From: Deltaproteobacteria bacterium
Lineage (GTDB): Bacteria > CG2-30-53-67
NCBI GenBank assembly: GCA_013151235.1
Contig: JAADIO010000040.1
Location: 1 to 50,004, forward strand
Direction of reading: 5' to 3'
DNA length: 50,004 nt
Position numbers and translations under genes: made by a program. Each line of letters starts with the position of its first letter. The first letter of the stretch is position 1. Below, in pieces: positions 1-50,004 of the stretch. A model generated the notes under the pieces. The model was given only the letters and a program-made list of their open reading frames with translations, was not told the DNA's origin and searched no databases.

Positions 1-352
<352 letters not shown>

Positions 353-360
353 CTGTTTAG

Positions 361-389
361 AGAATAGAAAATCTGAAGCATACTGATAT
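361..389 (-). promoter_or_regulatory. Putative sigma-70 promoter of ssrA
   Basis: On the minus strand TATTCT (366-361) lies 8 nt before the tmRNA 5' end. A weak ATATCA (389-384) sits 17 nt further upstream. The -10 position fits the mapped RNA end; the -35 is poor. The rest of the 219-bp gap up to smpB shows nothing else I recognise. Confidence 0.35.
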
Positions 390-571
390 AACCATTCAGA
401 AGTTTAGCACATTTCTCAGTCATTGCAAGTAAAACCTGATAAATGCTTTTTTTCCTGACCTCTCTACCCGCCTTCCACGCTACGATGTCCGAGAAATGAT
501 TGATTGGCTGATAGTTCACCGCATTTCCCCTCGTTCTCATTTTCTCTTTCCTATTTCCAAATTTCCAGTTC

Positions 572-1033
572 CTATTTCCTGATCTCTTTCTTCATCGCCC
601 GTTCCATTTCCCGTTTGTCTTCCCGTTTCTTAATGTCCTGCCGTTTGTCGTACTGCCGTTTTCCCTTTGCCAGGGCGAGTTCAACCTTGGCCCGGCCCCG
701 GACGAAATAGACGGAGACGGGGATGAGGGCAAGTCCCTTTTCATGGATCTTGCCGATAAGCCGCCGGATCTCTTTTTTATGCATGAGAAGTTTCCGGGTC
801 CGCAGGGGCTCGTGGTTAGCGATATTGCCATGCGTGTAGGGGCTGATATGCATGCTATGGAGAAAGAGTTCCTCCCCCTCGACCTGGGCATAGCTATCTT
901 TCAGGTTCGCTTTTCCCTCCCGGAGGGATTTGACTTCCGTCCCGGTCAGGACCATCCCCGCCTCAAATTTATCAAGGAAGAAATAGTCCCGGTGGGCCTT
1001 CCGGTTTGTGCAGATGATCTTCTTGCCGGACAT
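572..1033 (-). CDS. smpB: SsrA-binding protein SmpB
   Basis: 153-aa RNA-binding protein that delivers tmRNA to stalled ribosomes. The family hallmarks are visible: the early [10 protein letters not shown] segment, [21 protein letters not shown] (residues about 32-52), the HxSPYTHGN stretch, [10 protein letters not shown], and a basic C-terminal tail rich in K and R that enters the decoding centre in known SmpBs. Length is typical (about 150-160 aa). The start at 1033 is supported by GGGAG about 7 nt upstream on the minus strand. It is transcribed towards ssrA, 219 bp downstream, a common arrangement, and is divergent from the mqnE cluster. Confidence 0.97.
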
Positions 1034-1165
1034 GCGAGACTCCCTGGATCACAACAGATCGAGAGGGCAGATTACCACAGCCGAACCCCGCAGGCAACAG
1101 GACTTCCCCGGTTGTTGATTTCCGTAAGAAGGAATGCTATGTTGACCGGCAAAAGGAGAATGACT

Positions 1166-2248
1166 ATGAATCCTCTCGACAGCATTCAGGAGAAGGTAAA
1201 ACGGGACGAGCGGATCTCCACGGAGGAGGCCCGAATCCTGCTGGAATCGAAGGACCTGCTCGGTCTCGGCCGGATCGCATCGATCCGGCGGAAGGCAAAG
1301 AACGGAAAACGGGCCTACTTCATCGTCAACCGCCACATCAATCATACCAATATCTGCGTCAACCGATGCCGGTTCTGCGCCTTCAGCCGGAATGCCGATG
1401 CCCCCGACGCCTATACCATGGATCTGTCCGAAGTCCTGGCCCGGGCCGAGGCGGGTGCCGCCGAAGGGGCCTCCGAGTTTCATATCGTGGGGGGACTCCA
1501 TCCCGACCTCCCTTTTGATTACTACCTGAAACTTCTTTCAGGCCTTCGGGACCGTTTTCCGAAGATTCACATCCAGGCCTTTACCGCGGTGGAGATCGAC
1601 TATTTCACAAAACTGACCGGCCGGCCTCTCCCGGAAATCCTCCGCAATCTGAAGGAGGCCGGTCTCGGTTCCCTCCCCGGCGGCGGTGCGGAGATCTTTG
1701 ATCCAGCGGTCCGAAACGCCATCTGCCCGGAGAAAATCTCCGGTGACCGGTGGCTTGAGGTGATGGAGGCCGCCCACAATACAGGCCTCAAATCGAATGC
1801 CACCATGCTCTACGGTCACCTGGAGGATACCGCCTCGCGGATCGACCATATGGCACGGCTCCGCAATCTCCAGGATCGAACGGGCGGGTTCCAGGCCTTC
1901 ATCCCCCTCGCCTTTCATCCGGGAAACACGGCGATCCCCGACCGGGAAATAACAACCGGCATGGAAGACCTCAAGCTTCTCGCCGTCTCCAGAATTTTCC
2001 TCGACAATTTCGACCATATCAAGGCCTTCTGGATCATGCTGGGCGAAAAGATCGCCCAGGTCTCCCTCCACTTCGGTGTCGATGATCTCGACGGAACGGT
2101 CGAGGAAGAAAAGATCACCCATGCCGCAGGGGCACAGACCTCGGAGGCACTCTCAAAAGAGATGCTGGTCCGGATGATCCGTGAGGCGGGCTTTGAACCG
2201 GTCGAGCGGGATACGCTCTATAGAGTGAGCGAAACGAACGGGCGGTGA
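1166..2248 (+). CDS. mqnE: Aminofutalosine synthase (radical SAM)
   Basis: 360-aa radical SAM enzyme of the futalosine route to menaquinone, joining SAM and the enolpyruvyl-benzoate precursor to give aminofutalosine. The 4Fe-4S motif is CVNRCRFCAF (CxxxCxxC) near residue 66, followed by HIVGGLHPDLPFDYY, typical of the MqnE/MqnC/CofH group, and LGSLPGGGAEIF. The open frame extends back into the smpB antisense, but the start is set at 1166 by AGGAG at 1154-1158, giving the usual family length. Gene order E-C and its high similarity to the next gene distinguish it from MqnC; MqnE assignment rests on the N-terminal gene position and the HxNHTNIC/HFGVDDLDGTV features. Confidence 0.93.
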   Translation: MNPLDSIQEKVKRDERISTEEARILLESKDLLGLGRIASIRRKAKNGKRAYFIVNRHINHTNICVNRCRFCAFSRNADAPDAYTMDLSEVLARAEAGAAEGASEFHIVGGLHPDLPFDYYLKLLSGLRDRFPKIHIQAFTAVEIDYFTKLTGRPLPEILRNLKEAGLGSLPGGGAEIFDPAVRNAICPEKISGDRWLEVMEAAHNTGLKSNATMLYGHLEDTASRIDHMARLRNLQDRTGGFQAFIPLAFHPGNTAIPDREITTGMEDLKLLAVSRIFLDNFDHIKAFWIMLGEKIAQVSLHFGVDDLDGTVEEEKITHAAGAQTSEALSKEMLVRMIREAGFEPVERDTLYRVSETNGR

Positions 2249-2263
2249 AGAAATGTTACGGTT

Positions 2264-3337
2264 ATGACCATTAGGGATTCGTACATCAAAGAAAAAATTG
2301 AGCAGAGAGACCGTCTGGGCTTCGCAGAAGGACTTTACCTCCTGAATGAAGTCGACCTGCTGACCCTCGGGGAATGGGCGACGGAAATTCGGGATAGGAA
2401 ACATCCCGACAGCATCGTTACCTTCGTCATCGACCGGAACATCAACTACACCAACATCTGCATCAATCGCTGCCGCTTCTGCGCCTTCTACCGTGCCCCC
2501 GACGATCCGGAGGCCTATCTTTTAACCCGGGAACAAATCTTTGCGAAGATTGAAGAGACTCTGCAGCAGGGCGGGACACAAATCCTGATGCAGGGGGGGC
2601 TTCATCCGGATCTTTCTCTCGACTGGTTTGAGAAACTTTTTTCCGCCATCAAGGAGGTCTACCCGATCACCCTCCATGCCCTCTCCCCCCCCGAGGTGGT
2701 TCACTTGTCCGAGGTGACGGGCTTCTCCATCGCCGAAGTCATCCGACGGCTTCATGCCGCCGGTCTTGATTCCATCCCCGGCGGGGGCGCCGAAATCCTG
2801 GAAGACCGGGTCCGGACGGCCCTCAGCCCAAAGAAGATCGGTACGGAGAAATGGCTGGCGGTCATGCGGGAGGCCCATCGCCAGGGACTCCGGACAACCG
2901 CGACCATGATGTTCGGGAGCGTGGAAAAACGGGAAGAGCTGATCCGGCACCTGCTTCGGCTTCGCACGCTGCAGGATGAAACGGGCGGATTTACCGCCTT
3001 CATTCCCTGGAGCTACCAGCCGGGAAACACGGAACTGGCCGGAGAGACGGCGACGGGGGTCGAATACCTGCGGATCCTGGCGGTCTCCCGTATTCTCCTC
3101 GACAACTTCGACAATCTTCAGGCCTCCTGGGTGACCCAGGGGGCGAAGATGGGGCAGGTGGCCCTCTTCTTCGGGGCCAACGACATGGGGAGCACCATGC
3201 TCGAGGAGAATGTCGTCGCCGCAGCGGGGGTCTCTCACACCATGACGCCCGACGAGATTGTCCGACTGATCGGGGAGGCCGGTTTTCAGCCGGCCCAGAG
3301 GAACAACGTCTACGAGATACTGAAGAGATTTGAATAA
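2264..3337 (+). CDS. mqnC: Cyclic dehypoxanthinyl futalosine synthase (radical SAM)
   Basis: 357-aa radical SAM protein that cyclises dehypoxanthinyl futalosine in menaquinone synthesis. It carries CINRCRFCAFYR (CxxxCxxC, residues about 66-77), ILMQGGLHPDLSLDWF, LDSIPGGGAEIL and the C-terminal FGANDMGSTMLEENVV stretch typical of MqnC. It follows mqnE by 15 bp and is followed by the phosphorylase-like gene with 13 bp of spacing, so the three are probably one operon. It is a clear paralogue of the preceding gene. I see no strong ribosome-binding site before 2264, suggesting read-through from mqnE. Confidence 0.93.
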   Translation: MTIRDSYIKEKIEQRDRLGFAEGLYLLNEVDLLTLGEWATEIRDRKHPDSIVTFVIDRNINYTNICINRCRFCAFYRAPDDPEAYLLTREQIFAKIEETLQQGGTQILMQGGLHPDLSLDWFEKLFSAIKEVYPITLHALSPPEVVHLSEVTGFSIAEVIRRLHAAGLDSIPGGGAEILEDRVRTALSPKKIGTEKWLAVMREAHRQGLRTTATMMFGSVEKREELIRHLLRLRTLQDETGGFTAFIPWSYQPGNTELAGETATGVEYLRILAVSRILLDNFDNLQASWVTQGAKMGQVALFFGANDMGSTMLEENVVAAAGVSHTMTPDEIVRLIGEAGFQPAQRNNVYEILKRFE

Positions 3338-3350
3338 AGGAAACAAACGG

Positions 3351-4229
3351 ATGACATCCTTGCCTCCCATCCGGACCCTGATCCTCGGCGGAAGCGGGGC
3401 CTACACCTTCCCGGTGGATCGTTTCGGTTCAGGGAAGGAAACGGTCCGGGTTCAGACCCCCTTCGGCCCTGCCGCCCCCATCCGGATCGTCGAGATCGGC
3501 GGAGAACCCGTCGGATTTCTCTCCCGTCACGGGGAGACCGGATACAACGTTACCGCCCCTTTCGTGAACTACCGGGCCAACATCTACGCAGCGAAAGAGT
3601 TGGGCGTGGAGCGGATCCTTTCCTGGTCGGGACCGGGCGCCATCGCAGACGCCCTCCGGCCGGGGGACCTGGTCCTTCCCGACGACATGATCGACCTGAC
3701 CCGGAACCGACCGTCCACTTTCTACACCGGAAAGGGAATCGGCTTTATCCGGATGAATCCGGTCTTCTGCCCCGGGATCCATGAGGCCTTCCGGAAAGGA
3801 CTGGCGGCGCTGCACCTTGCCGTCCACGAAGGGGGGACCTACGTCTGCACGGAAGGCCCCAGGCTCGAAACACCGGCCGAGATCCGTTGGATGAAAGGGG
3901 CCGGCGGAGACCTTGTCGGAATGACCCTGGCGCCCGAGGCCTTCCTCGCCCGGGAACTGGAAATCTGTTACGCTCCCTTATGCTATGTCACAAACTACGC
4001 AGAAGGGGTCCGGCCCTTACGCTACGAAAAGGGGGTCCTTTTCGAAGGGACCCTCCCTGAGGAAGAACGACAAAAGATGGAGAGCACCTTCAACCGCTTT
4101 CCCGAGATCATGATTCAGACCCTTTCCCACCTTGCGCAACTCGACCGCGACTGCCCCTGCAAGGATGCCATGCTCCGTTACCGTCTCCGGGGAGACATTG
4201 GGAAGAACTGGCACGACTGGATCGGCTGA
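3351..4229 (+). CDS. MTA/nucleoside phosphorylase-family protein, probable futalosine-pathway nucleosidase
   Basis: 292-aa member of the PNP/MTA phosphorylase superfamily. Visible features are an N-terminal ILGGSGAY (phosphate loop in MTAPs), FLSRHGETGYNVTAPFVNYRANI, the central YVCTEGPRLETPAEIRWMKGAG and DLVGMTLAPEAFLARELEICYA, which match the MTAP substrate pocket pattern TEGPRFxT...MTxxPE. Start 3351 is chosen for AAAGGA at 3336-3341; an upstream ATG at 3330 lies inside mqnC. Its place directly after mqnC suggests it removes adenine from aminofutalosine, doing the job of MqnB or MTA nucleosidase; this is inferred. The alternative is ordinary MTA salvage. Confidence 0.75.
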   Translation: MTSLPPIRTLILGGSGAYTFPVDRFGSGKETVRVQTPFGPAAPIRIVEIGGEPVGFLSRHGETGYNVTAPFVNYRANIYAAKELGVERILSWSGPGAIADALRPGDLVLPDDMIDLTRNRPSTFYTGKGIGFIRMNPVFCPGIHEAFRKGLAALHLAVHEGGTYVCTEGPRLETPAEIRWMKGAGGDLVGMTLAPEAFLARELEICYAPLCYVTNYAEGVRPLRYEKGVLFEGTLPEEERQKMESTFNRFPEIMIQTLSHLAQLDRDCPCKDAMLRYRLRGDIGKNWHDWIG

Positions 4230-4883
4230 ATGATGATCCTCCATAGCCGGGTCTTATGATGAATTTCATAAATTCGCTCTTCCGGATATATTAAATCCGA
4301 TCCGAAGACACAAACTTGGAGTGATTCCGGAAGGTTAACCACGATGTCCACAACAAATGTGAATAGCCTGTGGAAATCTGTGTGAAATCAGAACGTCAAA
4401 ACAGACAGGATCAAGCCCCGCAACAAATTGCCCAATAATTAGCCACACGTAAACCTTTTATTTACAATGAGTTACCACAAATCCTCCCCTGGATACAGAA
4501 TATGAGAAGTTTGCCCCAGCTGTCACGTAAACAATTCACAGCCGAAATAAGAAGATTCATTTAGTCCGGTAAAACAGGGGCCGGGTCGGCATTTCATCTT
4601 GAGGTCTCAACCCTGCTCTTAATCGCCTTCCGCTTGCTCCACGACCTTCGATATCCTCTACCACCCTTTTCAATAACGAGTACAACTCCCTTCGGGAAAA
4701 AGGAGCTGAACGAAACATTTAAAAATCAAACCGGACAGAAGAAGGGCAGGATCATACACCAGGGACCCAGGTCCCGAAAAAGAGCCGTAAACCCTTGTCA
4801 TGCACGGTTTCAGGGGGAAACAACTTGACACCCAAGACCTTTATCTATAATATAAAAACATACACAATAAAAGGAGCTTACGC
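4230..4883. other. 654-bp non-coding region between menaquinone cluster and clpC, with DnaA-box-like cluster
   Basis: No convincing gene is seen here. From about 4335 to 4540 there are repeated near-matches to the DnaA box TTATCCACA on both strands: TTAACCACG (4335), ATGTCCACA (4344-4352), TGTGAATAG (4358-4366), TGTGGAAAT (4369-4377), TTAGCCACA (4439-4447, 8 of 9), TTATTTACA (4458-4466) and CAATTCACA (4532-4540). None is perfect. Further right there is a short palindrome GGGACC-CA-GGTCCC (4762-4775) upstream of the clpC promoter. It could be a DnaA-binding regulatory region, an origin-like site, or chance in an AT-richer spacer. Confidence 0.4.
4825..4853 (+). promoter_or_regulatory. Sigma-70-type promoter of clpC
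   Basis: A perfect TTGACA (4825-4830) is followed by TATAATAT: TATAAT at 4846-4851 (15-bp spacer) or TAATAT at 4848-4853 (17-bp spacer). The clpC ribosome-binding site AAGGAG follows at 4871-4876, leaving a short leader. Confidence 0.75.
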
Positions 4884-7328
4884 ATGTTTGAACGATTTAC
4901 AGACAAGGCCCGAAGGACCATTATTCTTGCCCGGGAAGAAGCGGAAAAGCACCAGCACGAATACCTCGGAACGGAACATATCCTCCTCGGCATCCTTCGC
5001 GATGATGAGGGACTTCACAGCAAAATCCTGAAGAATTTAGGGATCAATTTCGATCATCTCCGACTGGAAGTGGAACGAAATCTCCCGAAAGGGACCGACA
5101 CACTCACGTTCGGAGAGATTCCCTTCACCCCGAAGGCCCGGAAGGTCCTCGAACTGGCCGTGGAGGAGGCCCGCCTTTTAAATCACAACTACGTGGGGAC
5201 GGAGCATATTCTCCTGGGTCTCGTTCGGGAAGAAGAAGGGATTGCCGGAAATATCCTCCGGGGCATGGGCGCAAGCCTCCTGGGCGCCCGGCAGCAGACC
5301 ATCAACCTTCTCCATCAGTCTTCGGTTCGATCCAAAACCCCAAAACCGAAAAGCAGCACTCCGGCCCTGGACGAATTCGGGCGGGACTTTACCGATCTGG
5401 CCCGCCGGAACGAACTCGATCCGGTCGTCGGCCGGAACGATGAGATTGAGCGGGTCCTCCAGATCTTAAGCCGCCGGACGAAGAACAACCCCGTCCTCAT
5501 CGGTGAACCGGGTGTCGGCAAAACGGCCATCGTGGAGGGGCTGGCTCAACGGATCGTCAACGGCGACGTCCCGTTGGGACTGACGAACAGGAAGGTAATC
5601 GCCCTTGATTTGGGTTCCCTCGTGGCCGGCACCAAGTACCGCGGCCAGTTCGAGGAACGCCTCAAAATCGTCCTCAAGGAGATCGTCTCCTCCAACAATC
5701 AGATCATCATCTTCATCGATGAACTCCATACCCTCGTAGGCGCCGGCGCCGCCGAGGGATCGCTGGACGCCTCGAACATGCTGAAACCGGCCCTCGCCCG
5801 GGGAGAGATCCAGTGCATCGGCGCCACGACCTTCGACGAGTACCGCAAGTATATCGAGAAAGACGGGGCGCTGGAACGCCGATTCCAGACGATCAACGTG
5901 AATGCCCCTTCCGTGGAGGAAACGATCCGGATCATTCAGGGACTTCGAAGCCGTTACGAGGAACATCATAACAGCGTCATTACCGACGATGCGATCGAGG
6001 CGGCGGCACGCTATTCCGACCGGTACATCACGAACAAGTTCCTGCCCGACAAGGCCATCGACGTGATCGATGAGGCCGGGTCCCGGTCAAAACTGCAGAA
6101 GTTTACTCTCCCCAAGGAGCTGAAGGAGATGCAGAGCCGGATCAAGGAGATCACGGAACAGAAAAACCTCTACATCCATCTTCAGGAATTCGAAAAGGCC
6201 GCCCGTTTCCGGGATCAGGAAGACAAGATCAAGGAAGAGTTCAACGCCGCGAAAAAGGCCTGGCGGGAGGAACGGGAATCGAGCAAGTCCCAGGTCGATG
6301 CGGAAGATATCGCCTATGTCATCTCCAAGATGACGGGCGTCCCGATCTACAAACTCGCAGAACAGGAAAGCGAAAAGCTTCTCCGGATGGAAGAGGAACT
6401 GCACAAGCGGATCGTCGGACAGGATGAAGCCATTGCGGCAATCTCCCGGGCCATTCGCCGTTCCCGGGCCGGCATGAAGAGCCGCAAGAAACCGATCGGG
6501 TCCTTTATCTTTCTCGGCCCCACCGGCGTGGGCAAGACCGAACTTGCCCGGGCCCTGGCGGAATTTCTCTTCGACAGTGAGGATGCCCTGATCCGGGTCG
6601 ATATGTCGGAATACATGGAACGCTTCAGTGTCTCCGGCCTCACCGGCGCACCTCCGGGTTACGTCGGTTACGAAGAGGGAGGGCAGCTCACGGAAAAGGT
6701 GAAGCGGCGTCCCTACTCAGTTGTCCTGTTGGACGAGATTGAAAAGGCCCATCCCGACCTTTTCAACATTTTATTGCAGGTCCTCGATGACGGGCGGCTC
6801 ACCGACAACTACGGCCGGGCCATCGATTTCAACAATACCGTATTGATCATGACCTCCAACCTGGGGACCCGCCAGATCGGCAAGGGGGCTTCCCTCGGAT
6901 TTCAGCAGGAGGGAGATGCTACCGCCATGGAAAAGATGCGGGAAGAGGTCATGAGCGCAGTCAAGAAGACCTTCAACCCGGAGTTCAGGAACCGAGTTGA
7001 CGAGATTGTAATATTTCACCCTCTCGACAAGGAGCATATCTCCTCGATCATTGATATCCTGATCCGGCAGCTCAACGAAGAGATCATCGACAAGGGATTC
7101 AAGATCATCGTCTCCGATGAAGCCAAAGAATATCTGATCGAAAAAGGATACGAACCTTCCTACGGCGCCCGGCCCCTGAAACGGGCCATTCAGAAATATA
7201 TCTCCGATCCGATCGCCGACGAGATCCTGAAGGGTCATTTCAAAACGGCCTACGCCATCCGGGTCACCATGAAAGGCGTCGACCTTTGCTTCGAGGGGGT
7301 GACCGAGCAACAGCTCACCGAGGTGTAA
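4884..7328 (+). CDS. clpC: ATP-dependent Clp protease ATP-binding subunit ClpC
   Basis: 814-aa Hsp100 unfoldase that feeds substrates to ClpP. Order: N-terminal double Clp-N repeat (about 1-145, [15 protein letters not shown] and [15 protein letters not shown]); first AAA+ module with Walker [10 protein letters not shown] (about 206) and Walker [14 protein letters not shown] (about 275); a short middle domain with a UVR-like [18 protein letters not shown] (about 435-455), which marks ClpC rather than ClpB or ClpA; second AAA+ module with GPTGVGKTE (about 544) and pore loop [10 protein letters not shown]-terminal [15 protein letters not shown]. Start 4884 has AAGGAG at 4871-4876. It is a single-gene unit with its own promoter and terminator; clpP is not in the window. 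Confidence 0.96.
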
Positions 7329-7359
7329 AAACCTTCCATCATAAAATGATGTCATCCGG

Positions 7360-7388
7360 AGAGAGGTGTTTCACCTCTCTCTTTTTTT
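7360..7388 (+). terminator. Intrinsic terminator of clpC
   Basis: A 9-bp stem AGAGAGGTG / CACCTCTCT (7360-7368 with 7372-7380), 3-nt loop, followed by CTTTTTTT. It lies 31 bp after the clpC stop codon. Confidence 0.9.
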
Positions 7389-7481
7389 GCAGGAATCATT
7401 TGAAATCTCCCCGCAAAAGCGGTATCTTCCAGAGAAAATTTCCAAAAACCGTCACTACCCCGAAAAGCCCAAAGTCATTTT

Positions 7482-9044
7482 ATGAAAACTTCCGCCTTTG
7501 ACACTGCGCGTATTGTCTTTCTCATTTTTCTCATCCTGGTTACCCCGGACTGTGCCAGGAACCCCGTCAGCCATCATTACGAGATCACCCTGATGAGCAG
7601 TGCGGAGGAAGTCACGATCGGCAAGGAACAAAACAAGGCAATCCTGAAGCTCTACAAGAAATATAACGACAAGAAACTTCAGAAGTATATCGATACGATC
7701 GGGCAAAAGCTCGTCGCCGTGGCCCATCACCGCCCCTTCAAATATCATTTCACACTCATCGACTCGGGAGAGATCAATGCCTTCGCCATGCCGGGAGGAT
7801 ACGTCTACATCAATCGCGGGATCCTCACGCAGAGCAACTCCGAGGCGGAGGTCGCCTCCGTCATCGGTCATGAAATCGGTCATATCACTGCCCGGCACCA
7901 TGCCCGCCAACAGGTACGGGCCATGGGACTCTCCATCGGTTCCATGATCGCCACCGTCTTCCTGGGCCAGGCCGGCATCTACCTTCAACGCTACATCGAT
8001 CTCCTCTTCAGCGGGATTTACCAGAGTTTCGGCCGGCAGGCCGAGCTCCAGGCAGACGAATTAGGCCAGGAATATGCTGCGGCCGCTGGATGGGACCCGA
8101 GGGCGGAGACAACGTTTCTCAAGACCCTGGACCGTCTTGAGCACGGACGGGACCGCTCCGTCTTCCACGGGTTCTTCGCCTCCCATCCCGAGACCTACGA
8201 ACGGATCGAAAAAGCCGAGACCCGGGCCGGCCGGATTCTTGCGTCAGCCCGGAAGCCGCTGAAAACCGGGAGGAAGGATCTCCTGCGCAGGCTCGACGGC
8301 ATCTCTTACGGGAACCGTCCGGAGCTGGGTGAGTTTGAAGACAGCCTTTACCGTAACGCCAAGTTCGGCATTTCCGTCCGGTTCCCAAAAGACTGGGAAA
8401 ATTTTTCTTCCGAAGGAATCGTTGTCTCCCGCCGTCCTGATACCAGCGAATTTGTCCAGTTAATTACGGCCCAGCCAAAGAAGAAGCATTACCTGGATCA
8501 GCTCACCTCGAAAGAGGACTACTTCATCAAGCTCCGGGAAATGGCGGGGCAGTTTGAAGACAAAAGCGGTTGGCGGCGAAATTCGGAAAGCAGGACCGTC
8601 ATCAACAAGATCCCCACCTTTGTTACGACCTACCAGCTCCAGAGCGGCCTCGGCCGATTCTATTCCGTACAGGGCCACTTCATCATCGTCGAAAAAAATC
8701 TCTTCATTCTCCTGGCTTTCGTACCGGTCGGGCAGGAAAGCCTGGCCGACTACTACTTCCAGAAAGTTTTTCAGTCGGTCCGCCGCCTCAATGAAGCCGA
8801 ACGGGAGGCGCTGAAACCAAGGATCATCCGGATCCACGAGGTACGGAAAAAGGAAACCTTCGAATCAATCGCACGGGAATATTACGGCTCCGACGATAAG
8901 GCCCGGCAGATCGCCGAGTTCAACGGCTATGCCTCCGCCCTTTATCCTGCGCCGGGGGATCTTTTGAAGATCATTGTTCGGAGCAAGGAGGTCCCAAAGA
9001 GAGGATCCCCCCGGAATGACGAAAAGGATAAAAAAGAGGAATAA
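7482..9044 (+). CDS. M48-family metallopeptidase with C-terminal LysM-like domain
   Basis: 520-aa envelope protease of the BepA/M48 type. An N-terminal hydrophobic segment (about 8-22, IVFLIFLILVTP) ends in Cys at 24; the lipobox is atypical, so a lipoprotein or a simple membrane anchor are both possible. The zinc motif GHEIGH lies near residue 130, with the third ligand expected in RQAELQADELG (about 188). The C-terminal part contains a domain with FGISVRFPKDWENF (about 295) and ends in a LysM-like stretch (about 448-500: HEVRKKETFESIAREYYG... APGDLLKI), suggesting peptidoglycan contact. Known relatives act in outer-membrane protein quality control; that role is inferred. It is convergent with the minus-strand genes that follow. 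Confidence 0.85.
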   Translation: MKTSAFDTARIVFLIFLILVTPDCARNPVSHHYEITLMSSAEEVTIGKEQNKAILKLYKKYNDKKLQKYIDTIGQKLVAVAHHRPFKYHFTLIDSGEINAFAMPGGYVYINRGILTQSNSEAEVASVIGHEIGHITARHHARQQVRAMGLSIGSMIATVFLGQAGIYLQRYIDLLFSGIYQSFGRQAELQADELGQEYAAAAGWDPRAETTFLKTLDRLEHGRDRSVFHGFFASHPETYERIEKAETRAGRILASARKPLKTGRKDLLRRLDGISYGNRPELGEFEDSLYRNAKFGISVRFPKDWENFSSEGIVVSRRPDTSEFVQLITAQPKKKHYLDQLTSKEDYFIKLREMAGQFEDKSGWRRNSESRTVINKIPTFVTTYQLQSGLGRFYSVQGHFIIVEKNLFILLAFVPVGQESLADYYFQKVFQSVRRLNEAEREALKPRIIRIHEVRKKETFESIAREYYGSDDKARQIAEFNGYASALYPAPGDLLKIIVRSKEVPKRGSPRNDEKDKKEE

Positions 9045-9070
9045 TCGCCTGGAAAGAGGGAAAGGGGTCA

Positions 9071-9173
9071 TCAAAGGGGTCAAGTCTGCTCTTGGCTCTT
9101 CTCTTGGATGGACGAGGGATTGGATGATGCTTTTTGTTGGCAGAAGAGCCAAGAGCAGACTTGACCCCTTTGA
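9071..9173. repeat. MITE/REP-like element with perfect 32-bp inverted repeats
   Basis: Positions 9071-9102 and 9142-9173 are exact reverse complements over 32 bp, enclosing a 39-bp centre. The arm contains GGGGTCAAGTCTGC, the type of GGGGTCA word often found at ends of REP-associated (Y1) transposase elements. Similarity continues imperfectly outside the arms (AAAGGGGTCA at 9061 against TGACCCTTTT at 9171). It lies between convergent genes, so it could also act as a two-way transcription stop. Confidence 0.8.
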
Positions 9174-9200
9174 CCCTTTTCCACTGTTCGGCCGGCAGGT

Positions 9201-10142
9201 TTATTCCGTGCGGCGATCCTTGAAGTAGTTGCTCCCCTTCTTTCCTTTGACGAACTTTTTAACCTCGGCGGCAATGGCGCTGATCTCGCCGAAATGGGCA
9301 AAGACGCGTCGCTCGTTGGTCACCACGGCGATGGAGAGGGACATGATCGGAAAGGTGGCGGGGTTCCCCTGCCGGTCGACGGTCTCGATCTTCCGTTTCA
9401 TCCGGTCCTCTTCGTCATAGAACGTGGTGACGATGAGATCGAAGTTCTTCAGGATCTCTTCGCAGACGCAGTCAACGGAGTCAGGCGGAACGAGAAAGAC
9501 AAAGTCATCCCCGCCCACATGACCGACAAAGCTCCCTTCGGGCGTATGCTCGCGAACCCCGTTGGTAATCACCCTGGCCGTCATCCGGATCACCTCATCT
9601 CCCCGTGAAAACCCGTATTTGTCATTGAAGGCCTTGAAATAATCGAGATCGGCGTATCCGACGGCGAAGGGGAGATTCCCATCGAGGTAGCGCTGGACTT
9701 CTTTCAGAATCGACTGGTTGCCCGGCAGCCGGGTCAAGGGGTTTGCATCGAGGGACCGGGAGATCCGGGAGAAGGCAAGGGAGACCCGCATGAGAACCTC
9801 TTCCGACTTGAAGGGCTTGACCAGAACGTCGTCGGCCTGCACCTCGCTCCAGTCGATCCCGGCGGGATCGGCACCTTCCGAAAGCATCAGAAGAAGGGGA
9901 AGATGACCGAAGATATTTTCCTTCTTGAGTTCCCGGCAGACTCCATCGCCGCCGAGACCGGGAAGATCCCGGGCGATCAGGATCAGGTCGGGCGGTTCCG
10001 AATAGATGAGATCGAGGGCTTCATTCCCGTCCCCCGAGGAATAAGTCCGATATCCCGCCCCGTTCAGCAGATGCTGCAGCGTTGCAATGATCCCCGGTTC
10101 CTGATCGACAATGAGGACGCGTCTTGCCGGGCTCTTCTCCAT
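9201..10142 (-). CDS. Response-regulator-like protein: degenerate receiver plus GGDDF (diguanylate cyclase-like) domain
   Basis: 313 aa. A receiver fold (about 8-120) starts LIVDQEPG. In DLILIARDLPG the residue at the usual phosphoacceptor position, four before PG, is Ala57 and not Asp, and one of the paired N-terminal acids is Gln; the KPF loop is kept. A GGDEF-family domain (about 140-313) has PLTRLPGN, YADLDYFKAFNDKYGFSRGDEV and the signature VGHVGGDDF, with Asp for the catalytic Glu position and no RxxD inhibitory site upstream. Start at 10142 uses AGGAAGG upstream. Last gene of a minus-strand trio, 19 bp after the HDOD gene. Probably phosphorylation-independent; cyclase activity is uncertain. 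Confidence 0.85.
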   Translation of the reverse strand: MEKSPARRVLIVDQEPGIIATLQHLLNGAGYRTYSSGDGNEALDLIYSEPPDLILIARDLPGLGGDGVCRELKKENIFGHLPLLLMLSEGADPAGIDWSEVQADDVLVKPFKSEEVLMRVSLAFSRISRSLDANPLTRLPGNQSILKEVQRYLDGNLPFAVGYADLDYFKAFNDKYGFSRGDEVIRMTARVITNGVREHTPEGSFVGHVGGDDFVFLVPPDSVDCVCEEILKNFDLIVTTFYDEEDRMKRKIETVDRQGNPATFPIMSLSIAVVTNERRVFAHFGEISAIAAEVKKFVKGKKGSNYFKDRRTE

Positions 10143-10161
10143 GAAGGCACCTTCCTCAAGA

Positions 10162-11001
10162 TCAGACTTCGAGGGAAAATTCGGAAAGGGAGTCCATATC
10201 CTCTTCCAGTTCCTGCAGCACGGTCTCAACGAATCTCAGATCGACGCCGAGAATGGAAAAGGTCCGGGAATCGAGCGGAGGCACAAAGGGGCTTCCGCTC
10301 TCGCCGAAGCCGACGGCCTGGATCAGGAGATCGGCTAAATGGACCATGGCGGCACGGCGGCGGTAATTCCGTGCCCGCGAAGGTTCGTGATGACAGGTCA
10401 TCGGCTCGGCGATGTTCTCCGGCAGATTCCACTTGGCGGCTACCCAACGGGCGATCCCGGCATGATCGATCCCGACCATCCGTTCCTCCACCTCGCGCAT
10501 GTAGAGTCCTTCCTCCCGTGCGGTCCGCAGGATGGCCTCAAAATCCTCCGGGAGGGTAACCTTGATCATCACCTTGCCGATATCATGCAGCAGACCTGCA
10601 ATAAAGACCTCCTCACTGTCGGTTTCATCCAGTTTTCGGCCGATGATCCCGGCGACGGTGGCACACCCGAGGGAATGTTCCCAAAGCCCCACCATGGCCC
10701 GGCTCATCATGTCGAAGACCGAAGCAGAGATGAGCATCCCCTTAATGACGTTGAATCCTAAAAGCACCAGAGCATGGCTAACCGAAGAGATCCGGCCGGG
10801 AAATCCGTAGAAGGGGGAGTTCACCAGTTTCAGGACCTTGGCGGAGAGAACCTGATCGTGCGAGATAATCCTGCCTAATTTTTCCGTGGAGACATGGGGA
10901 TCGTGGATCATGGAGGTGATCTTCGAGACGACCCCCGGCAGGGTCGGAATATTTTTCACCTCTTCGATCTTCGATCGAAGGGCCTGCGTTTCGCCACCCA
11001 T
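10162..11001 (-). CDS. HDOD-domain signalling protein
   Basis: 279-aa single-domain HDOD protein. It shows IEEVKNIPTLPGVVSKI at the start, the core DQVLSAKVLKLVNSPFYGFPGRISSVSHALVLLG, and FIAGLLHDIGK with a later CHHEPS. HDOD proteins are related to HD hydrolases but usually act as non-catalytic regulatory modules in c-di-GMP or motility signalling; the retained HD pair here is noteworthy. The start codon follows the stop of the upstream 105-aa gene with no gap (TAGATG), implying translational coupling, and the receiver-GGDDF gene follows. Confidence 0.9.
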   Translation of the reverse strand: MGGETQALRSKIEEVKNIPTLPGVVSKITSMIHDPHVSTEKLGRIISHDQVLSAKVLKLVNSPFYGFPGRISSVSHALVLLGFNVIKGMLISASVFDMMSRAMVGLWEHSLGCATVAGIIGRKLDETDSEEVFIAGLLHDIGKVMIKVTLPEDFEAILRTAREEGLYMREVEERMVGIDHAGIARWVAAKWNLPENIAEPMTCHHEPSRARNYRRRAAMVHLADLLIQAVGFGESGSPFVPPLDSRTFSILGVDLRFVETVLQELEEDMDSLSEFSLEV

Positions 11002-11319
11002 CTATTCCCCTTCTTCTCCGTAGCGGATTCTCAGGTTCCGGGCCACCATTTCCTTGATTTGAGACATTGTCCGGTCGGAAACCGTCCGGGCAAACCGATG
11101 ATCCATTTCACTGAGCAGCTCCCCGAAAGGCTTCTCCCCCTCTACCGCCACCGGCCGCCCTTCCACGGAGAGGAAGGCGATTCCGGCATTTTCGAAACGG
11201 AGCAGGATCGAGTCCGTCAGTTCCGTCCCCTCCTTGCACAGGGTCATCCCCCGCTCGTTTTCCACCCTCTTTGCCAGAACCATCCCCGGCGCCGCCTGTT
11301 CCCGTCTGATTCTCTGCAT
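11002..11319 (-). CDS. Small protein resembling the N-terminal module of HD-GYP proteins
   Basis: 105-aa protein with QAAPGMVLAKRV.NERGMTLCKEGTELTDSILLRFENAGI, a pattern commonly seen at the N-terminus of HD-GYP phosphodiesterases (PGMVLARDV...G.LLL.KGT.LT). It stands alone here and is translationally coupled to the HDOD gene, so it may be a detached partner domain. Start 11319 has AAAGGA only 1 nt upstream, within a possible sigma-28 promoter (see 11327-11354), so the mRNA leader may be very short. Function is unknown. Confidence 0.7.
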   Translation of the reverse strand: MQRIRREQAAPGMVLAKRVENERGMTLCKEGTELTDSILLRFENAGIAFLSVEGRPVAVEGEKPFGELLSEMDHRFARTVSDRTMSQIKEMVARNLRIRYGEEGE

Positions 11320-11326
11320 ATCCTTT

Positions 11327-11354
11327 CCATCGGCATCTTGCCGAAAAAACTTGA
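11327..11354 (-). promoter_or_regulatory. Possible sigma-28 promoter of the HDOD trio
   Basis: On the minus strand TCAAGTTT (11354-11347), a 12-bp spacer, then GCCGATGG (11334-11327), close to TAAAGTTT-N11-GCCGATAA. It is so close to the ATG at 11319 that transcription would start at or beside the start codon, which lowers confidence. Confidence 0.4.
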
Positions 11355-11475
11355 GCCGGAACCGGGGCCGTCATCCGACTGTCGGGGGCGGCAATCATTG
11401 ACGAACCCGGCAAGATTTACCGTCCCACATACAACACAAACCATAAACTTTTCAATGGGTTAAGAAATACCATGG

Positions 11476-11492
11476 TTGGCATTTAACTTGCA
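11476..11492 (+). promoter_or_regulatory. Sigma-54 (-24/-12) promoter of the giant glycosyltransferase operon
   Basis: TTGGCATTTAACTTGCA matches YTGGCACG-N4-TTGCW with GG and GC separated by exactly 10 nt. Predicted start of transcription is about 11504, some 75 nt before the ribosome-binding site at 11569-11576. An in-frame TTG that could open the following frame lies inside this motif and so cannot be the true start. Confidence 0.8.
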
Positions 11493-11580
11493 GATGATTA
11501 CTATGATCATTTCTATCGAAATACCGGTCCTTGCGGAACATCCTGCCGCCGGGATGAATCTATCCAACAAGGAAGGTCCC

Positions 11581-14500
11581 ATGACAGAAAATTCGAACAC
11601 CTGCCAATACGTATCTCCCGCCTCAACGATATCACTTCACCAAAAAAAGAGGGAAGAACGCATACGACAGGGAGAAGCCCTGTTCCAAGAGGGAAAGATC
11701 GGTGAGGCAAAGGCACTTTTCGAAACGCTCCAGGTCGAATACCCGGACGATTCGGAGATCCTCAACAATCTTGGGGTCCTCGCCTGCGAAGAAGGAAAAT
11801 TAGAAGAGGGGATCGGGTATTTCGAAAAATGCATGGCCATCGCCCCCTCGAATCCCGATACGATCGAAAATATACGTTCTCTAAAAGAGGCTATCGCCTC
11901 TATGGAGCAACCTGAAATTGACGGGAAAAATACAACAGCGGCCGAGACAACGACGAAAGAGCCGATCCTGATCGTCATGGAAGAGGGGATCGGAAACATG
12001 ATCATGCTGACACCGGCGATTCGGGCCATAAAAAAAGTCCGGCCCGATCTTCCGATCCATATCCTCGGCCGGTACCCTGCCCTTGAAGTCATAGAAGGAT
12101 GGGACCTGGTTGACCGGATCCTGACGGAACCGGATGAAATTATTTATGAGACCGTATTCTACACAATCTGGTCACAAAAAAACCGGGAGCACCATGGAAA
12201 ATATCTTCATGCACATTGCAGGCAGGAAGGAACAATTGCCTACAATGATCCTACTCTCCATGAATCGGAATACCATATGGAGATCGCCCGTCATTTCGGC
12301 TACACCGGCCCCTTACCGGAACCTTTCTGTCCTGTTTCCGAGGTCGCATACCCCTTTCCTGAAGAAAAACCGGTGATCGGCCTGGCCGACACCTATCTTT
12401 CGAACGGTGCCTGGAACCGAAAAAGCTGGCCCCACTACCGACCCCTTGCCGCCGAACTGATCCGTCAGGGGTTCTCCGTTGCCCTTTTCGGCGGGAAGGA
12501 CGAAGCGGACCGTTTTCGCCCCGAGGAATGGCCCGAAGGGATCATCGACCTTCAGGGGAAGTACACCGTGGCAGAATCCGCCCAACTCATGAAAGCATGC
12601 AGCATAATTGTTGTCAACGACAGCGGCCCCGCCCATATGGCCGCCGCCGTCGGCGCCCGAACCGTTACCCTTTTCGGCGCCACACGGATCGACAAAAACA
12701 GACCGCTGGGGCCACATGTGAAAGTCATGACGGGAAACCTTACTTGTAGTCCCTGTCAGTATACCCCCGCATGGCAGAAATGCCACGACTGGAAGTGCAT
12801 GGAGTCCATTACTACCGAACAGATACTACATGTGATCAAAGAGACCGCCGCCCGGCCCGGACAGAAAAAAACGGCCGACATCCTCATCGTGGGCGTTACC
12901 GACCGCCCGGAATCGACGAATACCGCCATGCAAAAAGGATTTGAGACGCTCGGCTACAGCGTGGACACCTACAACTACCGGACGCGGGCCGCCGAACTCG
13001 GCTCCTTTGAAAGGATGAATCAGGACTTTCTCACCTTTTTGGAAGGCAAATCCTATGGCTTGATCCTTTTTTCCAAAATCAACGGCATGGCCCCCTCCTG
13101 CCTTACCGCCGCTCGGCGGCACGGCAGGACATGGTACTGGTTTATGGACGGGATTGATGCCGCCCGGGCCCTTGGTGCCGACCGCTACGCCGCCTGTACC
13201 GACTTCGCCAGCGCCACCTGCCGAGAAGTCACCCACTATTTTACTCCTGCCAATCCACGCTCCTTCCAAATCGTCGAGGGATTCGACCCGGAACTGCTGT
13301 CTCCGATGAAAGAAGAAAAGAAGTATGACGTCATTTTTATCGGCAACGCCACGGAAAAACGAATCCGCTCCATCGAAGCGATCCAAAAGATTGTCCCCGT
13401 CACTCTTTTCGGAAAGGGATGGCCCGGAAACTTGTCCGCGAACCCCCCAGTCTTCGGAAAAGATTTCCGCAAGATCATCAGCCAATCGAAAATCATTCTC
13501 AACCTGGTTCACTCCGACATTTTCTCCGACCGGGTGATTCATACACTCGCCTGCGGGGGATTTCTCCTCTCCGAATATTGCCCCGACCTGGAACAGCACT
13601 TCCGAAAAGGGAAAGACCTCGAATGGTATCGCGACATGGAGGAATTCCAGACCCTGATCTCCCATTACCTCCCCGATACGGCAGCGAGAAAAACCGTTGC
13701 CCAGGAAGGGTATGAGACGGTACGTGACGGTTATCCCTGGGAGCGGGTCTGCACACGGGTGGCCAATCTCGGCGGATTGCATCGGCAATCTTCCGGACAA
13801 GCACTACAGCCCCCCTCCCCTGCACCATCCGGTCGAACCAGCCACAAGGAAAAAGTCCTCCTCGTCTCCTGGCATGGCCTGGGCGACAACGTGATGCTGA
13901 CACCGGCCCTACGGAAATTCAAGGAGAGGAACCCGGAGACGGAGATCACCCTTCTGGGTCTCAAGCGGTTCGGCAAGACTCTCCGGGAACTCTTAAGCGG
14001 ACTCCCCTTTATCGACGAAATCCTCCCGATCCTCCCCGATGCATGGAACGACTTTACGGACTACGGCGGCGGAGTTCAGGCCGTCTGCGCCGAGGCCGAA
14101 TCCTACGCAAAGGAGAACGGATTCGACCGGATGATCCTGCTTCCCACGGAGCGAAAACCGGGATATCGCCTCCATAAGATCTTCCGTTTTGCCGAAGAGC
14201 TGGGAGTCGATTTCGAAAAATTAGAGGAATTGCAGACAATCCTTACCGTCGCAAAAGAAGCCCGAGAAAAAGCCGACTCTTTTCTGAGAGGTCTGCCGAA
14301 ACCGGTGGTGGTTCTTCACACCAAGGCGGGCAACAGCCCCAAGACCCTGAATCCGGATCAGGTCGAAGAGGTGCTCCGCCGCTTCCCCGACGGCACAATC
14401 CTCGAATTTGGAAGAAAGAGTAACGAACGGTCCGTCATGATCCCGGAAAATGATATGGAATTCTCCAAAGCCCTGATCCAACGAGCAGACCGGATCGTTG

Positions 14501-15570
14501 CCATTGACTCCGTTGTCATGCACATTGCAGGAGCTCTGTGCCGCCCCCTGACGGCAATCTTTACAACAACTCCCGTTCAGCAGGCTGTACCGATTACCAT
14601 GCCTGTTGAAATCGTGGGAGAAGTGAACGAACGAACCCGCATCGACCAATGGTCCCACCTTTTGGATGAAATTCTGCGAACCTATCCGTCAGGAGAAGGC
14701 AAATCTCCGGAGCAAAGGAATACAAATTCACCTCTCCGATTCTCACGGATCGTGATCACCGGCGCCGGCCACAGCGGCACCAACTGGATCACCGAAATTG
14801 TTCGTTCCTCCGGACGATACCAGTTTACCGAATACATGGAAGACCGGGAACTCTTTCGCCACAAGGAACTCCCCACGGGTTACGGGACACAACTTGCCAC
14901 GGAGAATCCAGGCTTTCACTGGAAAAATCTGAAGACACTTCTCGACCGTTACAAGGATTTGGCCGTAATTCTGATCACACGCCACCCCATCGACACCTGC
15001 CTTTCGAAAATTGTCCGGGGACAACTCAAGGGCGGGGATGGCCCGGTTGAAAATATATGGGATTACTCCTGGGATAGTACCCTGAAAGGATCCGTCAAAT
15101 CGATTGAAGGGATGTATGACATTCTCGTTCGTCTGCAACAGGAATACCCCGACCGGGTGCATCGATTGACCCTGGAAGATCTCATTACCCAGAGAGAGAC
15201 GGAAATAGACCGCATCTGCTCCTTCCTTCAGATCCTCAGGACAGAGGCCATGACAGAGGCCTATCGGAACATCCGGAACGTACATCAACAAAAACGTTGC
15301 GGAAAAGCCGTTGATGGCGGCCAAATAAATCTTTATCGTAATTTGCAGGAAGCCTTTGGCGGTTTCTTCCATGACAAGAAAGAACTGGTTGCCTTTCTCT
15401 GTAGAGAGTTACAACCCATTTCCGAGGCCCTTGGATACGAAGTAATAGATCCCTGCAAGACCGGCATCCGTCGAGACACCCGAACCTCGACATCCATTGT
15501 GCAGCCTCCGTCAGAGGTCCACAGGAGCTTGCCGTTCGAGGGCTCTACACCTTCGGCATTGCCTGTTTGA
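11581..15570 (+). CDS. Giant mosaic transferase: TPR - GT9 - CgeB-like GT - GT9 - sulfotransferase-like
   Basis: 1329 aa. Start 11581 is chosen for AAGGAAGG at 11569-11576 and lies downstream of the sigma-54 promoter. Modules: TPR repeats (about 24-105); GT9 heptosyltransferase-like domain (about 127-430: EEGIGNMIMLTPAIRAIKK and VNDSGPAHMAAAVGARTVTLFG); a CgeB-like glycosyltransferase (about 430-745, VIFIGNATEKRIRSIEAI and a NLVHSDIFSDRVIHTLACGG end); a second GT9-like domain (about 756-1036, SWHGLGDNVMLTPALRKFKER), shorter and lacking the SGPAH motif (DSVVMHIAGA instead); and a sulfotransferase-like domain (about 1052-1290) with a PAPS-type loop GAGHSGTNWI and ITRHPIDTCLSK. Followed by the next giant gene after 10 bp. 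Presumed cytoplasmic glycan synthase; substrate unknown. Confidence 0.85.
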   Translation: MTENSNTCQYVSPASTISLHQKKREERIRQGEALFQEGKIGEAKALFETLQVEYPDDSEILNNLGVLACEEGKLEEGIGYFEKCMAIAPSNPDTIENIRSLKEAIASMEQPEIDGKNTTAAETTTKEPILIVMEEGIGNMIMLTPAIRAIKKVRPDLPIHILGRYPALEVIEGWDLVDRILTEPDEIIYETVFYTIWSQKNREHHGKYLHAHCRQEGTIAYNDPTLHESEYHMEIARHFGYTGPLPEPFCPVSEVAYPFPEEKPVIGLADTYLSNGAWNRKSWPHYRPLAAELIRQGFSVALFGGKDEADRFRPEEWPEGIIDLQGKYTVAESAQLMKACSIIVVNDSGPAHMAAAVGARTVTLFGATRIDKNRPLGPHVKVMTGNLTCSPCQYTPAWQKCHDWKCMESITTEQILHVIKETAARPGQKKTADILIVGVTDRPESTNTAMQKGFETLGYSVDTYNYRTRAAELGSFERMNQDFLTFLEGKSYGLILFSKINGMAPSCLTAARRHGRTWYWFMDGIDAARALGADRYAACTDFASATCREVTHYFTPANPRSFQIVEGFDPELLSPMKEEKKYDVIFIGNATEKRIRSIEAIQKIVPVTLFGKGWPGNLSANPPVFGKDFRKIISQSKIILNLVHSDIFSDRVIHTLACGGFLLSEYCPDLEQHFRKGKDLEWYRDMEEFQTLISHYLPDTAARKTVAQEGYETVRDGYPWERVCTRVANLGGLHRQSSGQALQPPSPAPSGRTSHKEKVLLVSWHGLGDNVMLTPALRKFKERNPETEITLLGLKRFGKTLRELLSGLPFIDEILPILPDAWNDFTDYGGGVQAVCAEAESYAKENGFDRMILLPTERKPGYRLHKIFRFAEELGVDFEKLEELQTILTVAKEAREKADSFLRGLPKPVVVLHTKAGNSPKTLNPDQVEEVLRRFPDGTILEFGRKSNERSVMIPENDMEFSKALIQRADRIVAIDSVVMHIAGALCRPLTAIFTTTPVQQAVPITMPVEIVGEVNERTRIDQWSHLLDEILRTYPSGEGKSPEQRNTNSPLRFSRIVITGAGHSGTNWITEIVRSSGRYQFTEYMEDRELFRHKELPTGYGTQLATENPGFHWKNLKTLLDRYKDLAVILITRHPIDTCLSKIVRGQLKGGDGPVENIWDYSWDSTLKGSVKSIEGMYDILVRLQQEYPDRVHRLTLEDLITQRETEIDRICSFLQILRTEAMTEAYRNIRNVHQQKRCGKAVDGGQINLYRNLQEAFGGFFHDKKELVAFLCRELQPISEALGYEVIDPCKTGIRRDTRTSTSIVQPPSEVHRSLPFEGSTPSALPV

Positions 15571-15580
15571 GAAAACAAAG

Positions 15581-18500
15581 ATGAGTGCCATTATATTTTA
15601 TACTCACAGCACCCCCTTCCATCCGGGGACGATCCTCACCCGGGGACTGGGAGGATCGGAGAGCGCCCTGATTCACATGGCCCGGGAACTGGCCCGGATC
15701 GGCCACAGCATCCATGTCTTCTGCAACTGCGACGCGCCGGGGACCTACGACAAAGTGATCTATCAAAACATCTCGGAGCTCCCTGCCTTCTTTCAACTTT
15801 CCCGTCCCGACCTTTTCGTATCGCTTCGGATTCCTCAGGTCCTGGCCGAACCGATCCCGGCACAGCTCAAATGGCTCTGGGCCGAGGACAGCTTCGATCA
15901 GCCCCATATCCAGTGCCTCATGGACCCTTCGCTGGTGCGGAAGATCGACCGGGTCGTCACGGTCAGCCGCTGGCAGGCCGAAACCTACCGACGTCATTTC
16001 CGGATCAACGATGAAAAGTTTTACATCAGCCGGAACGGTTTTCACTCCCCCTTCTATGAAGGCCCCTGTACAGACGAACGTCCGCCACGACTGGTCTATT
16101 CAAGCACCCCTTTTCGAGGACTCGACGTCCTGCTGAATCTCTTCCCTGAAATCCGGAATGCGGTCCCCGATGCGGAACTTTATATTTACAGCAGTATGGC
16201 CGTCTACGGAGTCAATCGTGAAGAAGATGAAAAGGAGTATGGAGAACTCTACCGGAAGGCGGAGCAGCCCGGCGTCCGGCTGATCGGCACGGTTCCCCAG
16301 GATCGGTTGGCAAAGGAACTGATGCAATCGGCCCTCCTGGCCTACCCGAACCATTTTGCCGAGACCTCCTGCATCGCCGCCATCGAGGCACAGGCGGCGG
16401 GAGTGCCGGTCGTCACCACAGCACTGGGGGGACTCAACGAAACGGTCCGGCAGGGCGAAACGGGGATTCTCATCCCCGGAGACAGCCGGACGGAGAAATA
16501 CGGAAAACAATTCATCGGAGAAATCGTCTCTTTTCTTCAAGACCGTGAGAAATGGAGAACATTCAGTCAACGCGCCCGGAGGCGGGCCTTTTCCGAATAT
16601 CGATGGGAGGTGATTGCGAAGGAGTGGAGCCATGAATTAGACAGGGAACTGTCTGCACACAAAGCAAAGCAGGCGGGGATAGGAAATATCGGTGGTTCGA
16701 AAGACTCTATCTCCGCCTGCCGAAATGAAATTGCAAGGCATCCCGATCATCCCGAGCCCTATCACCGCCTCGGCCTCCTCTACCGGAAGGCGGGGGAACC
16801 GGAGAAGGCCCTCGCCGCCTTCCGGGAGGCAATTTCCCACTACGTTCTCTATGACGACGCCTACGAAAACTACCGGGCCACGGCGGAGGAACTCGGCATC
16901 ACACTGCAACGGGATAATCTGGATATCGTTTTTTATACCGTGGGGAACTTCACCCCCGCCGACCTGGGGGTCCGGGCCGTAGGCGGCAGTGAAACAGCCC
17001 TGATGTCCATGGCGCGGGAGCTTGCCCGTCTCGGAAGGGGGGTCATCGTCTACAACGGTACGCAGGAGGTCTCGGTCCATGAAGGAGTGGAATACCGGAA
17101 CCTTGCCGACTTCTTCCTTCTGAACCGATGGAACAGGATCCCTGTCTTCATCTCTTCCCGGGTCCCCATGCCGTTCCGGGCCGGGGTCAATGCCGAGCGG
17201 AAGATCTTCTGGGTCCATGATGACTGCCAGGCCGAATATATCCGGAAGGAGAATCTCGGAGACCTTCCAGCCGACGAAATCCTCACCGTCAGCCGCTGGC
17301 AGGCGGAGACCTATGCCGAGCACTTCCGGGTTCCCCGTCACCGGTTCACGATCTCCCGTAACGGGATCGACCTCTTCCTCTTTCCGACCGGAGAATATCC
17401 CCGTGACCGGAACCGGCTCCTCTATATCAGCCGCCCCGACCGGGGCCTTTCCATCCTGCTTGATCTCTTCCCGAAAATTCGGGAGCAGGCGCCGGAAGCG
17501 GAACTCCACATCTTCACCTATACCCAGGCGCAGGATCTCGAAAGTGACCCGGAGATGCAGCCGATCCTCCCGAAGCTGGATCAGCCCGGCGTCGTGCTGC
17601 GAGGCTGCGTTCCGAAGGAAGCTCTCTATAACGAACTCAAAAAGGCACGGCTTCTTCTCTACCCTTCGATCTGGCGAGAAACCTCCTGTATCGCGGTTTT
17701 AGAAGCCCAGGCCGCCGGACTCCCGATCGTCACAACCCCCCTGGCGGCCCTGCCGGAATCGGTGGCCGGAGGGGTCTTCGTCCCCGGCAACCCCAATTCC
17801 ACCTTTTACCGGGACCGGTTCGTTGAGGAGACCCTTCGACTGATGCGGGACGACACCTCATGGCGGGAACTCTCGGAACGGGGACGGGCCTTCATCAGAA
17901 GGCATCACACCTGGGCGAAGATCGCCTCCGAATGGGATACCTACCTGAGATGTTCGACAACCCGGCCCCTGCTTTCTCTCTGCATGATCGTGAAAAACGA
18001 AGAGGAGGTACTGGGAAGATGCCTGAAAAGCGTCGCCGAGGTCGTTGACGAGATCGTCATCGTCGATACGGGGTCGGAGGACAACACCTGCGACATCGCC
18101 GCCTCCTTCGGCGCCCGGATCATTCGCCATAACTGGAAAGATGACTTCAGCGAGGCCCGGAACCTCTCCCTCGACTATGCCCGGGGGAAATGGATCCTCG
18201 TCCTTGATGCCGACGAAATCATTGCACCCGGAGATCTTGAAAAGATTATAGAGACGATTCAAAACCCCGAGGTCTCCGCCTGTTCCATGATACAGAGATC
18301 CTACACCGACGATGCGACGCTCCTGCACTGGAAAAAGAACGACGGACGATACGACGAGAGCAGGAAATTTTCAGGCTATATTGAATCCGAATTGATCCGC
18401 CTCTTCCGTCGCCGTCCGGAAATTCGGTTTCGGGACCGTATCCACGAACTCGTCGAGCCCTCCATTGCGGAAGCCGGTCTTCCCGTAGAACGCCTGGCAA

Positions 18501-21500
18501 TTCCGATTCATCACTTCGGGAAGGTCCGGGACGATGACCGGGGAATCATCAAAGGAGCACTCTACCGTGAATTGGGAGAAATCAAGATGAAAGAAAGACC
18601 GGACGACCCCAGGGCCGCATTCGAACTGGCCGCACAGATGATCTCATTGAAAGAGTTCGCCAAAGCGATTCCCCTCCTGGAAGAACTGGTCCGACTCAAA
18701 CCGGACTCCGCCAAGCCTTATCTCCTTCTCGGAACCGCACTGATGGAACTCGGCCGAAACAAAGAAGCACAAAAGAGGTGCGAAGAAGCCTGCCGGATAG
18801 AGCCGGAAAGCGCTGACTGCACCTATAACCTCGGCGTCGTCCATCAAAGACTGGAGCAGCACACAAAGGCCATCGATCTGTTCCGAAAGGCCATTCACCT
18901 CCAATCCGGTCACTTCCTCGCCTACTGGAGTCTCGGCTTCTCCGAACTGATCACCGGGGATTCCGGGAATGCGGAAGGACACCTCAAAGAATCAATATCT
19001 ATCAATCCCCGTTTCGCCTCATCAAGAAACGACTTGGCCGTTCTCTATGCAAGAACGGGACGGATGGAACTTGCATGCAGAGAGTTGGAAACCATTCTCG
19101 ACTTTGAGCCGGGCAATGAACAGGCCAGGCAAAATCTGGAGATCGCCCGCGCCGGGCTCCATGAATCCACCGGTCCAGCGATACGGCAGAACGGGAAGAT
19201 CTCTCTTGCCGTGATCGTTAAGAACGGAGAACAGGGCCTCCCCCGCTGTCTCGACTCGGTCAAGGATTTCCTGGATGAGATCGTCATTGTCGATACCGGG
19301 TCGGAAGACAAAACCGTTGAAATCGCACGCCGCTACACCGACCGGGTCTACTTACACCCCTGGTCGGACGATTTCAGCGAAGCACGAAATGTATCCATCA
19401 ATCATGCATCGTCGGAGTGGATTCTGGTCCTTGATGCCGATGAATGGTTCCGCCCGGAAGAGGCCGGAAAACTCCGGGAAATCGTTTCCCGTGCGGAAAG
19501 CACAATCACACACTTCTATCTTGACCGGTGGAACCTTGGGGCCGATGGTCAGACCGGTACCGTCATGAGCCTCCCCCGTCTATTTCGGAACCATCTCGCC
19601 GGCCGATTCGAGGGAAGGATCCACGAGCAGCTCGTGATCGGGGGGAAGGGGATCCATTGCGGCCTGCACTTCCTGCACGACGGCTACGGACGGGGGGATG
19701 ACCGGGAACGGGAGAAATATCTTCGCAACTGCCGGATGATCGAACGGGAGATCAACGCCGACCCGGAGAATCCTTTTCATTACCATAACCTCTGTCTCTC
19801 CCTGAAGGCCCTCGGAGAAGAAGAAAAAGCGATTGACGCCGGGCATCGGGCCGTTGATCTGGCACGCGCACAGGGGGTACGGCCCCGTTACCTGGTGCAG
19901 ACCTGCTATGCAGCGGCAACGCACCACTATCTGAAAGGGGAGATGGAAGCCGCCCGGACCTTCGCCGAATCCGCCCGGACCTTCGCCCCCGACCATCCCG
20001 ACGGATGGTACCTCCTAACCCTGATCGCCGCCGACCAGGGTCCATGGGACGAGTGTATCCGGACGGGAAAACAATTCCTGACCGTTGTGGAAAAACGAAA
20101 GGACGGGGCGGTCATAGAACCGGTTCCCGTTTACACCCAGGAACGGGCCCATAACGTCATGGCCATGATCGGCGGGGCCTTCTACCGCCTGGGTAATCCT
20201 GCGGAAGGGGATGCCTGGCTGATCCGGGCGATCGAAAGCGGCCGGAAAGATCTTGATTTTATCCGTTCCATCGAGATCTTTTATGACGCGATCGGAGAAA
20301 CGGAGAAGGCCGGCGTCATCCGGGACGGAATCACCCCCCCGAAAAACGAAGGCAAGAACAGACAAAAAAGCCCGAACCTCTCCCTCTGCATGATCGTGAA
20401 AAACGAAGAAGAGATGCTTGCCGGATGCCTGGAGAGCGTGCAGGGACTGGTCGATGAGATCATCATCATTGACACGGGATCCACGGACAAGACCGTTGAG
20501 ATCGCACGCCGCTATACCGAAAAGATCTTCTCCCATCCCTGGGCCGATGATTTCAGCAAGGCCCGAAACGTATCCATCCATCATGCCACGGGGGAATGGA
20601 TCCTCGTTCTCGATGCCGATGAAAAGATCTCCGCCAAAGACCATGCGAAAATTCGGGAGGCGCTGAACACCCCCGGCGCCATGGCCTTTGATCTGATTCA
20701 ACGAAACTACACCCATGACCGGGATGCCTTCGGGTGGCGGCAGAACCGTGGCGCGTATGAAGAAGAAGGAGCCTTTCCCGGTCATTTCGATGTTTCCCTC
20801 ACCCGCCTGTTCCGGAGAAATCCGAAAATTCGTTTCGTCCATCGGGTCCACGAACGGGTGGAAGAGTCTCTCGATGCAGCGAGCATCCCCCATCCCCTTC
20901 TTTCCGTCCCGATCCATCACTTCGGTAAGACCCGAGGAAATGAATTTCTCCACCGGAAACTGGAATACTACCTACATCTGGCCCGGGAAAAACAGAAAGA
21001 AGATCCGGCGGACAGCCGGGCCGGTTATGAGATTGGCGGAACCCTTGTCGAACTCGGACGAACGGAGGAAGCCCTGCCATATCTGGAAAGAGCCTGCCGA
21101 ATCGACCCGGACTTCCGGGAGGCACGGATTCTTCTCGGGATCACCCTGTACCAGTTGGAATCCTATGAAAGAGCCGAACAGGTTTTTGCATCTCTCCCTC
21201 CCGGGCAGGAGGATCTTCCCCTTCTGCGGCTCCGGGGTATTGTCTCTCTGCGGCTGCAAAAGGGGGACGCTGCAGAACGGGCCTTTCGTTCCGCGCTGCG
21301 TCACGACCCGAAGAACGAAAGCTGCCGGATCGGACTGGCACAGGCAGAAGTCCTTCAGGGAAAGCTGGAGGACGCCGTTACAACCCTGGAGATTGCCCTC
21401 CGGGACCATCCGAACTCTCCCCAAGCCCTGAACGATCGGGGCTGTCTCGCCCTTGTGAAAGGAAACCGGCAGGAAGCGGAACGGTTCTTCCGGAATGCCC

Positions 21501-22897
21501 TCAACGCCGACCCCGGCTACCGGGACGCTGCGGTCAACCTTGATCGGTGCGCCGCCCCTGCCGGAACGGAAGCGGCCGAGATACCGAAGCTCTCCGTCTG
21601 CATGATGGTGAAAAATGAAGAAGAGAAGCTCCCTCGTTGTCTCGATTCGATCCGGGGATATGTGGATGAACTGGTCATCGTCGACACCGGCTCCACGGAC
21701 AGAACGGTGGAGATCGCCCGACGCTACACGGACAAGATCTACTTCCATCCCTGGGAGGGAGATTTTTCGAAGGCACGAAACCAAGCCCTTCAATATGCCG
21801 CCGGGGACTGGATCCTTCAGCTCGATGCCGATGAAGTGGTCGATGCCGCCGATGCTCCACGTCTGAAAACCGTAATTCAGGAGGTTCCGGAAGAGATCAC
21901 GCACCAGGATGTGGAAATTCTCAACTACGACAGCGAAGGGATCGTCAACGCGACCATTCATTATCCCCGCCTCTTCCGGAACGGCATGGGCTTTCACTAC
22001 GAAGGAATCGTCCACAACCAGATCCGGATTGAGGGCCGGAGAATCTCCTCAGGAATCCGGATCCACCACTACGGCTATGCCCTTTCTCCCGGGAAGATGG
22101 AGGCAAAGCGGGACCGGACGATCGAGTTGCTGCAAAAGCAGATCGCCGCCGACCCCGAAAATCCCTGGCCCCACCATAATCTTTGTCTCTCCTTTTCCAT
22201 GGCGAAGATGAATGCGAAAGCGGTCGAGGCCGGAGAAGAGGCGTATCGGCTGGCCCGACAGCAAGGAATCTTTCCGCCCTGGCTCTATTATGGACGCTAC
22301 GTGGTCGCCGCCACACTCTGTGCCGATGGGGACTACGACCGGGCCATCGCGGTTGCACGGGAGTGCATGGAACAAAACCCGGAGCATCTCGACTCCTGTT
22401 ATTTGATCATGCTCGCAGCCTACCAGATCGACGATTTTCCAACCGTCCGGGAGATGGGAGACCGCTATCTCAGGCTTCTGGAAAAATATTCCAGAGAGGG
22501 AATCCCCGCCGACGTTCCTCTTGGAACCCTCGAGTTCAAACCCAGGGCTCTAAAGATGCTCGGTCATGCCTCTTTTGCCCTGGGAGAAAAAGAAAGAGCC
22601 GCCCGGCTGTTTCAGGACTACCTTCAAGAAGATATGAAGAACCCCATCCGTTATCGGGAGATCGGGCTCTTCTACCACGGACAGGGCGAAACGGAAACCG
22701 CCCGGGGCCACTATGAGAAGCATCTCACCCTCGACCCGGAAGACACGTATATTCTGAAAGCCGTTGCCGATTGTCTCACCCGGGAAGGAGATGGCAACAA
22801 CGCTTCAGCATACTACCAAAAGGCACTGGACCTTGACCCGTCGGACAAGGAGGCTGAATACCTTCTGGAACAGATCCGGACACCGGCAGGCATGTAA
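15581..22897 (+). CDS. Giant mosaic glycosyltransferase: 2 GT4 + 4 GT2 modules with TPR spacers
   Basis: 2438 aa, start 15581 immediately after the previous stop (weak ribosome-binding site, likely coupled). Modules: GT4 (1-365, ending in EAQAAGVPVVTTALGGLNE); TPR (about 373-440); a second, similar GT4 (441-795, VGGSETALMSMARELARLG, EAQAAGLPIVTT); then four GT2 domains starting near residues 797, 1206, 1600 and 2004. Each GT2 has a VKNxE start, a VDTGS(E/T)D nucleotide loop, the segment DFSxARN and a LDADE metal motif, and each is followed by TPR-rich stretches. The GT2 type resembles the TPR-linked group that includes the peptide S-glycosyltransferase SunS. The GT2 copies are closely similar and probably arose by internal duplication. 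Acceptor and sugars are unknown; flagellin is the nearest candidate. Confidence 0.88.
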   Translation: MSAIIFYTHSTPFHPGTILTRGLGGSESALIHMARELARIGHSIHVFCNCDAPGTYDKVIYQNISELPAFFQLSRPDLFVSLRIPQVLAEPIPAQLKWLWAEDSFDQPHIQCLMDPSLVRKIDRVVTVSRWQAETYRRHFRINDEKFYISRNGFHSPFYEGPCTDERPPRLVYSSTPFRGLDVLLNLFPEIRNAVPDAELYIYSSMAVYGVNREEDEKEYGELYRKAEQPGVRLIGTVPQDRLAKELMQSALLAYPNHFAETSCIAAIEAQAAGVPVVTTALGGLNETVRQGETGILIPGDSRTEKYGKQFIGEIVSFLQDREKWRTFSQRARRRAFSEYRWEVIAKEWSHELDRELSAHKAKQAGIGNIGGSKDSISACRNEIARHPDHPEPYHRLGLLYRKAGEPEKALAAFREAISHYVLYDDAYENYRATAEELGITLQRDNLDIVFYTVGNFTPADLGVRAVGGSETALMSMARELARLGRGVIVYNGTQEVSVHEGVEYRNLADFFLLNRWNRIPVFISSRVPMPFRAGVNAERKIFWVHDDCQAEYIRKENLGDLPADEILTVSRWQAETYAEHFRVPRHRFTISRNGIDLFLFPTGEYPRDRNRLLYISRPDRGLSILLDLFPKIREQAPEAELHIFTYTQAQDLESDPEMQPILPKLDQPGVVLRGCVPKEALYNELKKARLLLYPSIWRETSCIAVLEAQAAGLPIVTTPLAALPESVAGGVFVPGNPNSTFYRDRFVEETLRLMRDDTSWRELSERGRAFIRRHHTWAKIASEWDTYLRCSTTRPLLSLCMIVKNEEEVLGRCLKSVAEVVDEIVIVDTGSEDNTCDIAASFGARIIRHNWKDDFSEARNLSLDYARGKWILVLDADEIIAPGDLEKIIETIQNPEVSACSMIQRSYTDDATLLHWKKNDGRYDESRKFSGYIESELIRLFRRRPEIRFRDRIHELVEPSIAEAGLPVERLAIPIHHFGKVRDDDRGIIKGALYRELGEIKMKERPDDPRAAFELAAQMISLKEFAKAIPLLEELVRLKPDSAKPYLLLGTALMELGRNKEAQKRCEEACRIEPESADCTYNLGVVHQRLEQHTKAIDLFRKAIHLQSGHFLAYWSLGFSELITGDSGNAEGHLKESISINPRFASSRNDLAVLYARTGRMELACRELETILDFEPGNEQARQNLEIARAGLHESTGPAIRQNGKISLAVIVKNGEQGLPRCLDSVKDFLDEIVIVDTGSEDKTVEIARRYTDRVYLHPWSDDFSEARNVSINHASSEWILVLDADEWFRPEEAGKLREIVSRAESTITHFYLDRWNLGADGQTGTVMSLPRLFRNHLAGRFEGRIHEQLVIGGKGIHCGLHFLHDGYGRGDDREREKYLRNCRMIEREINADPENPFHYHNLCLSLKALGEEEKAIDAGHRAVDLARAQGVRPRYLVQTCYAAATHHYLKGEMEAARTFAESARTFAPDHPDGWYLLTLIAADQGPWDECIRTGKQFLTVVEKRKDGAVIEPVPVYTQERAHNVMAMIGGAFYRLGNPAEGDAWLIRAIESGRKDLDFIRSIEIFYDAIGETEKAGVIRDGITPPKNEGKNRQKSPNLSLCMIVKNEEEMLAGCLESVQGLVDEIIIIDTGSTDKTVEIARRYTEKIFSHPWADDFSKARNVSIHHATGEWILVLDADEKISAKDHAKIREALNTPGAMAFDLIQRNYTHDRDAFGWRQNRGAYEEEGAFPGHFDVSLTRLFRRNPKIRFVHRVHERVEESLDAASIPHPLLSVPIHHFGKTRGNEFLHRKLEYYLHLAREKQKEDPADSRAGYEIGGTLVELGRTEEALPYLERACRIDPDFREARILLGITLYQLESYERAEQVFASLPPGQEDLPLLRLRGIVSLRLQKGDAAERAFRSALRHDPKNESCRIGLAQAEVLQGKLEDAVTTLEIALRDHPNSPQALNDRGCLALVKGNRQEAERFFRNALNADPGYRDAAVNLDRCAAPAGTEAAEIPKLSVCMMVKNEEEKLPRCLDSIRGYVDELVIVDTGSTDRTVEIARRYTDKIYFHPWEGDFSKARNQALQYAAGDWILQLDADEVVDAADAPRLKTVIQEVPEEITHQDVEILNYDSEGIVNATIHYPRLFRNGMGFHYEGIVHNQIRIEGRRISSGIRIHHYGYALSPGKMEAKRDRTIELLQKQIAADPENPWPHHNLCLSFSMAKMNAKAVEAGEEAYRLARQQGIFPPWLYYGRYVVAATLCADGDYDRAIAVARECMEQNPEHLDSCYLIMLAAYQIDDFPTVREMGDRYLRLLEKYSREGIPADVPLGTLEFKPRALKMLGHASFALGEKERAARLFQDYLQEDMKNPIRYREIGLFYHGQGETETARGHYEKHLTLDPEDTYILKAVADCLTREGDGNNASAYYQKALDLDPSDKEAEYLLEQIRTPAGM

Positions 22898-22992
22898 AAC
22901 AATAAACCGATCCCTTCCCCTTCAGACAACAGGGAATAAGGGAGTCCCGGCCTGAATCGTTTTCCTTCATGGATAAAAAATATAAGGAAACC

Positions 22993-25869
22993 ATGCGTTC
23001 TCCGTTGCTCAGCACCTGCATGATCGTCCGAGATGAAGAAGATTGCCTCGAACGGTGCCTTGCATCCATCCGACCGTTTACCGATGAACTGATCCTCGTC
23101 GACACCGGTTCAACCGATGGAACCGTTACCATTGCCGAAAGATACGCGGACCGGCTGATTCACCACCCGTGGGAAGATGATTTTTCCGCCGCACGGAACC
23201 GCTCGATCGAAAGGGCGGCGGGTGACTGGATCTTTTACCTCGACGCCGACGAAGAACTTTTTTTCAACGACGGACCGAAACTCCGAAAAATGCTCTCGGA
23301 AATCCGGAAGAATGTGGATCATCTTCTCCTGAGTATCCGCAACCTGGACGGTGCCGGCGGAATTCTTTCCGAATTTCCGGCCCTGCGGATTTTTCGGAAC
23401 GGCCGCGGGATCCATTTCTCCGGTATCGTCCATAACCAGGTGATCTGCAACGGAGAAGGAAGAACATTCCCGGTTACACTCCTCCACTACGGGTATGCAC
23501 TCTCCCCGAAGAAAATGGAGGCAAAGTTTCAACGAACCCTTTCCCTCACAAAAAAACAGATTCGGCAGGAACCGTCAAGCCCTCTTCCGCTCCACAACCT
23601 CACACTCTCTCTGCTGAATCACGGAGACCATGCCGAGGCGCTGGAAAGCGGCCTGCAGGGACTTCGACTCTTTGAACAGCTCTCCGCTCCCTACCCGCCC
23701 CTATTTTCGAACCTGATTTACCTGACCGCACGGGCCGCCCTCGCCGACGGCAGGTACGACTTGGCTGCATCTGTTTGCATGGAGGGATTGAAGAGCCGTC
23801 CGGATCATCTCGACCTCTTTTGGGTTCTGGCCATGTCTTCTTATTACGAGAAGCAATACCGGGAAACCCTGGAGTGGAGCAAAAAATTCCGGCAAGCCGT
23901 CAGGGCCTACCGGGAACACCGTTGCAGCGAGCTCCCGGTCAACACCATCGGCCGGATCGCACCGCTTCTGATCACGGCCGGATATGCCGCAGCGCACCTG
24001 GGCTGCGAACCGGAGGCACAGCGTTTCATGGAAGAAGGGCTTGCCGAAGGGAAATGGGATCCGGAACTCGGTATCAAGATTCTCAACTTCTGCAACATAC
24101 ATCAAAAAAGAGAACTCGGGGAGACGATCCTGCAGCAACTTCTACACCGGCATCCCGACCACGCGGAACTGCATCGATTCCGTGCCGTATTCTCCTTGTC
24201 TGACGAAACGGTCAGCACTCCCTCGATTGCATCCTCCCCCTCGCCTCCTCAAAAAGTCCTGATTATCAACCTCTGCGAGTTGGGAGACCTGATCCAGGCG
24301 ACACCGGTGATTGAAGAGATTACCTTCCGGGGAGGGGCCGTTACACTCCTTGTCCGGGAGGACCTCACGGAAACCGCCCTGCATCTGCCCCAAGTATCAC
24401 GAATCGTCACATTCGATACAAGTACCTGGATCGGAGGAGGCAGGACGGCGTTTGTTCCCGAAAATGAGATCCGTGACCAGATCGGCGGACTTCTGGATGA
24501 GCCTTTTGATCTGATCCTCAATATGACGTACACCCGGCTCGGGGCACGGATCGCGCGGATGAGCCGAGGAAAGCAAAAAAAAGGGATGGTTCAGGCGGAA
24601 GGAAACCGGATCCGGATCCGGGGGGCTTCGATCCGCTATCTCAGACAGATGCTCGCTCATCGGAAGTTAAACACCCTTCATGTCGTCGACCTTCACCGGC
24701 TGATCCTCCGGCACCCCCTGCAAAGAAGAGAACTCTCCTTTCAGGTCTCCGAAGAAGAGTGGACGGAGGCCATGGAGATTCTCCAGGCTGCCGGCATCAC
24801 ACCGGAGACACCGCTCATCGGGATTCAGATCGGTGCAAGGGAGGTCCGGAAACAATGGCCGGCGGAATCCTTCACCCGGCTCGCAGAAATGATCTCGGCA
24901 GAGCAGAAGGAAAAAGTCCTCCTCTTCGGTGTCTCTTCGGAGACCCCTCTCGCAGAGAGGATCAAGGCAATCGCACCAGGCCGGATCGTCAACCTCGCCG
25001 GAAAGACGCGGATCGGCCATCTCGCAGCTCTCCTCTCCCGATGCCGTCTCCTCATCAGCAACGATACCGGTACCTCCCATCTGGCAGCGGCCGTCGGAAC
25101 CAGGGTCCTCTCTCTGCATATGGGGCATGTCTGGTTCCGGGAGACTTCTCCCTACGGCGAAGGACATGCGGCCATGCAGGCAGACTGTCCGTGCGCTCCC
25201 TGTAGCTTGAGAACACCTTGTTCCGACATGCGCTGCCGGAGAATCCTGACACCCTCGGCCGTCCACCATACCCTCCGGTACATACTCAACAGGACACCGA
25301 TACCGGACGATGATACGTTTCGGAATATCAAGGTGCATGAATCGTATTTCGGCGACGGCAATTTCCTGAGCCACCGTCCATTGCTCCACCGTTCGGAAAC
25401 ACTTGAAGACCGTTTTCGAGAGATCTACGACCAATTCTGGAAAAAAAGGTTGAATGGATTGCCGCAAGGTACAAAGGTATTTCCGGCCTCTTCCGGAATC
25501 CCCGGAAGGGAGAAAATGGACCGCTTGATTGCGGATCTGACAATGCTCAAAGGGTGGATGGAAGAGGCACGGAGCCTGGCCTCAACTCTCTTCATCCAAT
25601 CCCGTGAAGGAAAAGGGATTGTCCAGGGGGCACGCCGCTTCAAGGAACTTCATACGGCAATTCTTGAACAGGGCCGCCGAACCCCGCTCCTTCGGCCATT
25701 GACGGAATTCTACAATACCGGTCAGCAGCAAATCGAGGCAAGGGACTTCCCTTCGGTCATGCAAGCCTTTGCCACAGTGCTGGATAGTGGATGTAACCTT
25801 TTGAAAGAACTGGAAGAAATATTCTCGGTGTACCGATTTGCAGATCCCGTAAGCAAATCACCCGAATGA
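22993..25869 (+). CDS. Mosaic glycosyltransferase: GT2 - TPR - GT9 with unknown C-terminal domain
   Basis: 958 aa. A GT2 domain (about 1-230, LLSTCMIVRDEEDC, VDTGSTDGTVTIAERY, FYLDADEE) resembles the GT2 modules of the previous gene; TPR-like helices follow (to about 415); then a GT9 domain (about 420-775, KVLIINLCELGDLIQATPVIEE, IGIQIGAREVRKQWP and SNDTGTSHLAAAVGTRVLSLHMG), and a C-terminal helical region (about 800-958) I do not recognise. Start 22993 is preferred because AAGGA lies at 22984-22988; an upstream in-frame ATG at 22969 lacks one. It follows the previous gene by 95 bp and precedes flagellin, so it probably ends the operon. A CCTGAAA/TTTCAGG hairpin (25901-25923) without a T-run lies after it. 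Confidence 0.87.
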   Translation: MRSPLLSTCMIVRDEEDCLERCLASIRPFTDELILVDTGSTDGTVTIAERYADRLIHHPWEDDFSAARNRSIERAAGDWIFYLDADEELFFNDGPKLRKMLSEIRKNVDHLLLSIRNLDGAGGILSEFPALRIFRNGRGIHFSGIVHNQVICNGEGRTFPVTLLHYGYALSPKKMEAKFQRTLSLTKKQIRQEPSSPLPLHNLTLSLLNHGDHAEALESGLQGLRLFEQLSAPYPPLFSNLIYLTARAALADGRYDLAASVCMEGLKSRPDHLDLFWVLAMSSYYEKQYRETLEWSKKFRQAVRAYREHRCSELPVNTIGRIAPLLITAGYAAAHLGCEPEAQRFMEEGLAEGKWDPELGIKILNFCNIHQKRELGETILQQLLHRHPDHAELHRFRAVFSLSDETVSTPSIASSPSPPQKVLIINLCELGDLIQATPVIEEITFRGGAVTLLVREDLTETALHLPQVSRIVTFDTSTWIGGGRTAFVPENEIRDQIGGLLDEPFDLILNMTYTRLGARIARMSRGKQKKGMVQAEGNRIRIRGASIRYLRQMLAHRKLNTLHVVDLHRLILRHPLQRRELSFQVSEEEWTEAMEILQAAGITPETPLIGIQIGAREVRKQWPAESFTRLAEMISAEQKEKVLLFGVSSETPLAERIKAIAPGRIVNLAGKTRIGHLAALLSRCRLLISNDTGTSHLAAAVGTRVLSLHMGHVWFRETSPYGEGHAAMQADCPCAPCSLRTPCSDMRCRRILTPSAVHHTLRYILNRTPIPDDDTFRNIKVHESYFGDGNFLSHRPLLHRSETLEDRFREIYDQFWKKRLNGLPQGTKVFPASSGIPGREKMDRLIADLTMLKGWMEEARSLASTLFIQSREGKGIVQGARRFKELHTAILEQGRRTPLLRPLTEFYNTGQQQIEARDFPSVMQAFATVLDSGCNLLKELEEIFSVYRFADPVSKSPE

Positions 25870-25941
25870 ACGATAGCACGCATCAAGAGAACCCGGTTTC
25901 CCTGAAAACAAGCCGGTTTCAGGAATAGATTGAAAAGAATC

Positions 25942-25969
25942 TAAAGTCTTCCCCCTCACCTGCCGATAG
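25942..25969 (+). promoter_or_regulatory. Sigma-28 (FliA) promoter of fliC
   Basis: TAAAGTCT (25942-25949), 12-bp spacer, GCCGATAG (25962-25969), against the consensus TAAAGTTT-N11-GCCGATAA. It predicts a transcript start near 25976 and a leader of about 210 nt before fliC. Confidence 0.85.
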
Positions 25970-25975
25970 GTTCAG

Positions 25976-26184
25976 CAGATGGAAAGCAATCACTCCGACG
26001 CTGTATGAGTGATGAAATCTTCTGGACGAAGGAGGTGAGAAGACAGTGAAATGGGAGTCGGTCCCCCCCCTGACGTTCCCGGGGTAAATCAGGAGCCGCC
26101 ACAAGACCGGCAGGGATGCCGAAAAAACAATTTCTCAAGGGAGGCCCCCTTTGAGAAATCCCCATTTTCCAAGGAGGAAAAATC
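25976..26184 (+). promoter_or_regulatory. Long structured 5' leader of flagellin mRNA
   Basis: This roughly 210-nt leader holds a stem ATCACTC/GAGTGAT (25989-25995 with 26007-26013), an unusually perfect Shine-Dalgarno word AAGGAGGTGA (26029-26038) followed at 26046 by GTG opening a 13-codon frame (MKWESVPPLTFPG), and a hairpin ATTTCTCAA/TTGAGAAAT (26130-26138 with 26151-26159). The fliC ribosome-binding site AAGGAGG then follows at 26171-26177. Whether the small frame is translated is unknown. Confidence 0.5.
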
Positions 26185-27315
26185 ATGGGACTGAGAATTC
26201 AGAATAATATTGCAGCATTAAATGCACACCGCCACTTGACGATTACGGACAATGCTCTGTCCAAGTCGCTGGAACGTCTCTCCTCCGGTTATCGGATCAA
26301 CCGGGCCGCAGACGACGCCGCAGGCCTCGCCGTGTCGGAAGGACTGCGTGCCGACATCAAGAGTTACCAGGTAGCCTCCCGGAATACGTCGGAGGCGAAT
26401 TCCCTCCTGCAGGTCGCTGAAGGGGCGCTGGACCAGATCGGGAACATGCTGACCCGCCTGAAGGAACTGGCCACACAGGCGGCTTCGGACAACACGAGTT
26501 CCTCCAACCGGGACAAGCTGAATTCCGAAGCCACCCAGTTGAAGAACGAAATCGACCGGATCGCGGATTCCACCAATTATGCCGGCACCAAGCTGATCGA
26601 CGGCTCCTTTAACGGCGCCTCCACCCTGAGTACGAATGATGCCGGTTCCATCGCCGCCATCGCCAATGTTTACGATATGTCCGTTTCAGACGCCTCAGCG
26701 GGAACTTACACCATCACGGCTTCCGGCTCCAACCTGACCCTCACCAGTGGAGGCATCTCCCAGACCGTGACAATAACCACGGCCGGAACAGCGAATTTTT
26801 CGACCTTCGACATCTCCTTCAAAACCACGTCGGCGGCAAGTACGACGGCAATCGCCGCCGCTTTCACCGCCATGGGCACCATGACCATCTCTGCCGGATC
26901 CGGATCGACCTTCCAGGTCGGCGCCGGCAACACTTCCCAGGATAGGATCACATTCTCCATCGGTGACGCCAATACGGCAGTTCTGGGAAGTGCCTCGTCA
27001 AGTTACCTGACCGATGTCGACCTGACGACGGGAAGTGACTCCCAGGTGGCCATCAACATCATTGATCAGGCGATTGATGACGTTGCCGGAATCCGCGGCG
27101 ACATCGGTGCCGTCCAGAACCGGCTCGGCTACGCCTCAGCCAACCTGGCAACCACGATCGAGAACGTCACGGCGGCCGATTCGGTCATCCGGGATGCCGA
27201 CATGGCATCAGAGATGACGACCTTTACCAAGAACCAGATCCTGCTTCAGGCCGGGACCTCAATGCTGGCCCAGGCCAACGCCGCACCGCAGGTCATCCTC
27301 TCGCTGCTGAAATAA
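26185..27315 (+). CDS. fliC: Flagellin
   Basis: 376-aa filament subunit. The conserved N-terminal D0/D1 region (1-140) is MGLRIQNNIAALNAHRHL and LSSGYRINRAADDAAGLAVSEGLRA; the C-terminal D1/D0 region (about 285-376) has VQNRLGYASANLATTIENVTAADSVIRDADMA and ends LAQANAAPQVILSLLK. The middle about 145 residues are rich in Ser, Thr, Ala and Gly, suitable for O-glycosylation. Exported by the flagellar type III route without a cleaved signal. Driven by a sigma-28 promoter with a strong AAGGAGG site. Only one flagellin gene is seen here. The giant transferase operon lies immediately upstream. Confidence 0.97.
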   Translation: MGLRIQNNIAALNAHRHLTITDNALSKSLERLSSGYRINRAADDAAGLAVSEGLRADIKSYQVASRNTSEANSLLQVAEGALDQIGNMLTRLKELATQAASDNTSSSNRDKLNSEATQLKNEIDRIADSTNYAGTKLIDGSFNGASTLSTNDAGSIAAIANVYDMSVSDASAGTYTITASGSNLTLTSGGISQTVTITTAGTANFSTFDISFKTTSAASTTAIAAAFTAMGTMTISAGSGSTFQVGAGNTSQDRITFSIGDANTAVLGSASSSYLTDVDLTTGSDSQVAINIIDQAIDDVAGIRGDIGAVQNRLGYASANLATTIENVTAADSVIRDADMASEMTTFTKNQILLQAGTSMLAQANAAPQVILSLLK

Positions 27316-27337
27316 TGCAGCCACAGAGGTGAACGAT

Positions 27338-27379
27338 CAGGGGCACTGACGGGAAGATCCCTTCCCGTCAGTGCCCCTG
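27338..27379 (+). terminator. 19-bp hairpin between fliC and flaG
   Basis: Perfect 19-bp inverted repeat (27338-27356 with 27361-27379) around a 4-nt ATCC loop, 22 bp after the fliC stop. There is no T-run after it, so it may act as an mRNA 3' stabiliser or partial stop that lifts flagellin over downstream genes, not as a classic intrinsic terminator. Confidence 0.7.
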
Positions 27380-27392
27380 CGGGAGAAAGATC

Positions 27393-27806
27393 ATGAACCT
27401 GATTGAACTCTCATCAGCGGTCATGGGATCTCCGCCGGAAAAGAGTACAACCGGAAGGACCGCCGATCGCCCGGCACCCCGGACAGCTTCGACTCAAAAC
27501 ATAATGGAGATTCCCTCCATAACACAGTCAGAGGTACAAAAGAAGGATTCAGAACAACCGGCAACAAAGGCTCTGACCGCTGCACAGATACAGAAAATAG
27601 AGGAAACCGCAAAGGACATCCAGAAGTTCCTGGATGCCAACGGCCGGGAATTAAACTTCTACGTCAACCATAAAAACGGTCAGGTGGTCATCGAAGTCCA
27701 CCGGAAGTCGGACGGAAAGCTGATCCGGAAAATCCCGCCGGAGGATCTTCTGAAACCGCAGAATGGTCCGAGCATGTCGGGACTTCTGCTGGAAGAAGAC
27801 GTATAG
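27393..27806 (+). CDS. flaG: FlaG family flagellar protein
   Basis: 137 aa. The C-terminal half matches the FlaG family: IEETAKDIQKFLDANGRELNFYVNHKNGQVVIEVHRKSDGKLIRKIPPEDLLK. The N-terminal half is a low-complexity linker. FlaG proteins are linked to filament length control in other bacteria. A GGGAGAAAG ribosome-binding region lies just before the ATG. It sits in the usual place between fliC and fliD. Confidence 0.93.
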   Translation: MNLIELSSAVMGSPPEKSTTGRTADRPAPRTASTQNIMEIPSITQSEVQKKDSEQPATKALTAAQIQKIEETAKDIQKFLDANGRELNFYVNHKNGQVVIEVHRKSDGKLIRKIPPEDLLKPQNGPSMSGLLLEEDV

Positions 27807-27842
27807 GATAAACAGGCAAGCCGGATGGACACCTCCGGTTTC

Positions 27843-27879
27843 AAGTCCCCCTTTGGCAAGGGGGGATTCAGGGGGATTT
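27843..27879. repeat. Dispersed palindromic repeat of the TCCCCCTTTG...CAAGGGGGA type
   Basis: In the 154-bp gap between flaG and fliD, TCCCCCTTTGGCAAGGGGGG with a following ATTCAGGGGGATTT forms nested inverted repeats. This style of repeat is found scattered between genes in many deltaproteobacterial-type genomes. It may fold in mRNA. Confidence 0.6.
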
Positions 27880-27960
27880 CAGAGCGTGCCGGCCATCCCC
27901 CGCACTCCCCTTGCATAAAAAGGGATACACAAGGTTTGGGAATTTTCGACAAGGAAAGCT

Positions 27961-30900
27961 ATGGTCAGCACAAGTTCCATCAGCGGACTCTCTTCCGGAT
28001 TTGACTGGCAAAGCATGGTCGACAAAATCCGCGAGGTTGAAGAACGCCCGATCACATTGCTCCAGAATCATGTCCAGGAGGATCAGAACAAGCTCACGGC
28101 CTGGCAGGATGTCAACACCCGCCTGCTGAGTCTCCAGACCTCGGCCTCTGCGATCAATACGGCCTCCGCCTTCGACCTCTTCAGCGCCGCGACATCCTCT
28201 TCTTCCACCACCAGTGCGGATAAATTATTGACCGCCTCTGTCGGAACCAATGCAGCGGAAGGCTCTTACTCCATTCAGCTCACACAACTCGCACAGGCAC
28301 AGAAGCTCTCCTCCGGAAGTTTCGCCGACAAAACCTCGGCCCTCGGCTACACCGGCGACATTCTTATCAACGATCGAGTCGTCGCCATTGAGGCCTCCGA
28401 TAACCTGCAGACCATTGCTGACAAGATCAATGCCGTTAATTCGGGAAGCAACGCATCAAGCGTTACCGCCACGATCCTGCAGAACGGGACAAGTGACTAC
28501 CGCCTGATTCTCACCAGCGACACTGAAGGATCGGACGGCATCGGACTTTTAGAGGCCAACACCTCGAATATTCTCCAGAACCTGGGACTGATATCATCAT
28601 CGGTCAGCCTTAAGAACGCCACCAGCGACGGTGCAAAATCGGATGCCTTCACCAACAGCAGCACCGCCGTCGGCACCCTTCTAAGCCTTACGTCGGCCCA
28701 GACGAGTACCACCGTGACAATTGCCGGCCAGAACGTCGCCATCGACCTCTCCACGGAATCGCTGACGACCATCGCCTCGCATATCAACGCCTTGACCGGC
28801 GTTACGGCTTCCGTAGTCAGCACCACCACAGACAACGTCACCACTTACCAACTCGACATCAGCGGAACCACCTCCTTCACAGACAACAACAATGTCCTCC
28901 AGACTCTTGGAATCCTTGAAGGAACCCAGACCTCTACCACAGAGGTTCATACCGGTTCCGTGGCCAATACCGACGGCGATGCCTCTACCCTGATGACCGC
29001 ATCCACCCTGATGACCAACATCTGGACCGGCGGCACAAGCGCAGGCGTACAGGCAGGTGACACCATCACGATCAACGGAACCCAGGGAAACGGCACGGTG
29101 ATCGGCCCGATCACCTATACCGTACAGAATGGAGATACCGTACAGGATCTTCTCGATCGGATCAACAATACCACAAACGGTTTTGGTTCCGGCACCCGAA
29201 CCGCCACGACAAGTGTGTCCAACGGGAAGATCATCATCACGGACGGAACTGCCGGAGACAGTCAGCTTTCTCTCACCCTCATCGCCAACAACGAAGGGGG
29301 AGGCACCCTCGATTTCGGCACCATCTCCGCAACCACGGAAGGACGGGACATGGAACTCGTCGCAGGGCAGGACGCCAAGCTGACGGTGGACGGGATTTCC
29401 ATCACAAACTCCACCAATACAGTAAGCGACGTCATCCAGGGAGTAACACTCAACCTGCTCAGTGTCGAATCGGGAACCACGATCAATCTCTCCGTGGCCC
29501 GGGACCTGTCAACGATCCAGTCAAACATTGAGACTTTCGTCTCCGATTACAACGATATCAGCTCCTTCATCGGCGACCAGTTCAAATACGACAAGGACAA
29601 AGAAAAGACGGGAGGCGTCCTCTTCGGCGATCAGACCCTTGCATCGATTCAGTCGGACCTGCGCACAATCATGGTCAATACCGTCTGGGGGACCGATGCC
29701 GACCTGAACACCCTCGGTCTGGCGGGTATCAACTTCGATAATGAGGGAAAGCTCACCATAGATTCTTCGAAACTTTCCGGATACCTGAAGACAAATTTCG
29801 AAGATATCCGGAACCTCTTCGCCGCCAACGGGGCCTCGACAAACAGCAACATCAAATACATCGGGAACACCAAGGCGACGCAGAAGGGAGACTATACCGT
29901 CAACATCACCCAGGCGGCAACCAAGGGAAGCGTCACGGGAAGCGTCGATCTCTCCGGCGGGATCGGAGCGGACAACACCTTCACCCTGACCGAGGGAGGC
30001 CGGATCGCCACCATCGCCGTTACCGCCGGAGATAATATCGACACGATCGTCAACGCCATCAACTCCGAAGCGGCCGCCGAGTACACCGAAGTACGAAAAA
30101 GCACCGCCACAAACACTGCATCCTCGGCAGCGATTGTGAACAGTACGGCCTGGAGCGCCATCGACGGGGTGACGGCCGCGGACGGCGACGTGATCACCTA
30201 CAGCGGCACCACACGGACCGGGGCCTCCGTCAGCGGTTCCTACACCATCGACCTGGCGAACGGCAACGTGGGAGACCTCCTCTCGGCCATCGAGGACAGC
30301 TACGGGAAAAACATCTATGCCACCCTCGACACGGACGGACGGATCGTGCTTACGGACAAGACGACCGGCGACAGTGAACTCACCTTTTCCATTAACACAT
30401 CCGCCGTCACCGGCCTCTCCTTCGGAACCTTCGACAACTCCGGGTTGAACACGGAGGGGCGCTACGCCCTTGACATCACGGCATCGAAGGATGCCGGCAA
30501 CCACCTTGTACTCACGGACAATAATTACGGGAGCGACAAAAGCTTCACTGTCTCGCAGACCAATGCCTCCTCGACGGGGATCACCGACGGGACCTATGCC
30601 GGTCTGGACGTAGCCGGAACGATCAACGGCGAGGCGGCCACCGGAAGCGGCCAGGTACTAACCGGTGATTCAGGCGACGCCAATGTGGACGGTCTCTCCA
30701 TTCTGTACTCGGGAACCGCTACGGGCAGCGTGGGATCGATGAAGCTGACCCTCGGTGTCGCGGAACAGATGAAGACCCAGCTTTACTACATCACCGACAG
30801 CGAGGACGGCTATCTCAGCTTCAAGACCAATTCGATCAGCGATGAAATTGATAACACCAACGACAACATCGACATCAAGGAAGCCCGAATCGATAAACGG

Positions 30901-31002
30901 ATGGAAATCCTGACTCAGCAATTCGTCCAGATGGAAGTCTTTCTGAATCAGATGTCGAGCATCAGCAGTTGGCTCGACGGACAGATCAACTCAATGAAAT
31001 AA
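27961..31002 (+). CDS. fliD: Flagellar filament cap protein FliD (unusually long)
   Basis: 1013 aa, about twice the length of enterobacterial FliD. The N-terminal FliD-N domain (about 5-105) begins ISGLSSGFDWQSMVDKIREVEERPI; repeated Ser/Thr-rich domains follow, including flagellin-hook-IN-type segments; FliD-C features are present around residue 510-630 (NIETFVSDYNDISSFIGDQF and SDLRTIMVNTVWG) and the typical end (MKTQLYYITDSEDGYLSFKTNSI, then a helical IDKRMEILTQQFVQMEVFLNQMSSISSWLDGQINSMK). The extra length comes from an insertion of about 300 residues splitting the C-terminal domain (about 640-930). AAGGAAAG precedes the start. It caps the growing filament and is a plausible glycosylation or adhesion target. 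Confidence 0.95.
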   Translation: MVSTSSISGLSSGFDWQSMVDKIREVEERPITLLQNHVQEDQNKLTAWQDVNTRLLSLQTSASAINTASAFDLFSAATSSSSTTSADKLLTASVGTNAAEGSYSIQLTQLAQAQKLSSGSFADKTSALGYTGDILINDRVVAIEASDNLQTIADKINAVNSGSNASSVTATILQNGTSDYRLILTSDTEGSDGIGLLEANTSNILQNLGLISSSVSLKNATSDGAKSDAFTNSSTAVGTLLSLTSAQTSTTVTIAGQNVAIDLSTESLTTIASHINALTGVTASVVSTTTDNVTTYQLDISGTTSFTDNNNVLQTLGILEGTQTSTTEVHTGSVANTDGDASTLMTASTLMTNIWTGGTSAGVQAGDTITINGTQGNGTVIGPITYTVQNGDTVQDLLDRINNTTNGFGSGTRTATTSVSNGKIIITDGTAGDSQLSLTLIANNEGGGTLDFGTISATTEGRDMELVAGQDAKLTVDGISITNSTNTVSDVIQGVTLNLLSVESGTTINLSVARDLSTIQSNIETFVSDYNDISSFIGDQFKYDKDKEKTGGVLFGDQTLASIQSDLRTIMVNTVWGTDADLNTLGLAGINFDNEGKLTIDSSKLSGYLKTNFEDIRNLFAANGASTNSNIKYIGNTKATQKGDYTVNITQAATKGSVTGSVDLSGGIGADNTFTLTEGGRIATIAVTAGDNIDTIVNAINSEAAAEYTEVRKSTATNTASSAAIVNSTAWSAIDGVTAADGDVITYSGTTRTGASVSGSYTIDLANGNVGDLLSAIEDSYGKNIYATLDTDGRIVLTDKTTGDSELTFSINTSAVTGLSFGTFDNSGLNTEGRYALDITASKDAGNHLVLTDNNYGSDKSFTVSQTNASSTGITDGTYAGLDVAGTINGEAATGSGQVLTGDSGDANVDGLSILYSGTATGSVGSMKLTLGVAEQMKTQLYYITDSEDGYLSFKTNSISDEIDNTNDNIDIKEARIDKRMEILTQQFVQMEVFLNQMSSISSWLDGQINSMK

Positions 31003-31020
31003 CAGGGGAGGCAAAGCACC

Positions 31021-31452
31021 ATGGCCCGGTATCCACAAAACAGCTACCTGGAGACGGAGGTCCTGACGGCGGACCCCGGAAAGCTGATTCTGCTCCTCTT
31101 TGACGGGGCAATCCATTTCCTCAAACAGGGAAAGATCTATCTTTTAGAAGAAAAACACCGGGAAAAGGGCCAGGGGTTGATGCGTGCCCATGCCGTGGTA
31201 AGCGAACTGCTCCACTGCCTGAACAGGGAAAAAGGAGGTGATATAGCGATCCGGCTCCAGGCAATCTACGTCTATATCCTCCAGCGGATCACCGACGCCG
31301 ACCTGAAAAAGGAAACAGGGGCGATTGACGAATGTGTCGACCTCTTGTCGGAATTGCGGGAAGCCTGGTACGCAATTACCCATAAAAGTCCCGAGGACTC
31401 CATTCGGGAACTCACCCCGGAGACAAGAACGGAATTCTCTGCAACCATTTGA
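31021..31452 (+). CDS. fliS: Flagellin export chaperone FliS
   Basis: 143-aa helical chaperone that binds the flagellin C-terminus and blocks early polymerisation. The family pattern is NSYLETEVLTADPGKLILLLFDGAIHFLKQG near the start. It follows fliD by 18 bp with AGGGGAGG upstream, and is 3 bp from the next gene, so translation is likely coupled. Confidence 0.95.
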   Translation: MARYPQNSYLETEVLTADPGKLILLLFDGAIHFLKQGKIYLLEEKHREKGQGLMRAHAVVSELLHCLNREKGGDIAIRLQAIYVYILQRITDADLKKETGAIDECVDLLSELREAWYAITHKSPEDSIRELTPETRTEFSATI

Positions 31453-31455
31453 GTT

Positions 31456-31887
31456 ATGAACAAACAAAACGAACAAGATATCCGGAATCAGCTCCGGGAA
31501 AAGATCCTCTGCCTGAACCGGATGGTCCAGTTGGGAAAGGCACAATCTGCGGCCCTGCACGCCGGGTCGGGACCACTCCTGACGAACCTCACGGAGATGG
31601 CAAAGTTGATCCGCGAAGTGAACGGGATCGACCGGATACTGAACCCCCTCAAGAATCAACTCACCACCGGAGAGACGGAAAGGTTCCTCCCCGAAACCCG
31701 GAAGATCAAGATCTTACTCCAGCAAATGATGACTCTGGAAAAGGAAAGTATCCATCAGGCCAAAGACAAAATGGCAGACCTCCGGCGGGAAATGCATCAT
31801 CTGCAAAAGGGTCGCCGGGTGGTTGGAAAATACACTAAAAACGACTCCCTCTCCACCTCACACTTTCTCGATCTGCGGGAGGGCTAA
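31456..31887 (+). CDS. FliT/FlgN-like flagellar chaperone (tentative)
   Basis: 143-aa, strongly helical, charged protein beginning MNKQNEQDIRNQLREKILCLNRMVQLGKAQ, with long amphipathic stretches and no recognisable catalytic motif. It starts 3 bp after the fliS stop, the usual place for fliT in fliDST operons, and its size and helical nature fit the FlgN/FliT chaperone group. The assignment is mainly positional. The 114-bp gap after it shows nothing I recognise. Confidence 0.6.
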   Translation: MNKQNEQDIRNQLREKILCLNRMVQLGKAQSAALHAGSGPLLTNLTEMAKLIREVNGIDRILNPLKNQLTTGETERFLPETRKIKILLQQMMTLEKESIHQAKDKMADLRREMHHLQKGRRVVGKYTKNDSLSTSHFLDLREG

Positions 31888-32001
31888 CGAGCCGGTCATC
31901 TCCCCGCATTCCCCATGGTCAACGCTTTTGACTTTGCGCCTGCCTTCTTTGTGCCCTTCATGACCTTCATGGTGCATGCTTTTGCTTTTGGCTTTTCATA
32001 G

Positions 32002-32580
32002 TCACACGACCTTCTCTCCACTCCACTCCCGTTCACAATCGGCAAGGATTTCTGAATATTCATCGTCCGAAATCTCGGGAACGACAATGATCCCCTCTTG
32101 ATCTCGATGCATCTCCGTAATACCGGGGTATTTTCTGGCAAGAAGTTTTAACTCCACCGCCTGCCGCCGGACTGTGCTGAGAAGGCGGCGATTCTCCGCC
32201 TCCAGGTCGTATTTCTCGACCGCCGACCGGATAGCAAGTTTGATTTCATAGTCGCTCCAGGGCTTCGTAAAGAAGCGGTAAATTTCTCCCCGGTTAACGG
32301 CATTCATTGTCGTATCGAGCCCGGCATGACCGGTCAACATGATCCGGATGATGTCCGAATAGCGATTCCTGACCTCCGCAAGGAAATCCGCTCCCGACAT
32401 CCCCGGCATGTGCTCATCGGAAACCACCACTTGCACCCGTTTCTTCTTCAAGAGTTCCAGAGCTTCTTCTCCGTCTTGCGCGGAAAAAATTCGATAGGGC
32501 TCGTCAAACAAAGAGCGTTTCAGTGAGGCAATCACGTTCTTCTCATCATCGACCAGCAGGATGGAGTTGAGTTGTTCCAT
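32002..32580 (-). CDS. Single-receiver response regulator with short C-terminal extension
   Basis: 192 aa, start 32580 chosen for AGGAGGG just upstream; an earlier ATG is possible. The receiver (about 1-120) has SILLVDDEK, phosphoacceptor VVVSDEHMPGMSG, IMLTGHAG and TKPW, closely matching the receivers of the RpfG-type regulators upstream. The remainder is a coiled stretch (ENRRLLSTVRRQAVELKLL) and an acidic tail (PEISDDEYSEILADCEREW) without HD-GYP or DNA-binding domain. Probably an accessory phosphorylation partner of the kinase encoded at 35957-38785, from which it is separated by a repeat. Confidence 0.85.
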   Translation of the reverse strand: MEQLNSILLVDDEKNVIASLKRSLFDEPYRIFSAQDGEEALELLKKKRVQVVVSDEHMPGMSGADFLAEVRNRYSDIIRIMLTGHAGLDTTMNAVNRGEIYRFFTKPWSDYEIKLAIRSAVEKYDLEAENRRLLSTVRRQAVELKLLARKYPGITEMHRDQEGIIVVPEISDDEYSEILADCEREWSGEKVV

Positions 32581-32615
32581 TTCACCCTCCTTCTTCATAA
32601 TAAAAGAATCGCAGA

Positions 32616-32805
32616 CGGACTTTTTATAAAGCCGTTATTTTTAATGGTCTCGCAAAAAGTCATCCCCCGGGTTCCGTGCATGCTTCGACAAGCTTCCGAG
32701 CATGGTGAGCTCGCCGAACCACACGAACGGAATATCAATCACTTACGCCGTTCGCCCTGAGCTCGTCGAAGGGGCGACCGGACTTTTTACGAAGCCATCA
32801 TTTTT
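32616..32805. repeat. Composite dispersed repeat in the signalling operon
   Basis: A 27-bp direct repeat CGGACTTTTTA..AAGCC..ATTTTT occurs at 32616-32642 and 32779-32805 with 4 differences. Between lie words of the common TTCGCCCTGAGC..GTCGAAGGG palindrome family (TTCGACAAGCT near 32683 and CGCCCTGAGCTCGTCGAAGGGGCG near 32753-32776). The right copy overlaps the last codons and stop of the HD-GYP gene ending at 32798, so the repeat supplies that stop codon. Confidence 0.7.
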
Positions 32806-34117
32806 GGGTTCGTATAAACACCCCGCATTTCGGTGGATCTAACAGATAATATCGCTTGATCAACTCGATCTTTTTCGGGTCGATCATGCTTCGTTTCTTG
32901 AGAATCAGAATATCCGTCCCGCTTCGAAAGTCCCTGGAAAGGACCATCTTTGCCTTCAACCGGGTTGGCGGAAGTTCGATCTCGCCGTAGGCGGACCGGT
33001 CGGGACGCCGGGAATAGAGTTCCCGGACCGATTTTTCAAAGGGAGGAAACAGTTTGGGATCAAACCGGCTGCCCAGTTCCTCCTTCAAAAGGGCCATAGT
33101 CTTTTCAACCCGGTTTTCTTTTCCGACCGACTTCACGGTATGGTCCCAGAAATCGGCCAGAGCAATGATCCTCGCCCCCCGGGGGACCTTCTCCCCTCGA
33201 TATCCGTCGGGAAAGCCTTTCCCGTCATGCCGTTCATGATGATGGCGGATCAACACGCCGGCATTCCGCATTCCTTCAATCGTATCAACGGCGACCTGCC
33301 CCCGCAGCGGATGCAGCCTGTATTCCGTTTGTTCCTTCGGGTCAAGGTCCGAAACCTGTTTTATCAACGCCGCATCGCTCAAGCGGATTTTTCCTATGTC
33401 GTGAAGAAGGGCCGCCAAACGGACCGATTCCGTTTCGTCGGTGGAAAGCTTGATCTCTCTGGCCACGGCCGAGGCAATCTCCGAAACATTCCGGGCATGC
33501 CCCCTTCCCGCCCGGCCCCGCAGCTCGAAAAGATCGGAGAAGGCACGGACGGCATCACGAACGGTCCGGCGCCGCTCGGCCTCCAACCTTTTCAATGCCG
33601 CGTCCTTGTTCTGGAGTTCCACGGTTTGTTCCTGGGCCATAAGCTGGAGCTGCTCGCTCCACTGTTTTAGCTCTGCGTTCTGCGCCGCCACCATGTCACG
33701 GAGCTTTCGATTCTCACTCTCCCTCCGGTACTGCTGTGCCGCCTGCCGGATGGCACTCAGCATGTCATCATCATTCCAGGGTTTCGTCATGTAGCGCCAA
33801 GCACCCCCGAGGTTAATGGCATCCATCGCGGCATACATATCGGCATAGCCGGAGAGGACGATCCGGTATGCATCGGGAGCGATTTTTCGGGACTGATTGA
33901 GGAAGCTGACTCCGGAAAGTCCGGGCATCCTCTGATCGGAAACGATGACGCCGATCTCGGGATTCTCCTTCAGGATCGCAAGCCCTTCCTCCCCCGAGGA
34001 AGCGGTAAAGACCTGCACATCCTCGTCGAGCATCAACCGCCGAAGAGAACCCAGAATCTTGCGCTCATCATCAACAAAAAGGACCTTCACGCACGTTTCC
34101 GTTTTAACGTCAGGCAT
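32798..34117 (-). CDS. RpfG-type response regulator: receiver plus HD-GYP phosphodiesterase
   Basis: 439 aa. Receiver (about 8-130: VLFVDDERK, VIVSDQRMPGLSG, KPWNDDD), a coiled linker, then an HD-GYP domain (about 190-370) with LAALLHDIGKIRL and HHHERHDGKGFPDGYRG. The family hydrolyses c-di-GMP. A C-terminal extension (about 375-439) is not recognised. Start 34117 is chosen for AAAGGAG upstream and overlaps the previous gene by 8 bp (ATGCCTGA). The GYP motif here reads GFP, a tolerated variant. Probably co-transcribed from the sigma-28 promoter near 38858. Confidence 0.92.
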   Translation of the reverse strand: MPDVKTETCVKVLFVDDERKILGSLRRLMLDEDVQVFTASSGEEGLAILKENPEIGVIVSDQRMPGLSGVSFLNQSRKIAPDAYRIVLSGYADMYAAMDAINLGGAWRYMTKPWNDDDMLSAIRQAAQQYRRESENRKLRDMVAAQNAELKQWSEQLQLMAQEQTVELQNKDAALKRLEAERRRTVRDAVRAFSDLFELRGRAGRGHARNVSEIASAVAREIKLSTDETESVRLAALLHDIGKIRLSDAALIKQVSDLDPKEQTEYRLHPLRGQVAVDTIEGMRNAGVLIRHHHERHDGKGFPDGYRGEKVPRGARIIALADFWDHTVKSVGKENRVEKTMALLKEELGSRFDPKLFPPFEKSVRELYSRRPDRSAYGEIELPPTRLKAKMVLSRDFRSGTDILILKKRSMIDPKKIELIKRYYLLDPPKCGVFIRTQK

Positions 34118-35084
34118 GGACCGGCTCCTTTCCCGGACGCTTTGTTTCGACGGAGAGTCCCAGAAATGTATCAAGGATTTCAGGATCGAAAGAGGATCCT
34201 CTGAGGGAGAGCAGAACCTCCCGGGACTTCTCCGGACTGAATCCTTTTTTGTAGGGCCGATGCGTCACAAGGGCATCATAAACATCGGCCACCGACACGA
34301 TCCGAGCTTCAAAAGGGATCTCCGGCCCTTTCCGGCCGGAGGGATATCCACTGCCGTCGTATTTTTCGTGATGACAGAGGATAATATTCACAATCCTCTC
34401 GGAGAGCTGCGCCTGACGGGCCACCTCCGCCCCCCAGGTGGGATGCTGCTTGATCATCTTGAACTGTTTCTCGTTGAGAGGCCCTGCATAATTGAGGATA
34501 CTCTCAGCAACCCCAATCTTCCCGCAATCATGCAGCCAGGAACCGTATTTGATCTCCCGCCGAACCTCTTCCGGCAGATCGAAAGCCCCGGCCAGCATAA
34601 GGGCGTATTGTGCTACACGATCGCAATGGCCCCGCGTATAGGGATCTTTCAACTCCACCGCCTGGGCCAAGGAAAGCAAGGTCGCCTCGTCAGCCTTTTT
34701 CAGGGATCGGACCACCCGGTACCGGTTGAGTCCGTCCTCCACGATCCGGGTCAGTTTTTCATTGTCCCAGGGTTTGACGACGAAACGAAAGACCTCCCCC
34801 CGGTTGATGGCATCCATGGCGGTCTGCAGATCGGCATGGCCGGTCATCAGGATCCGGATCGTGTCGGGGGAGATCTCTTTGACTCCGGCATGGAGAGCAA
34901 TCCCCGTCATCCCCGGCATACGGTTATCCGAGACCAGGACTGCGACCTCTTCTTCCCGGATGATCTTCAGCGCCTCTTCGGCGCTTCCGGCCCCGAGGAA
35001 TTGCACACCTCGATCGGCAAAGAGGCGTTCCAGGGAGTGAAGGACATTTTCCTCGTCATCGACGAAGAGGGCTGTCTCAACCAT
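34110..35084 (-). CDS. RpfG-type response regulator: receiver plus HD-GYP phosphodiesterase
   Basis: 324 aa. Receiver (1-120: ALFVDDEEN, VLVSDNRMPGMTG, LMTGHADLQTAMDAINRGEVFRF, VKPWDN) then HD-GYP domain (about 130-310) with GSWLHDCGKIGV, HPTWGAEV, HHEKYDGSGYPSG and VADVYDALVTHRPYKKG, all the expected metal and GYP features. Likely degrades c-di-GMP when phosphorylated by the kinase two genes upstream. It overlaps both neighbours by 8 bp (ATGGTTGA at its start, ATGCCTGA at its end). Confidence 0.93.
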   Translation of the reverse strand: MVETALFVDDEENVLHSLERLFADRGVQFLGAGSAEEALKIIREEEVAVLVSDNRMPGMTGIALHAGVKEISPDTIRILMTGHADLQTAMDAINRGEVFRFVVKPWDNEKLTRIVEDGLNRYRVVRSLKKADEATLLSLAQAVELKDPYTRGHCDRVAQYALMLAGAFDLPEEVRREIKYGSWLHDCGKIGVAESILNYAGPLNEKQFKMIKQHPTWGAEVARQAQLSERIVNIILCHHEKYDGSGYPSGRKGPEIPFEARIVSVADVYDALVTHRPYKKGFSPEKSREVLLSLRGSSFDPEILDTFLGLSVETKRPGKEPVHA

Positions 35085-35964
35085 TGCCGCTCTCCTCTTC
35101 GACCACCACTACGATCCCCTCCTGGTTTCCCTCATGCTTGACCACCGCCCCCTTGAGCCGCAGCACAACTTCGTGAAGTTGCAACCTGCCGGAGGCACAA
35201 GTCTTCTCCCTGATCTTGTCGATAAAAGCGTTCAAGGGCTCCGAGAAGAAGGCGGTCCGTTCCTTTCCGATAATCTCTCCAACCTTCCCGGGAAAGATTT
35301 TTTCCCCTTGATCGTTGCAATAGACAATCAGTCCCTCCATATCGAGGCCAAGCACCCCCACGGGAAGACTCTGGAGGAGATGCTGGGAGACGGAGAGAAC
35401 CCGGTTTCGAAGGAGCAAATCCTCTGTTCTTTGCTCCACCCTCTGTTCGAGATTCTCATTCATGGAAGCGAGTTCATTGTTACGTTTCTGCAATTCCTCG
35501 GTAAGCCGCCGGTTCTTCTGATAGAGAAAATAACGCTCCAGCGCATTGGAAACGGCGAATCTCAGCTCATCGTCATTCCAGGGCTTGGCCAAAAATTTGT
35601 AGATCTGCCCCTCGTTGACCGCCTCTACCACCGCCACCGTATCGGCATAACCGGAGAGGACAATTCGGACCGTTTCGGGCCATCCCTTGCAAACCTCGCG
35701 AAGGAAATCGACACCGTTCATCTCCGGCATCCGGTAGTCGGAGAGAACGATCTGAATGGGAGAAACCTCCTTTAAGATCTGCAATCCCTCTTTTCCTGAA
35801 GTCGCCTTCAGGATCTCGTACTCTTCGTCGAGGAAGACCCGTTCGATCGAACGGAGGACCCCCTTCTCGTCGTCGACGCAAAGGATCCGGACCGATTCGT
35901 CGGCAATCGTAATCGACGCGTCCGCCTCGGGTGTCCCTGAACGGTTCAGCGCGCCCTCATCCAT
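35077..35964 (-). CDS. Response regulator: receiver, coiled coil and PAS-like domain
   Basis: 295 aa, start 35964 chosen for AAGGAAGGGG upstream and an 8-bp overlap with the kinase gene (ATGGATGA). The receiver (about 22-140) has ILCVDDEK, VLSDYRMPEMNG and AKPWNDDEL; a coiled coil (about 150-190, NRRLTEELQKRNNELASMNENLEQRVEQRTED) follows; the last part (about 195-290: LQSLPVGVLGLDMEGLIVYCNDQGEKIFPG) is PAS-like. There is no output enzyme, so it may act as a phosphorelay or scaffold between the kinase and the HD-GYP proteins. Confidence 0.85.
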   Translation of the reverse strand: MDEGALNRSGTPEADASITIADESVRILCVDDEKGVLRSIERVFLDEEYEILKATSGKEGLQILKEVSPIQIVLSDYRMPEMNGVDFLREVCKGWPETVRIVLSGYADTVAVVEAVNEGQIYKFLAKPWNDDELRFAVSNALERYFLYQKNRRLTEELQKRNNELASMNENLEQRVEQRTEDLLLRNRVLSVSQHLLQSLPVGVLGLDMEGLIVYCNDQGEKIFPGKVGEIIGKERTAFFSEPLNAFIDKIREKTCASGRLQLHEVVLRLKGAVVKHEGNQEGIVVVVEEESGNG

Positions 35965-38785
35965 AGACCCCTTCCTTTGCTCTAACTCTCTCCATTTCTT
36001 TTCCGGCCACCACGGGAATGGAGACAGTGAAGGTCGTCCCTTTCCCGACCTCACTCGTAACATCGATCTCCCCACCGTGTTTCTTCACGATATCGTAGCA
36101 GATGGAAAGACCAAGCCCCGTCCCTTTCCCAACCTCCTTGGTCGTAAAGAAAGGCTCGAAAATCCGCTTGAGCTTGTCCTGCGGGATCCCCGACCCGGTG
36201 TCGGAGATTTTCACCCGGATCATTCCTGCATCCGATTCAGTCCGGATCGTGATCCGCCCCTGCTTCTCGATTGACTGGGCGGCATTGACAAGAAGGTTCA
36301 TGAAGACCTGGTTCAACTCTTGGGGATGACACTGGGTCCGCGGGATCTCACCATATTCCTTGGTGACCGTACATTTGTATTTCAGCTCGTTCCATACGAT
36401 ATTGAGGGTGCTTTCGAGACAGTCATGGAGATCGGCCATCTTACATTCGGCCTGGTCCACCCGGGAAAAGCTCTTCAGATTCTGGACGATCTTCTTGACC
36501 CGCTCCGCCCCCTCCAGCGACTCTTCGATCAGCTCGGGAATATCTTCCAGCACATAATCGAGTTTCAGCTTCTTCCACATCTCGTCGATTTCCGTGAGAA
36601 CATCGGGCAAAGCCGCTTCCTTCAGAAAGGCCGACTGTGCCTCGATGAACTCGCTGAGCTTACCCACATATTTCTCGAGGGTCCCGAGGTTGCTCGTAAT
36701 GAACCCCATGGGATTATTGATCTCATGGGCCACCCCTGCGGCCAACTGACCGATAGAGGCCATCTTCTCGCTCTGGAGGATCTGCGACTGGGTCGATTTG
36801 AGGTCGGCATAGGCCTGCTCCAACTCCCGGTTCTTCACCTGCAGAATATGCATCATATTGTTAAAGTTCTCCCCGATCCGGTAGATCGGATCGTCGGTGG
36901 CCACCTGGTACACGGCACACTCCTCACAATTTTTAATCTTCTTCGCGAACTCTCCCTGGGCCTCCCCCCCGCAAAAGGTTCCGGCAACCTGCCAGCACCG
37001 GTTCGCATCCTTTCCGTAACAGGGACAATTCTTTTGCGTGCAGTTCTTCACCTCGTGACACCGGACCATGTGAGGATTGGAAAATCTTGTATTGAAATTT
37101 TTCTCCCGGATCACCCCATGAATCAGGGCGGAGAGCTGATCAAGGGCACTCTGCAATTCCGTTCGTTCCTTTTCGACCCGGCGGTTGATCTCCTCCAGCT
37201 CATCGGCCATGTATTTCAGCTCCGTCGAATTGTGGATGGTAATCACCGTCCCGGAGAGGCCGGATTCGGGGTCCTTGTAGGGAGAGGAATTCAGGACAAA
37301 CCACTGTTTTGTGGGGAGGTGAAAAAATTCCATCCCCCCCTCGCCGAAGACCGTCCCCACGCGGATATCCGTGTTCGTGAGGAACCGGTTCCAGCCTGCA
37401 CCGTCCAGTTCCTCTCCCGAAAGACCGGTGAAAAGACGGAAAGCCCGGTTATAACGTCGGACCTTCTCTTCCCCGTCGATGAGAATAATCATCTCACCGA
37501 GGGCATCCATAGTGACCTCCCACTCCCGGCGGCTCCCCTCCACCATCCGGTACATCTCCTGTAGTTCGAGATGCTTCTCTAACAGTTCCTGTTCCGTCTG
37601 TTTCCGCTCCGTGATATCCCGGGAGACATGAACGATCCGGACGATTTTTCCCTCCTCGTCCCGGATGGGAGAGGCAGCGACCTCCACGGTTCGGCCTTGC
37701 TCTCCCTCGCCGTGAGTGTGCTCGAAGACAACATGCTCCCCCGTTTTCATCACTTCTCTCAGGGGACACTCCTTGTGAAAGGCCGTGCAAGGCTCCGATG
37801 TTCCATGGGTCACAAGATGGCAGGGTTTCCCGATCACATCTTCCTCGGTCCGCCCCGACTCCTGCAGAAAGACCCGGTTGACTCCGACAATCGTATAATC
37901 CGCCGGGTCGATGATGGAGATCGCATCGGGAACACTGTTGAGAACGGTCCGGGCGAACTCCCCCGACTCCCGAAGGGCATCACGGAAGAGTTTCAAATCG
38001 GAGGCCATCCGGTTGAAGGTCTCCCCGAGGAGTCCGATCTCATCCCGGCCCCGCACCTCCACCCGGACGTCCAGCTCTCCCCTCCCAATCTGGAGCGCCG
38101 CCATCCGTAGTTCCTCGATGGGACGCGAGATCCGTTTTGCAATCGTTCTTCCCGCGCTCAAGACGACCAAGAAAAGGAAAAGGCAGCAGATCAGAACAAC
38201 GTAGAAGTAACGCGCTGCCCTCAACTCCATCTCCCGCTTCTGCTGAAGAAACTCCCCCTGATGACGGGCAATCGCTGCATCTACAGCGGCGAGAAATTTC
38301 TGCTCCGCCTCCTCGGAGTCTTTTTTTGCCTTCAGGATTACCTCTGCCGGGCTTTCTTTCGTGACCAGGGAGGCATATTCGGCATTGACCTGGATCAGTT
38401 TTTCCCCGGAGGATTGGATCTCCTGAAAAATCGGCCGTTCATGCCGGTGCCACAACCCCACGTAATTGTCATACCGTTGGAGGGCCGCGCGGAAGGGTGC
38501 AATCCCTTGATCGAAGACACGCTTCTCCTCATCCAGAGCACTGCCGGGCCTTGCAGCGTTTTTCGGTTGCTCCAGTTGGATCACCACCGCTTCGTTCGTC
38601 GAAGTCACAATACGAAGGCCGGCAACCTTCAGATCGGCAAGTGTTTCATTAATCTGCAGATTCCGTTCAGCGGCCTGCCGATAATTCCCATGTATGGAGG
38701 AGTTATAACGAAAACCGACAAGGACAAGCAGGAGAGCCAGCAGAACCACCCCATAACCGAGCCATATCTTGTTGACCAATCTCAT
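35957..38785 (-). CDS. Membrane sensor histidine kinase with HAMP, two PAS domains and Cys-rich segment
   Basis: 942 aa. Order: TM1 (about 8-25), a periplasmic helical sensor region, TM2 (about 193-210, FYVVLICCLFLFLVVL), HAMP (RISRPIEELR to about 265), PAS1 (about 280-400, CPLREVMKTGE), PAS2 (about 425-540), an 8-Cys segment (about 578-628, CHEVKNC..NCPCYG...CWQVAGTFC...NCEEC) like the two-CW motif domains of related bacteria, a histidine phosphorylation motif GVAHEINNPMGF (about 688) and a C-terminal HATPase (NLLVNAAQSI, DTGSGIP, GKGTGLGLSI). It heads an operon of response regulators and has a sigma-28 promoter. The signal sensed is unknown; the cysteines could bind metal, haem or an Fe-S centre. 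Confidence 0.93.
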   Translation of the reverse strand: MRLVNKIWLGYGVVLLALLLVLVGFRYNSSIHGNYRQAAERNLQINETLADLKVAGLRIVTSTNEAVVIQLEQPKNAARPGSALDEEKRVFDQGIAPFRAALQRYDNYVGLWHRHERPIFQEIQSSGEKLIQVNAEYASLVTKESPAEVILKAKKDSEEAEQKFLAAVDAAIARHQGEFLQQKREMELRAARYFYVVLICCLFLFLVVLSAGRTIAKRISRPIEELRMAALQIGRGELDVRVEVRGRDEIGLLGETFNRMASDLKLFRDALRESGEFARTVLNSVPDAISIIDPADYTIVGVNRVFLQESGRTEEDVIGKPCHLVTHGTSEPCTAFHKECPLREVMKTGEHVVFEHTHGEGEQGRTVEVAASPIRDEEGKIVRIVHVSRDITERKQTEQELLEKHLELQEMYRMVEGSRREWEVTMDALGEMIILIDGEEKVRRYNRAFRLFTGLSGEELDGAGWNRFLTNTDIRVGTVFGEGGMEFFHLPTKQWFVLNSSPYKDPESGLSGTVITIHNSTELKYMADELEEINRRVEKERTELQSALDQLSALIHGVIREKNFNTRFSNPHMVRCHEVKNCTQKNCPCYGKDANRCWQVAGTFCGGEAQGEFAKKIKNCEECAVYQVATDDPIYRIGENFNNMMHILQVKNRELEQAYADLKSTQSQILQSEKMASIGQLAAGVAHEINNPMGFITSNLGTLEKYVGKLSEFIEAQSAFLKEAALPDVLTEIDEMWKKLKLDYVLEDIPELIEESLEGAERVKKIVQNLKSFSRVDQAECKMADLHDCLESTLNIVWNELKYKCTVTKEYGEIPRTQCHPQELNQVFMNLLVNAAQSIEKQGRITIRTESDAGMIRVKISDTGSGIPQDKLKRIFEPFFTTKEVGKGTGLGLSICYDIVKKHGGEIDVTSEVGKGTTFTVSIPVVAGKEMERVRAKEGVYG

Positions 38786-38857
38786 TGCTGCTCCTCACTA
38801 TGGACCGTTCCGATTTTATTGCAGGGATGATGCAAAATAATTACTTTTGTATCTTTC

Positions 38858-38884
38858 TTATCGGTCACTCAGAGAGAAACATTA
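38858..38884 (-). promoter_or_regulatory. Sigma-28 promoter of the kinase/HD-GYP operon
   Basis: On the minus strand TAATGTTT (38884-38877), exactly 11 bp, ACCGATAA (38865-38858): 14 of 16 consensus positions with ideal spacing. Predicted start near 38850, about 65 nt before the kinase ATG. Confidence 0.75.
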
Positions 38885-39015
38885 GGAGAAAAGCTCTGTG
38901 CCTTTGACCCTTTACACCGATGTTTCTCCCATTCCCCCCGGACCTGAAATTTGCCTTGTGGGACAAGCCTCTTTCAGGATAAAATGACGAAAATTCAGTC
39001 CACGGATGAAGGAGA

Positions 39016-40002
39016 ATGGTCTTGCATCCCTTCCACATCGTCACCTTCAATTCTCATCAGCCCTATCTCCATCTCTTTCATTCCATGCCCGTAAAGATGG
39101 ATATCATACAGCTCGGCGATCATCACCGCTTCCTGCAGGAATGGAGTGAAACGGTCCGGCCTCTGCCAAAAGGATGGGAACTAATTGACCGAAAAGAGGC
39201 AGGAAGAAGGATCAACGCCGGGCAGTATGATCTTGCTCTTGCCCACAACATCAGCGACTATATCGACTTCAACCACCACCGGATCGCTAAAATCCTTCTG
39301 ATCCATGTCTCTCTGACCGGGAGGATGCGAGAAGAAAAAAGCGGTATCAACCGGAACGATTATCTCTCGGATCTCAGGAAACTCATCTCCTCCACCGGGG
39401 GCAAACTGGTCTATATCTCGGAGGCCAAGAGACGAGACTGGGGACTTGACGGCGATGTGATCCCGCACGGGATCGACCTTGCCGATTACCCGGATTTCCG
39501 CGGGGATCAGCCGAGGATTCTCCGGGTCGCCAACAACCTGATCGAACGGGCGGAGATCCTCGATTATGACGCGCACAGGTTCCTGACGGCCGGTTTCCCC
39601 TCGACCCTGATCGGGGACAATCCGAAAATCCAGAACGCCCGCCGATCGGAAAGTTGGAACGACCTGAAACAGCTCTACGCCACACACCGTCTCTATCTTC
39701 ATACGGCCGTTCCCGGCTGCGAGGACGGGTTCAACCTGGCCATGCTCGAAGCGATGGCAACGGGAATGCCGGTCGTCTCCACGGCCCATCCCACATCCCC
39801 GATCCAAAACGGGGTGAACGGATTCATCTCCGACGATCTTGAATACCTGCGGCGGAAAATCGACTTGCTTCTCTCCGACCGGGAACCGGCGATACGGATG
39901 GGTCGGAAGGCGCGCAAGACGGTCGAACGTGAGTTTTCCATCCGGGTTTTCAGGGAAAGATGGGAAAAGATCTTCCGGGAAGCGGCGGGAAGAGGTCTGT
40001 AA
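39016..40002 (+). CDS. GT4-type glycosyltransferase
   Basis: 328 aa. It has a GT-B fold pattern: a recognition stretch VYISEAKRRDWG, VIPHGIDLADYPDF in the hinge region, and the GT4 donor motif GCEDGFNLAMLEAMATGMPVVSTAHP (about 236-261) with the E-x7-E pair. The ATG at 39016 has its GGAG only 1 nt upstream; an in-frame TTG at 39022 has ideal spacing and may be the true start. It is convergent with the GT9 gene at 40018 and divergent from the kinase operon. Likely adds a sugar to a surface or flagellar glycan; substrate unknown. Confidence 0.88.
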   Translation: MVLHPFHIVTFNSHQPYLHLFHSMPVKMDIIQLGDHHRFLQEWSETVRPLPKGWELIDRKEAGRRINAGQYDLALAHNISDYIDFNHHRIAKILLIHVSLTGRMREEKSGINRNDYLSDLRKLISSTGGKLVYISEAKRRDWGLDGDVIPHGIDLADYPDFRGDQPRILRVANNLIERAEILDYDAHRFLTAGFPSTLIGDNPKIQNARRSESWNDLKQLYATHRLYLHTAVPGCEDGFNLAMLEAMATGMPVVSTAHPTSPIQNGVNGFISDDLEYLRRKIDLLLSDREPAIRMGRKARKTVEREFSIRVFRERWEKIFREAAGRGL

Positions 40003-40017
40003 TGAAGGATAAAGATT

Positions 40018-41631
40018 TTAAAACATCTTTTTCAGATCTTCTGCGGAACGCTGTTCCATCTCGTCCAGCATCGGAAGCATCTCCCGAACCAGGAGTTCCT
40101 GCAGGAGAGTGATGTCCATACGCTCCATGACCTGGCCGAGCCGATTTAAGAGTGGGAGAAGTCCGGAGGGAAGTTCCGCAATCCCGATCCTGCCTATAAC
40201 CCCGCTCATAAGATCAAAGACCGGCAGAATCGCCTGGAACCCGCCCCCCTTATCCCCCCCGGAGAACGCATCCACGGCGGCGGAAACGGAACTGCGGATC
40301 TGTTCCAGGGTATCGAACACCTCGACACTCTCCAACGCAGGCTTCGGATGAGAGGTTTCCCGATCGAGCGTGGGGGGCTTCGCCGAAACCGGAAGCGGGG
40401 GAACCTCCACCCGCAGATCGCAGAGTTTGAGCGGCGGGGTGACCGGAGCCCTGCCTGTATAGAGGAGACGAACGGACCGGAAGATCGGGTCCTGCCGGAG
40501 ACGGCGGACCTCTTCGTCTTCTCCCGCGGCAAGCGCGTGGGCCAGGTCGATTCCCCGGGCCATCACCTCCGGCCGTAGGACCCCTCGGCAAGCCATTTCA
40601 TGAGGACAGTCATCGGGATCGTCACAGGGGGCGCAGGCTAGATCGGAATAGAGGATCAGGTGCCCCAGGCCGTAGGGCGCCGTCTCGTACGGGTAGGTCA
40701 TCCCGTAGGATGCCGACAGGGTCGGCGTTCCGACAGCGGCGGCCACGTGGACCGTGCCGGTGTCACCTGTGACCAGAAGATTGCAGAACGAAAGAAAACC
40801 GCCTAACTCCTCGAGGGTCGTCTCCCCCATGAGATTCAGGACGGAATCAGCGCCGGGACCCAGCCTGCGCAGGAGCGTATCGCCGGCAGGTCTTTCTTCC
40901 CCGGTTCCGAAAAGAAGAACCGCCCCTTCCTTCCGCTCAACAAGGTAATCGACGACGACGGCAAGGGAATCATTTTCTACTTTCTTGAAGGAACGGGAGG
41001 CCCCCGGCTGGATTCCGTAGAGCGGTCGCTCCGGCGGAATGCCCCGATCCATAAGCCGCTTGCGGCAGGCAGTCCTCACTTCCGGGGAGACGGAAAAAAT
41101 CAACCGACGCTCCGAGGGAGAAACCCCGGCCACCTCGCAGGAGAGATCGACGAGATTCACCAGCGCCGGGTTGCGCCCGAACGCCATGGTGTCGGCGACA
41201 ACCCGCTTCGTCACGGCATCGGCATACCGGATATTCCCCTGCCCGTCCATGACCTTTCCCCGAAGCGCCGCAGGCGCAATGAGGGAGGTGAGATACGCCT
41301 CGAAATCGGTGAACTGCCGGTTGATCACCAGGTCGAACCGCTCCCTGCGAAGTCTCCGCACAAGATCCCGAATCTCCCGGTAGCCCCCCCAGTCGATCTT
41401 TTCCCCCGATCGGAACCGGTCAATCCAGGCAACTCTCGGAAAGGGGATGACGGTATCAACATCGGGATTCCCCTTCAGGGCCTCAGCGAACCCTTCCGCC
41501 ACGAGGACGGAAATCGATGCGCCGGGATAGCGCTCCCGCAGTCCCCGGATCATGGGAGTAACCTGAAGGATATCACCCATACGATGGGTTCGTATGACGA
41601 GGATCTTTCGCGGATCGATTCCCGCACCCAT
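40018..41631 (-). CDS. GT9 (heptosyltransferase-like) glycosyltransferase with helical C-terminal tail
   Basis: 537 aa. The GT9 core (about 8-350) has ILVIRTHRMGDILQVTPMIRGLRERYP, IQPGASRSFKKVEND and VTGDTGTVHVAAAVGTPTLSASYG. The residues after about 370 form a proline-rich linker and a helical tail ending EMLPMLDEMEQRSAEDLKKMF that is not part of the family. Start 41631 is chosen for GGAGGG with 6-nt spacing. It nearly abuts the Maf-like gene upstream (2-bp gap), so the two form an operon. Related to the GT9 modules of the giant operon. Confidence 0.9.
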   Translation of the reverse strand: MGAGIDPRKILVIRTHRMGDILQVTPMIRGLRERYPGASISVLVAEGFAEALKGNPDVDTVIPFPRVAWIDRFRSGEKIDWGGYREIRDLVRRLRRERFDLVINRQFTDFEAYLTSLIAPAALRGKVMDGQGNIRYADAVTKRVVADTMAFGRNPALVNLVDLSCEVAGVSPSERRLIFSVSPEVRTACRKRLMDRGIPPERPLYGIQPGASRSFKKVENDSLAVVVDYLVERKEGAVLLFGTGEERPAGDTLLRRLGPGADSVLNLMGETTLEELGGFLSFCNLLVTGDTGTVHVAAAVGTPTLSASYGMTYPYETAPYGLGHLILYSDLACAPCDDPDDCPHEMACRGVLRPEVMARGIDLAHALAAGEDEEVRRLRQDPIFRSVRLLYTGRAPVTPPLKLCDLRVEVPPLPVSAKPPTLDRETSHPKPALESVEVFDTLEQIRSSVSAAVDAFSGGDKGGGFQAILPVFDLMSGVIGRIGIAELPSGLLPLLNRLGQVMERMDITLLQELLVREMLPMLDEMEQRSAEDLKKMF

Positions 41632-41633
41632 GT

Positions 41634-42368
41634 TCAACCCTCCCGCCGCAGAAGTTCCATGAGATGAAAGACCTCCCGCATCTCACCGGCCTGCCCGGCC
41701 GCAGGCGGGAAGATCCTGCGGGCCTCGTCGTAACCGACCGAAAGCACATCTTCGACCGGATAGAGACAGGCATCCAGTTCCGGATCGTTGAAACGGCAGT
41801 CGGACAAATCCCGAAGGTTTTTCAACTTTCTTTCAACGACACGATAAGCCTCGGGGGCCGTCTCCAGAGAAGGAAGGTGGCGGTGAATCACCATCCCGGC
41901 CATGGTCTCCGGCCGATAACGGTTCATGAGAGATTCAACAACCTTTCCTGCAGGGTCTCCCACAAACAGGAGCGTTTCCTTTCGTTCCAGGACCGGCGAT
42001 ACGGGCGAGAGGCGAAGGGCCGCCGTGAAGACGGCGGGGGCTTCTTCCACGACAACGATCGGCACATCTTCCCCGATCCGCCGCAGTGCCGCCGTGATGT
42101 GATAGAAAAGTGCGCCGCCCAGAAAGACAACCATGGCCGCTTCGGAGGGGATCGTTCCGGCCATCCGTTCCCCTTCGTCGATCGGGTCCCCGGGGCTGTG
42201 AAGGAAGACCTCCCCCCCCCGTGGTGTAGACCGCCGGAGGGTCCAGTGGCCGCTCTTCGCCTGTACCGGAACGGGAAGCGCCGGATCGCTCGGGTCAGAG
42301 ATTCGCTCTTCCAATTCTGGAAAATGCTCTTTCAGGAGCATCAGGTTTCGGGAAAAACGATGGTTCAC
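41634..42368 (-). CDS. Protein resembling the N-terminal domain of Maf flagellin glycosyltransferases
   Basis: 244 aa from GTG 42368 (AGGG 6 nt upstream); a TTG at 42389 is an alternative. NHRFSRNLMLLKEHFPELEERI at the start, HSPGDPIDEGERM and VVFLGGALFYHITAALRRIGEDVPIVVVEEAPAVFTAAL match the pattern of the Maf (motility accessory factor) N-terminal domain, but the DUF115 glycosyltransferase core and C-terminal domain are absent: the frame ends after about 250 residues. It could be a stand-alone adaptor or a remnant. It lies upstream of the GT9 gene, divergent from a FlgM-associated gene, which supports a flagellar glycosylation role. Confidence 0.6.
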   Translation of the reverse strand: MNHRFSRNLMLLKEHFPELEERISDPSDPALPVPVQAKSGHWTLRRSTPRGGEVFLHSPGDPIDEGERMAGTIPSEAAMVVFLGGALFYHITAALRRIGEDVPIVVVEEAPAVFTAALRLSPVSPVLERKETLLFVGDPAGKVVESLMNRYRPETMAGMVIHRHLPSLETAPEAYRVVERKLKNLRDLSDCRFNDPELDACLYPVEDVLSVGYDEARRIFPPAAGQAGEMREVFHLMELLRREG

Positions 42369-42443
42369 AGTCCACCCTGAGATCAACAATTTATTGAATT
42401 ATTAAAGACATCTACGATAACTGCGTATTTTTACTATGGTTCC

Positions 42444-42473
42444 ATCATATCAAACCGTTTCAAAAACTGTCAA
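42444..42473 (-). promoter_or_regulatory. Sigma-70 promoter of the Maf-like/GT9 pair
   Basis: On the minus strand TTGACA (42473-42468), 18-bp spacer, TATGAT (42449-42444). It lies about 75 nt before the GTG start at 42368. Confidence 0.6.
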
Positions 42474-42516
42474 TTTATTTGAATCCGTTTTCTCCCTGAT
42501 TTTTTTCAATCCATCC

Positions 42517-42543
42517 TCAAGTTTTTCCGGAAAATGACGATAG
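42517..42543 (+). promoter_or_regulatory. Sigma-28 promoter of the FlgM-associated gene and downstream regulators
   Basis: TCAAGTTT (42517-42524), 11-bp spacer, GACGATAG (42536-42543), close to TAAAGTTT-N11-GCCGATAA. It is 40 bp before the ATG at 42583. Confidence 0.7.
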
Positions 42544-42582
42544 TATATACAGGTTCTCTCTGCAAACCCGTGAGGTCTCTCT

Positions 42583-42780
42583 ATGAACATCCTGCCTTAC
42601 CAAATTCATAATATCCTGAAGATCTATCGGGAACCTGCAGCAAGGACGGTGTCGAACGATCAGCCCCCCTCATCCGGCGGAGAGACGCTGGAACCGGACC
42701 GGGTAGAGATCTCCGGAGAAGGAAGAAAAGAACAGATCAAGCGGGAGATCGTGGCCGAGATCATCAGGAAAATCCGCTAA
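42583..42780 (+). CDS. Small FlgM-associated (DVU0524-like) protein
   Basis: 65 aa: starts MNILPYQIHNILKIY and ends DRVEISGEGRKEQIKREIVAEIIRKIR. The PYQIHNVL-type start, a DxVxIS..R motif and a basic helical end are the pattern of the small proteins found beside flgM in Desulfovibrio and relatives. The DRVEIS motif also resembles FlgM itself, so a FlgM-like role (anti-sigma-28 or its helper) is possible. It is preceded by a sigma-28 promoter and followed after 29 bp by a receiver gene. Confidence 0.65.
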   Translation: MNILPYQIHNILKIYREPAARTVSNDQPPSSGGETLEPDRVEISGEGRKEQIKREIVAEIIRKIR

Positions 42781-42809
42781 CCCGACGGACCGCCCCGAAA
42801 GGACCCTTT

Positions 42810-43526
42810 ATGAAGGGGATGAAAAGCCGAGTCAAACTGCTCATCGTGGACGACGAAAAGGCCTCCCGGGACGTGCTGGTGGGACTGCTCGCCAATGAAG
42901 AAAGAGCCATCACCACCGCCAGGAACGGTCTGGAGGCGAAAGAGCTCCTGGACCGGGATTCTTTCGACATGATCCTGACCGATCTCAACATGCCGGGAAT
43001 GGACGGGATGGAACTTCTCCGTGATGTACAACGGAAAGAGAATCCCCCTCTGGTGATCATGATTACCGGCTATGCCTCCCTGGAGAACACACTAAAGGCC
43101 ATTGAAGAAGGCGCCTACGATTATATCACGAAGCCCTTCAAGTTGGCGGAGATGGAGGTCCTCGTCCGGAACGCCTGTGAAAAGATCCTCCTGACCCGGG
43201 AGAAAGAGGCGCTGGCGCAAAAGATCCGGGAAAACCGGGAAGAGATCAAGGATCTGACGAAACGGGTAACAACGCTCACAAACCGAATCCGCCAAGTGAA
43301 AGAACGGGAAGAAACCCTCTTCCTCGGGAACTTTGATCTCAAACTCCCGCTTGCCCGGAAAGCCCTGCCGGTCGTATATGCACAGGGAGAACGGAAACAG
43401 AGCTACCGGGAACGGGTCATCACACAGTTGAAGAAGATGTTGGAATCCGGGGAAATGAGCGAAGACGAGGCCCGGAAGTACTGGGCCAGATTCAATCGGA
43501 CAGGGTCTCCCCAGGATCCTTCGTAG
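42810..43526 (+). CDS. Response regulator with coiled-coil extension
   Basis: 238 aa. Receiver (about 6-125) with LLIVDDEKASRD, MILTDLNMPGMDGMELL, VIMITGYASLENTLKAIEEGAYDYITKPF; then a long coiled coil (about 130-175, EKEALAQKIRENREEIKDLTKRVTTLTNRIRQVKERE) and a short tail ending in a SxDEARKYWARF helix. No DNA-binding or enzyme domain. AAAGGA lies 6 nt before the ATG. It is 52 bp upstream of the receiver-GAF-HD-GYP gene, probably the same transcript. Confidence 0.88.
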   Translation: MKGMKSRVKLLIVDDEKASRDVLVGLLANEERAITTARNGLEAKELLDRDSFDMILTDLNMPGMDGMELLRDVQRKENPPLVIMITGYASLENTLKAIEEGAYDYITKPFKLAEMEVLVRNACEKILLTREKEALAQKIRENREEIKDLTKRVTTLTNRIRQVKEREETLFLGNFDLKLPLARKALPVVYAQGERKQSYRERVITQLKKMLESGEMSEDEARKYWARFNRTGSPQDPS

Positions 43527-43578
43527 CCCTGTTCGCACAACGTTTCAAACGGAACCGAACCAGCCCATTGAGAAAACA

Positions 43579-45135
43579 ATGCCGAAGAACAAAAAAATAC
43601 TGATCGCCGACGACGACCGTGAAAATCTCTCCGTGCTGGAACGATTCCTCTTCCACTCCGGTTTCAAAGCCGACCTTGCGGAAAACGGTGCGGAGGCATT
43701 TGAACGGTTCCGCCGAAATGACTATGCCATGATCTTCTCCGACATCAACATGCCCGGAATGACCGGGATCGAACTCCTCCGGAAGATCCGGGCGGAAGAC
43801 GACAATACGCCGGTGATCATGATCACCGGATTCCCGACCATCACCCTGGCCGTCGATGCGATCAAACAGGGGGCCGATGATTTCATCACCAAACCGGTCA
43901 GTCTGGTGCATATCGAGCACATCATCCGGCGGATCGAAAAGGAGGAGAACCTCCGACTGGAAAACCGTCGCCTGAACCGGAAACTTCAGAACAAGCAGGA
44001 AATCGAGGAGCTGAACCGGAAACTCGAGTTGAAGGTGGAGGAACTCTCCATCATGTATTCCATCAGCGAGATCGCCCATCACTCCGACGACATGGAAACC
44101 CTCTTTGACAAGCTCGTGGAAATGACGAAAGTCATCACAAAGGCACGGGAGATTTCCATCCTGCTCCTCGACCGGGATACAAACCGACTCATTCCGAAAC
44201 GGGTTCACGGAATGGAGACCAATGTGCCGGAAATCCCCATCGGGGAAGGCCTGGTCGGCCGGGTGGCCCAGGACAAAAGATCTCTCGTCGTCCCCGCGGA
44301 TCTGCTGGAAACGGTCGCCATCCCCCATGCTTCAAGAGGCCCTTTTCTTTCTCTACCGATGATGGTGAAAAACGAACTCTTCGGGGTCCTCAACATCTCC
44401 AAGCCGAGATCGGGAAGCGCCTTCACCGACAAGGAACTTCATCTTCTCCAGAGCATGATCACGAAATGCGTCCTGGCGCTGGAAAACCATGCCCTTTATG
44501 AAAGCCTCTATGACAACCTGATCGATACCCTCCGTTCCCTGGTGATGGCCGTCGAGGCCAAAGATCTCTACACCAGGGACCATTCCCGCAGGGTCACCGA
44601 CTTGTCGATTCTGGTGGCCCGCTACATGGGACGCCCCCGTTCGGAGATGGAGACGCTCCGCTTTGCCGGCTTTATCCATGATATCGGGAAGATCGGGATC
44701 CAGGATACGGTCCTTCTGAAACCGGGAAGACTGAACGACAAGGAAGCTTCGATCATCAAGACCCACCCGGTGATCGGCGAAAACATCGTCAAGCCCCTGA
44801 AATTCCTCAAACTTGAGCAGGCGATTGTCCGGCACCATCATGAACGTTTCGACGGAACCGGTTATCCCGACGGATTGTCGGGAACGGAAATCCCCGTCCC
44901 GGCACGGATTCTCTCCGTTGCCGACACCTACGATGCCATCACCTCCACCCGCCCCTACCGGACTGCGCGTGGACACAACTTCGCCGTGGCCGAGATTCAG
45001 CGGTGCCGAAAGAGCCAGTTCGACCCGGAAGTCTCCGAGGCCTTTCTGGAATGCCTGCGTAAATACGGCAACCGGAAGGTCAATCCCGGAATCCGGTGGG
45101 ACATCATCCGCCAAGAAGCACGAAACGTCTCCTGA
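43579..45135 (+). CDS. Response regulator with receiver, GAF and HD-GYP domains
   Basis: 518 aa. Receiver (about 5-120: ILIADDDREN, IFSDINMPGMTGIELLRKI, TKPVSLVH), coiled linker, GAF domain (about 160-310: SISEIAHHSDDMETLFDKLVEMT, PIGEGLVGRVA, LSLPMMVKNELFGVLNISKP), then HD-GYP (about 325-500: FIHDIGKIGIQD, HPVIGENIV, HHHERFDGTGYPDGLSG, VADTYDAITSTRPYR). Expected to hydrolyse c-di-GMP in response to phosphorylation and a GAF ligand. The set with the FlgM-associated gene suggests control of motility. Confidence 0.93.
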   Translation: MPKNKKILIADDDRENLSVLERFLFHSGFKADLAENGAEAFERFRRNDYAMIFSDINMPGMTGIELLRKIRAEDDNTPVIMITGFPTITLAVDAIKQGADDFITKPVSLVHIEHIIRRIEKEENLRLENRRLNRKLQNKQEIEELNRKLELKVEELSIMYSISEIAHHSDDMETLFDKLVEMTKVITKAREISILLLDRDTNRLIPKRVHGMETNVPEIPIGEGLVGRVAQDKRSLVVPADLLETVAIPHASRGPFLSLPMMVKNELFGVLNISKPRSGSAFTDKELHLLQSMITKCVLALENHALYESLYDNLIDTLRSLVMAVEAKDLYTRDHSRRVTDLSILVARYMGRPRSEMETLRFAGFIHDIGKIGIQDTVLLKPGRLNDKEASIIKTHPVIGENIVKPLKFLKLEQAIVRHHHERFDGTGYPDGLSGTEIPVPARILSVADTYDAITSTRPYRTARGHNFAVAEIQRCRKSQFDPEVSEAFLECLRKYGNRKVNPGIRWDIIRQEARNVS

Positions 45136-45277
45136 CCCCCCTTCCCCGACAAACCTTTGACAACCGACCGATTTCAGACGGCATCCCCGATGGACCCGGA
45201 AGAGTAGATCTTCTTTGTCTTCGATATTTTTATTTTAAAATCAGAGGGTTATATCATTTTAGCTCCATGGCCCCTTT

Positions 45278-45294
45278 TTGGCACAGACCTTGCT
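45278..45294 (+). promoter_or_regulatory. Sigma-54 (-24/-12) promoter of the PilZ / surface-protein unit
   Basis: TTGGCACAGACCTTGCT is a near-ideal match to YTGGCACG-N4-TTGCW with GG-N10-GC. Predicted start about 45306, just before the GGAG at 45311-45314. Confidence 0.88.
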
Positions 45295-45322
45295 TTTTTG
45301 ATAAAACAAAGGAGAAATGTCT

Positions 45323-45940
45323 ATGCCTGAACAAAGAGAATACGTTCGCGTCGAGGCCTATCTGCCGGTCAAGTACAAGATCCTCGATGAATCGGAATAT
45401 GAAGAAGCCCGAAAACGATGCAAAAAGCAGAAAGGGGGAACCTACCCCGAATCCATCGCTTCACTGTTGTCGGGGCTCAACCTGGAAAAACTGCGGGACC
45501 CCGACCCCATCAATCCGGAAGGAATTGAACCGGGCACAGCCAGGGTCTTGACCGAGATCGACCGGAAACTGAATATTCTCCTCCGGTTAATGGTGGAAAA
45601 CCGGCTCACCGACATCGAACAGGACCTTTGCCGGGAAGTCAACCTGAGCGGCGGAGGACTCCGTCTGGTCTTGCCGCAACAGCTCAGCCCCGGTGAGAAA
45701 ATCGGTCTGGAAATCACACTTCCCATGTTTCCACCGATCCCCCTCTTCACCATCGCCGAGGTCACCCGGGTGGTCCCGGAGAAAACTTCCAAAGAAGGCA
45801 CACCTGTTTTTGCAACCGCCCTGAAGTTCATCGAAATTGATGAGGACGACCGGGAGATGATCATCCGCTACGTCTTCAAACGACAGCGGCACACCCTCCG
45901 AAATCGCAACACCTGTGGGAAATCGACTGTCACATCCTGA
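45323..45940 (+). CDS. PilZ-domain c-di-GMP-binding-type protein
   Basis: 205 aa from ATG 45323 (GGAG 8 nt upstream; an ATG at 45317 is too close). The first part (EQREYVRVEAYLPVKYKILDE) resembles the R-x3-R region of PilZ proteins but the arginine spacing is imperfect. The second part (about 95-190) shows EVNLSGGGLRLVLPQQLSPGEKIGLEITLP with the D/N-x-SxxG motif. It is likely a c-di-GMP receptor or degenerate relative. It has its own sigma-54 promoter and is followed after 12 bp by the surface-protein gene, so c-di-GMP, sigma-54 and a surface protein appear linked. Confidence 0.85.
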   Translation: MPEQREYVRVEAYLPVKYKILDESEYEEARKRCKKQKGGTYPESIASLLSGLNLEKLRDPDPINPEGIEPGTARVLTEIDRKLNILLRLMVENRLTDIEQDLCREVNLSGGGLRLVLPQQLSPGEKIGLEITLPMFPPIPLFTIAEVTRVVPEKTSKEGTPVFATALKFIEIDEDDREMIIRYVFKRQRHTLRNRNTCGKSTVTS

Positions 45941-45952
45941 GGAATCCCAGTT

Positions 45953-48331
45953 ATGAACATCTTTCTTGCCCTTCTGTTCTGCCTTCTGCAAATTGCAGGA
46001 CCGGCGTTCGGCGCCGTCTTGCTGCCCCGGACCGGACAGTACACGACCTACGCATCGGGTGACGACGGAGAACTACAGGCCGGCCTGGCCTGGCCTTCCC
46101 CCCGCTTTACCGACAACGGCGACGGAAGTGTCACCGATACGCTGACCGGGCTCCTCTGGTCGACCGACGCCAACCTCATGGTCTCCAGAGATTTCTCCTT
46201 TGATCCTGACGGTGACGGAAAGGTTCCCTTCCAGTCGGCCCTCGACTATCTCGACAAACTTAACAGTGAAAAATATCTCGGCTATTCCGACTGGCACCTT
46301 CCGAACCGGAAGGAACTGATGAGCCTTGTCGATTCCAGCCGGCACGACCCCGCCCTCCCGCTCTATCATCCCTTCGTCTCCGTCGTTTCCGCCCCTTACT
46401 GGACGTCCACAACGGCATCGCAAAATCCGACCCGAGCATGGACCGTGGACATGTACAACGGTCAGATCTGGGATACGGCAAAAACCGGGAGCGGAGGCCA
46501 TGTCTGGCCGGTCCGGACCGGAACGACCGGAGCGCTTCAGCTTCCCCGTACGGGACAGAGTTCCTGCTATGACGATGGAGGGAATCCCATCGCCTGTTCC
46601 GGAACGGGACAGGACGGAGACATCGCAGCAGGAAGCGTGTGGCCCTCTCCCCGCTACACCGACCTCGGCGACGGAAGTGTTCTCGATCATCTCACGGGAC
46701 TCATGATCCCCAGGGACGGAAACCTCATGGCCACGAGAGACCCATCCTTCGACAATGACGACTCCCCCGGCGACGGACGGGTCTACTGGACCGATGCCCT
46801 CAACTATGTAACAAAACTGAATCGTGAACTTTTTCTCGGACACGACGACTGGCGCCTCCCGAACGTAGTCGAATTGGAAAGCTTCATTGACGCAGAAAAA
46901 AACAGCCCCGCACTCACCGGAGGAGCCCCCTTCGACAACATCCGGACCGACGCCGCTTACTGGAGCGGCACCACCCAGGCCGCCGATACGGGAAACGCCT
47001 GGGTCGTCCATATGGGGAGCGGCTATGTCGTCGCCAATTTCAAGGCAAACCGGAAACGCTATGTCTGGCCCGTGCGTCTTGCCCGGGGAATGATCACCGG
47101 CTCAGTCCTTTTTAACGGAACCGGACTAAACGGCGTAACCATTACACTAAACGGTCCGACCAACCTCACGGCAGGCACCGACACCCAGGGAGGTTATACC
47201 TTCCTCGGTCTGGACAACGGAGACTACAGCGTCACCCCCACCCTCAACGGCTACGTCTTTACTCCGTCCGCCCTCAGCATCAACCTCGTCGGGCTTCCCG
47301 TCACCAGCCGGGATTTTACCGCTTCCTGTCTGAGCGATAACGACGGAGACAACGTCTGTGATGCTTTTGACAACTGCCCGAATACCGCGAATCCCGGTCA
47401 GAACGATTGCAACAGCAACGGAATCGGGGATCTGTGTGATCCGGATCCCTACCCGCCCGAAATCTGCGACGGAATCGACAACAACTGTAACGGGGTCATC
47501 GATGAAGGACTGACACAAGCCTGTTCCACGGCCTGCGGCACGGGAACCGAATCCTGTTCCGCCGGGGCCTGGGTCAACTGCACGGCCCCGCCCGTACTGA
47601 ATGAAGTCTGCGACGGGATTGACAACAACTGCAACGGCCAAATCGATGAAGGGGTCACCAACGCCTGCGGAACCTGCGGTCCGACACCCGTCGAAATCTG
47701 CGACGGACTGGACAACAATTGCAACGGCACCGTTGACGAAAACCTGACCCGGAGCTGCTCCACAGCCTGCGGAACAGGGACGGAAACTTGCGCCTCGGGC
47801 GCCTGGGTCGATTGTACGGCGCCGCAACCAAGCCCGGAGCTCTGCGACGGAATCGACAACAACTGTAACGGGGTCATCGACGAAGGATGCAGTTGTACCA
47901 ACGGCACGTCACGCCCCTGCGGGACCGATGTCGGCGCCTGCAGCACGGGTGTTCAGACCTGCACCAACGGGGTCTGGGAAACAACCTGCGCGGGAGAAAC
48001 CCCGCCGCAAACAGAGATCTGCGGTGACGGAATCGACAACGACTGTAACGGTATAATCGATGACAACTGCGTCAATACGAATGATGGAAATGGGGGAAGC
48101 AGCAATGGATCAGGAGGGACATCCACTCCGCCTGACCAGACACAACATACAACATCGCAGGAAGCCGTCACATCACCGCCCGCTGCCGGCGGAGGGGGAG
48201 GAGGCGGGGGAGGCTGCTCACTCATCCGGCAAGGCTCCCCTTCCCAGGGACCGGATGGTGGGATGGTTTTCCTACTCCTGTCGCCTCTCGGGATTATGCT
48301 GTGGAAACATTATCGCAGACCCCCGAAATAG
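45953..48331 (+). CDS. Secreted surface protein: two DUF1566 domains, a carboxypeptidase-regulatory-like domain, MopE-type repeats and a membrane anchor
   Basis: 792 aa. A signal peptide (about 1-20, LALLFCLLQIAGPAFGA); two DUF1566/Lcl-type C-type-lectin-like domains (about 25-190 and 195-375, each with WHLPNRKEL or WRLPNVVEL and YVWPVR); a carboxypeptidase-regulatory-like beta domain (about 380-460); a thrombospondin-3-like DNDGDNVCDAFDNC; five (C)DGIDNNCNGxIDE repeats as in MopE/copper or calcium-binding surface proteins; then a Gly-run followed by CSLI and a hydrophobic segment (MVFLLLSPLGIMLW) with a basic end KHYRR, like an exosortase- or rhombosortase-type C-terminal sorting signal. Probably a surface-displayed binding protein. 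Co-transcribed with the PilZ gene. Confidence 0.87.
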   Translation: MNIFLALLFCLLQIAGPAFGAVLLPRTGQYTTYASGDDGELQAGLAWPSPRFTDNGDGSVTDTLTGLLWSTDANLMVSRDFSFDPDGDGKVPFQSALDYLDKLNSEKYLGYSDWHLPNRKELMSLVDSSRHDPALPLYHPFVSVVSAPYWTSTTASQNPTRAWTVDMYNGQIWDTAKTGSGGHVWPVRTGTTGALQLPRTGQSSCYDDGGNPIACSGTGQDGDIAAGSVWPSPRYTDLGDGSVLDHLTGLMIPRDGNLMATRDPSFDNDDSPGDGRVYWTDALNYVTKLNRELFLGHDDWRLPNVVELESFIDAEKNSPALTGGAPFDNIRTDAAYWSGTTQAADTGNAWVVHMGSGYVVANFKANRKRYVWPVRLARGMITGSVLFNGTGLNGVTITLNGPTNLTAGTDTQGGYTFLGLDNGDYSVTPTLNGYVFTPSALSINLVGLPVTSRDFTASCLSDNDGDNVCDAFDNCPNTANPGQNDCNSNGIGDLCDPDPYPPEICDGIDNNCNGVIDEGLTQACSTACGTGTESCSAGAWVNCTAPPVLNEVCDGIDNNCNGQIDEGVTNACGTCGPTPVEICDGLDNNCNGTVDENLTRSCSTACGTGTETCASGAWVDCTAPQPSPELCDGIDNNCNGVIDEGCSCTNGTSRPCGTDVGACSTGVQTCTNGVWETTCAGETPPQTEICGDGIDNDCNGIIDDNCVNTNDGNGGSSNGSGGTSTPPDQTQHTTSQEAVTSPPAAGGGGGGGGGCSLIRQGSPSQGPDGGMVFLLLSPLGIMLWKHYRRPPK

Positions 48332-48571
48332 CACACCGGTGCCAAGCCTCACATCCGACATCCCGAAACAGCCGGATCGACGTAAACACCATCAAGCCCC
48401 TTTTCTTTGAATTCCCGCGTTGTACGTCTTCTCTCTTGTCCCCCAAAAAAACCGGAACAGCAGGAGGTTTTGTCGAATTTACAAGGCTGAACTTATCATA
48501 TATGATGGGTTGAATATTGCATACGCACCTTGGAATTCCCCGGTAACGGGAGACGGAAAGGAGAAAAAATT

Positions 48572-48754
48572 ATGCGAATAGAAGCACCGTACTACCCTAT
48601 TATTTATGTTCGGGGGTTCGCTGCCGGCATGAAAGAGATCGAAGACACGACGGCCACCCCTTACATGGGATTCAAAGCCGGGGACACCCATCCTCCGCGA
48701 CCCGGATTCCGGGGCCGATTAATCCTCAAGATCAGTCCCTGGAATCAGGAATGA
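48572..48754 (+). pseudogene. Truncated fragment resembling the start of an alpha/beta-hydrolase-like protein
   Basis: 60 codons from ATG 48572 with AAAGGAG at 48558-48564. The first about 35 residues, MRIEAPYYPIIYVRGFAAGM... PYMGFK, recall the N-terminus of a larger conserved hydrolase-like protein; the rest (AGDTHPPRPGF...) does not, and the frame stops early. I read it as a decayed or truncated gene. Recognition is from memory of the family pattern. Confidence 0.45.
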
Positions 48755-48804
48755 CGCTATCGGCCGGATCGCAAAAGGAAAAAGAGCCTACCCCCTGCAT
48801 GTAA

Positions 48805-49575
48805 TCAAGAAGCCATCGGCAATGCCTTTACGAGCAATGCTGCAGCGACATCCAGATGTTTCTCGGGTGTCAGTAAAGGGCCCAGGATCCGTGTCTGGCC
48901 GCCCCGGGTCAATAAACGATCATCGAACACGGCATCCGGGATTTGTCTTCGCAATTCCGAAACAACATGATTGAAGTTCGCTGCCTGCGAAACCTGCAAT
49001 GCCTTCCCGAGAGAAACATACTGGAGTCCATTCTCACGCATCACAACCGTCGGCCGGTTCTTCGAATAAAGATAAAGAAAACGCTCACGATCCTGCTCCT
49101 CGGTCCGGACTTGCCGCCTTGTCTTTTTGGTTAACATCAACCCCTGCGTCATGATGACCCTTCCTGCACTGAACCTGCGCTCTTTCACCATTTCCTTTTC
49201 CGTACGGACGGTCACAGCGGAACCGTAGAGGATCAATTGGACGTCGCCATAAAGCAGATCAACCGTTTGCCTGTGACGACCTTCAGCACACAAGGATCGC
49301 GGAGTCAATTCAAACTTCCTTACAAGGAAACGTGTACGATCGGACTCAACCTCCTCATGACGGAGAACAAGCGTCCTGAAACCATGCTCCCTAAGTTTCG
49401 TGGCAAGCTCTTCAGCAGGCCCCAGCTCATGGAACACACCTACAACAGATGGCCCGGCACCGGAAGAAAACAAACGCGAACGCGCTTCATACACCGTCTT
49501 GCCGAGAGTCACCGCAAGGACTTCCGATAAACGATCTACGTCTTTTCCCCAATCGTAAATTGCAATTATGTTCAT
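48805..49575 (-). CDS. Conserved protein of unknown function
   Basis: 256 aa. Begins MNIIAIYDWGKDVDRLSEVLAVTLGKTVYEARSRL, and has a basic, mostly mixed alpha/beta sequence with no signal peptide, membrane segment or motif I recognise. The start has GGAG about 8 nt upstream. The pattern VVGVFHELGPAEELATKLREHGF and the SGAGPSVVGVF segment suggest a nucleotide-binding-like N-terminal half, but I cannot assign it. It stands alone between a gene fragment and a transposase remnant. The 244 bp after it on the right shows nothing further except the transposase-end words near 49797. Confidence 0.75.
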   Translation of the reverse strand: MNIIAIYDWGKDVDRLSEVLAVTLGKTVYEARSRLFSSGAGPSVVGVFHELGPAEELATKLREHGFRTLVLRHEEVESDRTRFLVRKFELTPRSLCAEGRHRQTVDLLYGDVQLILYGSAVTVRTEKEMVKERRFSAGRVIMTQGLMLTKKTRRQVRTEEQDRERFLYLYSKNRPTVVMRENGLQYVSLGKALQVSQAANFNHVVSELRRQIPDAVFDDRLLTRGGQTRILGPLLTPEKHLDVAAALLVKALPMAS

Positions 49576-49819
49576 GGCTCAAACTCCATTATGGAACCAA
49601 AAGAAAACGCCGGCTCACATTGCATGTCCGGAACACCACATAGTCTCCCTCACATGAAGGTACATCCCTTGTCCATATGCAAAGAAATCATTCCAAGATA
49701 ATTATATCACCCGTACGTTCCAAAGCAGAGCATAATCCCCCTTATGGCGGTTCACTCCAACCCCACGTTGGTTCGATTAGAAGGAACTCCTCGGTTACAG
49801 GGGTCATATAGGGTCAGAG

Positions 49820-50004
49820 CTACACATTTGACATTTTCACCATTCGTTCAAGAACTCTCAACCGCCGGGCGAACCGTTTATCCGAAGCCCGCAGGGCGTC
49901 AAGACGCCTCACCGTCTGGCTGACCGCCGAAACAGTCAGCCCACCAAAAAAATCTCCTATTTCACTCAAACTGCGTTCGCTGTACTTGCGGCAAAGATAG
50001 ATCG
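49820..50004 (-). mobile_element. C-terminus of a REP-associated (Y1) transposase, partial at window edge
   Basis: Reverse-complement reading from 50003 gives a 60-residue C-terminal tail, IYLCRKYSERSLSEIGDFFG, with VSQTVRRLDALRA and an end LERMVKMSNV, stopping at the tag at 49820-49822. The DnaA-like helix-turn-helix pattern (YSERSLSEIGDFFGG..VSAVSQTVRRL) is typical at the end of REP-associated tyrosine transposases. The downstream words GGGGTCATATAGGGTCAGAG and TTTGACATT (49798-49835) are of the kind found at their ends. The catalytic part is outside the window. Confidence 0.75.

Follow-up and report, generated by a model that had tools for sequence, protein, structure and literature searches.

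We identified, at the end of a large glycosyltransferase (GT) polypeptide encoded next to the flagellin gene, a domain that is best read as a PAPS-dependent sulfotransferase module at the C-terminus of a multi-unit GT, capping the glycan of the flagellar filament. We hold this reading with slightly better than even confidence. The polypeptide is encoded in the window, a stretch of 50,004 nucleotides of a deltaproteobacterial contig, which was compared with one other genome of the genus (G001) and with a genome from another genus of the same family (G005); the window's own genome is G000. A sulfotransferase acting on the flagellar glycan had been proposed in an earlier, sequence-only reading of the window. 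The predicted identity and fold of the domain, its flagellar setting and the presence of PAPS genes agree with that proposal; the sulfation step and the flagellin target are what we infer from them.

Architecture and predicted fold of the fused polypeptide

The ORF encodes a product of 1,329-1,364 aa, depending on the start codon. Judged from the sequence, the true start is likely ATG 11581, which is preceded by AAGGAAGG. The boundaries of both GT9 units and of the CgeB-type unit were set by inspection, and the Glyco_trans_1_2 unit (PF13524) is called CgeB-type here.

11476..15570, + strand: fused TPR / GT9 / CgeB-type GT / GT9 / sulfotransferase polypeptide, a single uninterrupted ORF
11650..11868, + strand: TPR region (~aa 59-131 of the TTG-started reading; Pfam TPR_2, E 9e-7, aa 94-126; TPR_16, aa 64-127)
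11959..12840, + strand: first GT9 (heptosyltransferase-like) unit (Pfam Glyco_transf_9, best stretch aa 313-429, whole-protein E 6.5e-35)
12868..13800, + strand: CgeB-type GT unit (Glyco_trans_1_2, Pfam PF13524, aa 633-760, E 8.1e-25)
13846..14709, + strand: second GT9 unit (Glyco_transf_9, two stretches in the polypeptide)
14737..15480, + strand: sulfotransferase domain (PF13469 and PF00685 above cut-off; fold from AF2 model)
14761..14787, + strand: PAPS (5'-phosphosulfate) loop GAGHSGTNW, in frame, His replacing Lys/Arg
14980..15006, + strand: 3'-phosphate-binding motif RHPIDTCLS, in frame, R and S both kept

The one frame, the Pfam matches and the fit of the coordinates bear out the earlier description of a sulfotransferase-like module joined to glycosyltransferases at 14737-15480, and its placement after the second GT9 agrees with the Pfam matches ahead of it, Glyco_transf_9 in two stretches and Glyco_trans_1_2 in one. 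The domain had also been described as the end of an otherwise GT polypeptide, which is correct for its C-terminal place but overlooks the TPR region at the N-terminus. A Ser/Thr/Pro/Arg-rich tail of 37 residues (window 15457-15567) follows LGYEVIDPC, beyond the Pfam matches.

Scanned alone as the 277-residue C-terminal end, the domain matched the Pfam models Sulfotransfer_3 (PF13469; E 2.5e-10, 41.4 bits, cut-off 27) and Sulfotransfer_1 (PF00685; E 3.6e-8, 33.5 bits, cut-off 22), both of which also matched the full polypeptide at aa 1091-1257. As profile scores, both are far above chance. NCBIfam gave no match for the domain alone, and a PHROGs 'DNA helicase' match (E 3.8e-4) was dropped as weak. 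A PDB search with the single domain sequence retrieved no chain below E 0.08; a profile built from the domain and three remote relatives (A1) retrieved CurM at the top (E 9.5e-11) and also TPST1 and SULTs, with the remote relatives supplying much of the signal. AF2 returned an unusable model from the sequence without an alignment (pLDDT 38.5) and a model with pLDDT 67.2 and pTM 0.70 when five remote viral sulfotransferases, obtained from 3/3 loci and 2/9 loci of two viral searches, were added to the alignment. Foldseek searches with this model had a best E of 1.4e-7, and the best 50 of 1,320 rows (E <= 10) were all sulfotransferases. VIA structural alignment ranked tyrosylprotein sulfotransferases (TPSTs) at the top (Z 14.8-15.3), with SULT, 3-OST and PKS-sulfotransferase structures closely behind. 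TPST1/TPST2 gave the best solved-structure match (Z 15.3, 205 residues, rmsd 3.3, 15% identity), yet they differ from the window domain in target class, and TPST1 keeps the loop Arg and the KDP Lys. Structure prediction, part of the check proposed with the sequence-only reading, yielded a sulfotransferase fold that was partly alignment-guided; the model is not independent of the sulfotransferase assumption because the alignment rows are themselves sulfotransferases, whereas the Pfam matches are independent. By profile and predicted fold, the domain belongs to the sulfotransferase fold family.

Close homologs of the domain were found neither in genome_contigs or viral_contigs (patterns and tblastn) nor in plasmids or phages (tblastn), and searches of 98 genomes (E <= 1e-3) and 8 genomes (E <= 1) retrieved the domain alone. 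Relaxing the threshold to E <= 0.5 in 386 genomes produced weak matches in 43 other genomes; 24 of the 29 new weak-match loci were inspected and eight were sulfotransferase-like (L075, L076, L078, L084, L092, L093, L098 and L099), the rest not. In viral searches, no close homolog of L075/L076 turned up, nor did a match to either of two loop/motif patterns. That the domain has no close relative in these collections weighs against its activity.

Active-site residues and genes for a plausible PAPS supply

We aligned the window domain with 12 comparator rows to examine its active-site residues. The R and S of the motif R.......S (RHPIDTCLS) are present in the window domain and in all 12 comparators. 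The loop GAGHSGTNWI, previously assigned to the PAPS-loop type, is present and in frame but carries His before SGT (HSGT), where 12/12 comparators have K or R. Asn occupies the column of the K(D/T)P lysine, which is Lys in seven of the 12 comparators and gapped in one row. The C-terminal aromatic-basic pair reads YR in the window and WK in five comparator rows, the column being aromatic in 10/12. Spacing between loop and motif is 73 residues in the window versus 85-134 in the 12 comparators. The column of the TPST catalytic Glu is a gap in the window; by eye, the Glu of FTEYMED lies near, after the loop helix. TPST requires the loop Arg, a Glu and the lysine. Judged from the sequence, the domain seems to have retained 3'-phosphate binding and to handle phosphosulfate differently.

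These substitutions give weight to the first of the two main rivals, in which the sulfotransferase fold is kept but the domain is catalytically dead or weak and serves as a nucleotide-binding, glycan-binding or structural module. The changes of the loop Lys/Arg to His and of the frequent lysine to Asn, the compact middle and the lack of an aligned catalytic Glu are all as expected of such a relic. So is the rarity of the loop: scans for GxGH(S/T)GTNW gave 12 matches in genome_contigs and four in viral_contigs, none sulfotransferase-like beyond the motif, in collections that may omit records near the window. Against it stand the 3'-phosphate-binding R and S, the YR pair, the intact frame and the PAPS genes of the genome, and we regard a dead or weak domain as unlikely, though the most serious of the competing explanations. 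The domain is a real but unusual sulfotransferase, with its activity the point in doubt because two usually basic positions have changed (loop His; Asn). On these residues, activity appears likely enough to bet on.

The genome encodes enzymes that could supply the sulfate donor. A bifunctional Sat-CysC (C26, L065:11685-13412; NF004040, 825 bits vs cut-off 669) adjoins CysQ (TIGR01331, 305.6 vs cut-off 228.8), and a small sulfotransferase is encoded two genes away, in one glycan cluster that also includes UDP-glucose dehydrogenase-, phosphomannomutase-, WbaP- and GDP-mannose-type genes (some of these names were given by inspection). The Sat half reads HTSKPMH where two solved Sats read QTRNPMH. 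This alteration is common to 4/4 Sat-CysC proteins of the family (G000, G001, G002 and G004); G006 and G007, from another family, have TRNPLH. A second, canonical Sat (C55, L111:8272-10832) carries the intact FQTRNPMHRSH, so APS may rather come from this enzyme. The canonical Sat adjoins a QmoC-like FeS protein (by inspection), which suggests dissimilatory sulfur metabolism. We found no PF01507 match, the family of PAPS reductase, in the genome (99.25% complete), and controls matched 14/14; PAPS therefore seems not to feed assimilatory reduction. Based on the genes present, and with their activity presumed, a PAPS supply for the domain is plausible.

Within the phylum, APS kinase was found in six of the eight genomes searched, with no match in G003 and G005. 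Across these genomes, the presence of PAPS genes does not simply go with that of sulfotransferases: G002 and G004 encode an APS kinase yet gave neither a PF13469 nor a flagellin match, and PF13469 places occur in G003 (three) and G005 (two), which gave no APS kinase match. The lack of an APS kinase match in G005 fits the methyltransferases at the C-terminus of its GT ortholog (see below); the pattern in these four genomes otherwise does not fit. We rejected G003 as a flagellin comparator, as its PF00669 match sits within a set of flagellar genes and resembles FlgL rather than FliC.

The flagellin gene row and its relatives

Downstream of the fused ORF, the GT row leads directly into fliC-flaG-fliD-fliS; GGDEF and HDOD genes lie upstream, on the opposite strand.

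15581..22897, + strand: giant GT/TPR polypeptide, 10 nt past the stop of the fused ORF (two group-1/4 GT stretches, four GT2 stretches, TPRs)
22969..25869, + strand: GT2 + GT9 polypeptide (weak TPR matches too)
26185..27315, + strand: flagellin FliC (Pfam Flagellin_N, E 2.2e-38; Flagellin_C, E 6.5e-27)
27393..27806, + strand: FlaG (PF03646, E 8.6e-14)
27961..31002, + strand: FliD, 1,013 aa (PF02465, PF07195)
31021..31452, + strand: FliS (PF02561, E 1e-32)

The giant polypeptide (~2,440 aa) is encoded with 252-nt repeats that are 70-74% alike to the reference copy, pointing to tandem expansion. Its counterpart in G001 (L014/L015, G001:C108, 18375-25139) is in two frames, either real or an assembly break. 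The window FliD, in which FliD_C matches over two stretches, seems long; FliD of G001 also has 1,013 aa and is 83% identical.

The GT genes share a gene row with fliC and are syntenic with G005, whose order is that of the window: GGDEF, HDOD, GT ortholog, a gene like the window GT2 ORFs, fliC and flaG. The G005 ortholog (L016:8419-13857) is 56.1% identical over aa 32-1082 (1,051 columns), and at its C-terminus a pair of methyltransferase stretches, followed by another region (beta-propeller-like by inspection), takes the place of the sulfotransferase. The homology stops at about window base 14721, in the linker ahead of the sulfotransferase, and this points to a C-terminal domain swap, sulfotransferase versus methyltransferases. 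By this sequence comparison, the C-terminus of the polypeptide behaves as an exchangeable decorating module. In G001, a separate sulfotransferase of 322 aa (PF13469, E 2.3e-22; loop GMHRSGTS) is encoded in the gene row leading to fliC. The genes on either side of it look GT-like by inspection, run on its strand and have overlapping frames; BLAST did not retrieve it as a relative of the window domain. Hence, in both genomes of the genus examined, the flagellin gene row includes a sulfotransferase, and the two are of different kinds.

We also estimated how often the two families meet. The own genome has PF13469 at eight places, the window's and seven others, and random placement would put one of them within 15 kb of fliC with a chance of ~9%, which tempers the argument from gene position. 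A survey of 241 genomes found PF13469 in 58 (E <= 1e-6) and flagellin in 90 (E <= 1e-20), with 30 genomes carrying both among the matches listed. Flagellin places were given for 22 of these 30 among the matches listed, and only G000 and G001 paired the two within 15 kb. The restriction of this pairing to G000 and G001 argues weakly for a genus trait, in a survey where many genomes are fragmented drafts; linkage of flagellin and sulfotransferase as a general trait was discarded.

The second main rival accepts an active sulfotransferase and assigns it to a different glycan of the cell surface (LPS core, O-antigen or exopolysaccharide), with its proximity to fliC being just convenient. GT9 is the heptosyltransferase family, and the PAPS genes sit with a sulfotransferase in the exopolysaccharide-like cluster elsewhere in the genome, where gene names are partly by inspection. 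However, in G000, G001 and G005, three genomes from the family, the GT row continues into fliC and flaG, and all NCBIfam heptosyltransferase equivalogs scored below their cut-offs. We consider such an acceptor improbable and rank it behind an inactive relic or binding module. Direct sulfation of tyrosines in flagellin or another protein would follow the example of TPST or of RaxST, the bacterial tyrosylprotein-type sulfotransferase, and the best fold matches are indeed tyrosylprotein sulfotransferases; it is nonetheless highly improbable, considering the SULT, 3-OST and PKS-sulfotransferase matches close behind, the low tyrosine content of FliC (only 7 Tyr in 376 aa) and the fusion of the domain to sugar transferases. 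Least credible is a sequencing or assembly artefact uniting two genes, as might be suspected of a fusion known from a single genome, on a draft contig, and from no second genome searched, for the open frame is unbroken across the junction, the base composition of the GT part and the domain (GC 54.2% vs 51.1%; GC3 62.6% vs 58.1%) argues against it, and the G005 homology stops in the linker, as expected of a domain swap.

No second genome carrying the same GT9-sulfotransferase fusion was found in the 98-, 8- and 386-genome searches. Among the matches listed, six sulfotransferase places fall in frames longer than 1,000 aa, the window's included. Of the five others, the two that were scanned proved to be GT fusions: G054 (L125:2310-6302) joins a sulfotransferase to three GT2 in 1,330 aa, and G222 (L124:3-5975), whose sulfotransferase match comes from the 241-genome PF13469 survey, joins a sulfotransferase, methyltransferase, GT2 and TPR in a frame of 1,991 aa that is open at the contig start. 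The remaining three look polyketide- or peptide-synthase-like (first residues, by inspection). Thus, sulfotransferase-GT fusions are rare but not unique. The G054 and G222 fusions share with the window the joining of a sulfotransferase to glycosyltransferases, but in them the sulfotransferase sits N-terminally, or nearly so, in the frame as read, and the GT units are GT2 rather than GT9.

Proposed sulfation of the filament glycan

In the PAPS-dependent capping of the filament glycan that we favor, the canonical Sat, and perhaps also the Sat half of Sat-CysC, would make APS, CysC would convert it to PAPS and CysQ would remove PAP, assuming that the genes encode the expected activities. The GT9, CgeB-type and GT9 units would, as their families suggest, build an oligosaccharide. 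With its predicted fold, the C-terminal domain could bind PAPS via the HSGT loop and the R and S of RHPIDTCLS and move the sulfate to a hydroxyl of that glycan, which, from the position of the genes, would end on FliC. The sequence evidence thus suggests a sulfated filament glycan in this bacterium.

Compared with other sulfotransferases of PF13469 and PF00685, the window domain scores above cut-off with both models and has the loop, the 3'-phosphate motif and the predicted fold, but differs in its loop His, its compact middle and its fusion behind three GT units. The PKS sulfotransferase domains of CurM (4gbm) and olefin synthase (4gox) are also modules within multi-domain bacterial enzymes; unlike the window domain, they belong to polyketide pathways, not glycans. 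Phrase searches of an open-access paper library found no paper on sulfated bacterial flagellin, and broader searches found none by title among the papers listed. In haloarchaea, sulfated glycans have been recorded on archaellins (PMC11980604). There, Halobacterium salinarum VNG1056C and VNG1057C are described as sulfating the N-linked tetrasaccharide of glycoproteins, archaellins included (PMC11980604). That account parallels our proposal in placing a sulfated glycan on a prokaryotic swimming filament, but concerns an archaeal N-glycan and separate enzymes, not bacterial flagellin (PMC11980604).

More tentatively, and with less than even confidence, we propose a sulfated bacterial filament glycan produced by an assembly-line GT. 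Its last domain would be an exchangeable cap writer, with one genus using a sulfotransferase and a second genus methyltransferases; the sulfotransferase would work with a PAPS loop of the His type, and, in a genome where no PAPS reductase was found, the PAPS supply would serve only sulfation. If true, the sulfotransferase built into the GT, the different sulfotransferase of the sister genome and the methyltransferase swap would turn the charge of the filament into a trait that can evolve and be tested.
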